The position numbers and the translations under genes are program-made. 64,000 nt of DNA from Chitinophaga niabensis (GTDB taxonomy: Bacteria > Bacteroidota > Bacteroidia > Chitinophagales > Chitinophagaceae). Under the pieces are notes generated by a model. The model saw only the letters and a program-made list of their open reading frames with translations, was not told the origin of the DNA and ran no database searches. The stretch covers positions 248,001 through 312,000 of the forward strand of contig JAFIGY010000019.1 of assembly GCA_017849435.1 (NCBI GenBank), written 5' to 3'. Positions 1 through 64,000 of the stretch are shown here, in pieces; position 1 is the first letter of the stretch; each line of letters starts with the position of its first letter.

Positions 1-552
1 AGGGATCCCTTTCTGCTTCAACCGCTGTAACATCTCCCAGAACTCTTTCCGGGAAACGGGGTCCACACCGGTGGTAGGCTCATCCAGGAAAAGCACAGCC
101 GGTTTGTGCACCAGCGCGCAGCAGAGTGCAAGTTTCTGCTTCATTCCTCCGGATAATTTGCCGGCAGGCCGTTTTTTGAATGGCGCGATCTGCTCGTAGA
201 TATCACGGATCAGTTCATAATTCTCTTCTACGGAGGTATGGAAAATGGTGGCAAAGAAATGCAGGTTCTCTTCCACGGAGAGGTCCTGGTACAGGGAAAA
301 CCTCCCCGGCATATAACCTACCTGCCGGCGGATGCTGCGGTAATCTTTCACTACGTGCAGGCCATTTACGGTGGCTGTGCCTTCATCTGCCAGCAACAAA
401 GTGGTGAGGATGCGGAACAGGGTGGATTTTCCGGCGCCATCCGGACCGATCAGCCCGAACAGCTCCCCTTCTTCCACCGTAAAGGAAATATTACGCAGGG
501 CTTTCACATCCCCGAAACGCTTGTGAATGTTCTGAACAACGATAGGTTGCAT
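1..552 (-). CDS. ABC transporter ATP-binding protein (partial, 3' end beyond window)
   Basis: Cytoplasmic ATPase of an ABC exporter. The visible 184 residues start MQPIVVQNIHKRFGDVKALR and include a Walker A box GPDGAGKS, the signature LSGGMKQK, and a Walker B/D-loop region LFLDEPTTGVDP. The reading frame is open to base 1, so the C-terminus lies outside. Walker A has Asp where Asn is common (GPNGAGKS), which is seen in many YhbF/YbhF-type ATPases. It is the last visible gene of the tetR-tolC-hlyD-ATPase operon, 8 bases after the HlyD stop. Permease genes probably follow to the left, as in the E. coli ybhGFSR arrangement; that is inference. Family assignment is firm, the substrate is unknown. 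Confidence 0.93.
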   Translation of the reverse strand, partial: MQPIVVQNIHKRFGDVKALRNISFTVEEGELFGLIGPDGAGKSTLFRILTTLLLADEGTATVNGLHVVKDYRSIRRQVGYMPGRFSLYQDLSVEENLHFFATIFHTSVEENYELIRDIYEQIAPFKKRPAGKLSGGMKQKLALCCALVHKPAVLFLDEPTTGVDPVSRKEFWEMLQRLKQKGIP

Positions 553-560
553 AAGCCTGA

Positions 561-1460
561 TTATTTGGATAACCTGATCTCGCCCGGCATCCCGATCTTG
601 AGACTGCCATCGTTCTGTACGCGTACTTTTATGGCATATACCAGCTGTACTCTTTCATCACGGGTCTGGATCGTTTTGGGTGTGAACTCTGCTTCTCCTG
701 AGATCCAGCTCACGGTTCCGGTCCAGTCTTTCATCTTTCCGTCCGGCTGGTCCGTCTGTACCGTCACCTGCTGCCCGATCTTCACCTGCGGCAGCTGCGC
801 CCCGCTGATGTAGGCCCGGAGGTACATCGTGCGCAGATCGGCGATCTTGTACAGCGGTTTCCCGAAGTTCACCACCTCTCCTTTCTCCACATATTTCACC
901 AATACTGTTCCTTCCACCGGGTTCACGACCCTGGACTGTGCCAGCTGTTCCCTTACCTGTTCCACCTGCATTTGCAGGGGATGTGTTTCGCTGTTGAGGC
1001 CACTCACCTGTGTGTTCAGGGAAGAGGCGGTGGACTGGTATTGCTTTTCCAGCACGGCGATCTGCGCGTTGATATCGTCCAGCTGCTTGGAAGTGGCGGC
1101 ATTGGCTTTCAGCAGGTTTTGCACCCTTTGCTGCTCGCGTTTCTGCGTGGCGATCTGCTCGCGGATCACTTCCAGCTGTGGTGTAACATCCGGGCGCTTG
1201 CTCAGCACTGCTTTGATATTGGCGCCCAGCTGCGCTTTTTTCAGGTACAACTGCGTGGAGTCGATCCCTCCCACTACGGCATCAGCCTGCAACACCGCCC
1301 CTTCTTCCACATCAAAAGCCAGTAAACGTCCGGTGGCCTCCGCAGACACCACCACTTCCACGGATTCAAAATTGCCGTAAGCGTCGGCGGTATCATCCTT
1401 GGAGCGACAGGCGGCCAGGGTGACGATAAAAAATATAGCCGTTAACGTTGTTGTTTGCAT
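561..1460 (-). CDS. HlyD-family periplasmic adaptor (lipoprotein) of ABC exporter
   Basis: Membrane-fusion adaptor linking an inner-membrane ABC exporter to a TolC-like channel. The 299-residue protein begins with a lipoprotein signal ending LAAC, then a biotinyl-lipoyl half-motif around residues 35-70 (VVVSAEATGRLLAFDVEEGAVL), a long alpha-hairpin rich in Gln and Leu (about 75-175), the second lipoyl half (VVNPVEGTVLVKYVEKGEVV), and a beta-barrel domain. It starts one base after the stop of the TolC-like gene, so the two are almost certainly co-translated. The order regulator, channel, adaptor, ATPase resembles YbhG-type drug export. Substrate cannot be read from sequence. Confidence 0.9.
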   Translation of the reverse strand: MQTTTLTAIFFIVTLAACRSKDDTADAYGNFESVEVVVSAEATGRLLAFDVEEGAVLQADAVVGGIDSTQLYLKKAQLGANIKAVLSKRPDVTPQLEVIREQIATQKREQQRVQNLLKANAATSKQLDDINAQIAVLEKQYQSTASSLNTQVSGLNSETHPLQMQVEQVREQLAQSRVVNPVEGTVLVKYVEKGEVVNFGKPLYKIADLRTMYLRAYISGAQLPQVKIGQQVTVQTDQPDGKMKDWTGTVSWISGEAEFTPKTIQTRDERVQLVYAIKVRVQNDGSLKIGMPGEIRLSK

Positions 1461-1461
1461 G

Positions 1462-2715
1462 TTATAATCCTTTTATGACCTGATAATATAATGTGGCATA
1501 TATCCATTGAATTTCATGTGTTCTTTGCGCGATCACCGCCTGTGTTTCCGCATTGAGATCACTGAGGTAGTCGTGCATGGTAAGCACGCCATTGTCCAGC
1601 TGCGCAGCAGATACCGCTTTCACCCTGCTGCGGAGACTTACGATCTCCCTGTCTTTCTCCATCGCTTCCCGGAGGTTCTGTATCTCGGACGATTGTTGCA
1701 GCAACTGCGCTTTCGTGTTCAGGGCAAAGGCTTCCGACTGGGCGCTGACGGATTGCTGTTGCTGCCGGAGGATGGCACGTTCGGTGCGATTGTAATGCCA
1801 GTTCCAGAGCGTCCAGTTCAGGCGGAGGCCGGTGAGGTAATAAAAATCGAATTTGTTCTCGAGCATGTTCAGTCCGGGTTTACCATAGCCGCCCTGTGCG
1901 AAGGCGCTTATTTTGGGGAGGGAGCGTGTTGCGGTCAGGCGGGATTGTTGCTGAAGGGCGTTCTGTTGCAGCTGGTACAAACGCAGTTCCGGGCGACGCA
2001 ATTCATCCGCCTGATCCTGCGCGGCTGGCGGCAACCGGAGTTGTACGGATTCCGGTATATCCTTCCCCGTTAGTAACGCCAGCGTCTGCACCGCCGCTTT
2101 CTTTCCTGTCTGCGCTTCAAAAAGCTGTTGCGCTGTTTTAAGCAACTCCGCCCGGAGGATATCTACCTGGCTGCCGAGTACCGTACCATTGTTAACCCCT
2201 GCCTGCAAGCGTTCCAGGCGTTGTTTCACCTCCGCGATCATTTGCTGCCGGGCAACGATGTGTTCACTCCAGAGCAGTGCGTTAAAATACACCTGCATCA
2301 CCTGCTGTTGCAACTTGTATTGCTCCACTTCCACTTTTTGCTGCTCCGTTTGCTGTTGTGCCAGCTGGAGATCACGCTGACCAGCCGTGGCGCCGCCGTC
2401 ATAGATCAGTTGCTTCACATCTATCGTGGCTTTGTATTGATCTTTCGACAGCTCCGGAATATTCACGCCGGGAAGTTTAATGGGCACAGTGGTAACGGCC
2501 GACTGGTAACTGGCCTGCCCGTTCAGCTCCACCTGCGGCAGATAGCCCGTTCTGATATTGCGCAGCTGCAAGGCCGTGATCTCATCCAAAGCCTGCCGCT
2601 GTTTCAGCAGCGGATAATGCTGCCGCGCATATTGCTGCGCTGAATCCAGGCTTAGCTCCTGCGCAAAAACAGGGGAAGCGAACAGAAGCAGGAGCAGCGG
2701 AGTGAAGCATTTCAT
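1462..2715 (-). CDS. TolC-family outer-membrane efflux protein
   Basis: Outer-membrane channel of the adjacent ABC exporter. The 417-residue protein has a cleavable signal peptide (MKCFTPLLLLLFASPVFAQ) and two OEP repeats made of long amphipathic helices rich in Gln, Ala and Leu, with the beta-strand segments of the barrel around residues 60-80 and 270-300. Length is normal for the family. It is the first gene after tetR in the same direction, and a dyad identical in plan to the one upstream of tetR lies 15 bases before its start codon, so it is probably repressed by the TetR protein. Confidence 0.92.
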   Translation of the reverse strand: MKCFTPLLLLLFASPVFAQELSLDSAQQYARQHYPLLKQRQALDEITALQLRNIRTGYLPQVELNGQASYQSAVTTVPIKLPGVNIPELSKDQYKATIDVKQLIYDGGATAGQRDLQLAQQQTEQQKVEVEQYKLQQQVMQVYFNALLWSEHIVARQQMIAEVKQRLERLQAGVNNGTVLGSQVDILRAELLKTAQQLFEAQTGKKAAVQTLALLTGKDIPESVQLRLPPAAQDQADELRRPELRLYQLQQNALQQQSRLTATRSLPKISAFAQGGYGKPGLNMLENKFDFYYLTGLRLNWTLWNWHYNRTERAILRQQQQSVSAQSEAFALNTKAQLLQQSSEIQNLREAMEKDREIVSLRSRVKAVSAAQLDNGVLTMHDYLSDLNAETQAVIAQRTHEIQWIYATLYYQVIKGL

Positions 2716-2729
2716 AATTAACTCTTTTA

Positions 2730-2746
2730 TTTAACTGTTTGGTTAA
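2730..2746. promoter_or_regulatory. Putative TetR operator in front of the efflux operon
   Basis: The sequence TTTAACTGTTTGGTTAA matches 16 of 17 bases of the dyad at 3385-3402 upstream of tetR. Arms TTAAC/GTTAA are inverted around a six-base centre. Position just before the TolC-like start codon fits repression. Regulatory role is inferred from duplication of the site. Confidence 0.7.
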
Positions 2747-2763
2747 TTCCAGGGCAAAAAAAA

Positions 2764-3372
2764 TCAGGGCCGCAGGGACATGAGGATGAACTCCGTCACG
2801 GATTGTTTTCTTTCTTCCATCAGCCGGGAAAAATCTTCATCAGTTTTCTGGAAGAGCCCCTGGATGATGGGTCTTGCTGCGAAAGGGAAAATGCACATGG
2901 ACAAAGTGTTCAGCAATAATTGCATCGGGTCCATCTTCCTGATCCTGCCATTTTCCATTTCTTCCTGTATATGCATGATAAACTTCTGCACATTCGGGAA
3001 CATCGGTGAATGCCTGAACCTTTCCAGCAACCGGTTTGGGTTCTGATTGATCTCGTTGATGATGAAAAGCGGGAGGTACGGATTGGTGGAGAGGGTGGAA
3101 ATGTAGTTATCCACCGCTGCTGCTACTTTTTCCTGAAAAGGCATATCGCCGGAAAATACCTGGTTAATCCTTGTCAGCAATTGCTCCAGTGCTTCATTGA
3201 AGATGATCTCGAACAACTTGTCTTTACTGCGGTAATAGTAATGCAGCATGGCTTTGTTGATCCCTGCTTCGTCCGCAATGTCCTGCATGCGCGCACCGCT
3301 CAGTCCTTTTTTCACGAAGATCTTGCGGGCCGCCTCAATGATCTGCCGTTCTGTGTTATTCGTTGTCTGCAT
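2764..3372 (-). CDS. TetR/AcrR-family transcriptional regulator
   Basis: Likely repressor of the downstream exporter operon. The 202-residue protein has the N-terminal TetR helix-turn-helix (about residues 10-56, with GARMQDIADEAGINKAMLHYYYRSKDKLF), followed by an all-helical ligand domain of the TetR_C type. The start ATG lies 12 bases downstream of an 18-base dyad, and the same dyad precedes the tolC-like gene, a classical autoregulatory layout. The ligand is unknown; the neighbourhood suggests a compound exported by the pump. Family confidence is high, target assignment is inference from the two operators. Confidence 0.93.
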   Translation of the reverse strand: MQTTNNTERQIIEAARKIFVKKGLSGARMQDIADEAGINKAMLHYYYRSKDKLFEIIFNEALEQLLTRINQVFSGDMPFQEKVAAAVDNYISTLSTNPYLPLFIINEINQNPNRLLERFRHSPMFPNVQKFIMHIQEEMENGRIRKMDPMQLLLNTLSMCIFPFAARPIIQGLFQKTDEDFSRLMEERKQSVTEFILMSLRP

Positions 3373-3384
3373 CTAACTAAATTG

Positions 3385-3402
3385 TTTAACTATTTGGTTA
3401 AA
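3385..3402. promoter_or_regulatory. Putative TetR autoregulatory operator
   Basis: TTTAACTATTTGGTTAAA, with perfect six-base arms TTTAAC/GTTAAA around a six-base centre. It lies between the predicted promoter (3409-3440) and the tetR start codon, so a bound repressor would block transcription. The near-copy at 2730-2746 supports it as the binding site. Confidence 0.75.
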
Positions 3403-3408
3403 CCATAA

Positions 3409-3440
3409 CAAAGATAAACGTCTCGTCATCACTCTGCCAA
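3409..3440 (-). promoter_or_regulatory. Bacteroidota-type promoter of tetR
   Basis: On the minus strand TTG (3440-3438), then 21 bases, then TATCTTTG (3416-3409), which matches the Bacteroidota -33/-7 pattern TTG-N19-21-TAnnTTTG. It lies directly upstream of the operator and 36 bases before the tetR ATG. Confidence 0.6.
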
Positions 3441-3464
3441 ATTTTTTCTTTAATAAGTTGATTG

Positions 3465-3941
3465 TCAAATAGATTGAACAAACGTGGATATCCTTTGCTC
3501 AAAGGTTTCTGCAGCATCATGCTCCACGGTTACTTCACTCAGGAGCTTCATAAGGCCGGCATCCTGCTCAGCTTTACGCCCGGTTTTCAGGTCGATGTGC
3601 ACGAATTTGGACCAGAGAAAGGATTTGATCTTCTTCTTCTGTTCGTCCGTCATCCACATTTCCACCATAATGTGATGGGGAGAGAATTCCAGCACACGGG
3701 AGAAGATATATATCTTTTCCGCCACCAGCGCCGGTTTCAAATAGGCGATCTGGTGCTGTACCACTACCCAGCCCAGACCTTTAGCGGCGTAGTCTTTCAG
3801 GTGGAGGTTGTAAGTTTGCACCAGATGATCTTCCCGGGCATTCATAAAATAGTTGATGTACGATGCATTGTTCAGGTGGCCAAAAGGATCACAGTCGTTA
3901 AAACGGATCGTGTATAAGGCTTCCGGTTCCTTGATGATCAT
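3465..3941 (-). CDS. Acyl-CoA thioesterase, hotdog fold (4HBT/YbgC-like)
   Basis: Predicted cytoplasmic thioesterase of 158 residues. Near the N-terminus it has IRFNDCDPFGHLNNASYINYF, the conserved D-x-D/C-x-x-GHxNN loop of the 4-hydroxybenzoyl-CoA thioesterase family in which the first Asp region holds the catalytic acid, followed by a hotdog beta-sheet (VVQHQIAYLKPALVAEKIYI). Length is typical. It is transcribed alone in the minus direction, separated by about 90 bases from tetR. The acyl substrate is not predictable. Confidence 0.85.
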   Translation of the reverse strand: MIIKEPEALYTIRFNDCDPFGHLNNASYINYFMNAREDHLVQTYNLHLKDYAAKGLGWVVVQHQIAYLKPALVAEKIYIFSRVLEFSPHHIMVEMWMTDEQKKKIKSFLWSKFVHIDLKTGRKAEQDAGLMKLLSEVTVEHDAAETFEQRISTFVQSI

Positions 3942-4074
3942 GTTGCATGTTTTTGCGATACCGAATGTAAAGAAAAAGCCGGGTTCAGTGCGAAACTGCC
4001 CGGCATTGCTATGTCAATTTGTTTTTAACGCATCAGGGTTACAACGGATCAATGAAAATATGCAGTCTTACTAA

Positions 4075-4836
4075 TTAACCCATTAATCCATGAATGGTGA
4101 GCCCTCCGTCGATATTGTACTCGGCGCCGGTGATGAATGCTGCATCTTCCGATGCGAGGAAAGCCACCAGCTTGGCAACTTCCGAAGATTCGCCGGCACG
4201 GCTGAGCGGAATGCGCTCTGCGAACTTCTGGCGGAAGGAGGCAACGCTCTCATCGTCCATTCCGGCTTTGCTCAGGATCGGCGTAATGATTGGTCCGGGA
4301 TTCACAACATTCACCCGGATCTTCCTGGCTGCCAGCTCCCGGCTCAACGTACGGCCCAACGAGTTGAGTGCGGCTTTGCTGGCAGAATATACCGATGCTC
4401 CCGGCATTCCGGTGAATGCGTTGACGGAAGAGAGCAGGATGATGGAAGCCCCATCATTCAGGTGTGGCAGGAATTTCTGAACGGTAAAGAATGCGCCTTT
4501 GAAGTTGATATTCATCACTTCATCGAACTGCGATTCCGTTACGTCCGGCACGGGACTGAATACACCAATACCTGCGTTGACGAACAGCACGTCAACTTTT
4601 CCATACCGGTCTTTCACGGTGTTCACCAGCGCGTCCGCATCGGCGAGACTGGCCTGATCGGCAGTAATACCCAAAGTACCGCCGCCCAGATTCTGCGCCG
4701 CCGCTTCCACAGCAGCATGGTTGCGCCCGGTGATCACCACTTTCGCGCCCCTTTTAATGAATTCCTCTGCCGTAGCGAGGCCAATACCGCTGTTGCCACC
4801 TGTAACAACAGCCACTTTATTTTGTAAGGTGCTCAT
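4075..4836 (-). CDS. SDR-family NAD(P)-dependent oxidoreductase
   Basis: Short-chain dehydrogenase/reductase of 253 residues. The nucleotide-binding motif TGGNSGIG is at about residues 12-19, the NAG motif (FVNAGIG) near 88, the catalytic Ser in LLSSVNAF near 136, and the catalytic YSASK motif near 150. The C-terminal IDGGLTIHG end is typical of the classical family. It follows an ArsR-type regulator gene in the same direction, and the intergenic gap carries sequence elements also found upstream of arsR, so regulation by that protein is likely. Closest naming from memory would be a glucose/ribitol dehydrogenase-like or stress SDR; substrate unknown. Confidence 0.92.
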   Translation of the reverse strand: MSTLQNKVAVVTGGNSGIGLATAEEFIKRGAKVVITGRNHAAVEAAAQNLGGGTLGITADQASLADADALVNTVKDRYGKVDVLFVNAGIGVFSPVPDVTESQFDEVMNINFKGAFFTVQKFLPHLNDGASIILLSSVNAFTGMPGASVYSASKAALNSLGRTLSRELAARKIRVNVVNPGPIITPILSKAGMDDESVASFRQKFAERIPLSRAGESSEVAKLVAFLASEDAAFITGAEYNIDGGLTIHGLMG

Positions 4837-4850
4837 AGTCTGTATTTATT

Positions 4851-4881
4851 AAATCGATTTATTTAAAAATTTCGATATTTT
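4851..4881. promoter_or_regulatory. Candidate ArsR-type operator upstream of the SDR gene
   Basis: This AT-rich segment holds AAATCGATTTAT and AAATTTCGATATT. Both elements recur in 5189-5214 upstream of the arsR gene, there as AAATATCGAAATTT and ATCGATTTAT. Shared half-sites around TCGA in front of the regulator and its neighbour are expected for an autoregulated ArsR family repressor. Confidence 0.5.
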
Positions 4882-4894
4882 AATGCAAAAAAAA

Positions 4895-5164
4895 TCAACT
4901 GAGCTGTAAAAAGAACATAGAAAGGTGTTTCATCATTTCTTTGTTGATGGACAGTTGTATGTTCCGTCCTTCTTTCGTGCTGATGAGCACCCCGCTGTCT
5001 ACCAGTATTTTGATATGATGAGATACAGTAGGTTGCGAAAGGCAGGTCAGATCTTTGACTTCACCGCAGCAGATACACTCCTGGCGTGCCACTTTCATGA
5101 GAATGGCCATCCGGTGCTTGTCTGCCAGTGCATTCGCCGCTTTTTCGATCATCGCTGCGTCCAT
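4895..5164 (-). CDS. ArsR/SmtB-family transcriptional regulator
   Basis: Small winged-helix repressor of 89 residues. The HTH recognition segment LSQPTVSHHIKILVDSGVLI and the wing (STKEGRNIQLSINKEMM) are clear. A cysteine cluster ECICCGEVKDLTC precedes the HTH at about residues 29-42; in ArsR proteins cysteines in this helix can be metal or redox ligands, so thiol chemistry is a possible signal, but the C-x-C-C spacing is not a diagnostic site I can name. It is followed by the SDR gene and shares operator elements with it. Confidence 0.9.
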   Translation of the reverse strand: MDAAMIEKAANALADKHRMAILMKVARQECICCGEVKDLTCLSQPTVSHHIKILVDSGVLISTKEGRNIQLSINKEMMKHLSMFFLQLS

Positions 5165-5188
5165 GATGCAAATATAGATACTTTTTAG

Positions 5189-5214
5189 AAATATCGAAAT
5201 TTATCGATTTATTT
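5189..5214. promoter_or_regulatory. Candidate ArsR autoregulatory operator
   Basis: Upstream of the arsR start, the segment contains AAATATCGAAATTT followed directly by ATCGATTTATTT. The two elements match those at 4851-4881 before the SDR gene, with the order and relative orientation altered. Binding is inferred from this duplication. Confidence 0.5.
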
Positions 5215-5228
5215 TTTTGAAGGCCGGC

Positions 5229-6701
5229 TCAAAGCAGCGGCGAGAAGAGCCGTACTACCGCCTCGCAAAGTCTTGCCCAACGGCCACGGGCTAGCCACTC
5301 CTCCACTTTCAGCTCGCTGCTGTAGAGGGCGTCCTGCAGGAACGCTTCCGTCAGCTTCCAGTTCATTTCTTTGCTGTATACAAAGGCATTCACTTCAAAA
5401 TTGAAATCGAAACTGCGGATATCCATATTGGCGGTACCGATAACGGAAAGATTATCGTCCACCACCATCGTTTTGGCATGCACGAAACCTTTTTGGTAAC
5501 GGAACACCCTCACCCCACAACTCAAAAGCTCTTCGAAAAACGACTCTGAAGCCCGGTTCACCACTGCACTGTCACTTACTCCCGGCACCAGCAGGCGCAC
5601 ATCCTTCCCGGAAAGGGCCGCCTGCTGCAGGGCGTTGAGGATGGAATCATTGGGAATGAAATAAGGCGTAGTGATATATACGGATCGCTCGGCCTGGTTG
5701 ATGGCCGCGAGGTAGGACAGCATGATGGATGAACGTTCGGAATCCGGCCCGCTGGCCGCGATCTGTACCAGATCGCCCCCGGTAACGGGGATGTCGGGAA
5801 AATACTCGTGGGTGATGGGAAGGTTATCTTCTGCGCAGAAGTTCCAGTCTCCCATAAACAGGAATTGCAGGGTATGCACGCCCTGCCCTTTGACGCATAA
5901 GTGCGTATCCCGCCAGAAGGGCCATTTCGGATGTGCGTCGCGGTAACGGGGTTCGTTGATGTAGCGGTCGGATACATTGATGCCGCCGATGAAGCCGGTA
6001 TGGCCGTCCACCACCACAATCTTGCGGTGGTTGCGGTAATTGAGCCGGTTAGCGAGTAGCCGTATCCGGTAGAACGGGAACACCTGTATGCCCGCAGCGC
6101 GCATCTGGCGCAAGAAGCGGCGGTTGATATCCCTGCTGCCGAAGTCGTCGTAAATAAAACGGATCTCCACTCCTTCTTTCGCTTTTTCGATGAGGATGCT
6201 GATCACGTCTTTGCCGATGATCCCTTCTTCAAAGATGTAGTACTCAAGGTGGATGTGATGTTTGGCGCCACGGAGGGCTTCCAGCAACAGGGGAAATTTT
6301 TCGTCGCCGTTCAGCAGCAGAAGGGTCTCGTTATCCGCGGTGAGGGGCGACAGGGAATCCCGGAACAAAAGTCTTGCGATGCCGGTTTTATTACTCACGA
6401 GGTCTGAATGTTCCAGCAGGGTTTCCCGGTTCTCCTGCCGGAGATAATCCTTCAATCGCTTGTTCAGCCGCACGTTGCTGAGCCATTTCCGGTTGTATAT
6501 CTTATTTACCCGGCGGTTCATGCCTACCAGCAGGTATACAATCACTCCGATACCGGGCAGGAAGAAAAGCAGGAGCAGATAGGCCAGTGTTTTACCGGTG
6601 GCGCGGGTTTCCAGCAGGGCTTTAACGGCTACCACTGCGGTGACGGCATATAGCAGGACGATGGCGAGGGTTTGCCAGTGTTCTTTGAGGAACTGCAACA
6701 T
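5229..6701 (-). CDS. cls: Cardiolipin synthase (phospholipase D superfamily)
   Basis: Inner-membrane enzyme condensing phosphatidylglycerol (or PG plus another phospholipid) to cardiolipin. From the preferred ATG at 6701 the protein has 490 residues: two N-terminal membrane helices (TLAIVLLYAVTAVVAVKALL and LAYLLLLFFLPGIGVIVYLL), then two PLD domains with HxKx4D motifs HRKIVVVD and HAKTMVVD. An upstream in-frame ATG at 6788 would add 29 residues, but that stretch is the terminator hairpin of the neighbouring gene (6734-6796), so I chose the downstream start. Length and domain order are standard for bacterial Cls. Confidence 0.93.
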   Translation of the reverse strand: MLQFLKEHWQTLAIVLLYAVTAVVAVKALLETRATGKTLAYLLLLFFLPGIGVIVYLLVGMNRRVNKIYNRKWLSNVRLNKRLKDYLRQENRETLLEHSDLVSNKTGIARLLFRDSLSPLTADNETLLLLNGDEKFPLLLEALRGAKHHIHLEYYIFEEGIIGKDVISILIEKAKEGVEIRFIYDDFGSRDINRRFLRQMRAAGIQVFPFYRIRLLANRLNYRNHRKIVVVDGHTGFIGGINVSDRYINEPRYRDAHPKWPFWRDTHLCVKGQGVHTLQFLFMGDWNFCAEDNLPITHEYFPDIPVTGGDLVQIAASGPDSERSSIMLSYLAAINQAERSVYITTPYFIPNDSILNALQQAALSGKDVRLLVPGVSDSAVVNRASESFFEELLSCGVRVFRYQKGFVHAKTMVVDDNLSVIGTANMDIRSFDFNFEVNAFVYSKEMNWKLTEAFLQDALYSSELKVEEWLARGRWARLCEAVVRLFSPLL

Positions 6702-6733
6702 AGGCGCTGATAAATCTCTGCAATAATACGCAT

Positions 6734-6796
6734 AAAAAAAGCCGCACCATGCTGCTTGCATTCTTCCAAATGATGGATAGTGCAGCATGATACGGC
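6734..6796 (-). terminator. Rho-independent terminator after the Spy-like gene
   Basis: On the minus strand a 15-base stem (13 pairs matched: 6782-6796 with 6741-6755) is followed by seven T (complement of A at 6734-6740). It lies 20 bases after the stop of the Spy-like gene at 6816 and ends the sigma-factor operon. The 26-base loop is longer than usual. Confidence 0.75.
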
Positions 6797-6815
6797 CAGG
6801 CTCTTACGGGAACGG

Positions 6816-7214
6816 CTAGTTGCCTCCGCCACCGCCACCACGGTTACCGCCGCGTTGACGCATAGCTTCCTGCGCATCTTTGTACTTCTTGAACTGATCG
6901 TCCGTGAGTACGCCTTTTACTTTTTCGTCTCTTTCTGCATTCAGTTTCATGAAGGCTTCACGGTCGGGACGCTGGCCGGTTGCCTGCGCATCTTCCCGCA
7001 TCTTGTCCATGGCCTTGTAAGATTTGGTGAATATGGAATCCAGTTTTACCTGCTGGTCCTTATTCAGCTGCAGGTCCGTTGTGAGGCGCTCCAGTACGGC
7101 TTTCACGCGTTCTTCAACGGTACGGCGCTGGCCACCTTGGCCACCTTGTTGGGCAAATACGCCAATGTTCACTGCCAGCAGAAACGCCAGCAAAAGCATC
7201 AACTTTTGTTTCAT
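6816..7214 (-). CDS. Secreted Spy/LTXXQ-like periplasmic protein with Gly-rich tail
   Basis: Small exported protein of 132 residues from ATG 7214 (signal peptide MKQKLMLLLAFLLAVNIGVFAQ). An in-frame ATG at 7265 would put 17 extra residues before the signal peptide and is less likely. The mature part is all-helical with the Spy/CpxP-like repeats LQLNKDQQVKLDSIF and LTDDQFKKYKDAQEAM. It ends in a glycine-rich tail with RGGNRGGGGGGN, the same composition as the insert in the outer-membrane barrel gene at 8792-11764. It is the last gene of the sigma/anti-sigma operon and may be a periplasmic chaperone or metal binder; no catalytic motif is seen. Confidence 0.8.
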   Translation of the reverse strand: MKQKLMLLLAFLLAVNIGVFAQQGGQGGQRRTVEERVKAVLERLTTDLQLNKDQQVKLDSIFTKSYKAMDKMREDAQATGQRPDREAFMKLNAERDEKVKGVLTDDQFKKYKDAQEAMRQRGGNRGGGGGGN

Positions 7215-7245
7215 GATCGGATCATTTAGAGGGTTTTGGGAAAGT

Positions 7246-7785
7246 TTATTTTTTAAAATGCTCACGACTTTGCCGGAGGCTGTCTTCTTTCGAAGGAGGT
7301 CCTTTCCGCCAGGGGCCGCTCATTCTGCGGACCACCTGTTGCACCAGCGAATCAAAGGCCGGCCGCTGTTCGGGTGTGCAGAGGTCTCTTACCTGTGTGA
7401 AATGCCGGAAGGTCTGCAGATCGATTTGTTTCTGTTTGGCCGCTATGGTATCCGCAGCAGCATTGACGGCGGAATCGGTAACGGAAGATGCGTTCAGCAG
7501 CTTATAGAAATTATCCTTGGCCGTCCGCATTTCCCCGAAATAGGGCTTCATCCGCTCCCAGTGCTGGTCCTTCAGTTGCTTGTACTGCGCCATCTGATCA
7601 GCACTGAAGCCTACCTGCTTCTCCAGTATCTGCATCACATCTCCCCCCTTTCCCCATTCATTCTTTCTGTGCGGTTCACCAGGTTTGGCCCACACAAAGA
7701 AAACCAGGAGCAGGATATTTGTCAGCAGCAGGATGATTACGAGTATACTGAGGACTTTATTCCGGGCGAATGTTTCCTTCATCAT
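7246..7785 (-). CDS. Membrane-anchored periplasmic sensor, CnrX/ZraP-like (Spy superfamily)
   Basis: 179 residues with one N-terminal membrane helix (VLSILVIILLLTNILLLVFFVW) and a helical periplasmic domain carrying a Spy-like pattern (VGFSADQMAQYKQLKDQHWERM, then LCTPEQRPAFDSLVQQVVRRM). Proteins of this kind include CnrX, the metal-sensing partner of the CnrY anti-sigma and CnrH sigma factor. Its start overlaps the stop of the preceding anti-sigma candidate by four bases, indicating coupled translation. The His residues (KDQHW, FRHFT) could bind metal but no full site is assigned. Function as a sensor is inference from gene order. Confidence 0.75.
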   Translation of the reverse strand: MMKETFARNKVLSILVIILLLTNILLLVFFVWAKPGEPHRKNEWGKGGDVMQILEKQVGFSADQMAQYKQLKDQHWERMKPYFGEMRTAKDNFYKLLNASSVTDSAVNAAADTIAAKQKQIDLQTFRHFTQVRDLCTPEQRPAFDSLVQQVVRRMSGPWRKGPPSKEDSLRQSREHFKK

Positions 7786-8129
7786 TGCTCTGATTTATCG
7801 AATTCATAAAAAGTATTGATCCCCAGGTGATATTCATCTGCGAAAGCCTGCTGCAGGGATATCTGCTGCTCACTCCTTTCGGAAGAATGCTTCAGCCGAA
7901 GGGTGAACATGATGGCGTTGATCGCAAGGATCAACATCATGGCCGTAATGGCGACGGAAGGTCTGGTAATCAACATGATAAAGCGTTCCCAGGCATCCAT
8001 CGGCACGGATCGTTGCATACGGGCCTGCAGGCGGGTGAAAAAGAATTCCGCCGGCTCTGCCCTTTGTATGCCATCCAGGCTGTTGAGGGTGCTTTCTACC
8101 TCTTTTGCAATATCTCGTCTCTGCTTCAT
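7782..8129 (-). CDS. Single-TM protein, candidate anti-sigma factor
   Basis: 115 residues: a soluble N-terminal half of about 60 residues, one membrane helix (PSVAITAMMLILAINAIMFTL, about residues 59-79) and a short C-terminal half. No signal peptide, so N-in topology is likely, as expected for an anti-sigma protein. It directly follows the ECF sigma gene (53-base gap) and overlaps the CnrX-like gene by four bases. There is no zinc-binding HxxxCxxC motif, so it would be a CnrY-like rather than a ZAS-type anti-sigma. Assignment rests on position, size and topology. Confidence 0.65.
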   Translation of the reverse strand: MKQRRDIAKEVESTLNSLDGIQRAEPAEFFFTRLQARMQRSVPMDAWERFIMLITRPSVAITAMMLILAINAIMFTLRLKHSSERSEQQISLQQAFADEYHLGINTFYEFDKSEQ

Positions 8130-8182
8130 AATCGCTGTATTTAAGTTAGACGATAAATATCAAAAAAACTTGTACCTGCCTG

Positions 8183-8743
8183 TTATGATGAATAATAATC
8201 TTCCAGTTGCTGCTTCAGGTTCTGCTTCGCCCGGTGCAGCAGCCCTTCCACTGCGGAAACGCTGGCGTCCAGGATACCGGCTATCTCCTTGCTGCTCAGG
8301 CCCTCCAGCTTATGCAGCACGAAAGCGGCCTTCTGGCTGTCCGGCAGCCGCGCGATAGCCTTAAAGAGCATATCCGCCCGTTCCTTGTTGGCCAGGGCCA
8401 CCCCGGGGTGGTGAAAATCAGGCGGATCGATGATCAGTTCGTTCTGCTGGCCGAACAGACTGTATACCTTAGCCCAGCGTTTCTTCCGGCTCTTCTTCCG
8501 GAGATGATCCAGGCATTTGGTGACAGTGATCCGGTACAGCCAGGTGGAGATCTGTGCATCTCCCTTGAACGTTCCGATGGATTCAAAGACCTGCATGAAC
8601 ACCTCCTGCGCCACATCTTCCGCATCGGCAGTATTTTGCAGGATACCCAGGGCGGTATTGTATACCATGCCCTGCCACTGCGTCACCAGCTGCCTGAAGG
8701 CGGCCTCACTACCCTGCTTTAATTGTGCTATGATGTCGGTCAA
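8183..8743 (-). CDS. ECF sigma-70 family RNA polymerase sigma factor
   Basis: 186 residues with the sigma-2 region (TADAEDVAQEVFMQVFESIGTF, then ISTWLYRITVTKCLDHLRKK) and sigma-4 region (LPDSQKAAFVLHKLEGLSSKEIAGILDASVSAVEGLLHRAKQ region, key residues LSSKEIA and SAVEGLLHRAK). Downstream in the same direction are the anti-sigma candidate, the CnrX-like sensor and the secreted Spy-like protein; upstream is the outer-membrane barrel gene, 48 bases away. The arrangement suggests a sigma factor released by an envelope signal that controls its own operon and perhaps the barrel gene. Confidence 0.92.
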   Translation of the reverse strand: MTDIIAQLKQGSEAAFRQLVTQWQGMVYNTALGILQNTADAEDVAQEVFMQVFESIGTFKGDAQISTWLYRITVTKCLDHLRKKSRKKRWAKVYSLFGQQNELIIDPPDFHHPGVALANKERADMLFKAIARLPDSQKAAFVLHKLEGLSSKEIAGILDASVSAVEGLLHRAKQNLKQQLEDYYSS

Positions 8744-8791
8744 TGCGCTTGCTGTTAGGTTAAATCATCACTCCAAGTACGTCCATCATGG

Positions 8792-11764
8792 TTAAAATGG
8801 CCGGCCCATCATGTCCGGAGGACCGTCAGGACGGTTGAACCGTTGCCGGTAGTTGCCGGAAGGCATGTTGAGCTTCCCAAAGTTCTTTAGCCTGTAAGTA
8901 AATGTAAGCATAAAATACTGTGTCAGTACCTGGCTCTGCTGGTCCGTAGTGGTAAAGCCGTCTATGGTACGACTAATACTGCGGTTCTGGTTCAGCAGGT
9001 CAAATACGGTCAGGCGCAACTCCCCTCGCTGGTTCTTCAGGAACTTCTTGCCCACACCCATGTTCCAGAGGAAATAACTCTGGTTGAACCCGGCTCCCAA
9101 ACCGGAATAGAGCTGGTTGTTCAGTTCGTTCTGCAATACCCAGCCTGTTTTGGACAGGAGATTCATGCTAACACCAGCCGTATGCGTGAAATATTTAGTA
9201 GCGATCTTCTGGGCGCCGAGTGTAGGATTGGCGCTGTTCTCCACCATCGTATTAGATGAGTTGAAGTTGGCGGTATAAGACACGGTAAAGTCCACATATT
9301 CGCTGATGTTGCTGGAGATCACGGTTCCAAGGCTGTAGTTATAGTTATCGGAAATATTGGCCACGTTGTTCAGCATACCGGGCGTACGTACATATCCCAA
9401 ACCGGCATTGAGGTTGAAGTTCGATTTGATGAATTTCACCGGCACACCGTAGTTGAAGAAAGAACGCAGGCTCCAGTAACCATCCAGGTTCACGGGTTTC
9501 GTTAACCGGGCATTCTTTAGCAATTGCAGTCCGGGCGCGAGATCAATGGGTGTATTGCTGAGGTTCCTGAACACGGAAGAGGCCACATAGTCCTGGGTGC
9601 TCTGTGCGTAAATGTTCGCAAAAAAGTTCTGGCCGTTTACCGTATTGGTGTAGCTATACCGTGCGGAGATCATGTGACCGTATTGCTGCTTCAGATCCGG
9701 ATTACCTACGGAAATATTTTGCAGATCGCTGCGGTTGTACACGCTTTGTAATTGCTGAACGGAAGGCTGATTAGTGGATGCGCGATAAAATACGCGGATC
9801 CTTGCATAGTTGGTCAGCTTGTAGTTGAGCATGGCGTTGGGCAGGATGTTGCTGAATGTCTGATGCACCTTGGATTCCTGCGGGAAGGTCTGGTCTCCGA
9901 TCAGTTCTGAATATTGATAGGATACGCCGAGGGACAACATTTTGTCCCGGTTTCCGATACGATACGTCATACCTGCGTTATGCGTATTGTATTCACTGGA
10001 ATAAAGGTTGGAGCTAACGGTATCCATATCAGTATACTTGCCCAGTATATGATCGAAACCATACGCCCTTCTGTCTGAATTACTTCTTGAGATAGACGGA
10101 TTGTAATTGATCTGTAATTGTCCCTGTTTGCCGATCGGCTCCGTATACGCGATGTTGGCGTTGTAGGAGTAGCCGTTGGATAGTGGCAACACCTGTTGCT
10201 TCAGGTGTGTGGAATCCGGGTGGCTCGGCTTGCTGAGGTCTACGCGAAGGTTCTCCGTCAGCGTTTCACCGGTGCGATCGTTTGTGCTGCCGCCGATGCT
10301 CAAGGAAATAGTGCGACCTCTCTTGCGGAATGCGTGTTGGTAAGTAAGATTACCATTGAAGTTGTAACCGGAATTGAGCGCATCGCGGATGTTCAGGCTG
10401 CTGACGGAGAGATTATTCAGTGTGCCTGAATTACTGATGGTATTCGAAAAAGAGTTGTTCTTCTGGAAACTGACACCAGGCTGGAAGATCAGGGTATTGG
10501 ATGAATCTATCCGGTATTCTACCCGCATATTGATCCGGTGGTTGTAGTTAGTGCTCCGGGAAATGGAAGAGTCATTCTCTATCCATGCGGGCGGATTGGC
10601 CGGGTCATTTGTTTCGATACGGGAGTTCTGATCGTTGTTGGTATTGCTGTTGTTAAAGAAGTAGCTCAGGTTGAAAATTACTTTCTTTCCGAAGTTGTCG
10701 TTGAAGTTGAAACCGATGGAATTAGTTTTATTCAATCCCGTCTGATTCCCCACCAGGAAGTTACCTCCGCCTCCGAAGTTACCACCTCCGCCGAAGTTGC
10801 CTCCTCCGCCACCACCGCCACGGTTACCACCGCCACCGCCGCGGTTGCCGCCGCCACCACCACCGCCGCGGAAACCGCCACCGCCACCACCTCCCATCAC
10901 ACCCAGAAGATCCTGGGAAGAGAAGTTCTGCTGGTTCGTGTTGTTCGTTATACCGATGAGGGAAATGCGTTTATCCCCACTGAAAATATTCACGTTACCA
11001 CCTGCTGAATAGCGGCCATCTGTGCCATATCCGGCAAATAATTTCCCGAACTGGCCCTGGCGCATTTCTGCGCGGGTCACGATATTGATGGTCTTTTGCG
11101 AGTTACCGTCGTCGAAACCGGTGAACCTGGACTGGTCGCTCATCCTGTCAAAAACCTCTATTTTAGAGATCACCTCGGCCGGCAGATTCCTCAATGCCAG
11201 CGTGGCGTCATCGCCAAAAAACTCCTTTCCGTCCACCAGCACTTTCTTCACATCTTCCCCATGCGCTTTCACTGTTCCGTTCTCCACCGTAATGCCCGGC
11301 ATCTTCTTCACAAGGTCTTCTCCGCTGGCATCCGGATTGGTCTTATAAGCGTCCGCATTGTATTGCAGGGTATCGCCTTTTTGTTGCGCAGGCGGCACCT
11401 GACCTTTGATCACCACTTCTTTCAGATCCCGGGAAGATTTGGGTAGAAAAACGGTGCCGAGGTTTTGGGTTTCCTGCTGGAGCACAATGGCCCGTTGCAG
11501 TTCGCCGTAGCCTACATAGCTGATGGAAAGGAGATAGGGAGCCGGTTTGAGGTCCGCAATCTCGAAAGCGCCGGCTTTATTGGTGATCACCTGTTTCCTG
11601 AATGCGGCGTCCTGCGGCGAGGTGAGCCGGATAGTGGCATTCTTCAACACGGAGCTGTCGCTTTTATCTCTCAGCACGCCTTTCAAGGTAAGGGTCTGCG
11701 CGAAAGAAAGCTGAGCGCAGGTCAGTAAAAAAAGTAAAGCTGTAAATCTCAATACATGCCGCAT
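8792..11764 (-). CDS. Large outer-membrane beta-barrel protein (TonB-receptor-like, OMP_b-brl_3 type) with Gly-rich insert
   Basis: 990 residues with signal peptide (MRHVLRFTALLFLLTCAQLSFAQ), an N-terminal carboxypeptidase-regulatory-like domain (about 25-110; LKGVLRDKSDSSVLKNATIRL), a plug-like region (about 130-240; GEDLVKKMPGITVENGTVKAHG) and a long barrel. Between about residues 290 and 340 there is a glycine/asparagine/arginine run made of GGGG, RGG and NFGGGG units. No SusD gene is adjacent, so it is not a standard SusC. The sigma/anti-sigma genes follow in the same direction. Transport substrate is unknown; the ECF context suggests stress- or metal-linked export or uptake. Confidence 0.85.
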   Translation of the reverse strand: MRHVLRFTALLFLLTCAQLSFAQTLTLKGVLRDKSDSSVLKNATIRLTSPQDAAFRKQVITNKAGAFEIADLKPAPYLLSISYVGYGELQRAIVLQQETQNLGTVFLPKSSRDLKEVVIKGQVPPAQQKGDTLQYNADAYKTNPDASGEDLVKKMPGITVENGTVKAHGEDVKKVLVDGKEFFGDDATLALRNLPAEVISKIEVFDRMSDQSRFTGFDDGNSQKTINIVTRAEMRQGQFGKLFAGYGTDGRYSAGGNVNIFSGDKRISLIGITNNTNQQNFSSQDLLGVMGGGGGGGFRGGGGGGGNRGGGGGNRGGGGGGGNFGGGGNFGGGGNFLVGNQTGLNKTNSIGFNFNDNFGKKVIFNLSYFFNNSNTNNDQNSRIETNDPANPPAWIENDSSISRSTNYNHRINMRVEYRIDSSNTLIFQPGVSFQKNNSFSNTISNSGTLNNLSVSSLNIRDALNSGYNFNGNLTYQHAFRKRGRTISLSIGGSTNDRTGETLTENLRVDLSKPSHPDSTHLKQQVLPLSNGYSYNANIAYTEPIGKQGQLQINYNPSISRSNSDRRAYGFDHILGKYTDMDTVSSNLYSSEYNTHNAGMTYRIGNRDKMLSLGVSYQYSELIGDQTFPQESKVHQTFSNILPNAMLNYKLTNYARIRVFYRASTNQPSVQQLQSVYNRSDLQNISVGNPDLKQQYGHMISARYSYTNTVNGQNFFANIYAQSTQDYVASSVFRNLSNTPIDLAPGLQLLKNARLTKPVNLDGYWSLRSFFNYGVPVKFIKSNFNLNAGLGYVRTPGMLNNVANISDNYNYSLGTVISSNISEYVDFTVSYTANFNSSNTMVENSANPTLGAQKIATKYFTHTAGVSMNLLSKTGWVLQNELNNQLYSGLGAGFNQSYFLWNMGVGKKFLKNQRGELRLTVFDLLNQNRSISRTIDGFTTTDQQSQVLTQYFMLTFTYRLKNFGKLNMPSGNYRQRFNRPDGPPDMMGRPF
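10757..10895. repeat. Low-complexity repeat encoding the Gly-rich insert
   Basis: About 140 bases of repeated ACCGCC/GCCTCC and AAGTTACC units on the plus strand, read on the minus strand as Gly runs separated by Arg, Asn and Phe. The repetitive DNA can slip in replication, so length may vary between strains. It is in frame with the barrel gene throughout. Confidence 0.85.
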
Positions 11765-11824
11765 ATTAACCTGATTGTTCTGTATTGGACGCCATATGAT
11801 CCAAAAACATGCGGCAGGGGCATG

Positions 11825-11844
11825 AAAAAAGGCCTTACGGCCTT
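11825..11844 (-). terminator. Rho-independent terminator of the S9 peptidase gene
   Basis: On the minus strand AAGGCC-GTAA-GGCCTT followed by TTTT. The stem is six pairs with a four-base loop and sits 4 bases after the peptidase stop codon at 11849. Confidence 0.7.
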
Positions 11845-11848
11845 CTTT

Positions 11849-14254
11849 CTATTTTTTAGCATCTTTTACATATTTTTTTAACCATTGATCCTGTTCCCAA
11901 AGCAGGTGCAACAGGTTCTCCCTGGCGGAATATCCGTGGCTTTCGAAGGGCAGCTGCACAAAACGTACGGTGCCGCCATGTCCCTTGATGGCGTTGAAAA
12001 GCCGCTCGCTCTGGATCGGGAAAGTACCGGGATTGTTATCCATTTCCCCGTGGATCATCAATAATGGTGTTTTTATCTTGTCCGCAAAACTGAACGGGCT
12101 CATATTATAATATACATCCGGCGCCTGCCAATACGTGCGTTCTTCCGCCTGGAAGCCGAAAGGTGTAAGCGTGCGGTTATAAGCTCCGCTGCGCGCGATG
12201 CCCGCCTTGAAAAGATTCGTATGTGCGAGCAGGTTAGCCGTCATGAAAGCGCCGTAGCTATGGCCTCCCACCGCCACACGGGTGCTATCCCCTACCCCCA
12301 TCTTCGCCAGTGCCTGAATAGCCGCATGGGCATTGAGGTACAGCTGGGGAATGAAATTGTCGTTCGGCTCTTTGTTCCCTTCGCCAACGATCGGCATTTC
12401 AGCGTTATCGAGGATGGCGTACCCCTGGGTTACCCAGAAAATGGGGCTGCCGTAGCCCACACGGGTGAAGGTATATTTGGAACCCCTTACCTGCGCGGCA
12501 TCTGCGGCGGATTTGTATTCCCGCGGATAGGCCCAGATCACTACCGGCAGGGGACCGTCTTTTTTAGCGTCGTATCCTTTGGGCAGATAGAGATCGCCGG
12601 TGAGGCCCACACCGTCGGCTCTTTTGTAGGAGATCTTTTGTTTGGCAACTCCTTCGAGCGCTTTATACGGACTGGTGAATTCAGTAACAGGTGTACCGAT
12701 GGCGCTGCGTTTGCGGAGATCGCGGATGTAATAGTTGGGCACTTCCGTTTGGCTTTCACGGGAAGTGAGCATCACCAGCTTTTCCAGGTCCAGCGCATCT
12801 ATCACGTTCTCATAATAGGGAGCCTGACAGCGCCAGAGGATGGTTCCTTTACCGGTTTTGATATTGTAACTCTGCACAAAGGGCAGGTCGCCATCCGGAG
12901 AAGCGCCCTGGGAGCGCATTAACAGCTCCCCGTTCTTCTGCACAAAAAGTACGGGACGGTCGAATTCGTTGCGGTTGGTGAACGGTATGCCGATGTCGCT
13001 GTACTCGTCGTTACTGCTTTTTTCAAAGAGGGAATCCAGTTTACCGGTGGCAGGATTGTAGATGTTGATCCGTTCCCGGCGGTCAGCGAACATAGATTCA
13101 TATACGAGTGCGAGTTCCTTCGTTCCCCAGATGACGTTGTTGAAGCGGCGTTTTGTACGGAAGAGCTCCCTCGGCCCCGCGCCCCCTGCCACATCCACAG
13201 CGTACAAGGCATCACGAAACTCGACTTTCTTACGACCAAGCCCTTCATCCAGTGCTTTCACAAAAATGACGGTATGCGGCTCGTCCGTACGCCAGGAAAA
13301 CCCGCGCGGGGTGTTGGGCACATCATCGAAACCGATAGGAGCACCTTCGGTGGAGGGGTTGGTGGCCAGCGTTTTGAGCACTTTGCCCTGCAGATCACGC
13401 ACGGTATAGGTTTGCGGGAAACCGTTTACAGGCACGAGATAGGAAAAGGGCTGCTGCATGGCGCGGACAAGCAGGTATTGTTTGTCCGGGGATACCTGCA
13501 CGGCGCCGTAAAAATCCGGCTCACCAACAGGGCGTTCCGCCTGCAGATCGTTGATCATGATCTGTGAAAGCGCCATGTAGGCGAAGAGCGCTTCGTCGTA
13601 AGGATTCCTGATAAGGTCCTGGTACGTGCGGGAAGCTGCACTTCTGCCTTTACTTTCCTGCACTACCGGGCCGGAAGGCACGAGGGGTGCTGCGGGAGCG
13701 GCACCACGACCAGCAGGCACGGTCTTGTAGATCAGGCGGTTGTTATCCAGCCAGGAATAAGCCATTTCCATCACGGCGTTGAGCGGGGACTGGTTTACTC
13801 TGCGGGCAGACCTGGACGCCACGTCTATAACGTAGAGGTCTATACGATCATTGAGACTGTTGGTAAAAGCGATCATTTTGCCGTCAGGGCTCCACTGGAG
13901 GCCGGAGATGCGGAGAGTTTCCGGGAGGCCGCTGATGGGAAACTGCGCTTTGGTTCTGATGTTCTTCAGCTGCAATCCTGCACCGTATACTGCGCGGCTT
14001 GGACCGAAATTCCGCGGATTCAGCCGCAGCCCTGCGATCCGCAGTTCCGGCTGCGCCAGTTCTTCCAGCGGAGGATACGTATTACGGTCCACCAGGATCA
14101 TCCACTCCCCTTTCTTGTCAAAACTAACGGAAGGCGTAGGTTTGGCCAGCAGTAATTCCTCTATGACGGCAGGCGGGCGTTGATAGGAAACACTGTTCTG
14201 TCCATAGGCGAACATGCCTGATAACAGGCAGAACAAGAGTAATGGTTTTCTCAT
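11849..14254 (-). CDS. S9-family serine peptidase (prolyl oligopeptidase / glutamyl endopeptidase-like)
   Basis: 801 residues with a signal peptide (MRKPLLLFCLLSGMFAYGQ), an N-terminal beta-propeller region with a WD40/TolB-like repeat (ISGLQWSPDGKMIAF) and a C-terminal alpha/beta hydrolase domain. Catalytic Ser lies in GGHSYGAF, the Asp candidate in MIHGEMDNNPGT, and the His in LPFESHGYSA. This pattern fits the exported S9D group of Bacteroidota and plants. It is transcribed alone with its own terminator. Likely periplasmic peptide degradation; exact cleavage preference is not readable. Confidence 0.92.
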   Translation of the reverse strand: MRKPLLLFCLLSGMFAYGQNSVSYQRPPAVIEELLLAKPTPSVSFDKKGEWMILVDRNTYPPLEELAQPELRIAGLRLNPRNFGPSRAVYGAGLQLKNIRTKAQFPISGLPETLRISGLQWSPDGKMIAFTNSLNDRIDLYVIDVASRSARRVNQSPLNAVMEMAYSWLDNNRLIYKTVPAGRGAAPAAPLVPSGPVVQESKGRSAASRTYQDLIRNPYDEALFAYMALSQIMINDLQAERPVGEPDFYGAVQVSPDKQYLLVRAMQQPFSYLVPVNGFPQTYTVRDLQGKVLKTLATNPSTEGAPIGFDDVPNTPRGFSWRTDEPHTVIFVKALDEGLGRKKVEFRDALYAVDVAGGAGPRELFRTKRRFNNVIWGTKELALVYESMFADRRERINIYNPATGKLDSLFEKSSNDEYSDIGIPFTNRNEFDRPVLFVQKNGELLMRSQGASPDGDLPFVQSYNIKTGKGTILWRCQAPYYENVIDALDLEKLVMLTSRESQTEVPNYYIRDLRKRSAIGTPVTEFTSPYKALEGVAKQKISYKRADGVGLTGDLYLPKGYDAKKDGPLPVVIWAYPREYKSAADAAQVRGSKYTFTRVGYGSPIFWVTQGYAILDNAEMPIVGEGNKEPNDNFIPQLYLNAHAAIQALAKMGVGDSTRVAVGGHSYGAFMTANLLAHTNLFKAGIARSGAYNRTLTPFGFQAEERTYWQAPDVYYNMSPFSFADKIKTPLLMIHGEMDNNPGTFPIQSERLFNAIKGHGGTVRFVQLPFESHGYSARENLLHLLWEQDQWLKKYVKDAKK

Positions 14255-14327
14255 AATGTCAGGATTAAACCATAAAAATAGAAAAAAGATTGCCGGAGCG
14301 TGGAATAATACATGAATGGCACGGCGG

Positions 14328-14996
14328 TCAGAGCAGGTCTTCTTCGCGGATGAGATTGTTCTTCAATGCATACATCACTACACCGGCGGTATTGCGGACG
14401 TTCATTTTTTCGAGGATGCGCGTGCGGTAACCTTCTACGGTGCGTTTGCTGAGGAAAATGCGATCTCCGATCTGCTGCGCGGTGAATTGCTGGCAGATCA
14501 GCCGGATGATCTCGTGCTCGCGGTCGGTGAATGCTACCTGTTCCCGCTGTTTGTAAGGGTTGAACCGGCTTCTTGCGATCATGCCGGCGAGTTTGGAGGA
14601 AGTACTTTTGCAGTAATATACCTTGTCCTCATACACACTCGTGATGGCATCCAGTATCTCCTGTTTGTCCGCATTCTTGAGCAGGTATCCTTTGGCGCCG
14701 GCTTCGAGCATTTCCACGATCTGATCTTCTTCGTCGAACATCGACAAAGCGATGATCCGCACATCCGGATTCTGCCGCACCAGCTCGCGCGTAGCAGCGA
14801 TCCCATCCATCCGCGGCATCTTGATATCAGTCATCACCACGTCCGGTGCCTCTTTGGCAACGAGTTCCAGCAATTCCCTTCCGTCGGCAGCCTGCCCTAC
14901 CAGCGCAATATTCTCCTGTCGGCTCAGCATGAGTGCCAGCCCGTCGAGGAATATTTCATGATCATCGGCTACTACCAAACGGATATCGTAGTTCAT
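14328..14996 (-). CDS. NarL/LuxR-type response regulator (cassette A)
   Basis: 222 residues: receiver domain with the acidic pocket (VVADDHEIFLDG) and phosphoacceptor Asp in DVVMTDIKMPRMDG near residue 58, then a LuxR-type HTH (FTDREHEIIRLICQQFTAQQIG and SKRTVEGYRTRILEKM). It is the last gene of a four-gene set: anchored protein (16528), polytopic membrane protein (15801), kinase (15050), this regulator. The kinase stop is 53 bases upstream. A syntenic copy of the set lies at 28675-31299. Confidence 0.93.
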   Translation of the reverse strand: MNYDIRLVVADDHEIFLDGLALMLSRQENIALVGQAADGRELLELVAKEAPDVVMTDIKMPRMDGIAATRELVRQNPDVRIIALSMFDEEDQIVEMLEAGAKGYLLKNADKQEILDAITSVYEDKVYYCKSTSSKLAGMIARSRFNPYKQREQVAFTDREHEIIRLICQQFTAQQIGDRIFLSKRTVEGYRTRILEKMNVRNTAGVVMYALKNNLIREEDLL

Positions 14997-15049
14997 CAGG
15001 ACAGCTTATGGAGTTGATGTGAGAGGTGTCAGACAAATATACAAATTAT

Positions 15050-15790
15050 TTATCCCCGTGGTAGTCTTATGTAATAATGCGTACCCTCTCCGGGTGCGGA
15101 CCGGATGGTGATGGAACCGCGCATGATGTCCGTACGGATCTCCAGGCTTTTGAGCCCCAGCCCGCGGGAATCCCGCTTGGCTTTTTCTACGTTGAATCCC
15201 TTTCCGTTATCGTGGATCAGGATAAGTAATTCTTTTTCATCTTCGCTGAAACCGATATCCAGCTTAGTGGCGCCGGCATGTTTGAGTGTGTTGTGGATGA
15301 TCTCCTGCACGATCCGGAAAACGTGGATGTCTTTATCAGGATTGGGGGTAATATCGTTGACGGCATAAACGTTCACCTCAAGGAGGTTTTCGTATCCCAG
15401 ATGCTTCGTAAACTCACGGATGGCCTCTATCAAACCTTTTCTTTCCAGTGTATTGGGCAGCAGATCGTAAGATATCTGGCGCATGCTGGTGATGATCTCA
15501 TCGATATACTTACCGGATTTGGCAATCACCTGTTTATCCCGCGCATCGTTTACTTCCACGCTGCTGATATTGAGTTTCACGCTGGAGAGCAATGGCCCGA
15601 GGCTGTCGTGCAGATCCGTAGCGATGCGTTTGCGTTCATTCTCCAGCATGGTGATCTCCGCCGTGATGCGTTCCCGTTGCAGATGCACATAGCGGCGATG
15701 ATAGCGGATGATGGAGGCCACGAAGAAGATGATGATCACTGCCAGCAGGGAACTGAGGAGCAGGGTGATATAGAAAATGCTGTCTTCCAT
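15050..15790 (-). CDS. HisKA_3 sensor histidine kinase (cassette A)
   Basis: 246 residues: one N-terminal membrane helix (ITLLLSSLLAVIIIFFVASII), a coiled linker, a HisKA_3 dimerization segment with the phosphoacceptor His in RIATDLHDSLGPLLSSVK, and a HATPase_c domain with N-box (EIIHNTLKHAG) and G boxes (IHDNGKGF, GLGLKSL). No periplasmic sensor domain is present, so the signal probably comes through the membrane protein encoded 10 bases upstream. Pairs with the NarL-type regulator that follows. Confidence 0.93.
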   Translation of the reverse strand: MEDSIFYITLLLSSLLAVIIIFFVASIIRYHRRYVHLQRERITAEITMLENERKRIATDLHDSLGPLLSSVKLNISSVEVNDARDKQVIAKSGKYIDEIITSMRQISYDLLPNTLERKGLIEAIREFTKHLGYENLLEVNVYAVNDITPNPDKDIHVFRIVQEIIHNTLKHAGATKLDIGFSEDEKELLILIHDNGKGFNVEKAKRDSRGLGLKSLEIRTDIMRGSITIRSAPGEGTHYYIRLPRG

Positions 15791-15800
15791 GGGGCTGCCA

Positions 15801-16493
15801 TTACGCTTTAAAACGCTTTGAGAAATAATAATCGTCCCTCACGGGCATGTAATAAACCGCTATTGCGTAGACAATATTAACAAAAGCATTGATAAAAGCG
15901 AAAAGGCTGAATATCTTTCTGAACAGCCGGGAATTGACCAGGTCCACCAGCAGGAATTTCTCCGTAATGAGCAGAAATCCTTCGGTGATCAGGCTGTATA
16001 CACCGATGGTGATAAAACCGAGACAGATCAGGAACCGGGCGTTCCTGAAAAGATGGCCGCTGTAAGCGGCGATCAGGGAGTTGATTTCGTTGATGCTCAG
16101 CAGCACCATCACGAGGGAATAGACCATGACGAAAGGAGAAGAAGAGGACAGATCGTCTTCCAGTCGCCCCAACGCCAGATTCTCTACAGACCAGATGGTG
16201 AGAAAGAGCACGGAAAGCGCGATCATCAGTTGCCGGCGCTTGCGCAGGAAGCCCCAGGCATAGAAGATGTACAGGATCATGCCGGCTTCCAGGAGGTTGT
16301 AGATATTGAGCGCGATGGTATTGCTCTTGATCAGCCGGATGCTGATCTGGCTTACCACTTCGGAAGTGAAGGCCAACAGAAGGTAAAGCAGAAAGGGAAG
16401 ATAGCTGGCGCGTATGCGGTTCATACGCACCAGCCCAAGTATCAGCGGGAAAACAATCGTAAAACTCAGTAGTTGTGATACAATGTTAGACAT
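15801..16493 (-). CDS. Polytopic membrane protein of unknown function (cassette A)
   Basis: 230 residues with about six to seven membrane helices, among them FTIVFPLILGLVRM, SYLPFLLYLLLAFTSEVV, NIYNLLEAGMILYIFYAW, LMIALSVLFLTIW and ARFLICLGFITIGVYSLI. There is no recognised enzyme motif. The protein resembles the one at 29259-29918 in size, helix pattern and the YNLL segment in helix 3, and both genes sit immediately upstream of a sensor-less HisKA_3 kinase. I infer a signal-receiving membrane partner of the kinase; no direct evidence for a ligand. Confidence 0.75.
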   Translation of the reverse strand: MSNIVSQLLSFTIVFPLILGLVRMNRIRASYLPFLLYLLLAFTSEVVSQISIRLIKSNTIALNIYNLLEAGMILYIFYAWGFLRKRRQLMIALSVLFLTIWSVENLALGRLEDDLSSSSPFVMVYSLVMVLLSINEINSLIAAYSGHLFRNARFLICLGFITIGVYSLITEGFLLITEKFLLVDLVNSRLFRKIFSLFAFINAFVNIVYAIAVYYMPVRDDYYFSKRFKA

Positions 16494-16527
16494 CAGTATT
16501 CGATTAATCCTGGCAGATAGTGCATGA

Positions 16528-17058
16528 TTATGGAACCGGGGTCGTCAGCGGACTGGTAAGGTCACATACGTATGGGCAACGCTGACCCCGCTCTATCGCC
16601 TCCTCATCCGTCAATTGTGCCATGGCAGAAGAAATACCCGGTATCCGGAAACTTTTATCCGCCACCAGTTTACCGCGCAGGTCCGTCCCCTTGTCTGTTA
16701 CCGGCACCAGCACAAAACAAACTTCTTTCTTTTCATTCAGGCCAAGATAAATGCGGACGCCTTTGGAGCCTTCTTTATTCAACAGGGCGGCAATGGCATC
16801 CCGGTTGAACATTTCGCATTTGGGGAGATTGAATTGCCGGTTCAGGAAAGTAGAATCTTTCAGCTGCGCTTTCAACTCTTTCTCAGCTGCATGAAAGGCT
16901 TTGGTATAATCAGCCGCTGTTTTCATGCTGACAATGTGCGCTCTGGCCTTTTCATTATCCACCGGTATACTTCCTCCTCCCCGGTTGAACTCACGGAAAA
17001 TAAGCAGGATAAGCAAAATCAGGATGATAAGATAGGGCACGATTTGTGATCTTTTCAT
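16528..17058 (-). CDS. Membrane-anchored protein of unknown function (cassette A)
   Basis: 176 residues, one N-terminal membrane helix (IVPYLIILILLILLIFREF) and a soluble exported domain with three or four Cys (LPKCEMF, KEVCFVLV, RCPYVCD). I do not recognise the family. The segment KGVRIYLGLNEKKEVCFVLV suggests an alternating beta structure. It is the first gene of the four-gene set ending in the NarL-type regulator; the equivalent position in the second set (28675) is also filled by a protein with one N-terminal helix and a soluble domain of similar size. Confidence 0.7.
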   Translation of the reverse strand: MKRSQIVPYLIILILLILLIFREFNRGGGSIPVDNEKARAHIVSMKTAADYTKAFHAAEKELKAQLKDSTFLNRQFNLPKCEMFNRDAIAALLNKEGSKGVRIYLGLNEKKEVCFVLVPVTDKGTDLRGKLVADKSFRIPGISSAMAQLTDEEAIERGQRCPYVCDLTSPLTTPVP

Positions 17059-17275
17059 AAATCATTGGTTTTATGTGAGTGATTGCAAGGTAATACGGTG
17101 CTGAAAAGAAACGGCAAGTAGAACTTCCTTAAAAAAAACGTATAAATACCTGTTGGAATTCCCGATATACAGTAATGCTCACGACGCCGGGGAAAGGGAA
17201 CACGGGTTAACCGGATGAAAACGCCATACAAGATAGGGATTTTCCGTAACTTGAATATTCATCAAGTCCACTGTT

Positions 17276-17878
17276 ATGGATCCCGTTGATACGTACATCG
17301 CCAAAGCTGCATCCTTCGCCCAACCGATTCTCCGGCACTTCCGCGCGCTTGTCCATAAAACCTGTCCACATGCCACGGAAGCTATCAAGTGGGGCATGCC
17401 CTACTTCGAAACCTACGGCACCAATCTTTGTGGCATGGCGGCATTCAGGCAACACTGCGCCGTTATTTTCTGGAAAGCCGCACTGCTGGAAGACAAAATG
17501 AAACTGCTCGATACTGTAGGCAAAACCGGGATGGGGCATCTCGGCAAACTCACTTCCCTCGAAGAAATGCCTGCGGATAAATTGCTCGCTGCTTATTTAA
17601 AGGAAGCGGACAAGCTGAACAAGGAGAATGTGAAAGTGGCACCTCCAAAGGCAGGCAAGCCCCAAACACTGAAAACGCCTCCGGAACTGGCGGCGGCTTT
17701 AAAGAAGAATAAAGCCGCCGCTAAAACCTTCGATGCGTTCAGTTATACAAACAAGAAGGATTACATTGAATGGATCACCGAAGCCAAAACCGACGCTACG
17801 CGGCAGAAACGGCTGGATACGGCCATCGAATGGATGGCCGAGGGGAAGATCCGTAACTGGAAATATTTGAATAAATGA
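17276..17878 (+). CDS. DUF1801 / YdeI (OmdA)-type protein
   Basis: 200 residues, cytoplasmic. The N-terminal half matches the DUF1801 pattern (IKWGMPYFETYGTNLCGMAAF), and the C-terminal half has the YdeI/bacteriocin-protection signature (LAAALKKNKAAAKTFDAFSYTNKKDYIEWITEAK with conserved KKDYIEWI and RLDTAIEWMAEGK). This two-part arrangement is common in Bacteroidota. Biochemical function is not established; YdeI homologues have been linked to peptide stress in other bacteria. It stands alone between divergent/convergent neighbours and ends 9 bases from the converging phospholipase gene. Confidence 0.85.
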   Translation: MDPVDTYIAKAASFAQPILRHFRALVHKTCPHATEAIKWGMPYFETYGTNLCGMAAFRQHCAVIFWKAALLEDKMKLLDTVGKTGMGHLGKLTSLEEMPADKLLAAYLKEADKLNKENVKVAPPKAGKPQTLKTPPELAAALKKNKAAAKTFDAFSYTNKKDYIEWITEAKTDATRQKRLDTAIEWMAEGKIRNWKYLNK

Positions 17879-17887
17879 TCCTGAGCG

Positions 17888-20362
17888 CTATACCATCCTG
17901 CCCATCAGCGGATCAGTGAACGCAGTGCTTCCCGTCTCCACATGCCCGGCATATCTTCTTTCAAAATGCGGCGCTCCTTCTACGGTAATGGATAGATCGT
18001 ACCAGCCGTAACTCTTTGTCAGCGGCAGGTTCAGCGACTGCTTCCCTCCTTTTACGAGGCGAACAACAGCAGGTTTTTCTTTGTAGGACCTGTCCTGTAT
18101 GTGGATCGTGCAGGCAGCTTTGGCTGTAAACTGAATGACCAGCGCACCTTTCTTATCATAGCCGAACGCGATATCCAGCTGTGGATCCTGCGCATCACCG
18201 GTAAACTCCCGGAAGAAGCCGTTAGGCCCATATACGGAAAGCGCATATTTTCCACCGGGGAAATGATCCAGCACCCATTCATCGGTGAGGCGGTCTCCGG
18301 CAACTACCGCGTAAGAGCGGTTTGCCATCGTTTTCGTATATGCGTTAAAGGGAGCACCTGCCGCCTGCCTGCCGAATAGCGTGTTGCCCGCCTGGAGTTG
18401 CAGCGACAGAGATTTACGATCCGGCGTCAGCGCTGCATCCGCATATAATTCATAAGGGATTGCGCAGGAAGGGCGAATGCCTGGTTCCTGTTGCGGCATT
18501 GCGGAAGATGCAGCTCCGGCAGTGATCTGCTTCACCTCCCCGGCCGTCAGTATCCTGAAGTTCGCGGGGGGATTCTTGAACCGGGCTTTATGCACACTTT
18601 CCATGAAAGCGGTTTTGTTCACCGAAGCGGGCATGGGTATCTTTTCGCCGTTCCAGGGGCGGAAGATGGATGTGAGATCGCCGCAAACAGTGCGTCGCCA
18701 TGAAGTGATATTGTCTGTCGTGATCTGTTTTTTGAGCTTGTGGCCGAGGAATCTTTCGAGGAACTGCAAATTGGAGGTATGATCAAAGACCTGCGAATTC
18801 ACAAATCCACCGCGCGTCCATGGAGACGCCACCACCATCGGCACGCGGTACCCTAACCCGATGGCGCTCTCCCGAACCCCGGAGCCCTGCGCCTGTGCAT
18901 GCCGCATTACAAATTCCGCATCCGTATCAATCCCCGCGGATACCTTGCCCGTGGCGGACTCGCCGGGCTGCGGTGCCACAAAGGGCGGAACGTGATCAAA
19001 ATATCCGTCGTTCTCATCGTACGTGAGGATGAAGATCGTTTTCTTCCATACTTCGGGGTTGTGGGTCAGGATGTCCATGACCTCGGACAGGTACCAGGCG
19101 CCATACCAGGGGGCGCCGGGGTGGTCAGAGAAATTCTCCGGCGCCACGATCCAGGAAACGGTGGGCAGCTGTCCGTTTTTCACATCCTGCCGGAACTGGT
19201 GCAGCACATCTCCTTTGGGCAGCTGCATTTCCCGGGCAACGGTACCGTCGTTATACTGAAGCGTGCTGAGCTGATGATAATCCGGATCATTCACATTTGT
19301 GGTGAAAGCTTTTTTGTGCAGCTGCTGTTCATGCGCCGGCAATGTATTGAAGGGCCGTTTCCCGATCTTGTCCAGCACTTCCTTCGTTTTTTCCAGCGCT
19401 TTACGGCGGCGGCTGATCATCTTCTCCAGTTCCGAATGCTCTTTGCTGCCAGCTGCCAGTTTGGCCAGCGCCTGTTCTTCCGCTGCGATCTTTTCCGGCA
19501 GTGTGGTCAGCAGCTTTTGCAGATATCGTTGATGCGCTTCGGAATATTCCACATGATATTGCGAGAACCACTCGATCGGGTTATCCGTGAAGTTTGCCAG
19601 CCAGGCATCCTGCTCCCCTTCAAACCCCACTCCTGCGCTGATCTCGTTCTGATAGATCTTCCATGAAACACCATTCGCTTCGAGCACTTCCGGGAATGTT
19701 TTCCAGTCCGCTTCCCTTCCATAATCCACATCCGAATTCCAGACGTTCGCTTTGGCGCTGCCTTTCGGCTCCCTGCGGATGGTGCCCGTCCAGAAGTAAA
19801 GCCTGTTGGGTGTTGTACCGGTTAACGAAGAACAGAAATGCTGATCACATACCGTGAATGCATCCGCCAAAGCATAGTAAAAAGGAAGATCCTCCCGGTT
19901 GTAGTAACCCATGGTGAGTGGCATCCTGCTGTACTCCCTGTTCCCGGAATGCTTTACATCCAGCCAGCGGTCGTGCTTCCCGCCGTTGCGCGCATCCACC
20001 TGATCCGACCAGGAATGCGGCAGCGCACTCATCCAGGTAGCTTTGGTGTCTTTTATGTTCAGACGGAAAGGGGCATACGTTTCACCGGCGGAATTCCGTT
20101 GCAGGAAAACAGGACGGCCATCTTCCATCTTCAGCGCCCGCGGATCATTGAATCCACGCACGCCCTTCAGCGTACCAAAACAATGATCGAAAGAACGGTT
20201 CTCCTGCATGAGGAACACCACATGCTCTGCATCCAGGTAACTGCTGCCGGGTGCGGGATTGATCGCCAGGGCTCTTTGGATCGTTTCGGGCAGAATGCTT
20301 GCCAGTCCGCCTGCTCCCGAGAGCAGGGCTGCTTTCCGTAGGAATTCTCTTCTCGTATCCAT
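17888..20362 (-). CDS. Phosphocholine-specific phospholipase C, Tat-exported
   Basis: 824 residues with a Tat signal (TRREFLRKAALLSGAGG) and the phosphoesterase domain typical of the PlcC/acid phosphatase family, including QENRSFDHCFGTLKGVRGF near residue 53 and FILTYDENDGYFDHVPPF near residue 395. Two C-terminal beta domains (DUF756 type) occupy about residues 620-815. It hydrolyses phosphatidylcholine-type lipids to diacylglycerol and phosphocholine in the known family. Length is normal. Transcribed alone; converges with the DUF1801 gene. Confidence 0.93.
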   Translation of the reverse strand: MDTRREFLRKAALLSGAGGLASILPETIQRALAINPAPGSSYLDAEHVVFLMQENRSFDHCFGTLKGVRGFNDPRALKMEDGRPVFLQRNSAGETYAPFRLNIKDTKATWMSALPHSWSDQVDARNGGKHDRWLDVKHSGNREYSRMPLTMGYYNREDLPFYYALADAFTVCDQHFCSSLTGTTPNRLYFWTGTIRREPKGSAKANVWNSDVDYGREADWKTFPEVLEANGVSWKIYQNEISAGVGFEGEQDAWLANFTDNPIEWFSQYHVEYSEAHQRYLQKLLTTLPEKIAAEEQALAKLAAGSKEHSELEKMISRRRKALEKTKEVLDKIGKRPFNTLPAHEQQLHKKAFTTNVNDPDYHQLSTLQYNDGTVAREMQLPKGDVLHQFRQDVKNGQLPTVSWIVAPENFSDHPGAPWYGAWYLSEVMDILTHNPEVWKKTIFILTYDENDGYFDHVPPFVAPQPGESATGKVSAGIDTDAEFVMRHAQAQGSGVRESAIGLGYRVPMVVASPWTRGGFVNSQVFDHTSNLQFLERFLGHKLKKQITTDNITSWRRTVCGDLTSIFRPWNGEKIPMPASVNKTAFMESVHKARFKNPPANFRILTAGEVKQITAGAASSAMPQQEPGIRPSCAIPYELYADAALTPDRKSLSLQLQAGNTLFGRQAAGAPFNAYTKTMANRSYAVVAGDRLTDEWVLDHFPGGKYALSVYGPNGFFREFTGDAQDPQLDIAFGYDKKGALVIQFTAKAACTIHIQDRSYKEKPAVVRLVKGGKQSLNLPLTKSYGWYDLSITVEGAPHFERRYAGHVETGSTAFTDPLMGRMV

Positions 20363-20459
20363 ATTACTGTGTTGGTGTTGGTGCGAAACGCCAAAATAAT
20401 AATATTTCCGGAATGCCCCGGTTGTGAAAAACGACCTCGCTTATCCTTTTTCAAAAAAA

Positions 20460-20491
20460 TTTGCATAATTAATCTTGATACTCTACATTTG
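20460..20491 (+). promoter_or_regulatory. Promoter of the blaI-blaR1-like operon
   Basis: TTTG at 20460-20463, 20 bases, then TACATTTG at 20484-20491: an exact fit to the Bacteroidota -33/-7 pattern. The start codon follows 26 bases after the -7 box. The -7 box overlaps the operator. Confidence 0.75.
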
Positions 20492-20494
20492 TAG
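20483..20494. promoter_or_regulatory. BlaI/MecI-type operator overlapping the -7 box
   Basis: CTACATTTGTAG is a perfect dyad with the TACA-NN-TGTA core known for BlaI/MecI binding. A further half-site TGTAGAACA lies at 20511-20518 close to the start codon. Binding by the BlaI-like protein encoded next is inferred. Confidence 0.75.
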
Positions 20495-20517
20495 AACAGC
20501 CTCTAAAAATGTAGAAC

Positions 20518-20889
20518 ATGCAATTGACGAAAGCAGAAGAGCAGGTCATGGAATATATCTGGCAGCTGGGAAAAGTGTTCATGAAAGATCTGATAGATGC
20601 ATTCCCTGATCCCAAGCCGGCCACCACTACCGTGGCCACACTGCTGAAAAGGATGCAGGACAAGGGTTTTGTGGCTTATACACTGCTCGGCAATTCCCGG
20701 GAATATTATCCGCTCGTTTCAAAAGCGGATTATTTCTCGAAGCATGTCAATGGTATCATCCGTAATTTCTTCAATGACTCACCGGCCCAGTTCGCTTCCT
20801 TCTTTACCCGGTCTGCCAACCTGACCACGAAGGAGCTGGAGGAGCTGAAAAAGATCATTGATGCCGAGATCAAAAAGAAGAAAAAATGA
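20518..20889 (+). CDS. BlaI/MecI/CopY-family transcriptional repressor
   Basis: 123-residue winged-helix repressor beginning MQLTKAEEQVMEYIWQLGKVFMKDLIDAF, with recognition region KPATTTVATLLKRMQDKGFVAY and a C-terminal helical dimerization segment. It overlaps the M56 sensor gene by four bases (20886-20889). The operator TACATTTGTA in its promoter fits autorepression relieved by the membrane protease. No beta-lactamase gene is adjacent, so the regulon is elsewhere or of another kind. Confidence 0.93.
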   Translation: MQLTKAEEQVMEYIWQLGKVFMKDLIDAFPDPKPATTTVATLLKRMQDKGFVAYTLLGNSREYYPLVSKADYFSKHVNGIIRNFFNDSPAQFASFFTRSANLTTKELEELKKIIDAEIKKKKK

Positions 20890-22229
20890 TAAGTTATCTT
20901 ATTAAAGTCATTTTGTGCTCGGGATTCCTGCTGGCGGGCTATCATCTTTTCCTCGAAAAGGAAAAAATGCATCGTTTTTCCCGGTTCTACCTGCTCTTCA
21001 GCATCCTGTTCCCATTCATCGCTCCGCTACTGAAGATCACGCGGCAGGCAACGGTATTGCCCGAACCGGGGCATATGCCGCTCTCCTTCCTTCCGGGCAA
21101 TGACACACCCGGGGTCGCCTCTTCTTCCGCCATCATTAACTGGCCGCTTACAGGGATGCTGATCGCGTATGGCGTGATCGTCCTGCTCCTGCTCACCAGG
21201 TTTACACTGAACCTGCTGTCTATCCGGCGATGCGTGCGCAAATATTCTCCGGTGGCTTACCGGGGAGCCAGGCTGATAACGATAACAGGAGAAAGCGTGC
21301 CACACGCCTTCCTGCACTACATCTTTGCTCCGGCAGGAACAGCAGAAACGCTGCTGACGCACGAGCTCGCACATGTGCGGCAGCATCACAGTCTGGATAT
21401 CCTTTTCGTGGAACTGGTGAAAACGGTTTGCTGGTTCAATCCCTTCCTGATCCTTTACAAGAGGGCCATCCGGCTTAACCACGAATTCCTTGCGGACGAC
21501 AGTGTATTGAAAGGAAAAAGCGATGTACGATCCTATCAATACCTTCTGCTGCATAACATTTGTTCATCGGGTTCCATTTCCCTTGCGAGCCATCTCAATT
21601 TCGCCATCACTAAAAAAAGACTGATCATGATGACCAAAACCACCTCGCCCCTCAAGGCCCTCAGCCGCCAGCTGATCCTCATTCCCTTCCTCGCCTCCGC
21701 CGCTTTTCTCTTTGCAACAAGCGTGGAAGCGCAACAACAACCGCCCGCCAGAAAAGCACAACTGTTCCCGGCAGGCAAAGGCGCATCCCTCACAGAACTC
21801 AAAGAGTACCAGGACGTCCTGCAGAGCAAGGGAACGAAGATCCGCTCCCGGAACGGCTTTACCGCCTACGAACTGAAAGACAAAGCAGCGACCCAACGGA
21901 TCCGGGAGATCCATCAGAAAATGACCTTCGAACAACGAAAGAATGCGCCCCAGGTACTGGCCGGAGTACTGGTAGACGTGAAAAAACCAGCGAAGATCAC
22001 TCCTACCGCGACACAACTGACCCAATGGAAAGATGCCGCCCAATATGGAATATGGATCGACGGGAAAAGGGTATCCAACGAAACATTGAACAATTACCAA
22101 CCATCAGATTTTGCTCATTATTCTGTCAGCAAACTTGCCAAAAATGCCGCGAATTATGGCAAACATTATGTGCAGGTAGATCTTTCCACTCCCAACTATT
22201 TCGAGAAGGTCTGGAAAGACCGTGAATAG
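20886..22229 (+). CDS. M56 (BlaR1-like) membrane metallopeptidase
   Basis: 447 residues. Four membrane helices are visible: residues 3-20, about 35-55, 85-110, and LILIPFLASAAFLFATSVEA near 270-290. The cytoplasmic zinc site HELAH lies in the loop before helix 4, with the downstream Glu in NHEFLADDSVL. BlaR1 uses this site to cleave BlaI. The C-terminal periplasmic part (about 290-447) is not a penicillin-binding domain: no SxxK/KTG motifs are seen, so the sensed signal is probably not a beta-lactam, and I do not recognise the fold. Confidence 0.88.
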   Translation: MISYLIKVILCSGFLLAGYHLFLEKEKMHRFSRFYLLFSILFPFIAPLLKITRQATVLPEPGHMPLSFLPGNDTPGVASSSAIINWPLTGMLIAYGVIVLLLLTRFTLNLLSIRRCVRKYSPVAYRGARLITITGESVPHAFLHYIFAPAGTAETLLTHELAHVRQHHSLDILFVELVKTVCWFNPFLILYKRAIRLNHEFLADDSVLKGKSDVRSYQYLLLHNICSSGSISLASHLNFAITKKRLIMMTKTTSPLKALSRQLILIPFLASAAFLFATSVEAQQQPPARKAQLFPAGKGASLTELKEYQDVLQSKGTKIRSRNGFTAYELKDKAATQRIREIHQKMTFEQRKNAPQVLAGVLVDVKKPAKITPTATQLTQWKDAAQYGIWIDGKRVSNETLNNYQPSDFAHYSVSKLAKNAANYGKHYVQVDLSTPNYFEKVWKDRE

Positions 22230-22231
22230 GA

Positions 22232-22855
22232 TCATGTATCCGTGAGGCCGGCAAAACGGACCTCACGGATCTCTTTCACTTCATCTTCCGTGTCTGTCGC
22301 CACCACCGCGCAATATCCTTCCTGCAGGCGCAGCACACGGGTCCGGTATTTCACTTCTTCAAAACACACCACTTCTTCCGCCGCTTCCACCAAAGCCGGT
22401 GAAACATCCGCAACGCCTTTCCCCGCCGCTTTCAGCACTGCTTCCTTACGCGTCCATATTTCCAGTGGCGTGTTCTTCCGCTGCTCGTACACCGACAGGT
22501 AATCCGCGATCACTGCGGCATCCAGCGGAACGATCTGCTCCACATCCAGTCCTACCCTCCCTGCATCCACTCCTGCAAACGCCACGAGGCTTCCGGAATG
22601 GGAAATGCTGAAATCGAGTGTAGTTCCGGGGATGAGGGGTTTGTGCGGAGGGATATGTTGCAGGTCTTTCAATGAAAATCCTTTCGTTTTCAACCATTCC
22701 TGCAACAGCAATCTTCCTGCCACCCGCAGCTGTTGCTCCTGCCAGCCTTTGTATTGCAGGATCCGCTCCCGGGAGAACAATGGCAGTTGTGCCAGCCTTT
22801 CTTCAAACAGTTGCGGCTCCCAGGGCTGATCGATCAAAGCGAATGAAATGAACAT
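22232..22855 (-). CDS. 4'-phosphopantetheinyl transferase (Sfp type)
   Basis: 207 residues. Transfers the 4'-phosphopantetheine arm of CoA to a Ser of carrier proteins. Core motifs are GLDVEQI near residue 107 (Mg-binding Asp, Glu) and WTRKEAVLKAAGKG near 142-155. It is divergent from the NRPS-like gene at 23050, whose carrier domain (Ser552) needs exactly this modification, so the pair probably works together. It ends 2 bases from the converging BlaR1-like stop. Slightly short for Sfp but within the family range. Confidence 0.92.
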   Translation of the reverse strand: MFISFALIDQPWEPQLFEERLAQLPLFSRERILQYKGWQEQQLRVAGRLLLQEWLKTKGFSLKDLQHIPPHKPLIPGTTLDFSISHSGSLVAFAGVDAGRVGLDVEQIVPLDAAVIADYLSVYEQRKNTPLEIWTRKEAVLKAAGKGVADVSPALVEAAEEVVCFEEVKYRTRVLRLQEGYCAVVATDTEDEVKEIREVRFAGLTDT

Positions 22856-23049
22856 AACGGTGTAAATGTAGCTAAATCGTATAGGATCAGGTTATCCCTC
22901 TCCTGCAAAACCATGACGCTCAAGAATGTTTTTGTTTATTCAATAAGATTTAATTAAATTTTAATTAGGATAAACCCGTCATTAAGCGAACTTAATTGGG
23001 AATTAAACCTATTTTAGCCGCTGGTCCCATATTCTATTCAATCTATTCA

Positions 23050-26000
23050 ATGAAATTGTTGAGCATTGTTCCAGGATCCCCACGTCCTGATCTGATAAGA
23101 GATGAAACGCTGGCAGAACTTTTCCGAACATCGGCCAGGCAACACAGCACCAAAACAGCGCTCGTCTTCGGCGAGCGTAGACTTACGTATGCGCAGCTGG
23201 ACAGCTGGAGTGATGCAGTAGCGGTTTTTCTGGCTTCCAGGGGTATTGGGCCCGGGCAAGCGGTAGGGATCTGGTGGCCGAGGAGTCTTGAACTGCACGT
23301 CGCCATCCTTGGCATCGTCAAATCAGGTGCCGCTTATGTGCCGCTGGACAGGGAAATGCCGGCGGAAAGAGTGGAAACGGTACTGACGGAAGTAAAAGCC
23401 TCCGCTTATTTCAGTGATCAGTCCCTGCAACTGGATTGCCCCCAATTCAACATTCCCGCTTTTAACGCTCCTGCCGCCGGAATATCGCTGCCGGCCGGCC
23501 CGCAGCCGGATAACTGGGCCTATGTGCTTTATACTTCCGGCAGTACGGGCAAACCGAAAGGTATTCCTATCAATCACCGCCAGATCTGCCATCTTATCAG
23601 AGCGGAGCAGAGCGTGATCAATATACGGGAAGAAGATTATGTGTACCAGGGCTTTTCCGTGTCGTTTGACATGTGGTGCGAGGAGACCTGGATCAGTCTT
23701 TTCGTGGGCGCTACGCTCTGGGTGGCTGATGCTGTGACCGCCCGTTCCATCGATGAACTGAGTGATGTACTGCGCCGGGAGAAGATCACGATATTGCATG
23801 CGGTGCCCAGTCTGCTGGCGGTAATGGATGATGACATCCCTTCCATCCGGCTGGTGAACGCCGGCGGAGAAGCCTGCACACCGCAGGTGCTGGCCCGCTG
23901 GTCTAAACCAACGAATATTTTTTATAATAGTTACGGTCCTACCGAAACCACCGTTACCGCTACCATGACGCCCCTCAAACCGGGCGATCCCATCACCATC
24001 GGCAGTCCGCTCCCAAACTATAACCTCGCCGTAGTGGATGCCGCTTTCAACATCGTGCCCTTCGGGGAACCGGGCGAGCTGATCATTACAGGGCCCGGCG
24101 TATGCAACGGCTATGTGAACCGGGACGATCTCACGAAAGAAAAGTTCCTGCCCAAACTGCCCGCCATGAACGGGCTGCCCGGCGACCGCTTTTATCGTAC
24201 AGGCGACGCCGTTATTATCCATCCCGATCACAGTGTGGAATTCCAGGGCAGGATCGATGACCAGATCAAACTACGCGGATATCGCATAGAACTGGGAGAA
24301 ATAGAATCGCAGCTGAATGCGCTGAACGGTGTTTCTGCCGCTGCGGTAGCCGTGAAAAAAGACAATAACAAGCAGGATCAGCTGGTAGGTTATGTACTGA
24401 TGAAGAACGGCACACTGTTCGAAGAGTCCGTTGCCCGTACCGCGCTGGCCAAAGTGCTGCCACCATATATGGTGCCGGGCGTAGTAGTGGCGCTGCCGGA
24501 AATGCCACGGCTGCCGAGCGGGAAAATAGACCGCAAATCCTTACCGGTACCGGAGGCGCTGTTACAGGCACCGGCGGAAGAAACCGGCCCCATCAATCTG
24601 TCAGACAGTGTGGGGAACAGGGTGCAGGCGGTGTTACGCAGGGTTTTTCCGGGCAAGGAGGTAGATCCTTCGCAGGATTTCTTCACCGACCTCGGCGGGC
24701 ACTCACTGCTGGCCGCCACATTTGTATCCCGGTTGAGAAAGGAAGCCGGCATTCCGCATGCTTCCCTGAAAGACGTTTATACCAACCGCCCGCTTCAGAC
24801 GTTGATCACCATTTGGGAGAAAAAAAATGAACAACAGCCTAAGGAGCAACGGATCTTCCATTCCACGCCCTGGTGGCGCTACCTGGCCTGCGGATCAGCT
24901 CAGGCCGTTGCATTACTGCTCGTTTATGGATTGTTTGCCATTCAGATACTGGTGCCCTATCTCGGGTATTACTATGTAGTATCCAGAACAGAGTCCGGCA
25001 CCGGAGACGTACATTACGCATTGATCACCGCTATCTGCCTTTTCTGCGTCATCCCTCCCTTCTTCTCCGTGTTGAGCATTATTGCCAAATGGCTGATCAT
25101 CGGAAAAATGAAAGAAGGGGACTATCCTATGTGGGGAACCTATTATTTCCGCTGGTGGATGGTGAACGTGATCCAACGCCTCGTACCGGCGCAGTTTATG
25201 AATGGTACTCCCCTCTATTCTTTCTATCTCCGGATGATGGGCGTGAAAGTTGCGCCGGATGCACAGTTGAGTGCCGTTACCATCGGTGCGGAAGATCTGA
25301 TCACCATCGGTAAGGACGTTAGCATCAGCTCACTGGCTGTGCTGAATAACGCAGTTGTAGAAGACGGTCTGTTAAAACTGCGGCGCATCACCATCGGTGA
25401 TCATGCCTACATCGGCAGCAGCGCCGTGATCTCCGGAGGAACAGTGATTGAGGACTGGGGAGAACTGCAGGATCTCAGCCATCTGCAACCCGGAAGTGTT
25501 ATCCGTGAAGGAGAAGTATGGAAAGGGAGTCCCGCCCAACGCATCGATAAGAAAAAACCGGAAGAGCTGCCACAACCACTGCGGGTATCTGTTTTCAAAA
25601 GATACCGGTTCGGACTGCTCTTCTCTTCCCTGCTGATCGTTTTCCCGCTGGTAGTATTGATCCCGTTGCTGCCTGTGCTGGTACTGCTGAACTACCTGGA
25701 TACTATTACGCCCGGGGATTACGACTTCAGTTACCTGATCTATACGCCTTTCCTCGCGATCTGCTATATCTGCATTTATGCACTGGAAACGATCCTGCTC
25801 TCCCGCCTGCTGCAAAGGAAGCTTCAACCCGGTACTTACCCGGTATACGGCTGGACCTACATCCGAAAATGGCTCGCAGATCAATTGATCTCCATGTCCC
25901 TCATCGTACTACATCCTATCTACGCTACGGTATACGTATCCACCTTCTTCCGCGCACTGGGCGCCAAAATAGGCAAGAACACCGAAATATCCACTGCCAG

Positions 26001-27012
26001 CAGCGTTACGCATCCCATGCTGGAGATCGGCAGCGAAGCGTTCATTGCGGATGCGGTAACGCTCGGGGAGGCGGACGTACGCGCACAACAACTGATCGTC
26101 AGCAAAACCACTATCGGGGATTCCAGTTTTGTGGGGAACAGCGCACTGATACCGCAAGGCTACGCCCTTCCGGGAAATATGCTGATCGGAGTATTAAGCA
26201 CCCCGCCCACCACTGAACAAATGAATGCGGATAAAACGAGGGACTGGTTCGGCTCCCCTGCAATTGCCCTGCCGGTGCGGCAGGACAGTGGAAGTTTCCC
26301 CGCCTATCTCACCACCACCCCCACCATTGCCCGGAAGATATTCAGGGCTATTGTGGAATTCATCAGGATCATCATTCCCGAGACCGTCGTGATCTGCTGC
26401 AGTGTGCTTTTCATTGCGTATGAGCATGATCTCATCAAGAACAGATCACTCCTTGAGATTGGCAGGGAAATATACAAGCTGCCTTTCTATTATCTCTTCT
26501 TCCTCGGCTTACCAGCCTTGCTGGTAACGGCATTACTGAAATGGGTGTTCGTGGGGAAATATAAAAAGATGCAGAAACCGATGTGGACGCATAAAGTATG
26601 GCGCAGCGAAGCTATCACCACCACTTACGAAGCGCTGGCCGTACCCTTCCTGCTGGAATACCTGAAAGGCACGCCTTTCCTTCCGATGGCCCTGCGCCTG
26701 CTGGGTGTAAAGATCGGGAAGAAAGTATGGCTGAATACAACGGACATCACGGAATATGACATGGTGTCGATCGGCAGCGAAACCGCCCTGAATGACGACT
26801 GCGGACCACAGACCCACTTGTTCGAAGACCGGGTGATGAAAGTAGGACCGGTGAAGATCGGTTCCCGGTGCAGCGTGGGCGCGAGAAGCATCATCCTGTA
26901 CGATAGCGAGATCGGTGACAATACAAAGCTGGAGCCGCTTTCACTCGTCATGAAAGGCGAAAATCTGCCTGCCGGCGAAATCTGGACCGGAAGCCCCGTT
27001 CGGTCCGCCTAA
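23050..27012 (+). CDS. Poly-epsilon-lysine-synthetase-like NRPS (A-T-[TM2-C]x3)
   Basis: 1320 residues from the ATG at 23050; a TTG at 22996 would add 18 unlikely residues. Domain order: adenylation (about 10-490; YTSGSTGKPKG, YGPTETT, YRTGD, PSGKIDRKSL), carrier domain with FTDLGGHSLLA (Ser552), then three repeats of two membrane helices plus a left-handed beta-helix-like soluble domain (helices near 611-690, 853-925, 1100-1165; soluble parts near 725-845, 955-1065, 1190-1320). This is the architecture of Streptomyces Pls, which joins L-lysine into epsilon-polylysine, and of the TIGR02353-type terminal domain. No condensation domain of the usual HHxxxDG type is present. Activated by the divergent transferase. 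Confidence 0.9.
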   Translation: MKLLSIVPGSPRPDLIRDETLAELFRTSARQHSTKTALVFGERRLTYAQLDSWSDAVAVFLASRGIGPGQAVGIWWPRSLELHVAILGIVKSGAAYVPLDREMPAERVETVLTEVKASAYFSDQSLQLDCPQFNIPAFNAPAAGISLPAGPQPDNWAYVLYTSGSTGKPKGIPINHRQICHLIRAEQSVINIREEDYVYQGFSVSFDMWCEETWISLFVGATLWVADAVTARSIDELSDVLRREKITILHAVPSLLAVMDDDIPSIRLVNAGGEACTPQVLARWSKPTNIFYNSYGPTETTVTATMTPLKPGDPITIGSPLPNYNLAVVDAAFNIVPFGEPGELIITGPGVCNGYVNRDDLTKEKFLPKLPAMNGLPGDRFYRTGDAVIIHPDHSVEFQGRIDDQIKLRGYRIELGEIESQLNALNGVSAAAVAVKKDNNKQDQLVGYVLMKNGTLFEESVARTALAKVLPPYMVPGVVVALPEMPRLPSGKIDRKSLPVPEALLQAPAEETGPINLSDSVGNRVQAVLRRVFPGKEVDPSQDFFTDLGGHSLLAATFVSRLRKEAGIPHASLKDVYTNRPLQTLITIWEKKNEQQPKEQRIFHSTPWWRYLACGSAQAVALLLVYGLFAIQILVPYLGYYYVVSRTESGTGDVHYALITAICLFCVIPPFFSVLSIIAKWLIIGKMKEGDYPMWGTYYFRWWMVNVIQRLVPAQFMNGTPLYSFYLRMMGVKVAPDAQLSAVTIGAEDLITIGKDVSISSLAVLNNAVVEDGLLKLRRITIGDHAYIGSSAVISGGTVIEDWGELQDLSHLQPGSVIREGEVWKGSPAQRIDKKKPEELPQPLRVSVFKRYRFGLLFSSLLIVFPLVVLIPLLPVLVLLNYLDTITPGDYDFSYLIYTPFLAICYICIYALETILLSRLLQRKLQPGTYPVYGWTYIRKWLADQLISMSLIVLHPIYATVYVSTFFRALGAKIGKNTEISTASSVTHPMLEIGSEAFIADAVTLGEADVRAQQLIVSKTTIGDSSFVGNSALIPQGYALPGNMLIGVLSTPPTTEQMNADKTRDWFGSPAIALPVRQDSGSFPAYLTTTPTIARKIFRAIVEFIRIIIPETVVICCSVLFIAYEHDLIKNRSLLEIGREIYKLPFYYLFFLGLPALLVTALLKWVFVGKYKKMQKPMWTHKVWRSEAITTTYEALAVPFLLEYLKGTPFLPMALRLLGVKIGKKVWLNTTDITEYDMVSIGSETALNDDCGPQTHLFEDRVMKVGPVKIGSRCSVGARSIILYDSEIGDNTKLEPLSLVMKGENLPAGEIWTGSPVRSA

Positions 27013-27118
27013 AAGCATACGGGAAAAATACGGTATTGTTTCATGGGTTTCTCCCCTCGTTGTAACGATGGGGACAGGGTACGTTTGTGAAAGATTTTCA
27101 CCCCTAAATGTACCCTAT

Positions 27119-28567
27119 ATGAAAAAAACACCAGCGCTACTGGGCTTACTGGCCTGTTCTTCTCTTTGTTTTGCGCAACAGAAGATCATCACTTACGACT
27201 GGAAAAACGGGCCGCTGACGGGGGATACCCTCGTAGAGAAAATAAAGGAAGGTACTTCCATCAGCATTCATTACATCAACATCAATCCCTTCGCCTTCAA
27301 TTCCAACCTGAAGATCACGGATATTAACCGGGACTACCAGGACGGAATGCAGGCCTGGACCAGTGCCATGGGTATTATTGCGGGAGGGAAAAGTACGCCG
27401 CCGGAGCAATCCGATAAGGAAACTCATAAAGCATGGCAGGGACATGATGTATCCCTCCCTGAGTATAAGGATTTCATTGAAGAAAGGAACGAACGGCTGG
27501 CATCCATTGAGCAGCGTTTTAACACACTTCAGGAGCGGATAGCCAGGATCAACGCGGTAATGGGTCTCGACACCGTGATCAAAATGGCCGCCAATGACCC
27601 TCACATTTATAGTAAAGAGGATATGCAGGAGTTCCTGTTCAGTATTGTGAAAGGGATTGTTTCCCCTGCAGATATTCCCAAAGATGTCAATAACGAACTC
27701 AACGAAATCAACACCAAACTGGGAGAAATTAAACAATCCATCATCTACCTCGAAGGACTGCTCCGGCAAACGAAATTCAAAATTCCACCCGGCGAACTGA
27801 AGAAGACTGCTGACCTTGCCACAGCCCTTCAAAAAAAGGCCGATGAGCTTATTCGTACCTACACTGGCGAAAATGCCCGAAAACTGCTCCGGAATGCCTA
27901 TATCATGAGCCGCAACAGCTACAACCTGTTGAACACACCCTTCATACTGATTGGAAAGGAAATACGCCCCGCGCTGGGAGATTATACTGAACTCAAAGAT
28001 GAAATAAAAGACAACAGCGGTAAAGTTCATCGCACTATTACACACAAACTGAAAACCTTTGGAGGAAAGCGCGTTGATTTCAGCATCGGGCCGGCCATTA
28101 TCATCGGTGGTAACGGTGCGGAATATTCGATCAGAAAAAATCCTGCAGACGCTGAAAAAGGACCGGACACCGCCAATGCCATCTTACACAAAGACGGGAA
28201 GAATACGCTTTTAAAATTCTCCCCGGTAGTCATGGCACATTGGTACAAAAATTCCAAAGATCACGAAGTGCAATACATGTTCTCACTCGGGCTTGCCCCG
28301 GATTTCTCTGCCATAGCCAACACAAGGGTGTTTGTTGGCGGCGGGATAGGGTTCCCCGAAACAATAGGATTGCTACGCAGGCTGGTGCTGAACGCCGGAC
28401 TGTCTGTCGGTAATGCAGATGTATTGAAAAGCAGGTACCGCGATTGGGATAACTACAAACGGTTTGTGGACGTGAAAGACGAGGAACTTACTACAAAGGC
28501 CCTCCGGCTGGGCGGCTTTGTGTCTTTCACCTACAACCTGGGCGGCAAAGGGCATGGCGATAAATAA
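27119..28567 (+). CDS. Exported protein of unknown function with central coiled coil
   Basis: 482 residues from ATG 27119 (signal peptide MKKTPALLGLLACSSLCFAQQ); an earlier in-frame start at 27068 would bury the signal peptide and is rejected. The N-terminal part contains IHYININPFAFNSNL, a pattern frequent in Bacteroidota surface proteins. Residues about 120-270 are helical and Glu/Lys rich (coiled coil likely), and the C-terminal third looks like beta strands of a membrane barrel or porin-like domain (KRVDFSIGPAIIIGGNG, HEVQYMFSLGLAPDFSAI, RLGGFVSFTYNLGGKG). No family recognised. It follows the NRPS-like gene after 106 bases and may or may not share its transcript. Confidence 0.7.
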   Translation: MKKTPALLGLLACSSLCFAQQKIITYDWKNGPLTGDTLVEKIKEGTSISIHYININPFAFNSNLKITDINRDYQDGMQAWTSAMGIIAGGKSTPPEQSDKETHKAWQGHDVSLPEYKDFIEERNERLASIEQRFNTLQERIARINAVMGLDTVIKMAANDPHIYSKEDMQEFLFSIVKGIVSPADIPKDVNNELNEINTKLGEIKQSIIYLEGLLRQTKFKIPPGELKKTADLATALQKKADELIRTYTGENARKLLRNAYIMSRNSYNLLNTPFILIGKEIRPALGDYTELKDEIKDNSGKVHRTITHKLKTFGGKRVDFSIGPAIIIGGNGAEYSIRKNPADAEKGPDTANAILHKDGKNTLLKFSPVVMAHWYKNSKDHEVQYMFSLGLAPDFSAIANTRVFVGGGIGFPETIGLLRRLVLNAGLSVGNADVLKSRYRDWDNYKRFVDVKDEELTTKALRLGGFVSFTYNLGGKGHGDK

Positions 28568-28674
28568 GTTGAAATATTTGTTTATATTGAATGTGCGAGT
28601 GCCCCTTGAGCCCTGTGTTCCCCTGATCGTTTTCCATTATCCGGATCATTCACTTTCTATTCAAAAGAATACTT

Positions 28675-29268
28675 ATGAAACAAACATTAGCGTTAGTACT
28701 AATCGCCATCGCCTTAGGCGCAGGCTTACTTATCGGGCATTTTATCTGGAAATCCCCTGCTTTAGATACAAGCGGCATCACACCATCTGATACAGAGGGA
28801 TTCAATACAGATTTACTCTCCCCGATGATGCGTGGAAAAATTCCTGAGAAAAAGGCACTCCCCAACCTGGAAGCCTATAGGTCGCCCAAGGCATATCGAC
28901 AGCTTTCCATGAATGAATATACAAAGGTCGGCTTCATAGTACACGATTCAGGGGATATCAGAAGATATATCAGTGAAACATTTCCAAAGTTTGCAAACGA
29001 TCACACGCTTCCTAACGAGTATCATTGGACGATCGCATTGTATCCCTTTGTTGGGAATGATACATTTCCCCGTGGAGGGAATAAAACGATTCCGAGAATA
29101 GGCGTTTATATCATACCAACGCTGTATAAGACAGATGGAACCTACATTGACTATCTCGACGCCATAAAAGATCCCACCCTGTCAAAATTCTACAGACCAA
29201 AGGGCCTCGCCAAACCGACAGCAGAGGATTCTTCTTACATCTTCGACGAAGGACATCTATGGCCATAA
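28675..29268 (+). CDS. Membrane-anchored protein of unknown function (cassette B)
   Basis: 197 residues with one N-terminal membrane helix (LALVLIAIALGAGLLIGHFIW) and an exported soluble domain of about 165 residues containing DSGDIRRYISETFPKFAND and RIGVYIIPTLYKTDG. No known family assigned. It is the first gene of the second sensory cassette and its stop overlaps the next gene by 10 bases. The equivalent gene in cassette A (16528) has the same build. A ligand-binding or signal-presenting role is inferred from synteny only. Confidence 0.7.
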   Translation: MKQTLALVLIAIALGAGLLIGHFIWKSPALDTSGITPSDTEGFNTDLLSPMMRGKIPEKKALPNLEAYRSPKAYRQLSMNEYTKVGFIVHDSGDIRRYISETFPKFANDHTLPNEYHWTIALYPFVGNDTFPRGGNKTIPRIGVYIIPTLYKTDGTYIDYLDAIKDPTLSKFYRPKGLAKPTAEDSSYIFDEGHLWP

Positions 29269-29918
29269 TGCAATTCTTCAACCCAACGGTCTGTGCGGAG
29301 ATCCTTGCATTCTTCACAGCGCTGTTCGCTTTGCATAATAAGGGAAATACTTATTGGCGTCTGTTCATGATCTATCTGTTGCTGGTAATTGTTCTTGAGG
29401 CCGTAGGGTTTTCCCTCGCCATCAACAAAAAGATCAATTATCCTGTTTACAACTTATTGATCCTCGTACAGGCGCTATTCTTTTCCTTTCTTTTCTATCA
29501 GTTCAATACATCGAAGAAAATAAGGCAATGGCTGATGTTGCTCCTGTTCCTTTTCATCTGTTTCTTCATATTTGAAGGGCTTGGCTCTTCATTCCTTGCG
29601 TACAACAAATCAAGCCGCCAGATATTCTCTTTCTATATCGTATTATTTTGTTGCATTTATTATTTTTCGATCCTTCAAAACGATGAGATCATCCATCCGT
29701 TGAAACATCCGCCATTCTGGATCATCACAGGACTTTTCTTTTTCTATTTCGGGTCTGCCGCCATGTTCGCCTTTTTCGATAAAGCATCGAAAAGTAAACA
29801 ATCAGGGGATGTTGCTTTTTATTATATTATCATGGGATACCTCAGTTGTATCCTTTACGGAAGCTGGATAATCGGTTTTATATGCAGGAAAATACAAACT
29901 CAGCCATTCAGGCCATAA
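29259..29918 (+). CDS. Polytopic membrane protein of unknown function (cassette B)
   Basis: 219 residues with about six membrane helices (for example LFMIYLLLVIVLEAVGFSLAI, NLLILVQALFFSFLFYQF, QWLMLLLFLFICFFIFEGL, FSFYIVLFCCIYYFSIL, WIITGLFFFYFGSAAMFAFF). Resembles the 15801-16493 protein in size, helix number and the YNLL motif at the start of the third helix. An alternative start ATG at 29268 forms a TAATG junction with the previous gene. It overlaps the following kinase gene by 37 bases. Likely membrane signal component for that kinase. Confidence 0.75.
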   Translation: MAIMQFFNPTVCAEILAFFTALFALHNKGNTYWRLFMIYLLLVIVLEAVGFSLAINKKINYPVYNLLILVQALFFSFLFYQFNTSKKIRQWLMLLLFLFICFFIFEGLGSSFLAYNKSSRQIFSFYIVLFCCIYYFSILQNDEIIHPLKHPPFWIITGLFFFYFGSAAMFAFFDKASKSKQSGDVAFYYIIMGYLSCILYGSWIIGFICRKIQTQPFRP

Positions 29919-30661
29919 TCGCTATTTCCTCCATTTTTACTTTAGTAGCTGCTTTTGTAGTGGCTTACCTGCTTTATTTCAACCAGCGAAAAGCCCGACT
30001 GATAGCAGAGAAAAAAACATTAAAGGAAGATTTTGAAAAACAGTTATTACGATCCAGGGTAGAAGTACAGGAAGCCACTTTTCAACATATCGGCAGGGAG
30101 TTGCATGATAATGTCGGTCAGTTATTAAGCACCGCGAAAATGTTGTTAGGCGTTACGGAAATGGGTTTGCCTGCGGTGCCGGATACACTTCAAACGGCCA
30201 GCGCTACCCTGAGCAAGGCCATCCAGGAAATCCGCCAATTGTCGCGGTCGCTGGACAAAGAATGGCTCGAGCAGTTCAGTTTGCTGGCCAATCTCCGGGA
30301 AGAAACAGAGAGGATCAATGCAGGCGGTACCGTACGGGCGTCCTGTAATTGCAGCATCATTCTTCAAATGCCGGCTGCAGAGCAGATCATACTTTTCAGG
30401 ATCGTGCAGGAAGCCATCCAGAATGCATTAAAGCACGCTCATCCCGCTACCATTATTGTAGTCATGACGGAACAAGACCACTGGCTGCATGTGACGGTAA
30501 CGGACGATGGCGGCGGCATGCCGGTAAATTTTCAGGGCATGGGAACTGCCAACATGCAGCGGCGGGTGCAACTTTTCGGCGGATCAGTCACCTGGGAGCG
30601 GCTGGCCCCTCAAGGCACACAGGTGACCATTCGCATCCCTTTACAAAACATTGGGTTATGA
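29882..30661 (+). CDS. HisKA_3 sensor histidine kinase (cassette B)
   Basis: 259 residues from ATG 29882 (MQENTNSAIQAIIAISS); a start 36 bases upstream is possible but would place charged residues before the membrane helix. One helix (IFTLVAAFVVAYLLYF), coiled linker, phosphoacceptor His in HIGRELHDNVGQLLSTAK, and HATPase_c with EAIQNALKHAH and VTDDGGGM motifs. Its stop overlaps the regulator start (ATGA, 30658-30661). No periplasmic sensor domain, as in cassette A. Confidence 0.93.
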   Translation: MQENTNSAIQAIIAISSIFTLVAAFVVAYLLYFNQRKARLIAEKKTLKEDFEKQLLRSRVEVQEATFQHIGRELHDNVGQLLSTAKMLLGVTEMGLPAVPDTLQTASATLSKAIQEIRQLSRSLDKEWLEQFSLLANLREETERINAGGTVRASCNCSIILQMPAAEQIILFRIVQEAIQNALKHAHPATIIVVMTEQDHWLHVTVTDDGGGMPVNFQGMGTANMQRRVQLFGGSVTWERLAPQGTQVTIRIPLQNIGL

Positions 30662-31299
30662 AGATAAAAATAGGATTGGTAGACGATCACCAGCTATTCC
30701 TGAAATCACTAAGCCTCCTGCTGGAGACACTCCCTCATTTTGAAGTGGTCACAGAAGCACTGCACGGGGAAGACCTTCGCCAGAAGCTTCCCCGGCTGCC
30801 GGAAACTCCTGATATCCTGCTGATTGATGTGAACATGCCCGTTATGGACGGCTTCGAAACCACCCGGTGGCTGGCCGACCACTACCCCGCTATCCGCCTC
30901 GCAGCCCTCTCCATGAGCGACAAAGACCAGGCGATCATTAAAATGTTCCGCGCCGGCTGCTGCGCTTACTTGTTAAAGGATACTCATCCGGCAGAACTGG
31001 AAAAAGCGCTGCTGCAGATCCACGAAAAAGGCTACTACAATGCCGATGCCTCCAATGTCAACTTCCGGAAACTTTTGATGCAGGCAGATGAAAAACAGGA
31101 ATTATCCCTCACCGCCAAAGAACTGCAGTTTCTCAAACTCGCCTGCAGTGAACTCACTTACAAAGAAATAGCAGCAAAAATGGGGCTGAAGGAGCGAACA
31201 ATAGATGGATACCGGGAATCGCTGTTCGACAAGTTTCATGTGCAAAGTCGCGTTGGGCTATGCCTGGAGGCGTTGCGGAAGGAGTTCGTCACCCTGTAG
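30658..31299 (+). CDS. NarL/LuxR-type response regulator (cassette B)
   Basis: 213 residues. The start is taken at 30658, where ATGA overlaps the kinase stop and the receiver domain begins (MKIKIGLVDDHQLFLKSLS); the longer open frame from 30349 only reads through the kinase in another frame. Phosphoacceptor Asp in ILLIDVNMPVMDG near residue 58; LuxR-type HTH near 150-205 (LTAKELQFLKLAC, LKERTIDGYRESLFDKF). A perfect 9-base inverted repeat at 31328-31357 just downstream is a possible target site. Confidence 0.93.
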   Translation: MKIKIGLVDDHQLFLKSLSLLLETLPHFEVVTEALHGEDLRQKLPRLPETPDILLIDVNMPVMDGFETTRWLADHYPAIRLAALSMSDKDQAIIKMFRAGCCAYLLKDTHPAELEKALLQIHEKGYYNADASNVNFRKLLMQADEKQELSLTAKELQFLKLACSELTYKEIAAKMGLKERTIDGYRESLFDKFHVQSRVGLCLEALRKEFVTL

Positions 31300-31327
31300 G
31301 AACAATATTTTATGCAAAACCATATAC

Positions 31328-31357
31328 TATGTAAAGCATAATACTTAACTTTACATA
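31328..31357. promoter_or_regulatory. Inverted repeat upstream of the small lipoprotein gene
   Basis: TATGTAAAG (31328-31336) and CTTTACATA (31349-31357) are perfect inverted arms with a 12-base AT-rich spacer. The repeat ends 10 bases before the start codon at 31368. Without a GC stem or T-tract it looks like a protein-binding dyad, possibly for the adjacent NarL-type regulator. Confidence 0.5.
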
Positions 31358-31367
31358 AAACACCGCC

Positions 31368-31772
31368 ATGAGATACTTCTTCCTGCTCCTCGCTCTTTGC
31401 GCCCTCCTTTCCTGTAACGACCACGGCAACCACCGTTCTTTCGTTTCCATGAATATGAACGGGAAAAAAACAAAGATCGCCATCAATGAATCTGAACGCT
31501 TCTATTCCCTCTCCGCCGTATTCGACGCGGAACAAACATCCCAGGTACAAAACTGGCTGGATGAAAACCTCAGTCCGGGCACTCCCCGGTTCAGGAATGC
31601 AAACTTCGACGCCAAAATCACGCTCGACAACCGCATGACTTTCAACATCCTCCTCAAACCGGGGGAACTACAGATCAATTTCCCGATCAAAAACAACTCC
31701 CCCGCCGGCTACCAGCGGATAAAAAAAGTAGGAGATGGTATGCGGGAGGTATTGGGAATACCAGCGAAATGA
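31368..31772 (+). CDS. Small lipoprotein of unknown function
   Basis: 134 residues with a lipoprotein signal ending LLSC (Cys16, MRYFFLLLALCALLSCNDHG). The mature domain has alternating strand-like segments (FVSMNMNGKKTKIAI, AKITLDNRMTFNILLKPGELQINFPI). No known domain recognised. It begins 68 bases after the cassette B regulator with an inverted repeat between them, so it may be a regulated target. The following reductase gene is in the same direction, 65 bases on. Confidence 0.7.
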   Translation: MRYFFLLLALCALLSCNDHGNHRSFVSMNMNGKKTKIAINESERFYSLSAVFDAEQTSQVQNWLDENLSPGTPRFRNANFDAKITLDNRMTFNILLKPGELQINFPIKNNSPAGYQRIKKVGDGMREVLGIPAK

Positions 31773-31837
31773 TATTTTTCTTCCCTGCCCGTCCAATTTC
31801 CGCCGGCTCGATTGTTATAAGGATAAAATCCATCAAT

Positions 31838-32392
31838 ATGAGAAAAGTATCAGTTTTCAACTTCCTGACGCTAAACGGCTACTACAAAGGTCCTGTTGAA
31901 GATATCAGCTGGCACAGGCACGAAGGAGAAGAAAGCCGGTTCTCGGAGGAGTCGCTCCGGCACGGCAACATTTTGCTTTTCGGGCGCGTTACCTACGAGA
32001 TGATGGCCGCCTGGTGGCCCGGTCCGGATGCGATCAGCAGCATGCCCGTAGTGGCAAAAGGAATGAATGAAGCGGAAAAGATCGTTTTTTCCAGGACCTT
32101 GCAACGGGCGGAGTGGAGTAATACCCGGGTGGTCAAAGGGGATCTTGTGGAGGAGGTTCTGCAAATGAAACAGGCACCGGGCAAAGACATGACGATTCTC
32201 GGAAGCGGGACCATCATCACACAACTGGCAGATGCCGGATTGATCGATGAATACCAGGTCATGATAGATCCTGTAGCCATAGGGGAAGGAACACCCATGT
32301 TCCACCAGCTCAAACATAAGCTGGACCTGAAACTGACGGACACAAAAGTATTCAAAAGCGGTGTTGTATTGCTTTCTTATAAACCCATGTAA
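31838..32392 (+). CDS. Dihydrofolate reductase-like / RibD C-terminal family protein
   Basis: 184 residues from ATG 31838; an open extension to 31769 overlaps the lipoprotein gene and is not needed. Sequence pattern MRKVSVFNFLTLNGYYKGP, LLFGRVTYEMMAAWWP and DMTILGSGTIITQLADAGLIDEYQVMIDP is typical of the RibD_C/dihydrofolate reductase fold (NADPH-binding GSGTI loop). Substrate in this subfamily is generally unknown. It precedes the YCII/sigma pair by one base and probably shares their transcript. Confidence 0.88.
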   Translation: MRKVSVFNFLTLNGYYKGPVEDISWHRHEGEESRFSEESLRHGNILLFGRVTYEMMAAWWPGPDAISSMPVVAKGMNEAEKIVFSRTLQRAEWSNTRVVKGDLVEEVLQMKQAPGKDMTILGSGTIITQLADAGLIDEYQVMIDPVAIGEGTPMFHQLKHKLDLKLTDTKVFKSGVVLLSYKPM

Positions 32393-32393
32393 A

Positions 32394-32759
32394 ATGAGCA
32401 ACGAATATATCTTTTTCATCCGCTGGACTAAAGGAGAACAACCTGCGCCGGAACATATGCAGGCGGCTATAGAAGAATGGCTGAAATGGATGGGCACCAT
32501 CGCTGCGCAGGGCAGGCTTGCAGACCAGGGTAACAGCCTCAGCCTGGAGGGCAAAGTAGTGCGGGCAAACGATGTGACGGATGGCCCCTATGTAGAGATC
32601 AAGGAGGCGCTGGGTGGCTACATTGTAGTGCGGGGAGAAGATTTTGAAGACGTGATCAGCATTGCCAGGGAATGCCCGATCGTAAAAGCGGGCGGGAATA
32701 TTGAAATACGAAAAGTGGTACCGCCGCAGGAGATCGGTGAGATCATTCTACCGGAATAA
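32394..32759 (+). CDS. YCII/DGPF-domain protein paired with ECF42-type sigma factor
   Basis: 121 residues from ATG 32394. A single YCII-related domain with the motif TDGPYVEIKEALGGYIVV, the DGPF-like signature that gives the family its name. Such proteins are encoded next to ECF42 sigma factors in many bacteria. It starts 1 base after the reductase stop and is followed by the sigma gene after 5 bases. Probable role in the sigma factor's regulon; in Streptomyces the DGPF protein is a target of ECF42 rather than a proven anti-sigma factor. Confidence 0.88.
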   Translation: MSNEYIFFIRWTKGEQPAPEHMQAAIEEWLKWMGTIAAQGRLADQGNSLSLEGKVVRANDVTDGPYVEIKEALGGYIVVRGEDFEDVISIARECPIVKAGGNIEIRKVVPPQEIGEIILPE

Positions 32760-32764
32760 ATAAA

Positions 32765-33991
32765 ATGGACCAGGGAACATTAGTACCCCATCTGTTCCGT
32801 ACGGAGTACCGGAAGATCGTATCGGTCCTCTGTAAACGCTTCGGGTTTGAACAGATGGAAATAGCGGAAGATATTGCGAGCGATACTTTTCTGACAGCTG
32901 CGCAAACGTGGGGCCTGAGGGGCATCCCGCCCAACCCGGCTGCCTGGCTGTACAACGTAGCGAAGAACAAAGCGAAGAATCATCTGCAACGGGAATCCGT
33001 TTACAGGAACAAGGTTGCGCCGGAAATGAAATATGCTGCGTCTGAATTCACAGAACAGGAGATCGATCTTTCCCCGCAGAATATCAACGACAGCCAATTA
33101 CAGATGATGTTCGCCATCTGTCATCCTTCCATTCCCTCCCAGGCGCAGATCGGATTATCTCTGCGCATCCTGTGCGGCTTCGGTATCGAAGAAATAGCAG
33201 ACGCATTCCTCACCAGCAAGGAGACCATCAACAAAAGACTTTTCCGTGCGAAAGAAAAATTAAGGGAAGAAAATATCCGGATAGAAGTACCGGCTCCCGC
33301 GGATATTGAAGAACGACTATCCATCGTGCTCACTACCATCTACCTGCTGTTCAACGAAGGATATTATTCGGTAAGTCAGCATACCACGTTGCGGAAGGAC
33401 CTCTGCTTCGAAGCGATCCGTTTATGCACGATGCTGATAGAGAACAAGACCACCAATACACCGCAGGCAAACGCATTGCTGTCCCTGATGTGCTTCCATG
33501 CCTCCCGTTTTGAGGCAAGGTTGAATGAAAATGGAGAATTGGTGTTGTATGCGGAGCAGGATACCAGTCGCTGGGATACAGACCTGATCAGCAGGGGGAC
33601 ATATTTCCTGAATTGCTCGGCCAGCGGCAGTCAGCTGTCGAAATACCACCTGGAGGCCGGGATCGCTTACTGGCATACGCAAAAGGCGGATACAAAAGAA
33701 AAATGGGAGAACATCCTGCAGCTGTACAATCTGCTGCTGCTGATAGAATACTCTCCCATTGCTGCGCTGAACCGGACTTTCGCACTTTCGAAAGCCAATA
33801 GCAGACAGGAAGCGATTATAGCAGCGGAAAAACTCAACCTGCCGGATAATCACTTCTACTACACGTTGCTGGGCGAACTGTACACGGGTATTGACCGGAA
33901 AAAAGCCTTGCAGCACCTGGAGAAAGCGCTTTCCCTCGCCAAAACACAAACCGATCAGCAGACCATCCGGAAGAAGATCGCGCTGTTATAA
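32765..33991 (+). CDS. ECF42/SigJ-like sigma factor with C-terminal helical extension
   Basis: 408 residues, twice the length of a normal ECF sigma. Sigma-2 region (AEDIASDTFLTAAQTW, NPAAWLYNVAKNKAKNHLQR) and sigma-4 region (LSLRILCGFGIEEIADAFLTSKETINKRLFRAKEKL region, key residues GIEEIADA and INKRLFRAKE) are followed by about 220 residues of helical TPR-like extension (LNEGYYSV, NALLSLMCFHASRFEAR, YFYTLLGELY region). This extension is the mark of group ECF42 and replaces a separate anti-sigma. It ends 5 bases from the converging SRPBCC gene. Confidence 0.9.
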   Translation: MDQGTLVPHLFRTEYRKIVSVLCKRFGFEQMEIAEDIASDTFLTAAQTWGLRGIPPNPAAWLYNVAKNKAKNHLQRESVYRNKVAPEMKYAASEFTEQEIDLSPQNINDSQLQMMFAICHPSIPSQAQIGLSLRILCGFGIEEIADAFLTSKETINKRLFRAKEKLREENIRIEVPAPADIEERLSIVLTTIYLLFNEGYYSVSQHTTLRKDLCFEAIRLCTMLIENKTTNTPQANALLSLMCFHASRFEARLNENGELVLYAEQDTSRWDTDLISRGTYFLNCSASGSQLSKYHLEAGIAYWHTQKADTKEKWENILQLYNLLLLIEYSPIAALNRTFALSKANSRQEAIIAAEKLNLPDNHFYYTLLGELYTGIDRKKALQHLEKALSLAKTQTDQQTIRKKIALL

Positions 33992-33996
33992 CGATA

Positions 33997-34419
33997 TTAA
34001 TTCGCTTCCGTATATTTCTTGAAGTTATCCAGGATCGCCTGCCAGCCGCTCTGCTGCATTTCAACAGGGTTGAGCTCTTCCGCATCAAAGGTTTCCACTA
34101 TTTTCGTGGTTTTGCCATCTGTGGAAAAACGGATGGATACCTGGCGGCCGTCGCCCATCGTATATTCGATCAGCTCATGCGGTTTCACAAGATCATATAT
34201 CCCTCCGAAATCGAAGCCGAAGCTGCCGTCCTTTGCTTCCATCCTGGAAAAGAACTTACCGCCGGTACGCGGATCGTTCTCAGCGCGCGGCGTATGCCAG
34301 TCGTCAGAAGCGCTGCACCATTTCACGATATCTTCCGGTGCGTTCCAGGTTTTCCATACTTTTTCCACAGGTGCATTGATATTGCTTTCTACGGTGATCT
34401 TTGTTTTGTTAGCAGCCAT
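33997..34419 (-). CDS. SRPBCC/AHSA1-domain protein
   Basis: 140 residues, START-like fold: KITVESNINAPVEKVWKTW at the N-terminus and a C-terminal helix following IVETFDAEELNPVEMQQSGWQAILDNFKKY. The family binds hydrophobic ligands or acts as Hsp90 co-chaperone-like proteins; specific role unknown. It often appears together with YCII and RibD_C proteins near ECF42 sigma factors, as here, though on the opposite strand. Confidence 0.88.
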   Translation of the reverse strand: MAANKTKITVESNINAPVEKVWKTWNAPEDIVKWCSASDDWHTPRAENDPRTGGKFFSRMEAKDGSFGFDFGGIYDLVKPHELIEYTMGDGRQVSIRFSTDGKTTKIVETFDAEELNPVEMQQSGWQAILDNFKKYTEAN

Positions 34420-34556
34420 TTTTTCGTTTTTTAAGTGTTAAGAATATTATTTGGTTTGACGATACAAACTTACACCAAGTAACAATAAACCGGAATGTGC
34501 AAAAACGACAATTAGAAGGGGATTTTGCGACCTGGATTCCTTAAATTGGTATCTGC

Positions 34557-35177
34557 ATGAAAAAACAACATTGGGTGTTAACACCCGTATTCGGTACGCT
34601 CCTTTTCATTGCCCTGTATATCACCGCTACCCTGCTTTATCCCGGCGGATCGCAGGTGGATGCACAGTCGCCAGGCTTCAGCTGGATGAACAACTATTGG
34701 TGTAACCTGCTGAACGAATACGCTGTTAACGGACAGTATAATCCCGCAAAACCCGTAGCCATTGCAGGCATGCTCACCCTCTGCATCACCCTCGCCGTAT
34801 TCTGGTATCTTTTTCCGCTCTATATTAAAGCCGCAAAAGCCAGCAGATCAGTGATCCAGGGCTCAGGTATCCTGTCTATGGTGATCATCCTCTTCCTGTT
34901 CACCGGCATGCATGATATGGTGATCAACCTCGCTTCCCTGTTCGGACTGATCGCATTACTCGGGGTTTTTCTGGAGCTTTACAGGAACCGGTGGTACGGA
35001 TTGTGCTGGTTCGGGATTTTCAACCTGCTGCTGGTGGCGCTTAATAATTACGTATATTATACAGAAGGTTTCATTACGTACCTGCCCCTTATTCAAAAGA
35101 TCAGCTTCGCTTCTTTTCTGCTATGGTTCTGCTGGATCGATGTGCGGTTATACCGGATGTCGGTTTTTTCCAATTAA
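34557..35177 (+). CDS. Integral membrane protein, unknown function
   Basis: 206 residues with about six membrane helices (VFGTLLFIALYITATLLY, VAIAGMLTLCITLAVFWYLF, GILSMVIILFLFTG, LASLFGLIALLGVFLEL, LCWFGIFNLLLVALNN, ISFASFLLWFCWIDV). The helix plan and length recall DUF998-type proteins, but I cannot confirm the family. The loop after the first helix (QSPGFSWMNNYWCNLLNEY) resembles the aromatic loop seen in that group. Single gene with no clear operon partner. Confidence 0.65.
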   Translation: MKKQHWVLTPVFGTLLFIALYITATLLYPGGSQVDAQSPGFSWMNNYWCNLLNEYAVNGQYNPAKPVAIAGMLTLCITLAVFWYLFPLYIKAAKASRSVIQGSGILSMVIILFLFTGMHDMVINLASLFGLIALLGVFLELYRNRWYGLCWFGIFNLLLVALNNYVYYTEGFITYLPLIQKISFASFLLWFCWIDVRLYRMSVFSN

Positions 35178-35298
35178 GCCCTGGCACCACCCCAACACCC
35201 CTGATCATTTGTTTAACGATTATTTTCCCTTGCAGATGCACTACGCTAACTTCTCAGGCTGTATTTTTACACGACTGCAATAAAGCGCAGGTATTATC

Positions 35299-35880
35299 AT
35301 GAAGAGCGTTTCAGTTTTCTGCGGATCCAGTTCCGGAACAGATCCGATCTATGCCGGAGAGGCAGCCACACTTGGACAAACACTGGCGGAAAGAGGGATA
35401 GAGCTGATATATGGCGGAGCAAAAGTAGGTCTGATGGGCGCTGTAGCCGATGGCGCACTGCGCGCCGGTGGAAAAGTGACGGGCATACTCCCCTATTTCC
35501 TGCAGCAAAAAGAGATTGCGCATGAAGGGCTCACCGATCTCATTCTTGTGGAAAGCATGCATGAAAGGAAACTCAAAATGCATGAGCTTTCCAATGGCGT
35601 GATCGCGCTTCCCGGAGGGTTCGGCACCATGGAAGAACTCTTCGAGATGCTCACCTGGGCACAACTTGGACTACATACCAAACCCATCGCGCTATTAAAT
35701 ACGGGCGGTTTCTATGATAGTCTCGGTGCTTTGATGCAAACCATGACCGAGAAAGCATTCCTCAAAAGAACGCATCATGATATGGTGATCATCAGCGATC
35801 ATATCGAAGAGCTGCTTTCAAAGATGGAAGCATATATAGCACCGCCTTCCCCCAAATGGATCACGCCACGCACCACATAG
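35299..35880 (+). CDS. LOG-family protein (cytokinin riboside phosphoribohydrolase-like, TIGR00730)
   Basis: 193-residue Rossmann-fold protein. Family hallmark PGGFGTMEELFEMLTWAQLG near residues 100-120, preceded by the nucleotide region MHERKLKMHELSNGVIALPGG; both Arg and Glu catalytic residues of the LOG family (R in HERK, E in GTMEE) are present. Known members release the base from AMP-type or cytokinin monophosphates. Length normal. Whether it makes cytokinins or only salvages AMP cannot be told. Confidence 0.92.
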   Translation: MKSVSVFCGSSSGTDPIYAGEAATLGQTLAERGIELIYGGAKVGLMGAVADGALRAGGKVTGILPYFLQQKEIAHEGLTDLILVESMHERKLKMHELSNGVIALPGGFGTMEELFEMLTWAQLGLHTKPIALLNTGGFYDSLGALMQTMTEKAFLKRTHHDMVIISDHIEELLSKMEAYIAPPSPKWITPRTT

Positions 35881-35927
35881 GGTCCGGTTTGGGATCAGGG
35901 AGCATATTCATAATCATTTTGATCGAA

Positions 35928-36614
35928 CTATTTTTCAAGTTGTTGGGTAACTACTTTTGCCATTTCCTTAGAGCTGAAAGGATTTTGCCCTGTGATCAGA
36001 TTGCCATCCACCACTACGTTTGAAGTCATCGGGATAAAAGCTTTTTTCAAATCGGCGCCACGTGCTTTAATGGCGGCTTCCAAATTGAAAGGCACTTCTC
36101 TTTTTCGCCTCGCAATGGTTTCCTCAAACCAATCGAAGCCGGTCATTGATTTTCCTTTGATTAAATAGTCATTATTGGAAAGTTTTACATTCAGTAAGCC
36201 CCCTACACCATGACAAATAGCGGCTACCATCTTTCTGCTTTCGTATTGGTGACTGACGATGAACTGGATATTGATATCGTCCGGAAAATCGTACATCGTA
36301 GCATGCCCGCCTGCCAGGTACACACAGTCAAAACTGTCTCTTTTTACTTCTTCCAAACTTTTAGAATGATTCAGTTCATCCATAAATGCAGGGCTTTCAT
36401 AATAGCCTTTGGAAATTTTATCCAATACCCATGGTTTCAGGCTTTCCGGATCAATGGGCACTTCGCCGCCTTTCGGGCTTGCAATCGTTATATCCCATCC
36501 TTTTCCCTTTGCTGCGTGATAAATGTGCGTGAGCTCGCTCAGCCACAAACCTGTTTTCAGCCTGCCGCTTGCATACTTATCTATATTGGTAACTATCAAT
36601 AAGATTTTTTTCAT
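35928..36614 (-). CDS. DJ-1/PfpI-type class I glutamine amidotransferase-like protein
   Basis: 228 residues. The nucleophile elbow AAICHGVGGLL holds the catalytic Cys near residue 134, preceded by the Glu/His region (GGHATMYDFPDD) found in Hsp31/PfpI proteins that act as glyoxalases, chaperones or proteases. Starts the AT-rich segment and faces the LOG gene convergently across 47 bases. Upstream on the same strand is a decayed AraC gene. Confidence 0.9.
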   Translation of the reverse strand: MKKILLIVTNIDKYASGRLKTGLWLSELTHIYHAAKGKGWDITIASPKGGEVPIDPESLKPWVLDKISKGYYESPAFMDELNHSKSLEEVKRDSFDCVYLAGGHATMYDFPDDINIQFIVSHQYESRKMVAAICHGVGGLLNVKLSNNDYLIKGKSMTGFDWFEETIARRKREVPFNLEAAIKARGADLKKAFIPMTSNVVVDGNLITGQNPFSSKEMAKVVTQQLEK

Positions 36615-36679
36615 CGCTTTGAAATTTTATTTTTAGGGTTGGTTGAAATTGTATTCATCAATTAAATGAAGCTCCCCTG

Positions 36680-37122
36680 CTACAAATTGCACTGTTGGGA
36701 TTCCTTTTGCAGGCAATTGTTTACGGAAAAATATCCGTAATCTTTTATTTTGGAAGCCAAAGCATACCCTTGTAAAAAGTCGGGATGCACCACGAATACA
36801 AATCCTTTAACATCGTTCAGCAATACATCTTCAAACTGTAATACCTGATGCGGAGCGATGAAGTGCATAATGCCTTCGTCAAAATCGTAATACTGCTGAC
36901 CATATTTGCATTTCCCACCGGCACAATCCTTCTTTAAAGCAACTACATAAAAATCTGTGGTAACGGCGCTGAGAATGGTTCCGGCTCCAGTTTCATATCA
37001 TCAAAATTAAATACACTGATGAGGGGGTTTGAAGGCTTCTTCAAACCTAAAAACTGATGCAAAGCACTAATGGACGAAACTTTTACCGGGGCTTTCATTT
37101 GTTGATGTTCTGATTTATACAT
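36680..37122 (-). pseudogene. Truncated, frameshifted AraC-family regulator (N-terminal domain only)
   Basis: Reading the minus strand from ATG 37122 gives MYKSEHQQMKAPVKVSSISA and continues to a stop near 36945; the frame must shift once (near 36965) to continue as TTDFYVVALKKDCAGGKC, then YYDFDEGIMHFIAPHQVLQF and FVVHPDFLQGYALASKI, ending at 36680. The assembled sequence is the cupin-like sensor half of AraC regulators common in Bacteroidota. The HTH half is absent: the next region reads straight into the PfpI upstream gap. Both lesions indicate a dead gene in the AT-rich block. Confidence 0.75.
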
Positions 37123-37138
37123 TGCAAAAATACCTCTT

Positions 37139-38077
37139 TTATTTCTGTAATGAAAGTTGCTCGTTCTTCATCTGTCCTATCCCTTGTTTGTAAGTAGTTA
37201 CATTAAAATCCGGAAAACGGTTTCTGAATTTTGAATCGTCAAACACATTATCGTGTTCGTATCTCGGAAGCAATTCCTGTAACTCTTTTATCCTGTCATT
37301 AAATCTTGCAACAATTTTGAAAACAAATTTCGGAACAATGGAATATTTTAGTTCTTTTTCATAAATGGTGGAAGCCAAAGCAATGAATTGTTTATACGTT
37401 GGATGGCTTTCATCAACAGGCAAATGCCAGGTTTGTCCGAAAGCATCGGGGGTGTTTCCAATCAATGCGGTTGCCCTGCTTGCATCGGGTGTCCAAATCA
37501 AACTCCTCTTTTTTGTATCACTTAATGGCACTTTCAGTTTTTTGCCTTCTTTGATGTTGTTAAAAATTAACGTGTTGGTAATGCTTTGCGTTTTCCCCGG
37601 ACCGTAAAATTCGGGGGCACGGCAAATAACGGCTTCCAGTTCACCCGACTGCATTTCCCTCAATACCATTTCTGCCATTTCTCTTCTTACTTTTCCCTTT
37701 CTGCCAACAGGTTCAAAAATTGTTTCTTCCCTCAAAACCCTACCGTCCTGCGGATACATATAGGTATTGTCGAAAAACACCAGTTTCGCCCCGTTGATCT
37801 TACAGGCGTCAATTACGTTTCTCAGAATCAATGGGAACTGTTTTTCCCATAAATCGGAACTTACCGGAAGTCCTAATGTGAAATAGGCAATTTCGCTGCC
37901 TTTCACCGCTTCTATTGCTTTCTCTTTAATGGATAAGTCAGCAGAAAAAACTTCATCGGTATCGTTTACTTTGGTTGCACCACGACTTACAATTCTGATG
38001 TTGGAAGTAAAATTTCTTTTCAGCTCTCTTGCAAGTTCTTCGCCAATCTGCCCATTGGCTCCTAATATGGTTTGCAT
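37139..38077 (-). CDS. NAD-dependent epimerase/dehydratase family protein
   Basis: 312 residues. Begins directly with the dinucleotide motif ILGANGQIGEELARELKR (GxxGxxG). The region FFDNTYMYPQDGRVLREE holds the Tyr/Lys-like positions of the extended SDR fold, though a canonical YxxxK is not obvious. Probably uses NAD(P) to modify a nucleotide-linked or small ketone substrate; not specified. Its start lies 60 bases from the aldehyde dehydrogenase remnant upstream and its stop 16 bases from the AraC remnant. Confidence 0.85.
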   Translation of the reverse strand: MQTILGANGQIGEELARELKRNFTSNIRIVSRGATKVNDTDEVFSADLSIKEKAIEAVKGSEIAYFTLGLPVSSDLWEKQFPLILRNVIDACKINGAKLVFFDNTYMYPQDGRVLREETIFEPVGRKGKVRREMAEMVLREMQSGELEAVICRAPEFYGPGKTQSITNTLIFNNIKEGKKLKVPLSDTKKRSLIWTPDASRATALIGNTPDAFGQTWHLPVDESHPTYKQFIALASTIYEKELKYSIVPKFVFKIVARFNDRIKELQELLPRYEHDNVFDDSKFRNRFPDFNVTTYKQGIGQMKNEQLSLQK

Positions 38078-38123
38078 AATTTGAATTTTGTATTACATTG
38101 TTCTTTTGAGCCATTTCATCTTT

Positions 38124-38280
38124 CTAATAACAAGGAAAAGCGATACAGGTTTGTCCGCCTTTTAAGAATTGCCCCCAGACCAAACGCATGCAGCCACTTC
38201 CAAATCAGCTGTTTGTGCAACGATGGTGGGCGGTTTTCCACCCAATTCAAGCACCACCGGAACCAGATTTTTTCAGCAGT
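38124..38280 (-). pseudogene. Aldehyde dehydrogenase fragment (remnant)
   Basis: The minus strand from about 38277 reads AEKNLVPVVLELGGKPPTIV and AQTADLEVAACVW, the conserved ELGGKSP block of aldehyde dehydrogenases. One base-shift later the frame continues GQFLKGGQTCIAFPCY, which holds the catalytic Cys block (FxNxGQxC), then stops. Only about 50 codons of a roughly 450-codon gene remain. It marks deletion of a larger gene between the epimerase and cupin genes. Confidence 0.7.
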
Positions 38281-38616
38281 ACTATAATCATTTTATATGG
38301 CAAAATTACAAAGTATAAATTCTGCAGGAGTATCCCGATTAAGGGAAGTTGTAACAGAATATCGGTAGTAACATCGTCCAGCCTTCATAGGGAGAAGAAG
38401 GTTGGTTAGAAGTAAATGGGATGACTACAATGTATTAGTCAAATAGCGTAAAAGATTAGAAATTACTCTTTTTAAAAAAAGTCGGAGTTCGATATCGATT
38501 CCCACGATAAAGCGAAAAAGCACTGCTGTTCAGTAAGGAGCTATTTTCAGGTCGTCTGCTTTGTTGACTTGCAGTAACTTTTCGGACGAGAATTTTATAG
38601 ATGTTGTGCGCACGGT
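38281..38616. other. Non-coding gap (336 bases) with weak hairpin and direct-repeat copy
   Basis: No convincing gene. The interval includes AAAAAGCACTGCTGTTCAGT at 38515-38534, a 19-of-20 copy of 41694-41713. On the minus strand it forms a weak stem followed by five T and could end the cupin transcript. A short T-arm-like string (GGAGTTCGATATCGATTCCC, 38484-38503) lies just before it; it cannot be called a tRNA. Confidence 0.5.
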
Positions 38617-39012
38617 TCATTTTCTGTATTGCGCTGCACTTACTTTTTCCATCCAGGTTACTACAGAGCCATTTACTTCTTCCTGTATGGCTATGTGACT
38701 CATCGCTTTGTTGGGAGATGCACCGTGCCAGTGCTTTTCGTTAGGTTCAAAGAAAATGACATCCCCGGGATGTATTTCCTGAATACCCTCGCCTTCTTTT
38801 TGTACCCAACCTAATCCTGAAACAACAATGAGTGTTTGACCTGCAGGGTGCGTGTGCCACGCTGTTCTTGCACCGGGTTCAAAAGTAACCAATGCCCCGG
38901 CTCCCTTGTTAGCTGCCTGTTTCGCAAACAGAGGATCTATTCTTACGCTTCCGGTAAACCAGTCTTGGTCTCCTTTTATTGATGGCTGTGTGCCGTTTTT
39001 GATGATATTCAT
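38617..39012 (-). CDS. Cupin-domain protein
   Basis: 131 residues with one conserved cupin barrel. First motif [21 protein letters not shown] (His-x-His...) and second motif [20 protein letters not shown] give the usual metal ligands. Small single-domain cupins like this act as carboxymuconolactone-decarboxylase-like or quercetinase-like enzymes or as binding proteins. It is the third gene of a minus-strand operon with the hydrolase (26-base gap) and acetyltransferase. Confidence 0.9.
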
Positions 39013-39038
39013 AATTATTTCATTTATTGCTAACGCTT

Positions 39039-40097
39039 CTATTCTAGATGTTGTTTGAAAAATGTTTCCAGCTTCTCAAAAGGAATTTTATCCATTTGGT
39101 CATACATGTCCACATGAACAGCCTTTGGGATTATCATCAGTTCTTTCGGTTCTGTTGCGGCTTTAAACGCATCTTCGCTGAAATACCTGGAGTGTGCATT
39201 TTCTCCTGCGATCAAGAGCATTGGGCGAGGAGCAATTTCTTTGATGTAACTAAGAATAGGCATATTCATGAAGGACAACGCATTCGTAGCTGTCCACGAA
39301 CCATTTGAATTAATGGAACGTGGATGGAAGCCCCGCTTAGTTTTGTAATAGGAAAAATAATCTTTCACAAACTGGGGCTCGTTGCCGTGAATTTTTTCGG
39401 GTAATCCTTTTGGCGCCAGGGCTGTTGTATTATTCGCAGCATCTTTCCAGCGTTGCTCACCTAATTGTTCTAAAGTGTGGGTACGTTCTTCGGGTGTTGC
39501 GGCGTCAAAATACCCTTTCGACATCACCCTGGTCATATCGTACATACTGGTGGTGGCAACGGCTTTCACACGTTTGTCAACAGCAGTTGCATTCAGGGCA
39601 AAACCTGCAAATCCGCAGATACCGATGATGCCGATTTTATTTCGGTCGATGTTTTTTTGTATGCCAAGAAAATCAACTGCTGCACTAAAATCTTCCGTGT
39701 TAATGTCAGGAGAGGCTACATTGCGGGGCTCTCCACTGCTTTCGCCTGTGTAAGAAGGATCAAATGCCAATGCTGCAAAGCCGCGTTCTGCCATTTGATT
39801 GGCGTACAATCCTGATGATTGTTCTTTCACCGCACCAAATGGGCCGCTGATGGCAATGGCTGCCAAATTATTACTACTGCTGTCTTTGGGTAAATATAAA
39901 TCTGCTGAAATGGTTATACCATAACGGTTTTTAAAGCTCACTTTTTTGCGGATCACTTTATTGCTCAATTGAAAAGTGTATTGTTCTACAGAAACTGTTG
40001 GGTTCATTTTGTTGGATTTTTGATTGTTTGTTTGCCCTGTGCAATATTGCCCTAAAAGCATAAATGTTGCAACTGCTATAACGGATATGCTTCTCAT
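39039..40097 (-). CDS. Exported alpha/beta hydrolase with Cys in the nucleophile elbow
   Basis: 352 residues, signal peptide at the N-terminus ([19 protein letters not shown]). The alpha/beta hydrolase core includes [27 protein letters not shown] and [14 protein letters not shown], where the elbow has Cys (GICGF) instead of the usual Ser, as in dienelactone-hydrolase-like members. Probable acid and His are in [13 protein letters not shown] and [11 protein letters not shown]. The second gene of the operon, 12 bases after the acetyltransferase stop. Substrate unknown. Confidence 0.88.
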
Positions 40098-40109
40098 AGA
40101 GTTTCTGTT

Positions 40110-40673
40110 TTATATTGATCTGATAATTTTCGCCGGAATACCTGCCACTACAGCGTTTGCAGGCACATCCCTGGTTACCACGGCACCGGCAGCAATCACG
40201 GCATTTTCTCCTACGGATATTCCCGGAAGAATAGTGGCGCCAGCACCAATCCAGGCGTTTTGTTTAATGTGAATTTTTCCCGGTACCAGCGATTGCCTTT
40301 CGACAGGAGGTAGTGAATGCCCTTCGGACAATATTTTTACATCAGGACCAACAAGAACATTGTCTTCTATAACGATGCCACCCAATGCCAAAAAAGTGCA
40401 ATTGAAATTGATAAACACATTTTTGCCAATGCTCAAAGCTTTACCATAATTGATATAGAATGGTGGAAATATGGCCACCGTTTCATCAATGGCCGTTCCG
40501 GTAATCTCGCTCAATATTTTTCTGATTTCTTTGGGGTCGGCAGAAGCATTTAATTGTTGTACCAAACGGATAGTAGCGTAAGAGGCTGCTCTCAATTCTT
40601 TTATTTGCGGATGTTGCGGCGCTACGGTTGCTCCATTTTTTAATTCATTGAAAATTGTATCAGCTGTATTCAT
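40110..40673 (-). CDS. Maltose/galactoside O-acetyltransferase-like hexapeptide protein
   Basis: 187 residues from ATG 40673 (an ATG 21 bases upstream is less likely). Left-handed beta-helix repeats occupy the second half ([79 protein letters not shown]), with the loop Asp/His typical of acetyl-CoA-dependent NodL/LacA/Maa enzymes ([12 protein letters not shown]). First gene of the operon; divergent from the AraC regulator gene at 40782 across 108 bases. Confidence 0.9.
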
Positions 40674-40781
40674 TTTGCTTAATTGATGGTACAAAATTAC
40701 AACCGGACGTATTCTTATTTATTACACTATTTACACCAATAATGTCAAATATCACATATCTTAGTAAAAAGGGGTTAGCAG

Positions 40782-41609
40782 ATGGTTACGAATAAACATC
40801 CCCGAATTTTATTATTGGAAGTAACAGGGGAAAGAGATTTTCCGAAAAATTTTTATACGCTGTACCATACGCATTTGTATTGCCATAAGGGCAGTATCGG
40901 TTTTTTATTCAACGATCAGATGATGGAATGCAAAGGCGGACAATTTTTGTTTTGGTTCGCCGAAAGCAGATTGTCGGGTCTTCGATTTTCAAAAAATTTT
41001 AAGGCTGCTGTCCTTTTAGTGGAAAAGGCATTTTTGACGGATAATATCCCCGACCAAAGCTGGAGCATCAATGCACAGTTGCACTCAAGGGCGTATCCGG
41101 TAAAAACGGATATTACTACACAAGACAAAGAAAAAATCCTGACCAATTTCAAGAGGTTGAACGAACGTTTTTTGGAAACCGGCCACCGCTTTTACGAAGA
41201 AGCGTTGAAACTGCAAATGCGATTGTTCATTTTAGAAATGTGGCACACATTTGCCAACGAATATGAGCAACGCAAACACAGCCTGCAAACCGGCACCTTG
41301 TATGAGCGCTTCATACAATTACTCCAACGGTATTGTATGCAGCACCGTGAAGTGCAGTTTTTCAGCAAAGAGCTGAACATTACACCCAAGTATTTAAACC
41401 ATTTGTGTAAAATCCATTCGGGCATTACCGCTTCCGAATGGATACAGCGTCATGCCAAAGAACGTATCATCATTCTGCTGCAAAACAAAAAACTCAATAT
41501 CTCCGAAATTGCCGATGAAATGGAATTCAGCAGCCGTTCATTTTTCACCCGTTACGTAAAAAAACTGTTGGGTGTAACACCTAATGAATACAGGGAACGA
41601 TTGAGGTAA
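40782..41609 (+). CDS. AraC-family transcriptional regulator
   Basis: 275 residues. The N-terminal part is a cupin-like sensor domain (YCHKGSIGFLFNDQMMECKGG), the C-terminal about 95 residues have two HTH motifs (FFSKELNITPKYLNHLCKIH; ISEIADEMEFSSRSFFTRYVKK) and the end LGVTPNEYRERLR. It is divergent from the acetyltransferase-hydrolase-cupin operon and is its likely regulator. A bidirectional terminator lies 85 bases downstream. Confidence 0.92.
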   Translation: MVTNKHPRILLLEVTGERDFPKNFYTLYHTHLYCHKGSIGFLFNDQMMECKGGQFLFWFAESRLSGLRFSKNFKAAVLLVEKAFLTDNIPDQSWSINAQLHSRAYPVKTDITTQDKEKILTNFKRLNERFLETGHRFYEEALKLQMRLFILEMWHTFANEYEQRKHSLQTGTLYERFIQLLQRYCMQHREVQFFSKELNITPKYLNHLCKIHSGITASEWIQRHAKERIIILLQNKKLNISEIADEMEFSSRSFFTRYVKKLLGVTPNEYRERLR

Positions 41610-41673
41610 TGAAAAATATGACGAGAGAGATTTTTGGCGAGTGGTGATAATTATAATTGATAGTATTCGACAT

Positions 41674-41860
41674 CGCATGCTAACTATCATACAAAAAAGC
41701 ACTGATGTTCAGTGCTTTTTATTACTGGCGGGCTGAGAAGGATCACAATCGAACACCTAATTCCATTTTTGACTTTTTTGAAAGGTGTAGAAATTTCATA
41801 ATCAATATCCTCATTGTTAGTGTATCATCTTGTCTGTTTAGTGTACGATGTTAGCATGCG
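41674..41860. repeat. 187-base segment bounded by inverted repeats (MITE-like)
   Basis: CGCATGCTAAC (41674-41684) at the left edge is the exact reverse complement of GTTAGCATGCG (41850-41860) at the right edge. Beyond these 11 bases the arms continue with about seven more matching bases inward, allowing one gap (TATCATACA vs TGTACGAT read in reverse). The interior contains a bidirectional terminator and no gene. Target-site duplication is not clear. It lies in the 369-base gap between the AraC gene and the fucosidase gene. Confidence 0.5.
41694..41719. terminator. Bidirectional rho-independent terminator
   Basis: AAAAAGCACTG-ATGTT-CAGTGCTTTTT: ten-pair stem with a five-base loop and T-tracts on both strands. 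It can end the AraC gene transcript (plus) and the fucosidase operon transcript (minus, stop at 41979). Confidence 0.8.
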
Positions 41861-41978
41861 TTATTCAATGCATCCGCCCTTTACGCAGCACCTATTGCCG
41901 GATAGCGGAAGGCAGGGTGGTCACGCGGTATAGCCACCCTTTACCTTGTCCGGCTACACAGGTAGAAGATTCGTATGG

Positions 41979-43319
41979 TTACTCAATGTAACCACCCTTT
42001 ACCCGTCGTTTCACAGGTTTATGGTTTTGCGCAGTAAATTTTATTACGGTAACATACTCATCCTGTTCGGCGTCAGGGATCCTGTACGTGAACCAGCCAT
42101 AGCATCCGGGAATGCCCCCGCTTTGAGAGGCTATAGGCTTGTTGCTGCCCACCACGGTGGCTGTTACATTCCTGTCTATACCATTTAAATGCACAACCGT
42201 ATTGCCACGTGGCACAAACACGTACAGTGCGGAAGAATCCTTCGAATAAACGGAAGGGAGTCCACATACATCAAACCCGATCCCTTCCTTAGTACCGTAA
42301 ATGGCCTCGCTATGTTTATTTACCCAACGTCCTACATTTTCCAGGCACCGTTGCTGGGCCGGGATGATTTCGCCGTTACCATCCGGCCCTATATCGAACA
42401 GGAAATTCCCGCCTTGCGAGAGTACTCTTGTAAACAGCGTTAATAGTGTGCCTGCGTCTGTAGTCTCATTCAAGCCTGCGCGGTATCCCCATTTTCCCTC
42501 GCTCACCGGGATGGCGAATTCCCAATAACGGTCTTTGGGCCGGGAAGCGAACAGGTCCTGCTCGGGATTATTGTACTCTCCGTGTTCGGGAAGGCGGCTG
42601 TTGATCACCAGGTGCGGATTGTAGGTCAGCAGCATATTGCGAACGCCGGCTGCCTGCATCGTCGCTGCGTTGTACTCGGGCATATCGAACCAGAGGAGGT
42701 CTGGCCGGTAATCCTTCATCAGCTCCTGCAACTGACCTTTGTAAAAGGTCATAAACTTTTGCCAGCGGGCCGGTTGCTGTACAGGATCGTATCGCGTGCT
42801 GTCGTTGGTATATAGTGGGTAATCGTGGTAGCTCCAGTCAGGATTGGAGAAATACGCGCCGCATTTAATGCTGTTCTTTCGCAAGGCTTCGAATAAAGGC
42901 CGGATGATATCTTTCCCGTACGGCGAATGCGTCGGTATGCTGAGCGCGCCAGGCTGGCGACTTTTCCAGAGTGCAACGCCATCATGATGTTTGGTGGTCA
43001 TCACCACATACCTGGCGCCAATTTTTTTGAACAGGCTGGCCCATTGGTCCGGGTCATATTTACGGGGATTAAAGCGGCTCAACTGCGACATATAAGACTC
43101 CGCCTGCTTCACTCCGTCTTTCATAGGCCAGGATTCTACCGTTCCATCCACCGCGTAAATACCCCAATGAATGAACACACCGATCTTCGCATCCGAAAAC
43201 CATTCGCTCATCTTCGTTTCAACAGAATCCGGAGGAAGTATCTCCGCCGCTATGCCAAACTGGGCAAGCGTTTTGTTATGGATGATTGTCAATACAAAAA
43301 AGAAAAATAAACAGCGCAT
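41979..43319 (-). CDS. Alpha-L-fucosidase, GH29
   Basis: 446 residues from ATG 43319 (signal peptide MRCLFFFFVLTIIHNKTLAQ); the open frame begins at a TTG 33 bases upstream. GH29 features: FIHWGIYAVDG near the start of the barrel, TTKHHDGVALW, and the nucleophile Asp in RPDLLWFDMPEYN near residue 212. Hydrolyses terminal alpha-L-fucose. The C-terminal beta domain follows. It is the last gene of the SusC-SusD-lectin-fucosidase operon, 29 bases after the stop of the lectin protein gene. Acid/base residue not assigned by eye. Confidence 0.93.
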   Translation of the reverse strand: MRCLFFFFVLTIIHNKTLAQFGIAAEILPPDSVETKMSEWFSDAKIGVFIHWGIYAVDGTVESWPMKDGVKQAESYMSQLSRFNPRKYDPDQWASLFKKIGARYVVMTTKHHDGVALWKSRQPGALSIPTHSPYGKDIIRPLFEALRKNSIKCGAYFSNPDWSYHDYPLYTNDSTRYDPVQQPARWQKFMTFYKGQLQELMKDYRPDLLWFDMPEYNAATMQAAGVRNMLLTYNPHLVINSRLPEHGEYNNPEQDLFASRPKDRYWEFAIPVSEGKWGYRAGLNETTDAGTLLTLFTRVLSQGGNFLFDIGPDGNGEIIPAQQRCLENVGRWVNKHSEAIYGTKEGIGFDVCGLPSVYSKDSSALYVFVPRGNTVVHLNGIDRNVTATVVGSNKPIASQSGGIPGCYGWFTYRIPDAEQDEYVTVIKFTAQNHKPVKRRVKGGYIE

Positions 43320-43348
43320 AGTATTGTTTAACGATTTGGAAATAATGT

Positions 43349-45904
43349 TCAATACTTTATAAAGCGGAGGGTTTTGACCGTTCGTTGCCAGTAAATGCTT
43401 AGTAAATAAACTCCGGCCGGCAGCCGCGTTGTTTGAAGACTGGCTCTGCCGGGGCTATATTCTACCGGTACCCGTATCTGCCTGCCATCTGTAGTCATGA
43501 TGCTTAGCCTTGCCTTATCTGGTATTTCCGCGTATAATACATTGGTGGTGGGGTTAGGGTAGATCTTTACGCCGGAGAGCTGTTCAGAGGGATGCGGCTG
43601 TGTTTTATAGAAGGCGCGGCCGTCGTGGCTCAAAATTGCAACGCTGTCGGGATTTGCATCTCGTTGCTGTGAATCTTCCTGGCAATTCCCTGCGCCCTCC
43701 ATCTTGTATACTTCTACTTCTGCCAGGTTCAGCGGAACACCTTTTTGAGCCAGTTGTATTCTGATATAACGGCCGCTTTTGTATATGCCTGCATGATGTG
43801 GATTACCGCTGACCCTGGAGGAATAAAAATCAGACACGCCGGGTTGCATTTGGGAGCCGGCTACGCTATCACTCGTAAAAGGTGTGGATGAAACAAATAT
43901 GTGAAAGTTGACGAGCCTGTCCGAACAGCAGTCGGTACGATTATATAAACGGATAAAATGGATCGGCACTTCGGTGCCCAGATCAACCTGCCACCAGGCC
44001 TGGGTATTGGGGTCAGACTCTGAGGTATGCGTAATGGAGGCGCCGGCCCAGGTACCATCGCGGTTTCCGTCTACGGCGCGACTGGCAACGCCGCCGTACA
44101 CTGTTGTGGACTGGGAAGCGTTTTTCTGCAACGCCACATTTACCAGGGAGTCTTTTACCACTATTACCCGCTGCTGCCACCTGTATTGCGGGGTGTACAG
44201 TTGTGTAGCGTCATAAGGTACGCCTGTTACCGTGAAGATGCCGCTGGTGTTAAATGCAAACGTGCGCTCTGCTGTTTGCTCGCCTGAAGCAGCAAGCGTA
44301 CTGATTCCCCGGGAAATGCCGTTGACATACCAGTTCACGCCTGAAAGATTGTTGTTTACATCGCGTGTTGTCAGTTTCATGGTTACTGAATCGTTCTTTT
44401 GAATAAAGATGGTATCCTTTAACTGGCCGGCCGGCAATAGTTTCATCAGGCGGGGGGCATGCAGGGCATTTGGATTTGCGTAGGTATAGGCAAAATAGTA
44501 TGCGTTTGTAACAATTGGTTTGTATTTATTCACAAGGGTTTCATCATCTTCATATCCCTTAAAAAAGCTGGAGTCAATCTTTGAGAACGGATAAGGCCCC
44601 TGGAGATTCGGCTCCTTTGAGAACAGGGGGCAAAGCTCCACATTTTTTGCATTCACAGCATTGCAAAGCCGCTGTAGCTGTGCCCGGTATGTAGTATTGT
44701 AGTATACTTCCTGTGGAGTGATCTTTGAGGTGTAGTATTCCATCAGCACCCTGTCTACCTGCGCGCAGATCCTGTTCGCCTTGTCCTCGGTATCTATGTT
44801 GCTGGCGTACGTTTCCACCTTGAAAGCCTTGTTACGGGTATTGGCAGCATTTCTCAATGCGATCAGTACCGCTTCATATTTATTGAATGCCGTTGGTCTA
44901 TCCGTGCCCGGCGAGGGGTTCCAGAATTCTACCTCCGTAAGGATTGCGTCAAATTTATGCACTACGGAAGGGTCATCAAAATAATCCAGGATACGCTGTA
45001 AATTCTGTGGATCATCACCCACAACTACGCTTACCCGCTTAATGCCATTGCTTTTCATCTTACCAATGAAATTGTTCAGCACAGCGTGATTTCCCTCCAC
45101 TACCTGTTCAAATCCATATAGTCCCAGAAGCGTGATTCCGTTTCTGTTGGCAAATTGCAGCAGGCTGTCCTCGGCTTTGGCAACGCTGAAAATTTCTTCG
45201 CCATAATCTACGTATAAGAAGCGTTCGCGTTCCACTACTTTTACTTCCCAGCGAACGCCGCTGCTGTAATGCATGTTGTTGTCGAATAATACGCAGGAGA
45301 TGGAGTATGTTCCTATGGAATCGAAAGTAATGCTGCGGGTAAAATTGCGATAGTTGGCCAGCGGGTATGATTGTACTGCAACAGATGAATTGTTGTACCA
45401 CTCAACACCTTTCAGATCGCCATCTGCGTCGGTGCCGGCCGCGGAAAAGGTGAGGGTGCGCCCTTTTACAACTACGACAGTATCAGCCGTGAGATTTCCG
45501 GGCCGCAGGCGTGTTATCAAGGGCGCTCCTGCTGCGATGGGATCTATCGTCTTTACTTCCCACCGGATACCATTGCTGGCAATCCCGTTGTTGTCGTATA
45601 CTACACAGGAGATGGCATATTTTCCCACTGTATTGAAGGAAACACTATGCGTCAGATTGCGGTTGCCGGTGGATGGAAAACTTTCTGCGATATAGGTATC
45701 ATTGTTATACCATTCAACACTTACCATGTTGCCATCTACATCTGTCCCGTTTACAGAAAAGGTGATGGATTGTCCTTTCACAATCACAATCGTATCTGGC
45801 GTTGCATTTTCAGGTGATAATCGTACCAGTACGGGAGCAGTATTGGCAATAGAAATCTGCAGGGCGCCTGCCAGCAGCAGGAGCAGGAATAGGAAGAATT
45901 TCAT
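43349..45904 (-). CDS. Secreted multidomain protein: Ig-like repeats, unassigned central domain, F-type lectin, T9SS signal
   Basis: 851 residues from ATG 45904 (signal MKFFLFLLLLLAGALQISIA); an upstream ATG at 45973 is ignored because it precedes the signal peptide. Ig/PKD-like repeats occupy 21-120, 125-225 and 482-585 (each with VEWYNN or VNWYVNG and a TVGKY/SIGTY/TSGIF strand). Residues 228-480 look like an alpha/beta barrel enzyme domain with no family I recognise. Residues 588-735 are an F5/8-type/fucolectin domain with His626 and R656-x-D658-x4-R663 plus Cys659-Cys660, the fucose-binding pattern of F-type lectins. A type IX sorting domain (IYPNPTTN to the end, about 780-851) directs secretion. 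Co-transcribed with the SusCD pair and the GH29 gene. Confidence 0.88.
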   Translation of the reverse strand: MKFFLFLLLLLAGALQISIANTAPVLVRLSPENATPDTIVIVKGQSITFSVNGTDVDGNMVSVEWYNNDTYIAESFPSTGNRNLTHSVSFNTVGKYAISCVVYDNNGIASNGIRWEVKTIDPIAAGAPLITRLRPGNLTADTVVVVKGRTLTFSAAGTDADGDLKGVEWYNNSSVAVQSYPLANYRNFTRSITFDSIGTYSISCVLFDNNMHYSSGVRWEVKVVERERFLYVDYGEEIFSVAKAEDSLLQFANRNGITLLGLYGFEQVVEGNHAVLNNFIGKMKSNGIKRVSVVVGDDPQNLQRILDYFDDPSVVHKFDAILTEVEFWNPSPGTDRPTAFNKYEAVLIALRNAANTRNKAFKVETYASNIDTEDKANRICAQVDRVLMEYYTSKITPQEVYYNTTYRAQLQRLCNAVNAKNVELCPLFSKEPNLQGPYPFSKIDSSFFKGYEDDETLVNKYKPIVTNAYYFAYTYANPNALHAPRLMKLLPAGQLKDTIFIQKNDSVTMKLTTRDVNNNLSGVNWYVNGISRGISTLAASGEQTAERTFAFNTSGIFTVTGVPYDATQLYTPQYRWQQRVIVVKDSLVNVALQKNASQSTTVYGGVASRAVDGNRDGTWAGASITHTSESDPNTQAWWQVDLGTEVPIHFIRLYNRTDCCSDRLVNFHIFVSSTPFTSDSVAGSQMQPGVSDFYSSRVSGNPHHAGIYKSGRYIRIQLAQKGVPLNLAEVEVYKMEGAGNCQEDSQQRDANPDSVAILSHDGRAFYKTQPHPSEQLSGVKIYPNPTTNVLYAEIPDKARLSIMTTDGRQIRVPVEYSPGRASLQTTRLPAGVYLLSIYWQRTVKTLRFIKY

Positions 45905-45934
45905 GTGAAGTGGATTTTGGCTGTCGCCATATGT

Positions 45935-45959
45935 CCCCGCTCCCGTTCCAGGAGCGGGG
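45935..45959. other. Strong hairpin between the SusD gene and the lectin gene
   Basis: CCCCGCTCC (45935-45943) and GGAGCGGGG (45951-45959) form a nine-pair GC stem with a seven-base loop. There is no T-tract on either strand, so it is more likely to stabilise or process the SusC-SusD transcript than to end it. It lies about 120 bases after the SusD stop on the minus strand. Confidence 0.7.
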
Positions 45960-46081
45960 GAACATACAGGCACAGGGTGAACAATGAATAGTGCTTATCG
46001 TTGATACTTTCTGATGATCATAGCCTACGTACCGTTTCAAGCTGTTCCGGGTTATGCCGGAATACTGCAAACAGGGATTGT

Positions 46082-47713
46082 TTACCAATTCTCATTCTGG
46101 GTGATATTAGAAGTCTTCACTTCATTCTGCGGTATCGGCCATAGGTAATCCCGTTGCTCGTTGAACTTCCGGGTATGTACCACTACTGCTTTCCCGGTAG
46201 CGGGATTGGTAGCTCCTTCTACATTTCCGTTCATCACGCTGCCGATCTTCCAGCGGCGGATATCAAAGATGCGCGTACCTTCCAGCGCAAGCTCCACACG
46301 CCGCTCACGACGGCAGAGCGTCCGCATTTTTTCCTGGCTGTTGTATACGGACAGATCTACGGGAGGCATCCCCGCCCTTCTGCGTATTTCGCTCAGGTAT
46401 TGCGCTACCAACGGGTCCTGCCAGTTGCCGGTTTCAACCTTTGCTTCCACGTAAGTGAGCAGTATCTCTGCCAGGCGGATGACCATGAAATCGAGGGTAC
46501 TGCTTTCAGTAGCGCCTTTGTCGCGCGGATCAAGGTATTTGCGCATCCAGAAGCCGGTAGCGGATCCAGTGGGACTGCCAATTCTATCCGAATTATTAGA
46601 ACTGGGGTTAAATGGTTCCAGCCGGTGGCCTTCAAACTCCATATCGGGGTACAGCAAGGTGTACTGCAGGCGGGGATCCCGGTTATTACGGTAATTGGGA
46701 GATTCCTTATAAATTTTCATACTGTCTGCACCCAGCTCATCGAGCGTTTTTCCTTGCAGTGTTTCATAGCTGTTGGCCAGCGCCGCCGTAGGGTTAAGGG
46801 CCGCCTGTGCGGGACCGGGGGGAACGCCGGAGGGCGCATTGCGGAACCAGATATCGTTCAGTCCGTTTGTGCGCACGAAGATGCGCTCGCGGTTTAGTTT
46901 ACCATTGTAAGAGAATAACTCACCATAGCTGTTTGCCCTGGGAGAAGCGCTTTGGTGTAGCGCATATGCCGGTGCACCGTTTTCATCCTTCAGGTCTATC
47001 ACCCGTTTGGCTGCAGCAGCGGCCTCATTGTACATTTTAGCGTTGAGATATGCGATGGCTTTCATGGCGAGGCAGGCGCCCTGCGTTATGCGCTTGGCGT
47101 GATCGGGCGGATAGGAGCCGGGCAGTAATGAAGCACAGGTTTCGAGTTCTGAAGTGATAAAGTTGATGACCTCGGCTTCGGTATTCCGTTTCATTTTCGG
47201 CGCTTCTGCGGGAGACACTACCTTGGCAACGACCGGCACCGGTCCGAAATAAAGGTACAGTTCCAGGTGGTACCAGGCCCGCATAGCACGGGCTTCGGCA
47301 ATGTAACGTGCTTTCAGTGCGGCATCCATATAGGCGTTGGGCGCCTGTTCAATAAAGCGGGAGGCCATCCGGATACGGGCATAGTCGTTTTCCCAGACGC
47401 CGGAAAAAGGCCAGCCCAGGTTGGCATGTGCATCGCCCAAAGCGACGGTATTGAGTGCGCCATAGAAGTTACCATTCCAGTATGCGTCATCTGTTAGCGC
47501 TGCAAAAAAAACGCGTACATTGGGGTTGCCTGCATACCCGCCCTGTGGCATTGCGGCATAAATATAGTCCAGCGCACTTTCCAGCTGGGCCTGCGTACGC
47601 CACCATTTATCGTCGGTTGTGGCGGCAGGGTTATTTCTTGTAAGATAGTCCTTATTGCATGCACACAAACCAAGACATACCGGTATAATAGAATGAAGAA
47701 GAAATTTTTTCAT
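46082..47713 (-). CDS. susD-like: RagB/SusD family outer-membrane lipoprotein
   Basis: 543 residues with a lipoprotein signal ending CLGLCAC (Cys18 or 19) and the SusD helical scaffold: DKWWRTQAQLESALDYIYAAM, RAMRAWYHLELYLYFGPVPVV and the C-terminal EILLTYVEAKVETGNW and LCRRERRVELALEGTRIFDIRRW motifs. Binds glycan at the cell surface and delivers it to the SusC channel. It is 27 bases after the SusC stop. Length fits the family. Confidence 0.95.
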   Translation of the reverse strand: MKKFLLHSIIPVCLGLCACNKDYLTRNNPAATTDDKWWRTQAQLESALDYIYAAMPQGGYAGNPNVRVFFAALTDDAYWNGNFYGALNTVALGDAHANLGWPFSGVWENDYARIRMASRFIEQAPNAYMDAALKARYIAEARAMRAWYHLELYLYFGPVPVVAKVVSPAEAPKMKRNTEAEVINFITSELETCASLLPGSYPPDHAKRITQGACLAMKAIAYLNAKMYNEAAAAAKRVIDLKDENGAPAYALHQSASPRANSYGELFSYNGKLNRERIFVRTNGLNDIWFRNAPSGVPPGPAQAALNPTAALANSYETLQGKTLDELGADSMKIYKESPNYRNNRDPRLQYTLLYPDMEFEGHRLEPFNPSSNNSDRIGSPTGSATGFWMRKYLDPRDKGATESSTLDFMVIRLAEILLTYVEAKVETGNWQDPLVAQYLSEIRRRAGMPPVDLSVYNSQEKMRTLCRRERRVELALEGTRIFDIRRWKIGSVMNGNVEGATNPATGKAVVVHTRKFNEQRDYLWPIPQNEVKTSNITQNENW

Positions 47714-47740
47714 GATGTTGTTTTTTAAAGCGGCGATGTG

Positions 47741-50700
47741 TTATATCCTTGCGCTGATCCCGAATGTGAAAACACGCATCAGCGGATAGGTGGTTTCACC
47801 GCCTTTGCTTTCAGGATCGAGGAAAGCCATTTTAGTGAATGTGAAAGGATTCTGCGCATTTACATAAAAGCGGCAGCCGCCTAGTTTGTAACGTTGTGTC
47901 AGTGATGCGGGCAGGTTATAGCCTAACTGAATGAAGCGGATACGTGAATAGGCAGCATTCTCAAACCAGAAGTCTGAAAAGCGTGTAACATTGGAGCTGG
48001 TGAGCCCATTTGGCTCTATCCGCGGAAAGTGTGCCGTGGTATTCGTGGGGGTCCAGTAATCCGTTTGCCATACCATAGGCTTGGCGCCGGGATCGGCCAC
48101 GTCAAGCGGAGCGGCAATACGGCCACGATACACAGCCGTATGCGCACCGTATCCATTAAGCTGCACTTCAAGGTCAAAGCCCTTGTAACTGCCACCCAGG
48201 TTAACAAAATAATTTAATCGCGGTTCCGGGTTGCCGATGATAGTACGGTCTGCATCGTTCAGCTGTTTATCGCCGTTGATGTCCAGGTACCTGATGTCGC
48301 CCGCGCGTTGCCCCATAAAAGTCGGCACACCATTATCAATGTCCTTTTGCTGCAGCAACCCGGCCGTTCTGTAGCCATAGTACATTCCCAGCGGATTGTT
48401 TACTGTATGCGTGACGTCTCCGGGGTAGTAAGGACCGCCTAGTAAGGAGAGTATAGTATTCTTATAAGTTGATAGACCGGTTCTTGCAAAGAGTGTTAAT
48501 CCGTCGCGGAATGCCTTGTTCACATCCATCGCAAACTCCCACCCCCTGTTGCGGACTTTGCCGGCGTTCAGCGAAATAGCCTTCAGTCCTGATGCTGCGG
48601 GTACAGGCGGCGCCAGCAGTATATCGTCGGTGGTTTTGTCGTACCAGTCTATCGTAAAACGAAGCGCATTTTTAAACAAACCGATATCGGTACCGATGTC
48701 CAGCATTTTCACCTTCTCCCAGGTAATATTCGGGTTACCAAATGTGGTCTCTGTTCCATTACCGGTACTGATAGTGGTTTGATACTGGTAGTTGCCAACA
48801 TTCTGGTTGTTCCCCAGCATACCATAAGATGCTCTCAGCTTCCAGCTTTCCACGGATCTCAATCCTTTCATGAACGATTCGTTCATCACATTCCAGCCTA
48901 CCGCAACAGAGGGGAAACTGCCCCATTTGTTGCCGGGGCCAAAGCGGGAGGAGCCATCACCGCGAAGCGCCGCTTCAAGGAGATAGCGATCGTCAAAAGA
49001 ATAATACAGCTTGGTGAACACGGAGCGCAGGGTACTGATGTTCACCGCATCCGGACTATCGTACTCCTGTGAAGCGCCTGCAAGCAGGAACAGGCGATGT
49101 GCGCCGAAAGTCTTTTCATAATCGGCCGTACCACTCAGGTAATTGTAGGTGCTACGGTCCGACGAAGAGCCATTGGTAGCGCCGAAAACGTATACCAGGT
49201 TATTATTGAAGTAATTCAGGAAATTGTATGCATCGCGGGCTGTTGTTGTGGTAGTGGTCCTGATCCGGAAATTATACTGCATTTTAAGATTTAAGCCAGG
49301 CAGTACTTCCCACCTGGGTTGGAAATTCACCTGTATGTTATCTACCATATTTTTCTGAAGGCCTCCTACTTCAAGGTGTGCAAGCGGGTTGCGCATTTCA
49401 CCAAATTGGCCGTAAGATACCAGGCCATCCTGGCGGACCGGATATTTGGAGATCACGTTGGGAGGGATGCCGTAAGTCATATAAAGCATCCAGTCCATGT
49501 TGCCCCGCCCGTCTGCATAAGGAAGGCGCTGTTCGCCGCGTGTAGCGTTCAGGTCAAGGTACATCATCACATTCTTCCGCAGGCTCACACTGGTATTGGC
49601 ACGCAACATGAACCGGTCAAAACTTACATTGTCCATGATACCGTTCTGTTTCAGGTAGGTGCCTGTAACGGCAAAGCGCGCTACGCTGTTACCGCCGCTC
49701 ACGCCCAGGGAGTGATTTGTTATCAGCGCGTTCTTTTTGAGCATCACTTCCGTCCAGTCGGTATTAGGATAATTGATCGGGTCTGTGCCTGCCCGCGTAA
49801 TGGCAATCGCTTCTTCAGAATATTGTTTATCACGGCCAACGTTGGCGTTCGCCTCATTTACAATTTCCATATACCGTGCGGCATCAACAAACTTCGGCAC
49901 ATAGGTAGGTCTTTGCGTGCCAACGTATCCATCATATGTCACCTGTACTTTGCCCGGCACACCGCGGCGGGTGGTGACCAGGATAACGCCGTTGGCGGCC
50001 CTGGCGCCATATATGCTGGCTGCGGCTGCGTCTTTGAGTATGGTAATGTTTTCAACTGTAGTTGGATCAACGTTGTTGATATCGAATGGTACGCCATCCA
50101 CCAGTATCAATGGATTGGTATATCCCAGCGTGTTGATACCCCTGATCTTGATGTTCGCGGCATCGCCCCCGGGTAAGCCGGATCCCTGCTGTACGGTGAG
50201 TCCTGTTACGCCGCCCTGCAGCGCCTGCGATAGTTGTGTGATAGGTTTATGCTGAATGTTGCTGGGGTTTACTATCGCAAGGGAACTGGCCAGGTTCTTT
50301 ACTTTTTGCGTAGAGTAACCGGTAACAACTACCTGTTCCAGTGCGCTCACATCTTGTTTGAGGGAGATCGTGATATTATTCTGTTTGCCTACCAGGTATT
50401 CTGTTTGTTTATATCCCACGAAAGAAAACACCAGCATTTCGCCGGCATTGGCGTTTATCTCAAAAGTGCCGTCGTTTTCTGTTGCTGTGCCCCTGCTGGT
50501 GCCTTTTACAGCCACGGAAACGCCTGGCAGCGGTATCGGCGGATCCGACTGGTCAAACACCCTTCCGCGCACGCGCATGAATAAAGGGGCTGCCTGCGGC
50601 GTTTCAGCAGGTGGTGTGTCGGCGGGGGTAATGATCACATATTTACCGGATACTTTCCATTTGAGGTGCCGTGGAAGCAACAATTTGTCCAGGATGCTGG

Positions 50701-51022
50701 CCAGCGGCGTATCCCGCTCGCTGATAGCGATATCTTTATTAGCACTTACCTGGCTAGTGGCATATACAAACTGCGCGCCGCTGGCGGAACCTATCATGCG
50801 GAGTACTTCCCGGAGATCCTGCTTGCTGACAACGATACTGATCCTCTTTGTGGTCAGATCCTGCCCTTCCGCGTTAGCTGCAAAACCAACAGCAATGCCG
50901 GTGCATATCAAGGCGGTGATGAATAACGAACATCTCATTATAAATAATAATTTCGGATGCAGAACGCGGGGAGTGGGCAAAAAAAGCCCCCATCGCCTGG
51001 CGTTCACCAGAAGAAAATGCAT
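47741..51022 (-). CDS. susC-like: SusC/RagA TonB-linked outer-membrane receptor with N-terminal STN domain
   Basis: 1093 residues. After the signal (internal ATG at 50938 begins MRCSLFITALICTGIAVGFA; the longer start with a basic N-terminal extension is common in this genus and is retained) come an STN domain (RISIVVSKQDLREVLRMIG, to about 130), a carboxypeptidase-like domain (VRGRVFDQSDPPIPLPGVSV), the TonB box/plug (QVVVTGYSTQKVKNL, IRGINTLGYTNPLILVDGVPF) and a TonB-dependent barrel ending GISARI. The STN domain indicates signalling to the FecR protein encoded upstream. Imports oligosaccharide with the SusD partner. Confidence 0.95.
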   Translation of the reverse strand: MHFLLVNARRWGLFLPTPRVLHPKLLFIMRCSLFITALICTGIAVGFAANAEGQDLTTKRISIVVSKQDLREVLRMIGSASGAQFVYATSQVSANKDIAISERDTPLASILDKLLLPRHLKWKVSGKYVIITPADTPPAETPQAAPLFMRVRGRVFDQSDPPIPLPGVSVAVKGTSRGTATENDGTFEINANAGEMLVFSFVGYKQTEYLVGKQNNITISLKQDVSALEQVVVTGYSTQKVKNLASSLAIVNPSNIQHKPITQLSQALQGGVTGLTVQQGSGLPGGDAANIKIRGINTLGYTNPLILVDGVPFDINNVDPTTVENITILKDAAAASIYGARAANGVILVTTRRGVPGKVQVTYDGYVGTQRPTYVPKFVDAARYMEIVNEANANVGRDKQYSEEAIAITRAGTDPINYPNTDWTEVMLKKNALITNHSLGVSGGNSVARFAVTGTYLKQNGIMDNVSFDRFMLRANTSVSLRKNVMMYLDLNATRGEQRLPYADGRGNMDWMLYMTYGIPPNVISKYPVRQDGLVSYGQFGEMRNPLAHLEVGGLQKNMVDNIQVNFQPRWEVLPGLNLKMQYNFRIRTTTTTTARDAYNFLNYFNNNLVYVFGATNGSSSDRSTYNYLSGTADYEKTFGAHRLFLLAGASQEYDSPDAVNISTLRSVFTKLYYSFDDRYLLEAALRGDGSSRFGPGNKWGSFPSVAVGWNVMNESFMKGLRSVESWKLRASYGMLGNNQNVGNYQYQTTISTGNGTETTFGNPNITWEKVKMLDIGTDIGLFKNALRFTIDWYDKTTDDILLAPPVPAASGLKAISLNAGKVRNRGWEFAMDVNKAFRDGLTLFARTGLSTYKNTILSLLGGPYYPGDVTHTVNNPLGMYYGYRTAGLLQQKDIDNGVPTFMGQRAGDIRYLDINGDKQLNDADRTIIGNPEPRLNYFVNLGGSYKGFDLEVQLNGYGAHTAVYRGRIAAPLDVADPGAKPMVWQTDYWTPTNTTAHFPRIEPNGLTSSNVTRFSDFWFENAAYSRIRFIQLGYNLPASLTQRYKLGGCRFYVNAQNPFTFTKMAFLDPESKGGETTYPLMRVFTFGISARI

Positions 51023-51066
51023 AAATTCGTCTTGTTTTAAATGTTAGAACGTTTAATTCAAATTGG

Positions 51067-51097
51067 CCGCTCCGCCTCAGAACCGGAGCGGTTTTTT
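51067..51097 (+). terminator. Terminator-shaped hairpin oriented against the PUL, in the susC leader
   Basis: Plus strand: CCGCTCCG (51067-51074), eight-base loop, CGGAGCGG (51084-51091 with one extra C before), then six T (51092-51097). It points away from the FecR-SusC transcripts. On the minus strand it is a hairpin without a T-tract, about 45-75 bases upstream of the susC start. It may block antisense reading or act as a leader structure. Confidence 0.6.
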
Positions 51098-51174
51098 GTG
51101 GAGTGATAATGCTATCTCCTTCTGCGTCATGGTCCGCAGCAAAACGTGGCGTACATATATTTCAATTTTGGTTG

Positions 51175-52158
51175 TTATTGGTTACATCGTTGTCCTTTAA
51201 AGACAACCATTTTCTCTCTATCATGTATTTCATAACGGATGTCACTCACCTGGTATAATACATCCAGCAATTCCCGGAGGGATACGGTGTTTTCAAAGGT
51301 TGCCGAGTACCGGCATGCCTTCAGCGCCGCATGTTCAAAAACTATCTTGTATCCGTACCATCTTTCCAGTGTGTTGGCAATTTCTAACATAGTGGTGTTG
51401 TCAAACAGCAATAGCCCCTCTGTCCATGCAGGCGGGGCGTCCGTTGTCATGGGGGTTGTAAATGCTTCGCCACTGTTGGTTGCGTACCGCATCTGCTGTG
51501 CCGGCATCAGCAGGCCTAATACACGTTGGGCCGCGCTGATGGACACTTTTCCCGTAAGGAGCGATATGGTAACGGTATCCGCACCGGCGTAAGCGTTAAC
51601 ATTAAAGGATGTACCCAGCACCTTAGTTGTAATACCCTGGCTGTGCACCAGGAAAGGCCGCCTGCTTTCGGACCTCACTTCAAAATAAGCCTCTCCAGAA
51701 AGTATGAGTTCTCTTGCCGTATCGGAGAAATTTTGACGGAATTTTATTTCGCTTCCGGCATTGAGCCATACAATTGAACTGTCTGGCAAGGTCACCTGTT
51801 TCACGCGCCCTTGCCCGTTTTGAATACTTACCATCGTCACCGCAAACGCCGGCCTTAGCAGGTAATACCCGATGCTCCCGATGGAAAACAGCAAGGCCAG
51901 TCCTGCCGCTACCTTAGCCCAGGAAAATGGTCTTATTCTGGCCGCAGGCTGCGGAACAGGCGGAGTATTGAGACGCTGCCTGATAGCCTGCCAGCTCCGT
52001 TGCTCAGACGCGCTGATCCCGTCTCTTGCCCCCTTATAAAATTCTTCCGGCAGGCTGTCAAATGCCTCATACCAGGCCTCTACTTCTCCACGTTCAGCTT
52101 CTGTAGCGATGCCCAGCAGGTATTTCTCTATTAAAAGCGTTAGCCTTTGCTCATTCAT
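51175..52158 (-). CDS. FecR-family anti-sigma factor
   Basis: 327 residues from ATG 52158 (MNEQRLTLLIEKYLLGI); an earlier ATG at 52182 adds eight residues. N-terminal cytoplasmic part binds sigma, followed by a membrane helix (AKVAAGLALLFSIGSIGYYLL, about 80-100), the FecR domain (VKQVTLPDSSIVWLNAGSEIKF, LSGEAYFEVRS, TKVLGTSFNVNAY) and a C-terminal DUF4974-like domain (MLEIANTLERWYGYKIVFEH). Transmits the SusC STN signal to the divergent sigma factor. Gap to the sigma gene is 183 bases. Confidence 0.94.
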   Translation of the reverse strand: MNEQRLTLLIEKYLLGIATEAERGEVEAWYEAFDSLPEEFYKGARDGISASEQRSWQAIRQRLNTPPVPQPAARIRPFSWAKVAAGLALLFSIGSIGYYLLRPAFAVTMVSIQNGQGRVKQVTLPDSSIVWLNAGSEIKFRQNFSDTARELILSGEAYFEVRSESRRPFLVHSQGITTKVLGTSFNVNAYAGADTVTISLLTGKVSISAAQRVLGLLMPAQQMRYATNSGEAFTTPMTTDAPPAWTEGLLLFDNTTMLEIANTLERWYGYKIVFEHAALKACRYSATFENTVSLRELLDVLYQVSDIRYEIHDREKMVVFKGQRCNQ

Positions 52159-52301
52159 GTGTATAAGTGTTAGCGCTGCCATTGATATTGCAGCAAAACG
52201 GAATTTCCCCCATCCGGTAACAGACTTTTTTCAAAATAGTTAAAAAACAATCAGAAATTTGGAATTATGCATTACCGATGAAAATAAGTGCAGGCATGTA
52301 C

Positions 52302-52331
52302 TTGAAATCTCCTGTAAAGGAAATACTTTTA
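52302..52331 (+). promoter_or_regulatory. Predicted promoter of the FecI-like sigma gene
   Basis: TTG at 52302-52304, 19 bases, then TACTTTTA at 52324-52331, one mismatch from TAnnTTTG. The ATG is only 10 bases after the box, so the mRNA would be nearly leaderless. Confidence 0.45.
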
Positions 52332-52341
52332 AGATATTGAG

Positions 52342-52956
52342 ATGCTATCAACTGTAAAACTGCGAACGATCCGGGACTATACTGCACATACCGACCAGGA
52401 GCTACTCCAACTGATAAAAGGGGATGACATGAAGGCGTACGAAACGTTGTATCGCCGGTACTATGTATACCTGTGCAATAAGGCGTACAAGCGTGTTCCT
52501 ATGCCGGCGGTAGTGGAAGAACTGGTACAGGATGTGTTCGTGAACTGCTGGAATAAACGAGAAAACCTGGAAGCAGATGGAAATGTTGCCGCCTGGCTGT
52601 TTGCTACGCTCCGCAACAAAGTGTTACATGAATTGCGAAGCAGCTATCACCAGAAAGCCAGGCAAATGGAATGGCCCGTCGCCGGGGTAACGGATACGGG
52701 GGCCGACGATGAACTTGATGCCAAAAGCCTGGAAGCAAGGATATTGGGTGTTGTCAACGGTTTACCTCCCCAATGCAGGGAGGCTTTCCGGTTAAGCCGA
52801 TTTGAGCAACTTTCATATAAGGAAATAGCAGTGCGAATGAATATTTCAGTGAAAACCGTGGAGAAACATGTAAGTAAGGCGCTGCAATTGCTGAAGACAG
52901 AGTTGCATGAATATAACTTGGCGCTGGTGCTGTTGTTTTGGGTATTGAGCTGGTAG
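52342..52956 (+). CDS. FecI-like ECF sigma factor (Bacteroidetes family 1)
   Basis: 204 residues. Sigma-2: DQELLQLIKGDDMKAYETLYRRYY, EELVQDVFVNCWNKRENLEADG, VAAWLFATLRNKVLHELR. Sigma-4: LPPQCREAFRLSRFEQLSYKEIAVRMNISVKTVEKHVSKALQ (key ISVKTVEKHVSKAL). Fits the family paired with FecR in Bacteroidota PULs. Here it is divergent from FecR rather than in the same operon. Confidence 0.94.
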   Translation: MLSTVKLRTIRDYTAHTDQELLQLIKGDDMKAYETLYRRYYVYLCNKAYKRVPMPAVVEELVQDVFVNCWNKRENLEADGNVAAWLFATLRNKVLHELRSSYHQKARQMEWPVAGVTDTGADDELDAKSLEARILGVVNGLPPQCREAFRLSRFEQLSYKEIAVRMNISVKTVEKHVSKALQLLKTELHEYNLALVLLFWVLSW

Positions 52957-53407
52957 TTTTAAACCCTTCAACCATTCCCTGAATAATTGTGTACTGTCAT
53001 TCAATCTCATTTCCTCCCCTATCATTGGCATTGCCAGCCGGTATGGCCCGGAATGCAATAAGGCACTAATTTGTATCAACAGCTCACATTAATCACCAGA
53101 AAATTGATGTGCTGATGGACCGGGAAAGATAATTCCGTGAAAAAATTATCTGTAAACAGTTCCACATCGCTACCTTGCCCAAACAACACGATACTGTCAG
53201 GTTTTTCATTATCGAAGGATTGCTCCCTGCTGTCAAATCTCAATGTTAATCTATCAGTTGAAGCAATGGCCGGCCACCTTTTCAACAGGAGATACTGTTC
53301 AAGCTTGCAGTGATGTAAACACAGGCGAGCTATTATCAGGTTCGCCAGCGCTATTTTCTCTATAGAGGCGCATCTAATTTACAATTAAAAGAGTGTAACC
53401 ACATGCA
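52957..53407. other. Gap (451 bases) with no supported gene
   Basis: A minus-strand frame open from about 53370 to 53076 contains no family I recognise (fragment LLKRWPAIASTDRLTLRFDS) and has no clear start. It may be a remnant linked to the decayed element at 53408-54630. No RNA gene or terminator seen. Confidence 0.4.
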
Positions 53408-53692
53408 GTGGCCATTGATCCCCGAGTTACAGGAATTTGGTGTATCTACAATGGAAAAAGCCCAGTATCTGTGAAGCAGGGGCATATTCGGCAAGTTGCC
53501 AAAATCGGGCGCACTACTTATCACAAGTGCATGAAAGAATTGGAAGGGTTCGGCTATATTAAGTATGTACGGTCCTATAGTCCGATTTTAGGCAGCTTAG
53601 TTTATTTGGTGGAGCTGGGTAACCCAAGACGATTTACAAAACAGATAAAGCCCGTAAGGGCTTTGTCTGTTTTAGACAAATGGAAACCGTAA
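53408..53692 (+). pseudogene. Winged-helix DNA-binding protein fragment of a mobile element
   Basis: An ORF of 94 codons with a GTG start, reading VKQGHIRQVAKIGRTTYHKC, MKELEGFGYIKYVRSYSPIL and GSLVYLVELG. This matches the C-terminal helix-turn-helix/wing of small regulators found in Bacteroidota conjugative and recombinase elements. The usual N-terminal portion (about 60 residues) is not present in frame, so it is likely truncated. Its neighbour, a broken serine recombinase gene, supports a decayed element. Confidence 0.5.
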
Positions 53693-53855
53693 AAAATTAT
53701 TCAAATTGTAGTATAAGATGGAAAATGTGGAAGCTGGTAATGAAAATTTAGACGATGCAATAAAAAAGTCGGAGGATATAATCAAGGCGGGAAAAGAGGA
53801 AAACTAATCCGTCTTATCATTGAAATTATTGTAAAAGTAACTTTAAAGAAATACT

Positions 53856-54630
53856 ATGAAGAAAGCGATTAGATATTTAAGATTTAGCCATATTGGGCAA
53901 AGCAATGGCTCTATTGAACAACAAGAACTTTATACCGATCAATGGTTAAAATTCAATAAAGTAGATTTGGTGGATACTTTTATTGATCGGGGAAGAGTGC
54001 GCGGACATTTGACTACCCTGATTTCAAAAAATTAAGGGATTTTATTGCCCGGCAACACCGGTTAGTGGATTACCTGCTTGTTAATCAGATGGACAGATTC
54101 AGCAGGGATGTAGGTGAGGCGATAAGCCTCGTTAAAAAGTTTCAGTACACTTATAATATCCAGGTTGTTAGTGTAACGGAAGGGATTACCTTCGATTATG
54201 AAACACCAGGCAGTTTTTTTGTGCAGGGTTGCAATTGTTACTAGCTGAGGAAGATAATATCAACCGAAGCATTAAGGTAAAAGGAGGTCTTTACACCGCG
54301 AAGGCCAAAGAGGGACGATATGTTTACACGAATCCTCCTTTGGGCTATCGCAAAGAAGGTGAAAGAAAAGAAAGGCGCTTGTTTGTTAATGAACAGGAAG
54401 CTAAAATTGTCCAATTTATTTATGATGCGTATTTGCGGGAGGTGCCTTTATATATTATTAAGCAGGAATCGCAGAAACTTAGATTTAAACCTACAGGCAA
54501 TACATGAGTAGAAAGGGTGCTGACCAATCCTACCATGAGACGGTTGTTTGCTGACAAGAATTGGGGGCAAAGGAATGAATCGCGTCACCTCCGGAAACAA
54601 AAAATACAAAGCAAGTTTGCCCGCTTCTGA
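53856..54630 (+). pseudogene. Serine site-specific recombinase, broken by frameshifts and a stop
   Basis: The resolvase-type catalytic domain starts MKKAIRYLRFSHIGQSNGSI at 53856. The frame is lost near 53993, continues in a second frame as KSARTFDYPDFKKLRDFIAR, QMDRFSRDVGEAISLVKKF and VVSVTEGITF, and changes again near 54228 to LQLLLAEEDNINRSIKVKGG and LYTAKAKEGRY. A TGA at 54505-54507 interrupts VERVLTNPTMRRLFADK, which runs on to 54630. The reassembled protein resembles the serine recombinases of mobile elements (Resolvase plus recombinase domains). At least three lesions, so inactive. Confidence 0.85.
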
Positions 54631-54635
54631 AAACA

Positions 54636-54654
54636 AAAATGCCCCTTACGGGGC
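54636..54654 (-). terminator. Rho-independent terminator of tRNA-Ser
   Basis: Minus strand GCCCC-GTAA-GGGGC (54654-54641) followed by ATTTTTG. Five-pair GC stem with four-base loop, 15 bases after the mature 3' end of tRNA-Ser. Confidence 0.75.
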
Positions 54655-54668
54655 TTTATTTGGTGTTG

Positions 54669-54753
54669 CGGAGGAAGAGGGATTCGAACCCCCGGACCTG
54701 TTACAGTCAACAGTTTTCAAGACTGCCGCAATCGACCGCTCTGCCATTCCTCC
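54669..54753 (-). tRNA. tRNA-Ser (anticodon TGA)
   Basis: 85-base cloverleaf on the minus strand: acceptor GGAGGAA (54753-54747) pairs with TTCCTCC near the 3' end (54676-54670), anticodon loop CTTGAAA gives TGA (reads UCA), long class II variable arm, T-loop GGTTCGAATC. The discriminator is G at 54669 and CCA is not encoded. The plus-strand recombinase remnant ends 38 bases away. Confidence 0.95.
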
Positions 54754-54863
54754 GGCGCAAAAGTATAAATCGGATCGAATTAAAAAAAATTTTTTTCGGG
54801 GTAAGTAGTGAAAATGGTTTGAAACACGCTACAGCAAAGGCATTCAGGTTATGGAAAGAAAAT

Positions 54864-54901
54864 AAAAAACCGGCAAACCGCCATCTGGCTGAGTTTGCCG
54901 G
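54864..54901 (-). terminator. Rho-independent terminator of the RND efflux operon
   Basis: Minus strand CCGGCAAAC (54901-54893), 14-base loop, GTTTGCCGG (54878-54870), then six T. It lies about 130 bases downstream of the outer-membrane channel stop. Confidence 0.75.
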
Positions 54902-54934
54902 TACAACCTGATATTTATGAAGAAAGACAACCGT

Positions 54935-55013
54935 TGACAGATGACAGTTACCGTTTGCATTGCTTCCGTTTAACCTGTCTGTTGTTCCGAAAAATGGTAA
55001 CTATCATCTGTCA
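54935..55013. repeat. 18-base inverted repeat downstream of the RND operon
   Basis: TGACAGATGACAGTTACC (54935-54952) and GGTAACTATCATCTGTCA (54996-55013) match at 17 of 18 positions, spaced by 43 bases. It sits between the channel stop and the terminator. It could be a mRNA-protecting hairpin or a REP-like element. Confidence 0.6.
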
Positions 55014-55027
55014 TCGGCGTCCTTCCC

Positions 55028-56446
55028 CTATTGATATCCACCACCCAGCGAACGGTACAGGTCTACCGTTGCGGTCAGGCGTTGGCGGCGGATCTCCACT
55101 TGTGTCAGTTCTGCCTGCAGGCTGTTCCCTTGCGCCGAGATCACCTCCAGGTAATTGGCCAGTCCGCTCCTGAAAAGCAGGCGGGCATTACTCACGGCCT
55201 GTTGCGTGGTCTTCAGCCGGGATGCTGCGATCTGCTGCTGTTCCCCGAGCTTGTCCAGCTGCACGAGCGCGTCGGATACCTCCCGTACGGCCACTGTAAC
55301 GGCCTGCCGGAAACGGATCACTGCCTGGTCCCGGTCTGCTTTGGCCACATCCAGCTGCGTTTTGAGGCGGCGTTGCTGGAATATAGGCTGGGCGATATTC
55401 CCGGCCACGGTGCCAAAAAGGGAATTAGGCATGGAGAACCACTCTCCTATTTTATAGGCATTCAGCCCGCCGTTGGCAGTAAGACTGAGGGAAGGATACA
55501 TGCTGCCCTGCGCTACGCCTACATTCGCGTTGGCCGCTTTCAGGCCGAGCTCGGACGCTTTCACATCCGGGCGATTGCCGATCACTTTCGCGGGAATGCC
55601 TGTGTACAGGCTGTCCCATACCGGCAGCGCGTCGAGGGTCGTATTTCGTGTAACCTTCCCCGGTAGTTGCCCGGCGAGGATACGGATCGCATTTTCCTGA
55701 ATGGCGGCGGCCTGCTCCAGCTGCGGAACGAGCAATTGTGCGGCTTCCTTCTGCGCCACAGCCTGTTGCACGGCCAGTTCCGTTACATCTCCGGCTGCCT
55801 TCTGCATGCGGATCATCTGCACGATGGTATCGCTGAGCGAGATGTTCCTGCGGGCGATGGTCAGCTGTGCATCCAGCATGAGGAGGTTAAAGTAGCTGTT
55901 GGCTACATTGGCGACGATGCCGGTCTGTATGGCTTTGGCAGCTTCGAATGATTGCAGGTAAACAGCCAGCGAGGCTTCTTTCTGCCGGCGGATCTTGCCC
56001 CAGATGTCAATTTCCCAGGAAAGTCCTACCCCGAGGGTATAATCCTCAATATGATTGGTTTTGAGAAAATTTTCCAGGCTCAATCCGTTCAGGCTGTTCT
56101 TGGACGGAATGGTGGTGTTAGCCGTGGCATTGGCGTTAACGGATGGCAGCAACGCCGCTTTGGCCTGTTTTACGTAAGCGGAAGCGGCTTCTATGCGCTT
56201 CAATGCGATCTGCAGGTCAAAGTTATTCGTCAGTGCTTCCCCGATCAGTTGTTGCAGCGCGGGATCCTGGAAGAACTGCCTCCAGGGCGCGGTGGCTACC
56301 GAGCTGTCTGTAGCCGGCGACTGCCCGAACTGCGCAGGGAGCGCCACCTCCGGCCGCCTGAAGTCTTTTCCGACCTTACAGGCGGCAAACGAAGCTGTCG
56401 TGAGTATAGCTATTAATAAATATTTTGAATATTGTGTCATAGTCAT
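55028..56446 (-). CDS. RND efflux outer-membrane channel (NodT/OprM-like lipoprotein)
   Basis: 472 residues, lipoprotein signal (Cys23 in FAACKVGKDFRRP), two OEP repeats with the family pattern APWRQFFQDPALQQLIGEALTNNFDLQIALKR near the N-terminus (key residues PWRQFF, LIGEAL). Last gene of the MFP-RND-OMF operon, 15 bases after the permease stop. Substrate specificity not predicted. Confidence 0.93.
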   Translation of the reverse strand: MTMTQYSKYLLIAILTTASFAACKVGKDFRRPEVALPAQFGQSPATDSSVATAPWRQFFQDPALQQLIGEALTNNFDLQIALKRIEAASAYVKQAKAALLPSVNANATANTTIPSKNSLNGLSLENFLKTNHIEDYTLGVGLSWEIDIWGKIRRQKEASLAVYLQSFEAAKAIQTGIVANVANSYFNLLMLDAQLTIARRNISLSDTIVQMIRMQKAAGDVTELAVQQAVAQKEAAQLLVPQLEQAAAIQENAIRILAGQLPGKVTRNTTLDALPVWDSLYTGIPAKVIGNRPDVKASELGLKAANANVGVAQGSMYPSLSLTANGGLNAYKIGEWFSMPNSLFGTVAGNIAQPIFQQRRLKTQLDVAKADRDQAVIRFRQAVTVAVREVSDALVQLDKLGEQQQIAASRLKTTQQAVSNARLLFRSGLANYLEVISAQGNSLQAELTQVEIRRQRLTATVDLYRSLGGGYQ

Positions 56447-56461
56447 ATGCCTTGATTTTAC

Positions 56462-59400
56462 TTATACAGTTGCTTCTTCCATCTCTTTTTCCATTTCTTC
56501 TTCATAGACCCTTAAACCAGGACGGCCGGTTATTTTTTCCTGTAAGAACTGGAATATAACATACAGCACAGGAATAATAAATACGCCTAATACTACACCG
56601 GTCAACATCCCGCCGATGGCGCTATAACCAATGGAATGGTTACCAATTGCGGATCCCTTCTGCACAAATACCAGGGGTATCAGCCCTACGATAAAGGCAA
56701 ATGAAGTCATTAAGATAGGACGCAGCCTGGCTCTTGCCCCGGCCAGCGCCGATTCAAGCAGGCCCATACCGTTACGCCTGCGCTGCACGGCAAATTCTAC
56801 AATCAGGATGGCGTTCTTTGCAAGCAAGCCTATCAACATGATCATACCAATTTGTACATAGATATTGTTGTCCAGACCGGCAAAACCGATGAAGGCAAAC
56901 ACACCCAGGATACCTGTTGGTATGGTCAGGATAACTGCAAGCGGCAATACATAACTTTCGTATTGAGCCGCCAGCAGGAAGTATACGAATATGATACTGA
57001 GCAGGAAGATGTAAATCTGCTGGTCGCCGGCTTTGATCTCTTCGCGGGTCGCTCCGGTCCATTCGTACCCATAACCATTTGGCAACGCCAGTTTGGCTGT
57101 TTCTTCAATGGCTTTGATGGCATCACCTGTACTATAACCGGGCTTGGGTGAACCATTGATGGTAACAGCATTAAACATGTTGTTGCGGGTCACCGTTTCA
57201 GGACCATATACACGCTTGAGCGTCACCATTGATTTTACCGGCACCATCTCATTCTGACTATTCTTCACGTAAATACCATCGAGCGAGTGGATGTCAGTAC
57301 GATAGGGTACATCAGCCTGCGCTATCACACGATAGTACTTTCCAAACCGGTTAAAGTCCGAAACATAACTGCTACCGTAATATATCTGCAGGGTCTGCAT
57401 CAGATCGCTGATAGATACGCCTAATTGTTTGGCCTTAAAGTTATCCACCTCCACTCTGTACTGGGGGTTGCCGGCGGAGAAAGTGGTGAAGGCCGCGCCG
57501 ATCTCTTTTCTTTGCATCAAAGCGCCGATAAAAGCCCAGGCATTATTACCCAGCTGGTCCAGCGGGCGTCCCAGCTTATCCTGTAGCATGAACTCAAAAC
57601 CGCTCACGTTACCAAAGCCCTGCACCGTTGGGAAGTTAAAGAAGAAGGCGCCGGCATCTTTCAGCTGGCTCGCCGGCCCGTACATCATGCCGGTAATCTG
57701 GTCAATATTTTCAACAGGACCTCTTTGGCCTTTGTCTTTCAGGCGTATAAACCCTGCAGCATAAGGAGATGCGGCAGCATTACTGATGAAGTTAAAACCG
57801 TCCACCGTCCAGGTATGTTTTACCGCCGGGAATTGGCGAAGCATTTGGTCTATTTTTTCTGTAGACTTATGCGTTCTGTCCAAAGAACTGCCCGGTGGCG
57901 TGTTCAGGGCATATAATACGAAGCCCTGGTCTTCTGTGGGAATAAATCCGGTAGGCGCCCTTCTGGCTAATATAAACGCTCCGATTGTTACAATTACAAG
58001 GAGGCCTATGGCAATCACTTTATGGCGGACCAGGAAATTAAGGCTCCTGATATACCGGTTTGTCATAGAGCGGAAAGCGGCGTTAAAGGCATTGAAGAAG
58101 CGGCTTCCAAAGCCTGTCTTCGCGCCATGTTCACCCTCTTCAGCTTTTAAGAACAAGGCACACAGCGCGGGGCTCAGGGTTAATGCATTGATCGCCGAGA
58201 TCATGATAGCAATGGCCAGCGTAAAGGCAAACTGCCGATAGAACACGCCTGCGGGACCCTGCATAAAACCAACGGGTATAAATACCGCCATCATCACCAG
58301 CGTAATGGAAATAACAGCGCCTGATATCTCATCCATTGACTTCAGGGTAGCTTTTCTTGCAGGCCATCGCGTTTGTTCCATTTTGGCGTGCACCGCTTCC
58401 ACCACCACTATCGCATCATCCACCACAATACCGATCGCAAGCACCAGGGCGAACAGGGTCAGCAGGTTGATACTGAAGCCAAACAGCTGCAGGAAGAAGA
58501 ACGTGCCGACAATAGCCACCGGCACCGCAATGGCCGGGATCAGCGTAGAACGGAAATCCTGCAGGAATATGTATACTACAAGGAACACCAACAAAAATGC
58601 GATCACGAGGGTTTCACGAACCTGGTGTATAGAGGCGTCCAGGAAGTCCTTGGCGTTGTACATCACTTCTGTTTTCACGCCATTAGGAAGAGAGGCGGTA
58701 AACCCTTTCAGTAAATGCTCAATGTTGTCAAGTATCTCATTCGCATTGGAGCCGGCCGTCTGAATAATGGCAAAGCCTGCGGCCGGTTTTCCATCCAGCA
58801 GGTTGTTTGCGCCGTAGCTGAGTGACCCGAATTCTATACGGGCCACATCTTTTAAGCGAAGCATGGATCCATCGCTGTTGGCCCTTATGACAATATTCTC
58901 ATAGTCTTCGTTCAGGCTCAGCTTGCCTTTGTACTTCAATACAAATTCAAAGGTTTCTGTGCTGTTTTCGCCCAAACGGCCGGGAGCCGATTCTATGTTC
59001 TGATCCCTGATCGCGTTCAATACATCCTGCGGAGCCAGGTTATTGGCTGCAAGGCGGTCGGGCTTTAGCCAAATACGCATGGAATAGTCTTTGGCGCCAA
59101 AGATCTGCGCCTGGGCTACGCCGGGTACACGTTGTATCTGGGGAATCAGGTTGATCTTGATATAGTTTTGCAGGAATTTTTCATCATACTGTTTAGGGTT
59201 TTCGCTATACAATCCCATGAACATGATGAAACCGTTCTGCACCTTCTGCGTGCTGATGCCCGCCGCTACTACTTCTGCGGGTAACTGGCTGGTGGCTTTG
59301 GACACCCTGTTCTGCACGTTCACGGCAGCAATATCAGGATTGGTCCCCTGTTTGAAATAGACCGTCAAAACCATACTGCCATCGTTATTGGAGTTGGAGG

Positions 59401-59635
59401 TCATGTAGGTCATGTTCTCCACCCCATTCACCGATTCCTCTATCGGGTTAGCCACAGAACGGGCCACTACTTCGGCGTTAGCGCCGGGGTAGGTAGCCGT
59501 CACGGTCACACTGGGTGGCGCGATATCGGGAAACAAAGTAACAGGCAGGGCAAAATAGGATATGATGCCCAATAATAGCAGAATTATGGACACTACCGTA
59601 GAAAGAACCGGCCTTAATATAAATTTTCTTAACAT
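56462..59635 (-). CDS. RND (HAE1/AcrB-like) efflux permease
   Basis: 1057 residues with the full architecture: first helix (VVSIILLLLGIISYFALPV), two large periplasmic loops, helix clusters 2-6 and 8-12. The proton-relay Asp residues lie in VLAIGIVVDDAIVVVEAVHA near 405, and the Lys in the second half in GLLAKNAILIVEFAV near 940. Drives proton-coupled export of drugs or other compounds. Between it and the adaptor gene is a 76-base gap with a nested hairpin. Confidence 0.95.
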   Translation of the reverse strand: MLRKFILRPVLSTVVSIILLLLGIISYFALPVTLFPDIAPPSVTVTATYPGANAEVVARSVANPIEESVNGVENMTYMTSNSNNDGSMVLTVYFKQGTNPDIAAVNVQNRVSKATSQLPAEVVAAGISTQKVQNGFIMFMGLYSENPKQYDEKFLQNYIKINLIPQIQRVPGVAQAQIFGAKDYSMRIWLKPDRLAANNLAPQDVLNAIRDQNIESAPGRLGENSTETFEFVLKYKGKLSLNEDYENIVIRANSDGSMLRLKDVARIEFGSLSYGANNLLDGKPAAGFAIIQTAGSNANEILDNIEHLLKGFTASLPNGVKTEVMYNAKDFLDASIHQVRETLVIAFLLVFLVVYIFLQDFRSTLIPAIAVPVAIVGTFFFLQLFGFSINLLTLFALVLAIGIVVDDAIVVVEAVHAKMEQTRWPARKATLKSMDEISGAVISITLVMMAVFIPVGFMQGPAGVFYRQFAFTLAIAIMISAINALTLSPALCALFLKAEEGEHGAKTGFGSRFFNAFNAAFRSMTNRYIRSLNFLVRHKVIAIGLLVIVTIGAFILARRAPTGFIPTEDQGFVLYALNTPPGSSLDRTHKSTEKIDQMLRQFPAVKHTWTVDGFNFISNAAASPYAAGFIRLKDKGQRGPVENIDQITGMMYGPASQLKDAGAFFFNFPTVQGFGNVSGFEFMLQDKLGRPLDQLGNNAWAFIGALMQRKEIGAAFTTFSAGNPQYRVEVDNFKAKQLGVSISDLMQTLQIYYGSSYVSDFNRFGKYYRVIAQADVPYRTDIHSLDGIYVKNSQNEMVPVKSMVTLKRVYGPETVTRNNMFNAVTINGSPKPGYSTGDAIKAIEETAKLALPNGYGYEWTGATREEIKAGDQQIYIFLLSIIFVYFLLAAQYESYVLPLAVILTIPTGILGVFAFIGFAGLDNNIYVQIGMIMLIGLLAKNAILIVEFAVQRRRNGMGLLESALAGARARLRPILMTSFAFIVGLIPLVFVQKGSAIGNHSIGYSAIGGMLTGVVLGVFIIPVLYVIFQFLQEKITGRPGLRVYEEEMEKEMEEATV

Positions 59636-59654
59636 GATGAGTTCACTTTTTAGC

Positions 59655-59717
59655 TTGTAAGTAAAATCGATTTTGTATGCGATACTTTACAATTAAAGTA
59701 TCGCCTGTTACTTACAA
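59655..59717. other. Nested inverted repeats between adaptor and permease genes
   Basis: Inner stem GCGATACTTT (59679-59688)/AAAGTATCGC (59695-59704), six-base loop; outer arms TTGTAAGTAA (59655-59664)/TTACTTACAA (59708-59717). A palindrome AAAATCGATTTT (59663-59674) overlaps the end of the left outer arm. No T-tract follows, so a role in mRNA stability or stoichiometry is more likely than termination. Confidence 0.8.
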
Positions 59718-60893
59718 TGGTTTTGACTTGAGCACACTATCTGCCGATACCGGCTGCGGTGTGATGACGGCCCCGTCCCTTAAATTACCGGTCCCGGACA
59801 AAACGATCTTTTCGCCTGCTTTTAGTCCGTCGCTTACAAAATAATAGTTAGCTGTTTTCCCGGCGATGCTGATGGGCCTGCTTGTCACTTTATTGCTATC
59901 AGCTACTGTATATACCAACACTTTGTCCTGTATCTCAAATGTAGCTTCCTGTGGTATCATAATGGCAGCCGGAACCTCCCGTGCGAATCTTACTCTGCCT
60001 GTGTTACCTGTGCGCAGTATGCCATCGGCATTGGGGAAGGTGGCACGGAAACTGATAGCGCCGGTTGTTTTATTGAACTGTCCTTCTATCGTTCCTATTT
60101 TCCCTTTCTGTGCAAACGTACTGTTGTCCGCCAGTATCAGCTCTACAGGAGGCGCATTCTTCAGCTTCTCTTCGAGCGTCTTGCCGGGAAAGTTGTTCTT
60201 AAAGGTGATAAAGTCCGCTTCGCTCATGGAAAAGTAAGCGTACATCTCATGTACTTCGGAAAGCACGGTGAGGGGCTGGGCATCGGCGTTGGATACAAGG
60301 GCACCTGCTTTATGAGGAATCCTTCCTATGTAACCACTTACCGGCGCGGTAATCAGGGTATAGCCTACATTGATCCGTGCGCTGCCTACTGCTGCTTTTG
60401 CCTGAGCTAAAGCAGCTTTTGCCGCCTCATAGTTTGCTTTTGCCGTTTTTAACTGCACATCAGACACTACGTTGCTGGCAACCAGGGGCGTCAGACGGTC
60501 CACTTCAACCTGCGCCTTTTCCAGGTTAGCCTGCGCAGCAAGCTGGTTTGAACTGGCGCCGTTCAATTGTTCGGCATATACTTTCGGATCTATTTTAAAC
60601 AAAGGCTGCCCTGCTTTTACATAAGCGCCTTCATCTACAAATATTTTTTCCAGATAGCCGGATACCTGTGGGCGCACGTCCACATTCACCTTTCCTTCCA
60701 GCGAAGCGGGAAACTCCAGGTAAGTAGTAGCCGGGGCAGGTGTAACCACCATCACCGGTAACTGCGGAGGCCCCTGTTGGTGCGGACCTGCATGGGGAGA
60801 TGAGCAGCTATATAACAATACAGCCAATATCAGGACGCCAGGCAAATAACTGAGTGGCTTGTGTGTGATCATTTTTTTCGATAATAGTTCCAT
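59712..60893 (-). CDS. RND periplasmic adaptor (membrane fusion lipoprotein)
   Basis: 393 residues; signal with lipobox LLYSC after an N-terminal stretch (a second ATG at 60872 would also give a lipoprotein signal). Domains in order: beta-barrel/lipoyl start (LEFPASLEGKVNVDVRPQVSGYL), alpha-hairpin (about 100-170, NGASSNQLAAQANLEKAQVEV region), second lipoyl half (NVGYTLITAPVSGYIGRIP), beta-barrel and membrane-proximal domain ending VVLSGTGNLRDGAVITPQPV. First gene of the operon. Confidence 0.94.
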   Translation of the reverse strand: MELLSKKMITHKPLSYLPGVLILAVLLYSCSSPHAGPHQQGPPQLPVMVVTPAPATTYLEFPASLEGKVNVDVRPQVSGYLEKIFVDEGAYVKAGQPLFKIDPKVYAEQLNGASSNQLAAQANLEKAQVEVDRLTPLVASNVVSDVQLKTAKANYEAAKAALAQAKAAVGSARINVGYTLITAPVSGYIGRIPHKAGALVSNADAQPLTVLSEVHEMYAYFSMSEADFITFKNNFPGKTLEEKLKNAPPVELILADNSTFAQKGKIGTIEGQFNKTTGAISFRATFPNADGILRTGNTGRVRFAREVPAAIMIPQEATFEIQDKVLVYTVADSNKVTSRPISIAGKTANYYFVSDGLKAGEKIVLSGTGNLRDGAVITPQPVSADSVLKSKPL

Positions 60894-61301
60894 GTGTTAT
60901 AAGTGTTATAGAAATAGAATTTAACGTGAGTTCGATTTAAACGGCAAAGACAGACATGTTTTTAAGTTCATCATTGATTATTTCAATATCGTCGGACCTC
61001 ATACACGAGATACGATAATCGCTTTCTTTATGCAAAAAAGCTATTGACATAACAGAACATCCAGGCATGGGCGTACCTGAGTATTCAAAACATGGTAGAA
61101 AAAGGAAGACTACGCTACTGCCTGGGCTTGCAGTAGTACCTGTAACTTATTAGAAGCGTTGCTAAGATTGCTGTTATAAAAGCAGCGCCGGATCGTTACG
61201 GGTTGTTACATGACTTTCATGGTTCGATGTATTGATGCGTTGCAATTGACAATGCAAAGTTAAAGGCTTACTTCATTCGATGCACATTCTTTATTGCGGG
61301 A
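60894..61301. other. Gap (408 bases) upstream of the RND operon
   Basis: No gene supported. A -7-like TAACTTTG on the minus strand (61262-61255) could serve the operon, but the -33 element at the expected distance is absent. AraC-type binding sites may lie here; none recognised. Confidence 0.4.
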
Positions 61302-62180
61302 TTAATTGTACTTTTCACGGATAGACTTCTGAAAGAGCGTTGGCGTCAGTCCGGTATGCTTTTTAAAGAACCGGTTGAAGTAAGCGTCATCGTCGAAACT
61401 CAGCTCTCCTGCTATCTGCTTTACTGACAACCGTTGCCAGAATAACAGCCGTTTGGCTTCCATGATACGTTTGGCATCTATGACCTGCTTCGCACTGCGA
61501 CCGATAGAGGTTTTCACCGTATCATTCAGGTGGCCTGGCGTGACATGCAGCATTTCCGCGTAGTCAGAGACCTGTGCTTTTTCTTTGAAATATTGATCTA
61601 CCAATACTTTGAACTGTACGCTTAATGCGTTGGGACCATTATCTGTCCGGTACACCTCCCCTGTTTCGGGCTTTGCGATCCTCCCACAGGCGATAATGAA
61701 GGCGATGAGCACATTACGGATAACGGCTTCCTTCCGCGGCTTGTCGCCATGAAATTCTTTGAGCAGGATGCGTGCGAAAGCAAGCAGCTCTTGCAGTTGA
61801 TCCTCTTCCAGGTACAATACACTATCCTTGAACAGGCATTGCCAGCAGCTCAATACGCCCTGTGTTTCAGAGATCAGGAAATCCCGCGTAAAGTATAATG
61901 CCAGCATCTCTGCATTGGAACTATGATCATGCTGATGGATCTGGTCCGGTTCCAGCATGATGATAGCGGGTGCATGTATGGTATGTTTTTCAAAATCGAT
62001 ATACTCTGTCACGCTGCCTTTGAGCAGCAGCATAATGGTGTAGCCATCATGACGATGCGGCTCATCGTGCCCCCAGTTCACTTCCCGGAGGTTGGTGCGG
62101 TGGATGATGAATTGTGAATTCTCCGCGACGCAATCATCCATGCTGATAAGCGGAATGTTGTTTAATCTGGTCAGTTGCAT
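61302..62180 (-). CDS. AraC-family transcriptional regulator, probable RND operon regulator
   Basis: 292 residues. N-terminal cupin-like sensor (HDGYTIMLLLKGSVTEYIDF, LEPDQIHQHDHSS) and C-terminal AraC HTH pair (YAEMLHVTPGHLNDTVKTSIG; VKQIAGELSFDDDAYFNRFFKK) ending HTGLTPTLFQKSIREKYN. Located upstream of the RND operon in the same direction with 408 bases between. In many Bacteroidota such regulators activate the following pump genes; the target here is inferred from location. Confidence 0.92.
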   Translation of the reverse strand: MQLTRLNNIPLISMDDCVAENSQFIIHRTNLREVNWGHDEPHRHDGYTIMLLLKGSVTEYIDFEKHTIHAPAIIMLEPDQIHQHDHSSNAEMLALYFTRDFLISETQGVLSCWQCLFKDSVLYLEEDQLQELLAFARILLKEFHGDKPRKEAVIRNVLIAFIIACGRIAKPETGEVYRTDNGPNALSVQFKVLVDQYFKEKAQVSDYAEMLHVTPGHLNDTVKTSIGRSAKQVIDAKRIMEAKRLLFWQRLSVKQIAGELSFDDDAYFNRFFKKHTGLTPTLFQKSIREKYN

Positions 62181-62216
62181 GCTGATGAAGATTAATTATT
62201 GGATAGCAAAGATAGG

Positions 62217-64000
62217 CTATTCTACTTTTTGTCTTTCCTGCACCCGCACAAGGTCGCTCATCTTCACCTGCATGGGAATATTCCCGATCTGCACGATGGC
62301 GTTCTTGCCGCGTAATTCAATCACTTTCCCTACCTGGTTATTGGTCCGGATCTTCACCCGGTCCCCTATTTTCACGTCCCCGGTCAATTCTTCGAACTTA
62401 TCCTGTACTTTCTTCTGCTGTTTGTCGTTGATCGCCTGCTCCCGTTTGCGGAATAAGAGCGCCTCTGCCTGTTTGATCACTTTCTGCTTGTCCTCCGTCC
62501 GCTTCCACTCTATCACGATCTGTTTCAGCTTGCGCTCCATATCTTTCAGATAAGTGAGCTCTTCTTCCTTTATCTTGTTTTGCAGTTTCAATACATTATA
62601 CTGTTGCTGCACGCGTTCCTTGTCTGACAGTACCTCGTACTCCCGCTTCAGCCGTTCGTTCTCCCGAAGCAGCTTCTGCAGTTCCTTTTCCTTCTGCTCC
62701 ACTTTCTGAAGGTCCTGCTCGGCTTTGTTCAGCAGTTTGTCCAGCCGGAAATGCCCTTCATCTACCAGCTTCCTCGCCCGGTTAATCAAAGCCGGGTCCA
62801 GCCCGATCCTTTGCGCGATGGAGAATGTATAAGAGCTTCCCGGCTTGCCCACCAGGAGTTTATACATGGGTTGGAGGTTCTGCTCATCAAAGCCCATGGC
62901 CGCATTGATAATCCCTTTCACTTTCCCCGCCATGATCTTCAGGTTGAGATAGTGCGTGGTAACGATGCCGAAGGCATGTTTGCGCGCCAGCTCTTCCATG
63001 ATCACCTCCGCAAAAGCGCCGCCCAGGTTGGGATCGGAGCCTGAACCGAGCTCATCGATGAAGAACAGCGTTTTGCCGCTGGCGTTCTCCATGAAGTGCT
63101 TCATGTTCCTGAGATGGGAGCTGTAAGTACTCAGCTCGAACTCCAGGCTTTGCGTATCCCCTATGTGGATCATCAGCTGGCGGAAGATGCCGAGCTGGCT
63201 GGTAGGGTGTACGGGGACGAGGAGGCCGGCCTGCAACATCAGCTGGATCAGTCCCACCGTTTTCAGGGTCACTGTTTTCCCCCCGGCATTCGGACCGCTG
63301 ATCACCAGGATGTGATTGTCCTTGTCCAGCGTCAGATTGATGGGAACGGTCGGCTTACCCTGCCTGCGGTTATAGAGCAACAGCAATGGATGATATGCCT
63401 CCACCAGGTGTACCTGCGCCTGTGATACCAGCATCGGATAGTTGCCATTGATATCCAGTGCCAGGCGGGCTTTTGCCCTGATAAAGTCGAATATCCCGAG
63501 AATATCATGGTAGCCCTGCAAAAGGCCCTGGTACTGCTGGAGTTCGGCCGTAAGGGTACGCAATATCCTGTATACCTCCCGGGACTCGTCCCTTTCGAGG
63601 GAAAAGACCTCGTTGTTCAGCTGGATCGTCTCCTCCGGTTCCAGGAAGGCTGTGCGACGGGTATCCGACTCTCCGTGCAGAATCCCCTTCACCATCCGCT
63701 TCTGCTCGGCAAATATGGCTACCACGCGCCGGCCGTTCAGGAAGCTCTCCTCAATATCTGCCAGGTATCCCTGTTTCTGCAATTTGCCCAGTATCCGGTC
63801 AAACACCCTTCGCAGCTCCGTCCGTTTACGGAACAGCGCCATCCTGATCTTTGCGAGTTCCGGGGTAGCATTGTCCCGCACCTGCCCCGCTTCATCCAGC
63901 ACCTCGTCTATCTGTGCAATGATCTTTTTCTCGTAATATGTTTGTGCGATAACGGAATACAATCCTGCATAGGTCACCTTTCTGTCTGTATCAAAGAACC
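62217..64000 (-). CDS. mutS2: Endonuclease/recombination inhibitor MutS2 (partial, 5' end beyond window; no Smr domain)
   Basis: The frame is open to base 64000, so the N-terminus is missing; about 594 codons are visible. Core motifs: NGRRVVAIFAEQKRMVKG, Walker A SGPNAGGKTVTLKT, Walker B LFFIDELGSGSDPNLGGAFAEVI, and coiled-coil arms. After the KOW-like segment (VKIRTNNQVGKVIELRGKNA) the protein ends at VRVQERQKVE without the C-terminal Smr nuclease domain of B. subtilis MutS2. MutS2 acts on branched DNA or stalled ribosomes; here nuclease activity of the Smr type would be absent. Confidence 0.9.
   Translation of the reverse strand, partial: FFDTDRKVTYAGLYSVIAQTYYEKKIIAQIDEVLDEAGQVRDNATPELAKIRMALFRKRTELRRVFDRILGKLQKQGYLADIEESFLNGRRVVAIFAEQKRMVKGILHGESDTRRTAFLEPEETIQLNNEVFSLERDESREVYRILRTLTAELQQYQGLLQGYHDILGIFDFIRAKARLALDINGNYPMLVSQAQVHLVEAYHPLLLLYNRRQGKPTVPINLTLDKDNHILVISGPNAGGKTVTLKTVGLIQLMLQAGLLVPVHPTSQLGIFRQLMIHIGDTQSLEFELSTYSSHLRNMKHFMENASGKTLFFIDELGSGSDPNLGGAFAEVIMEELARKHAFGIVTTHYLNLKIMAGKVKGIINAAMGFDEQNLQPMYKLLVGKPGSSYTFSIAQRIGLDPALINRARKLVDEGHFRLDKLLNKAEQDLQKVEQKEKELQKLLRENERLKREYEVLSDKERVQQQYNVLKLQNKIKEEELTYLKDMERKLKQIVIEWKRTEDKQKVIKQAEALLFRKREQAINDKQQKKVQDKFEELTGDVKIGDRVKIRTNNQVGKVIELRGKNAIVQIGNIPMQVKMSDLVRVQERQKVE

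Follow-up and report, generated by a model that had tools for sequence, protein, structure and literature searches.

What is made by the large synthetase encoded in this stretch of Chitinophaga niabensis DNA, and from which amino acid? Natural cationic homopolymers of which we know are few. For the window (the whole stretch of 64,000 nucleotides that was analysed), the original prediction proposed a synthetase like that of poly-epsilon-lysine, which may make a cationic homopolymer or isopeptide. The present analysis upholds the cationic, diamino-acid class of substrate but not lysine itself, as the pocket resembles that of PosA and not that of Pls. In our reading, the enzyme is probably a Pls/PosA-type synthetase making an ornithine polymer, i.e., a predicted delta-poly-L-ornithine synthetase.

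Architecture of the synthetase

The reading frame is open over positions 22996-27012 (+), and the ATG at 23050 is the probable start, which gives a protein of 1320 aa. Its layout is adenylation-carrier-(two membrane helices plus left-handed beta-helix)x3, with the following features:

23050..27012, + strand: Pls/PosA-family synthetase, 1320 aa, predicted delta-poly-L-ornithine synthetase (open reading frame; TIGR02353, 658.8 bits against a curated cut-off of 423.1 bits)
23050..24564, + strand: adenylation domain (AMP-binding, 253 bits; alignment to PosA 8G95 and Pls 7WEW)
24592..24819, + strand: carrier (T) domain, approximate bounds (PP-binding, PF00550, residues 524-568)
24871..25098, + strand: membrane helix pair 1, residues about 608-683 (AlphaFold2 model; hydropathy)
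25243..25569, + strand: left-handed beta-helix domain C1, approximate bounds (AlphaFold2 model; beta-helix matches in PDB)
25591..25812, + strand: membrane helix pair 2, residues about 848-921 (AlphaFold2 model; hydropathy)
25960..26274, + strand: left-handed beta-helix domain C2, approximate bounds (AlphaFold2 model; homologous to C1 and C3)
26326..26553, + strand: membrane helix pair 3, residues about 1093-1168 (AlphaFold2 model; hydropathy)
26704..27000, + strand: left-handed beta-helix domain C3, approximate bounds (AlphaFold2 model; homology among the repeats; Pfam Hexapep)
26809..26832, + strand: QTHLFEDR motif, residues 1254-1261, candidate catalytic site (invariant in 30/30 sequences of alignment A2)

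The match to TIGR02353, the Pls/PosA family model whose C-terminal domain name is NRPS_term_dom, covers residues 617-1317 of the synthetase and positions 2-695 of the 695 in the profile. A family match by chance is not plausible at these scores and, judged by its sequence, the enzyme is a new member of the known Pls/PosA kind, for which NCBI already has a family model. Pfam bounds the adenylation domain at residues 25-355 and 417-492 (PF00501, PF13193). The phosphopantetheine-bearing Ser552 of the carrier (codon 24703-24705) sits in DLGGHSLLAA and is invariant across the family sequences counted (108 of 109 non-redundant sequences were used for the count). No classical Condensation domain (PF00668) was matched in the synthetase by Pfam scan or found genome-wide (control positive in 4/14), and a scan of viral contigs gave no full-protein relative of the enzyme.

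The C-terminal 720 aa were modelled by AlphaFold2 (pLDDT 88.5, pTM 0.89) as three pairs of helices with a strand-rich, left-handed beta-helix-like domain after each, in agreement with the three-fold beta-helix model published for PosA. All 50 fold matches listed for this model are presumably left-handed beta-helix proteins; among the matches listed, TM-scores were merely 0.09-0.17 over the whole query. The three repeats are mutually homologous (hhalign probability 99.5-99.9), and the conserved C-domain residues of the Pls/PosA family are present in the alignments. In the third soluble domain, the Q and H of QTHLFEDR (a Q-x-H motif) are kept in 13/13 listed family rows, and this motif may serve in catalysis.

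The original prediction had described an A domain, carrier Ser552 and three helix pairs, each with a beta-helix-like domain, in a Pls-type architecture. Pfam, TIGR02353 and AlphaFold2 bear this out, and the fold predicted for the soluble domains and their retention of the residues conserved in Pls C domains are in keeping with it. By sequence and modelling, the architecture, carrier serine, pocket residues and shared repeat fold can be regarded as demonstrated.

The substrate pocket

In protein numbering, the pocket consists of D207, M208, E211, H250, N270, G272, S294, V302, T303 and K492 (DMEHNGSVTK). The pocket of PosA from Acinetobacter baumannii, a proven delta-poly-L-ornithine synthetase (PDB 8G95-8G98; PMC10522769), is DMEHNGTVSK; 8/10 residues are equal, and the remaining two are Ser/Thr swaps that keep the hydroxyls. 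The diamino acid-binding D207 and E211 align to D217 and E221 of PosA, which argues against the neutral amino acid that the original prediction had weighed as a contrary outcome. From this near-identity to a pocket with published biochemistry (PMC10522769), we infer that ornithine is the substrate. The likeness to PosA extends to the A-T-(TM2-LbH)3 architecture, the QTHLFEDR motif and the C-terminal region, which is 39.8% identical to an A. baumannii locus (L141). PosA is also the best PDB match for the pocket stretch (182.1 bits, 48.5% identity), versus 113.5 bits and 42.9% for Pls (PDB 7WEW). Among 95 non-redundant complete-pocket sequences, DMEHNG[ST]V[ST]K was found in 91, the window's included, and 93 began with D-M-E; two (L044 and L057) were of the lysine type.

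Less in favour of ornithine, identity over the whole A domain was higher to Rhizobium (46.9%) and Azospirillum (45.7%), both with DLEDIG pockets, than to PosA (42.7%), and a full-length PDB search placed linear gramicidin synthetase at the top (491.8 bits, in two stretches), above PosA (342 bits) and Pls (288 bits). In a midpoint-rooted tree, which took in 40 of the 109 non-redundant sequences, the window enzyme and 27 other rows of the Bacteroidota set clustered with PosA, Azospirillum and Rhizobium (support 1.0). Because the nearest tree neighbours of PosA were Rhizobium and Azospirillum, whose pockets differ from its own, the PosA clade is mixed in pocket type; the DLEDIG type is listed among the substrate-unassigned pockets in the PosA paper (PMC10522769).

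It is conceivable, though rather unlikely, that the monomer is some other diamino or basic amino acid, such as 2,4-diaminobutyrate, beta-lysine, D-ornithine, or a hydroxylated or methylated ornithine. PosA itself also accepts D-ornithine (Table 1, PMC10522769), and the window enzyme has Trp after the pocket Met, as do 93/95 complete-pocket sequences, where PosA has Ser. The two Ser/Thr positions vary as well, and swaps there could shift specificity, since T304A and S313A lowered the efficiency of PosA 33- and 183-fold (PMC10522769). Against such monomers, the synthetases of poly-diaminopropionate and poly-diaminobutyrate carry Phe at the second pocket position (PMC10522769), and a Streptomyces locus (L144), where a diaminobutyrate transaminase gene adjoins, reads DFECLSAVTK. 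Moreover, no aminotransferase or radical-SAM family was matched by Pfam among the 23 window proteins scanned.

Lysine, the monomer of the original suggestion, is distinctly unlikely. An epsilon-poly-L-lysine synthetase would fit the family and published architecture shared with Pls and the retained Asp and Glu, but the first nine pocket positions of Pls are DAESIGTVV, versus DMEHNGSVT in the window enzyme. The Ala of the Pls-type D-A-E-S-I-G is absent from the second, chain-length position, which is occupied by Met208, and His-Asn replaces Ser-Ile. The M218A exchange makes PosA about 8-fold more efficient with lysine, and the wild-type enzyme yields no lysine polymer (PMC10522769). Lysine- and ornithine-type pockets are evidently distinct, as L044 and L057 do carry the lysine type. 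Lysine was therefore rejected as the first-choice substrate on pocket residues.

The neighbouring phosphopantetheinyl transferase

One further feature adjoins the synthetase gene:

22232..22855, - strand: Sfp-type 4'-phosphopantetheinyl transferase (PPTase), divergent (PF01648, 28.0 bits against a cut-off of 25)

A divergent Sfp-type PPTase had been noted at a distance of 195 bases; type and orientation hold, and with the gene ending at 22855 the gap is 194 bases. The Pfam match is modest, and no NCBIfam model matched this protein at its cut-off. It contains VGLDVE and WTRKEAVLKA, which we take to be Sfp-type signatures.

The original prediction also called this PPTase the synthetase's own. 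Its association is supported, and dedication to the synthetase is plausible, but the same genome encodes two other PPTases. Of 99 non-redundant loci, 32 have a PPTase gene close to the synthetase, in three arrangements, and 67 show none nearby (49/76 among loci whose flanks reach at least 1.5 kb to either side); a binomial for this adjacency presupposes independent loci and is thus overstated. On alphaproteobacterial plasmids of Sphingomonas (L142), Rhizobium (L146) and Shinella (L149), a Pls/PosA synthetase likewise has a directly adjacent annotated PPTase gene, but there it is downstream and co-directional, whereas that of the window is upstream and divergent. The pockets of L146 and L149 differ from the window's, and that of L142 is DMEHNGTVTK. 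In contrast, posA reportedly forms a single-gene operon (PMC10522769). A genome-wide tie between a secondary PPTase class and the synthetase (13/24 synthetase-bearing versus 14/123 other genomes, above 85 bits; Fisher p 1.1e-5) was not relied on, because 9 of the 13 positives were rows of the PPTase search model; without them, the counts are 4/15 versus 14/123.

A GNAT acetyltransferase gene follows the synthetase in 21/99 non-redundant loci, though not in the window. The gene downstream (27068-28567) was considered as a partner and left outside the system, since neither Pfam nor NCBIfam matches it, the related loci compared have no homologue and just 3/60 family genomes show a match, namely its own and two weak ones. 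As originally noted, no export or degradation gene was recognised near the synthetase, nor was one for ornithine supply.

Proposed working and meaning

The enzyme is proposed to work as follows. The neighbouring PPTase, which probably activates the synthetase, would place phosphopantetheine on Ser552, and the A domain would adenylate L-ornithine and transfer it to the carrier, where it would be bound as a thioester. In the C-terminal part, six membrane helices would carry three beta-helices packed as a pseudo-trimer, and this assembly would hold free ornithine or the growing chain. Since the acceptor's amino group is proposed to attack the carrier thioester, the ornithines would be isopeptide-joined, giving a short cationic polymer. 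It is highly unlikely that no polymer forms and that the beta-helix domains, as an ornithinyl transferase, deliver one activated ornithine to an acceptor in the membrane (a lipid or envelope component): the acyltransferase-like fold, the membrane helices and the failure to recognise an exporter or degrading enzyme nearby would suit this, but PosA, which shares the TIGR02353-type domain and almost all of the pocket, produces a homopolymer in vitro (PMC10522769), and C-domain motifs are common to the window enzyme and the A. baumannii sequence.

The PosA polymer was, per its abstract, the first reported from non-Actinomycete bacteria; that paper mentions homologues in many bacterial phyla, and "Bacteroid" is absent from its main text (PMC10522769). 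Among the matches listed in literature searches, in part excerpts, there was no characterised Pls/PosA enzyme from Bacteroidota, and the main text of the Bacteroidota natural-product papers examined lacks NAPAA, poly-amino, polylysine, ornithine and Pls. With a 40% identity cut-off, passages of a study of a cheese and skin collection report Pls matches in some genera only; other phyla gave none (PMC8117764). Genome-mining papers, as excerpted, list a NAPAA class, so automatic labels for such Bacteroidota clusters may exist.

What appears to be new here, at the level of gene and protein comparison, is the lineage-wide ornithine-type pocket and the linkage to PPTase and GNAT genes. A tentative extension, which we advance with considerable doubt, is that a compact polyornithine system of ornithine-type synthetase and dedicated PPTase is widespread in Bacteroidota, and that in sister lineages a co-transcribed GNAT adds acetyl groups to the polymer or to a precursor of it, as a cap or to protect the producer itself. 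If this is true, Bacteroidota make a cationic isopeptide polymer, for which the literature matches listed, some of them excerpts, gave no report from the phylum. The near-uniform ornithine-type pocket in Chitinophaga, Mucilaginibacter, Pedobacter, Chryseobacterium and other loci predicts a common product in environmental Bacteroidota. The biological role of the polymer was left open by the PosA authors (PMC10522769), and for probing what such polymers do, these loci offer a ready set of enzymes, along with PPTase and GNAT as possible partners for activation and tailoring, respectively.

The synthetase and its predicted substrate

The synthetase gene occupies an open reading frame at 22996-27012 on the forward strand, and its start is likely the ATG at 23050, giving a protein of 1320 aa. 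Its Pfam matches are an AMP-binding domain with the C-terminal part of the same, a carrier domain and hexapeptide repeats, while its top NCBIfam match, over the whole profile, is TIGR02353, "Pls/PosA family non-ribosomal peptide synthetase" (658.8 bits; cut-off 423.1 bits). Sequence comparison and a position check confirmed the carrier serine originally placed at Ser552. This is the one family member over the cut-off in the genome, and a genome-wide search found no Condensation domain.

Over the stretch holding the substrate pocket, the best PDB match is PosA, the delta-poly-L-ornithine synthetase of Acinetobacter baumannii (182.1 bits), followed by the Streptomyces epsilon-poly-L-lysine synthetase Pls (113.5 bits); when the entire protein is the query, linear gramicidin synthetase comes first (491.8 bits, in two stretches), with PosA at 342 bits and Pls at 288. 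In the PDB-match alignments, pocket positions 1-9 read DMEHNGSVT in the window enzyme, DMEHNGTVS in PosA and DAESIGTVV in Pls, and position 10 is Lys in both the window enzyme and the A. baumannii locus. Published work with PosA showed D217 and E221 to be essential, T304 and S313 to contact the terminal amine, and Met218 to determine the chain length; an M218A substitution raised efficiency with lysine, and no lysine polymer is made by the wild-type enzyme (PMC10522769). Because the window enzyme keeps this Met, with the Thr and Ser of PosA replaced by Ser and Thr respectively, its pocket sequence favours ornithine as the predicted substrate. Against ornithine, the whole A domain is slightly nearer to Rhizobium and Azospirillum enzymes, whose pocket differs, and Trp follows the pocket Met in 93 of 95 complete-pocket sequences, where PosA has Ser. 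The original prediction of a cationic homopolymer holds as a prediction, but its polylysine label does not, the pocket being PosA-like rather than Pls-like.

An AlphaFold2 model of residues 601-1320, built on a 30-sequence alignment (mean pLDDT 88.5, pTM 0.89), contains three repeats, each a pair of long helices and then a strand-rich domain, in agreement with the three-fold model of the PosA authors (PMC10522769). Profile comparison found the repeats homologous to one another (probability 99.5-99.9). Sequence and fold searches listed gamma-carbonic anhydrases, hexapeptide acyltransferases and similar beta-helix proteins (best 60 of 64 in one search, best 50 of 506 in the fold search); TM-scores over the whole query were low among these best 50 of 506 (0.09-0.17) because the targets cover only part of the model. 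In the third beta-helix, QTHLFEDR is invariant across the 30 aligned sequences. Its Q and H are present in all 13 alignment rows printed, Actinomycetota and Alphaproteobacteria among them, and its remaining letters vary in the same rows. This conservation marks it as a candidate catalytic motif.

Distribution of the synthetase and its pocket types

The synthetase was found in 24 of 147 genomes in a family-level survey, the window's own counted, and in 6 of 395 in a phylum-level sample, including the window's genome and one more of its family. Its presence is patchy, since it was not found in two further same-genus genomes of the family survey. Scanning public genomes revealed at least 586 stretches encoding relatives, and the set is skewed to close kin because the best 80 were kept. 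Of these, 79 are titled Bacteroidota or taxa within it, with Pedobacter, Mucilaginibacter, Chitinophaga, Chryseobacterium and Elizabethkingia as named genera; the other (L135), titled a Phycisphaerales MAG, shares 97% identity or more with L041, a locus from the window's own family.

The comparison covered 107 loci (the window, 22 from its family, four others from the phylum and the 80 named) plus 10 plasmid loci, reduced to 99 plus 10 by dropping sequences at least 97% identical. With the pocket region missing in 4 of the 99, the 95 complete pockets were DMEHNGSVTK (60), DMEHNGSVSK (28), DMEHNGTVTK (3), DMEHKGTVTK (1), DMESNGSVSK (1) and the lysine-type DAESIG[ST]VIK (2). A D-M-E pocket occurs in 2 of the 10 plasmid loci, those of Acinetobacter and Sphingomonas only; L150 was unaligned at the pocket.

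The two lysine-type loci, L044 and L057, come from genomes of the window's family and class and fall in the tree outside the clade containing PosA and the window enzyme. Their pocket and position suggest that both ornithine and lysine polymer types may be present in the phylum. A Streptomyces plasmid synthetase (L144:6238-8824) has the pocket DFECLSAVTK and is followed by genes annotated as diaminobutyrate transaminase and aspartate kinase; this is a predicted polydiaminobutyrate locus with its own precursor supply.

Genes linked to the synthetase

Neighbour families were obtained by clustering ORFs of at least 90 aa lying within 6 kb of the synthetase in the 99 non-redundant loci. The most frequent encodes a 4'-phosphopantetheinyl transferase (PPTase), in 32 of 99 loci, the window counted, and in 27 of the 76 with 1.5 kb or more of sequence on each side. 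Its placement varies: upstream and divergent in 21 loci, downstream and convergent in eight, and downstream in the direction of the synthetase in three. An annotated PPTase adjoins the synthetase in at least 3 of 9 annotated plasmid loci. Because these arrangements differ between loci, they argue for a functional link rather than simple inheritance together, although 67 of 99 loci show no PPTase near the synthetase. Besides the linked enzyme, the window's genome holds two further PPTases, one of 123 aa (AcpS-sized) and one of 212 aa. When the family genomes were searched with a profile built from ten linked PPTases, 137 of 147 had some match, among the matches listed mostly a weak one comparable to the 65.3 bits of the 212-aa protein; proteins of the linked type score far above this (225.8 bits for the one in the window's genome).

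The second commonest family, a GNAT acetyltransferase matching PF00583, occurs in 21 of 99 loci, where it shares the strand of the synthetase and lies downstream of it at a median distance of 19 bases. An example from the neighbour clustering is:

L067:10158-10691, synthetase strand, downstream: GNAT acetyltransferase gene (PF00583)

PPTase and GNAT are both present in seven loci, and also in the Sphingomonas plasmid locus. No GNAT gene adjoins the window synthetase, and a genome search, run with no positive control, found no homologue. As GNATs are reported in the paenilamicin and odilorhabdin papers as self-resistance factors against other cationic peptides, self-protection is a reasonable guess by analogy; the gene is a candidate for tailoring or self-protection.

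In 12 loci, 10 of them titled Mucilaginibacter, a transglutaminase-like protein gene (as at L107:10680-11525) lies convergently downstream, and in 10 another conserved gene comes after it; this association may be ordinary synteny. In the window, other features are:

27068-28567, directly downstream of the synthetase: 499-aa protein, N-terminus signal-like by eye, no Pfam or NCBIfam match, matched in 3 of 60 family genomes (its own and two weak)
17888-22229: phosphocholine-specific phospholipase C gene (TIGR03396) adjoining a divergent BlaI-type repressor and M56 peptidase pair
36001-42000: possibly an acquired segment, G+C falling to about 0.40-0.42 where the flanks are mostly near 0.50, with hexapeptide acyltransferase, NAD-dependent epimerase, S15-like hydrolase and AraC-type regulator genes

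Among the literature matches listed, no report of a characterised Pls/PosA enzyme from Bacteroidota was found. What is new here is the near-uniform ornithine-type pocket across the Bacteroidota set, together with the PPTase and GNAT genes linked to the synthetase.
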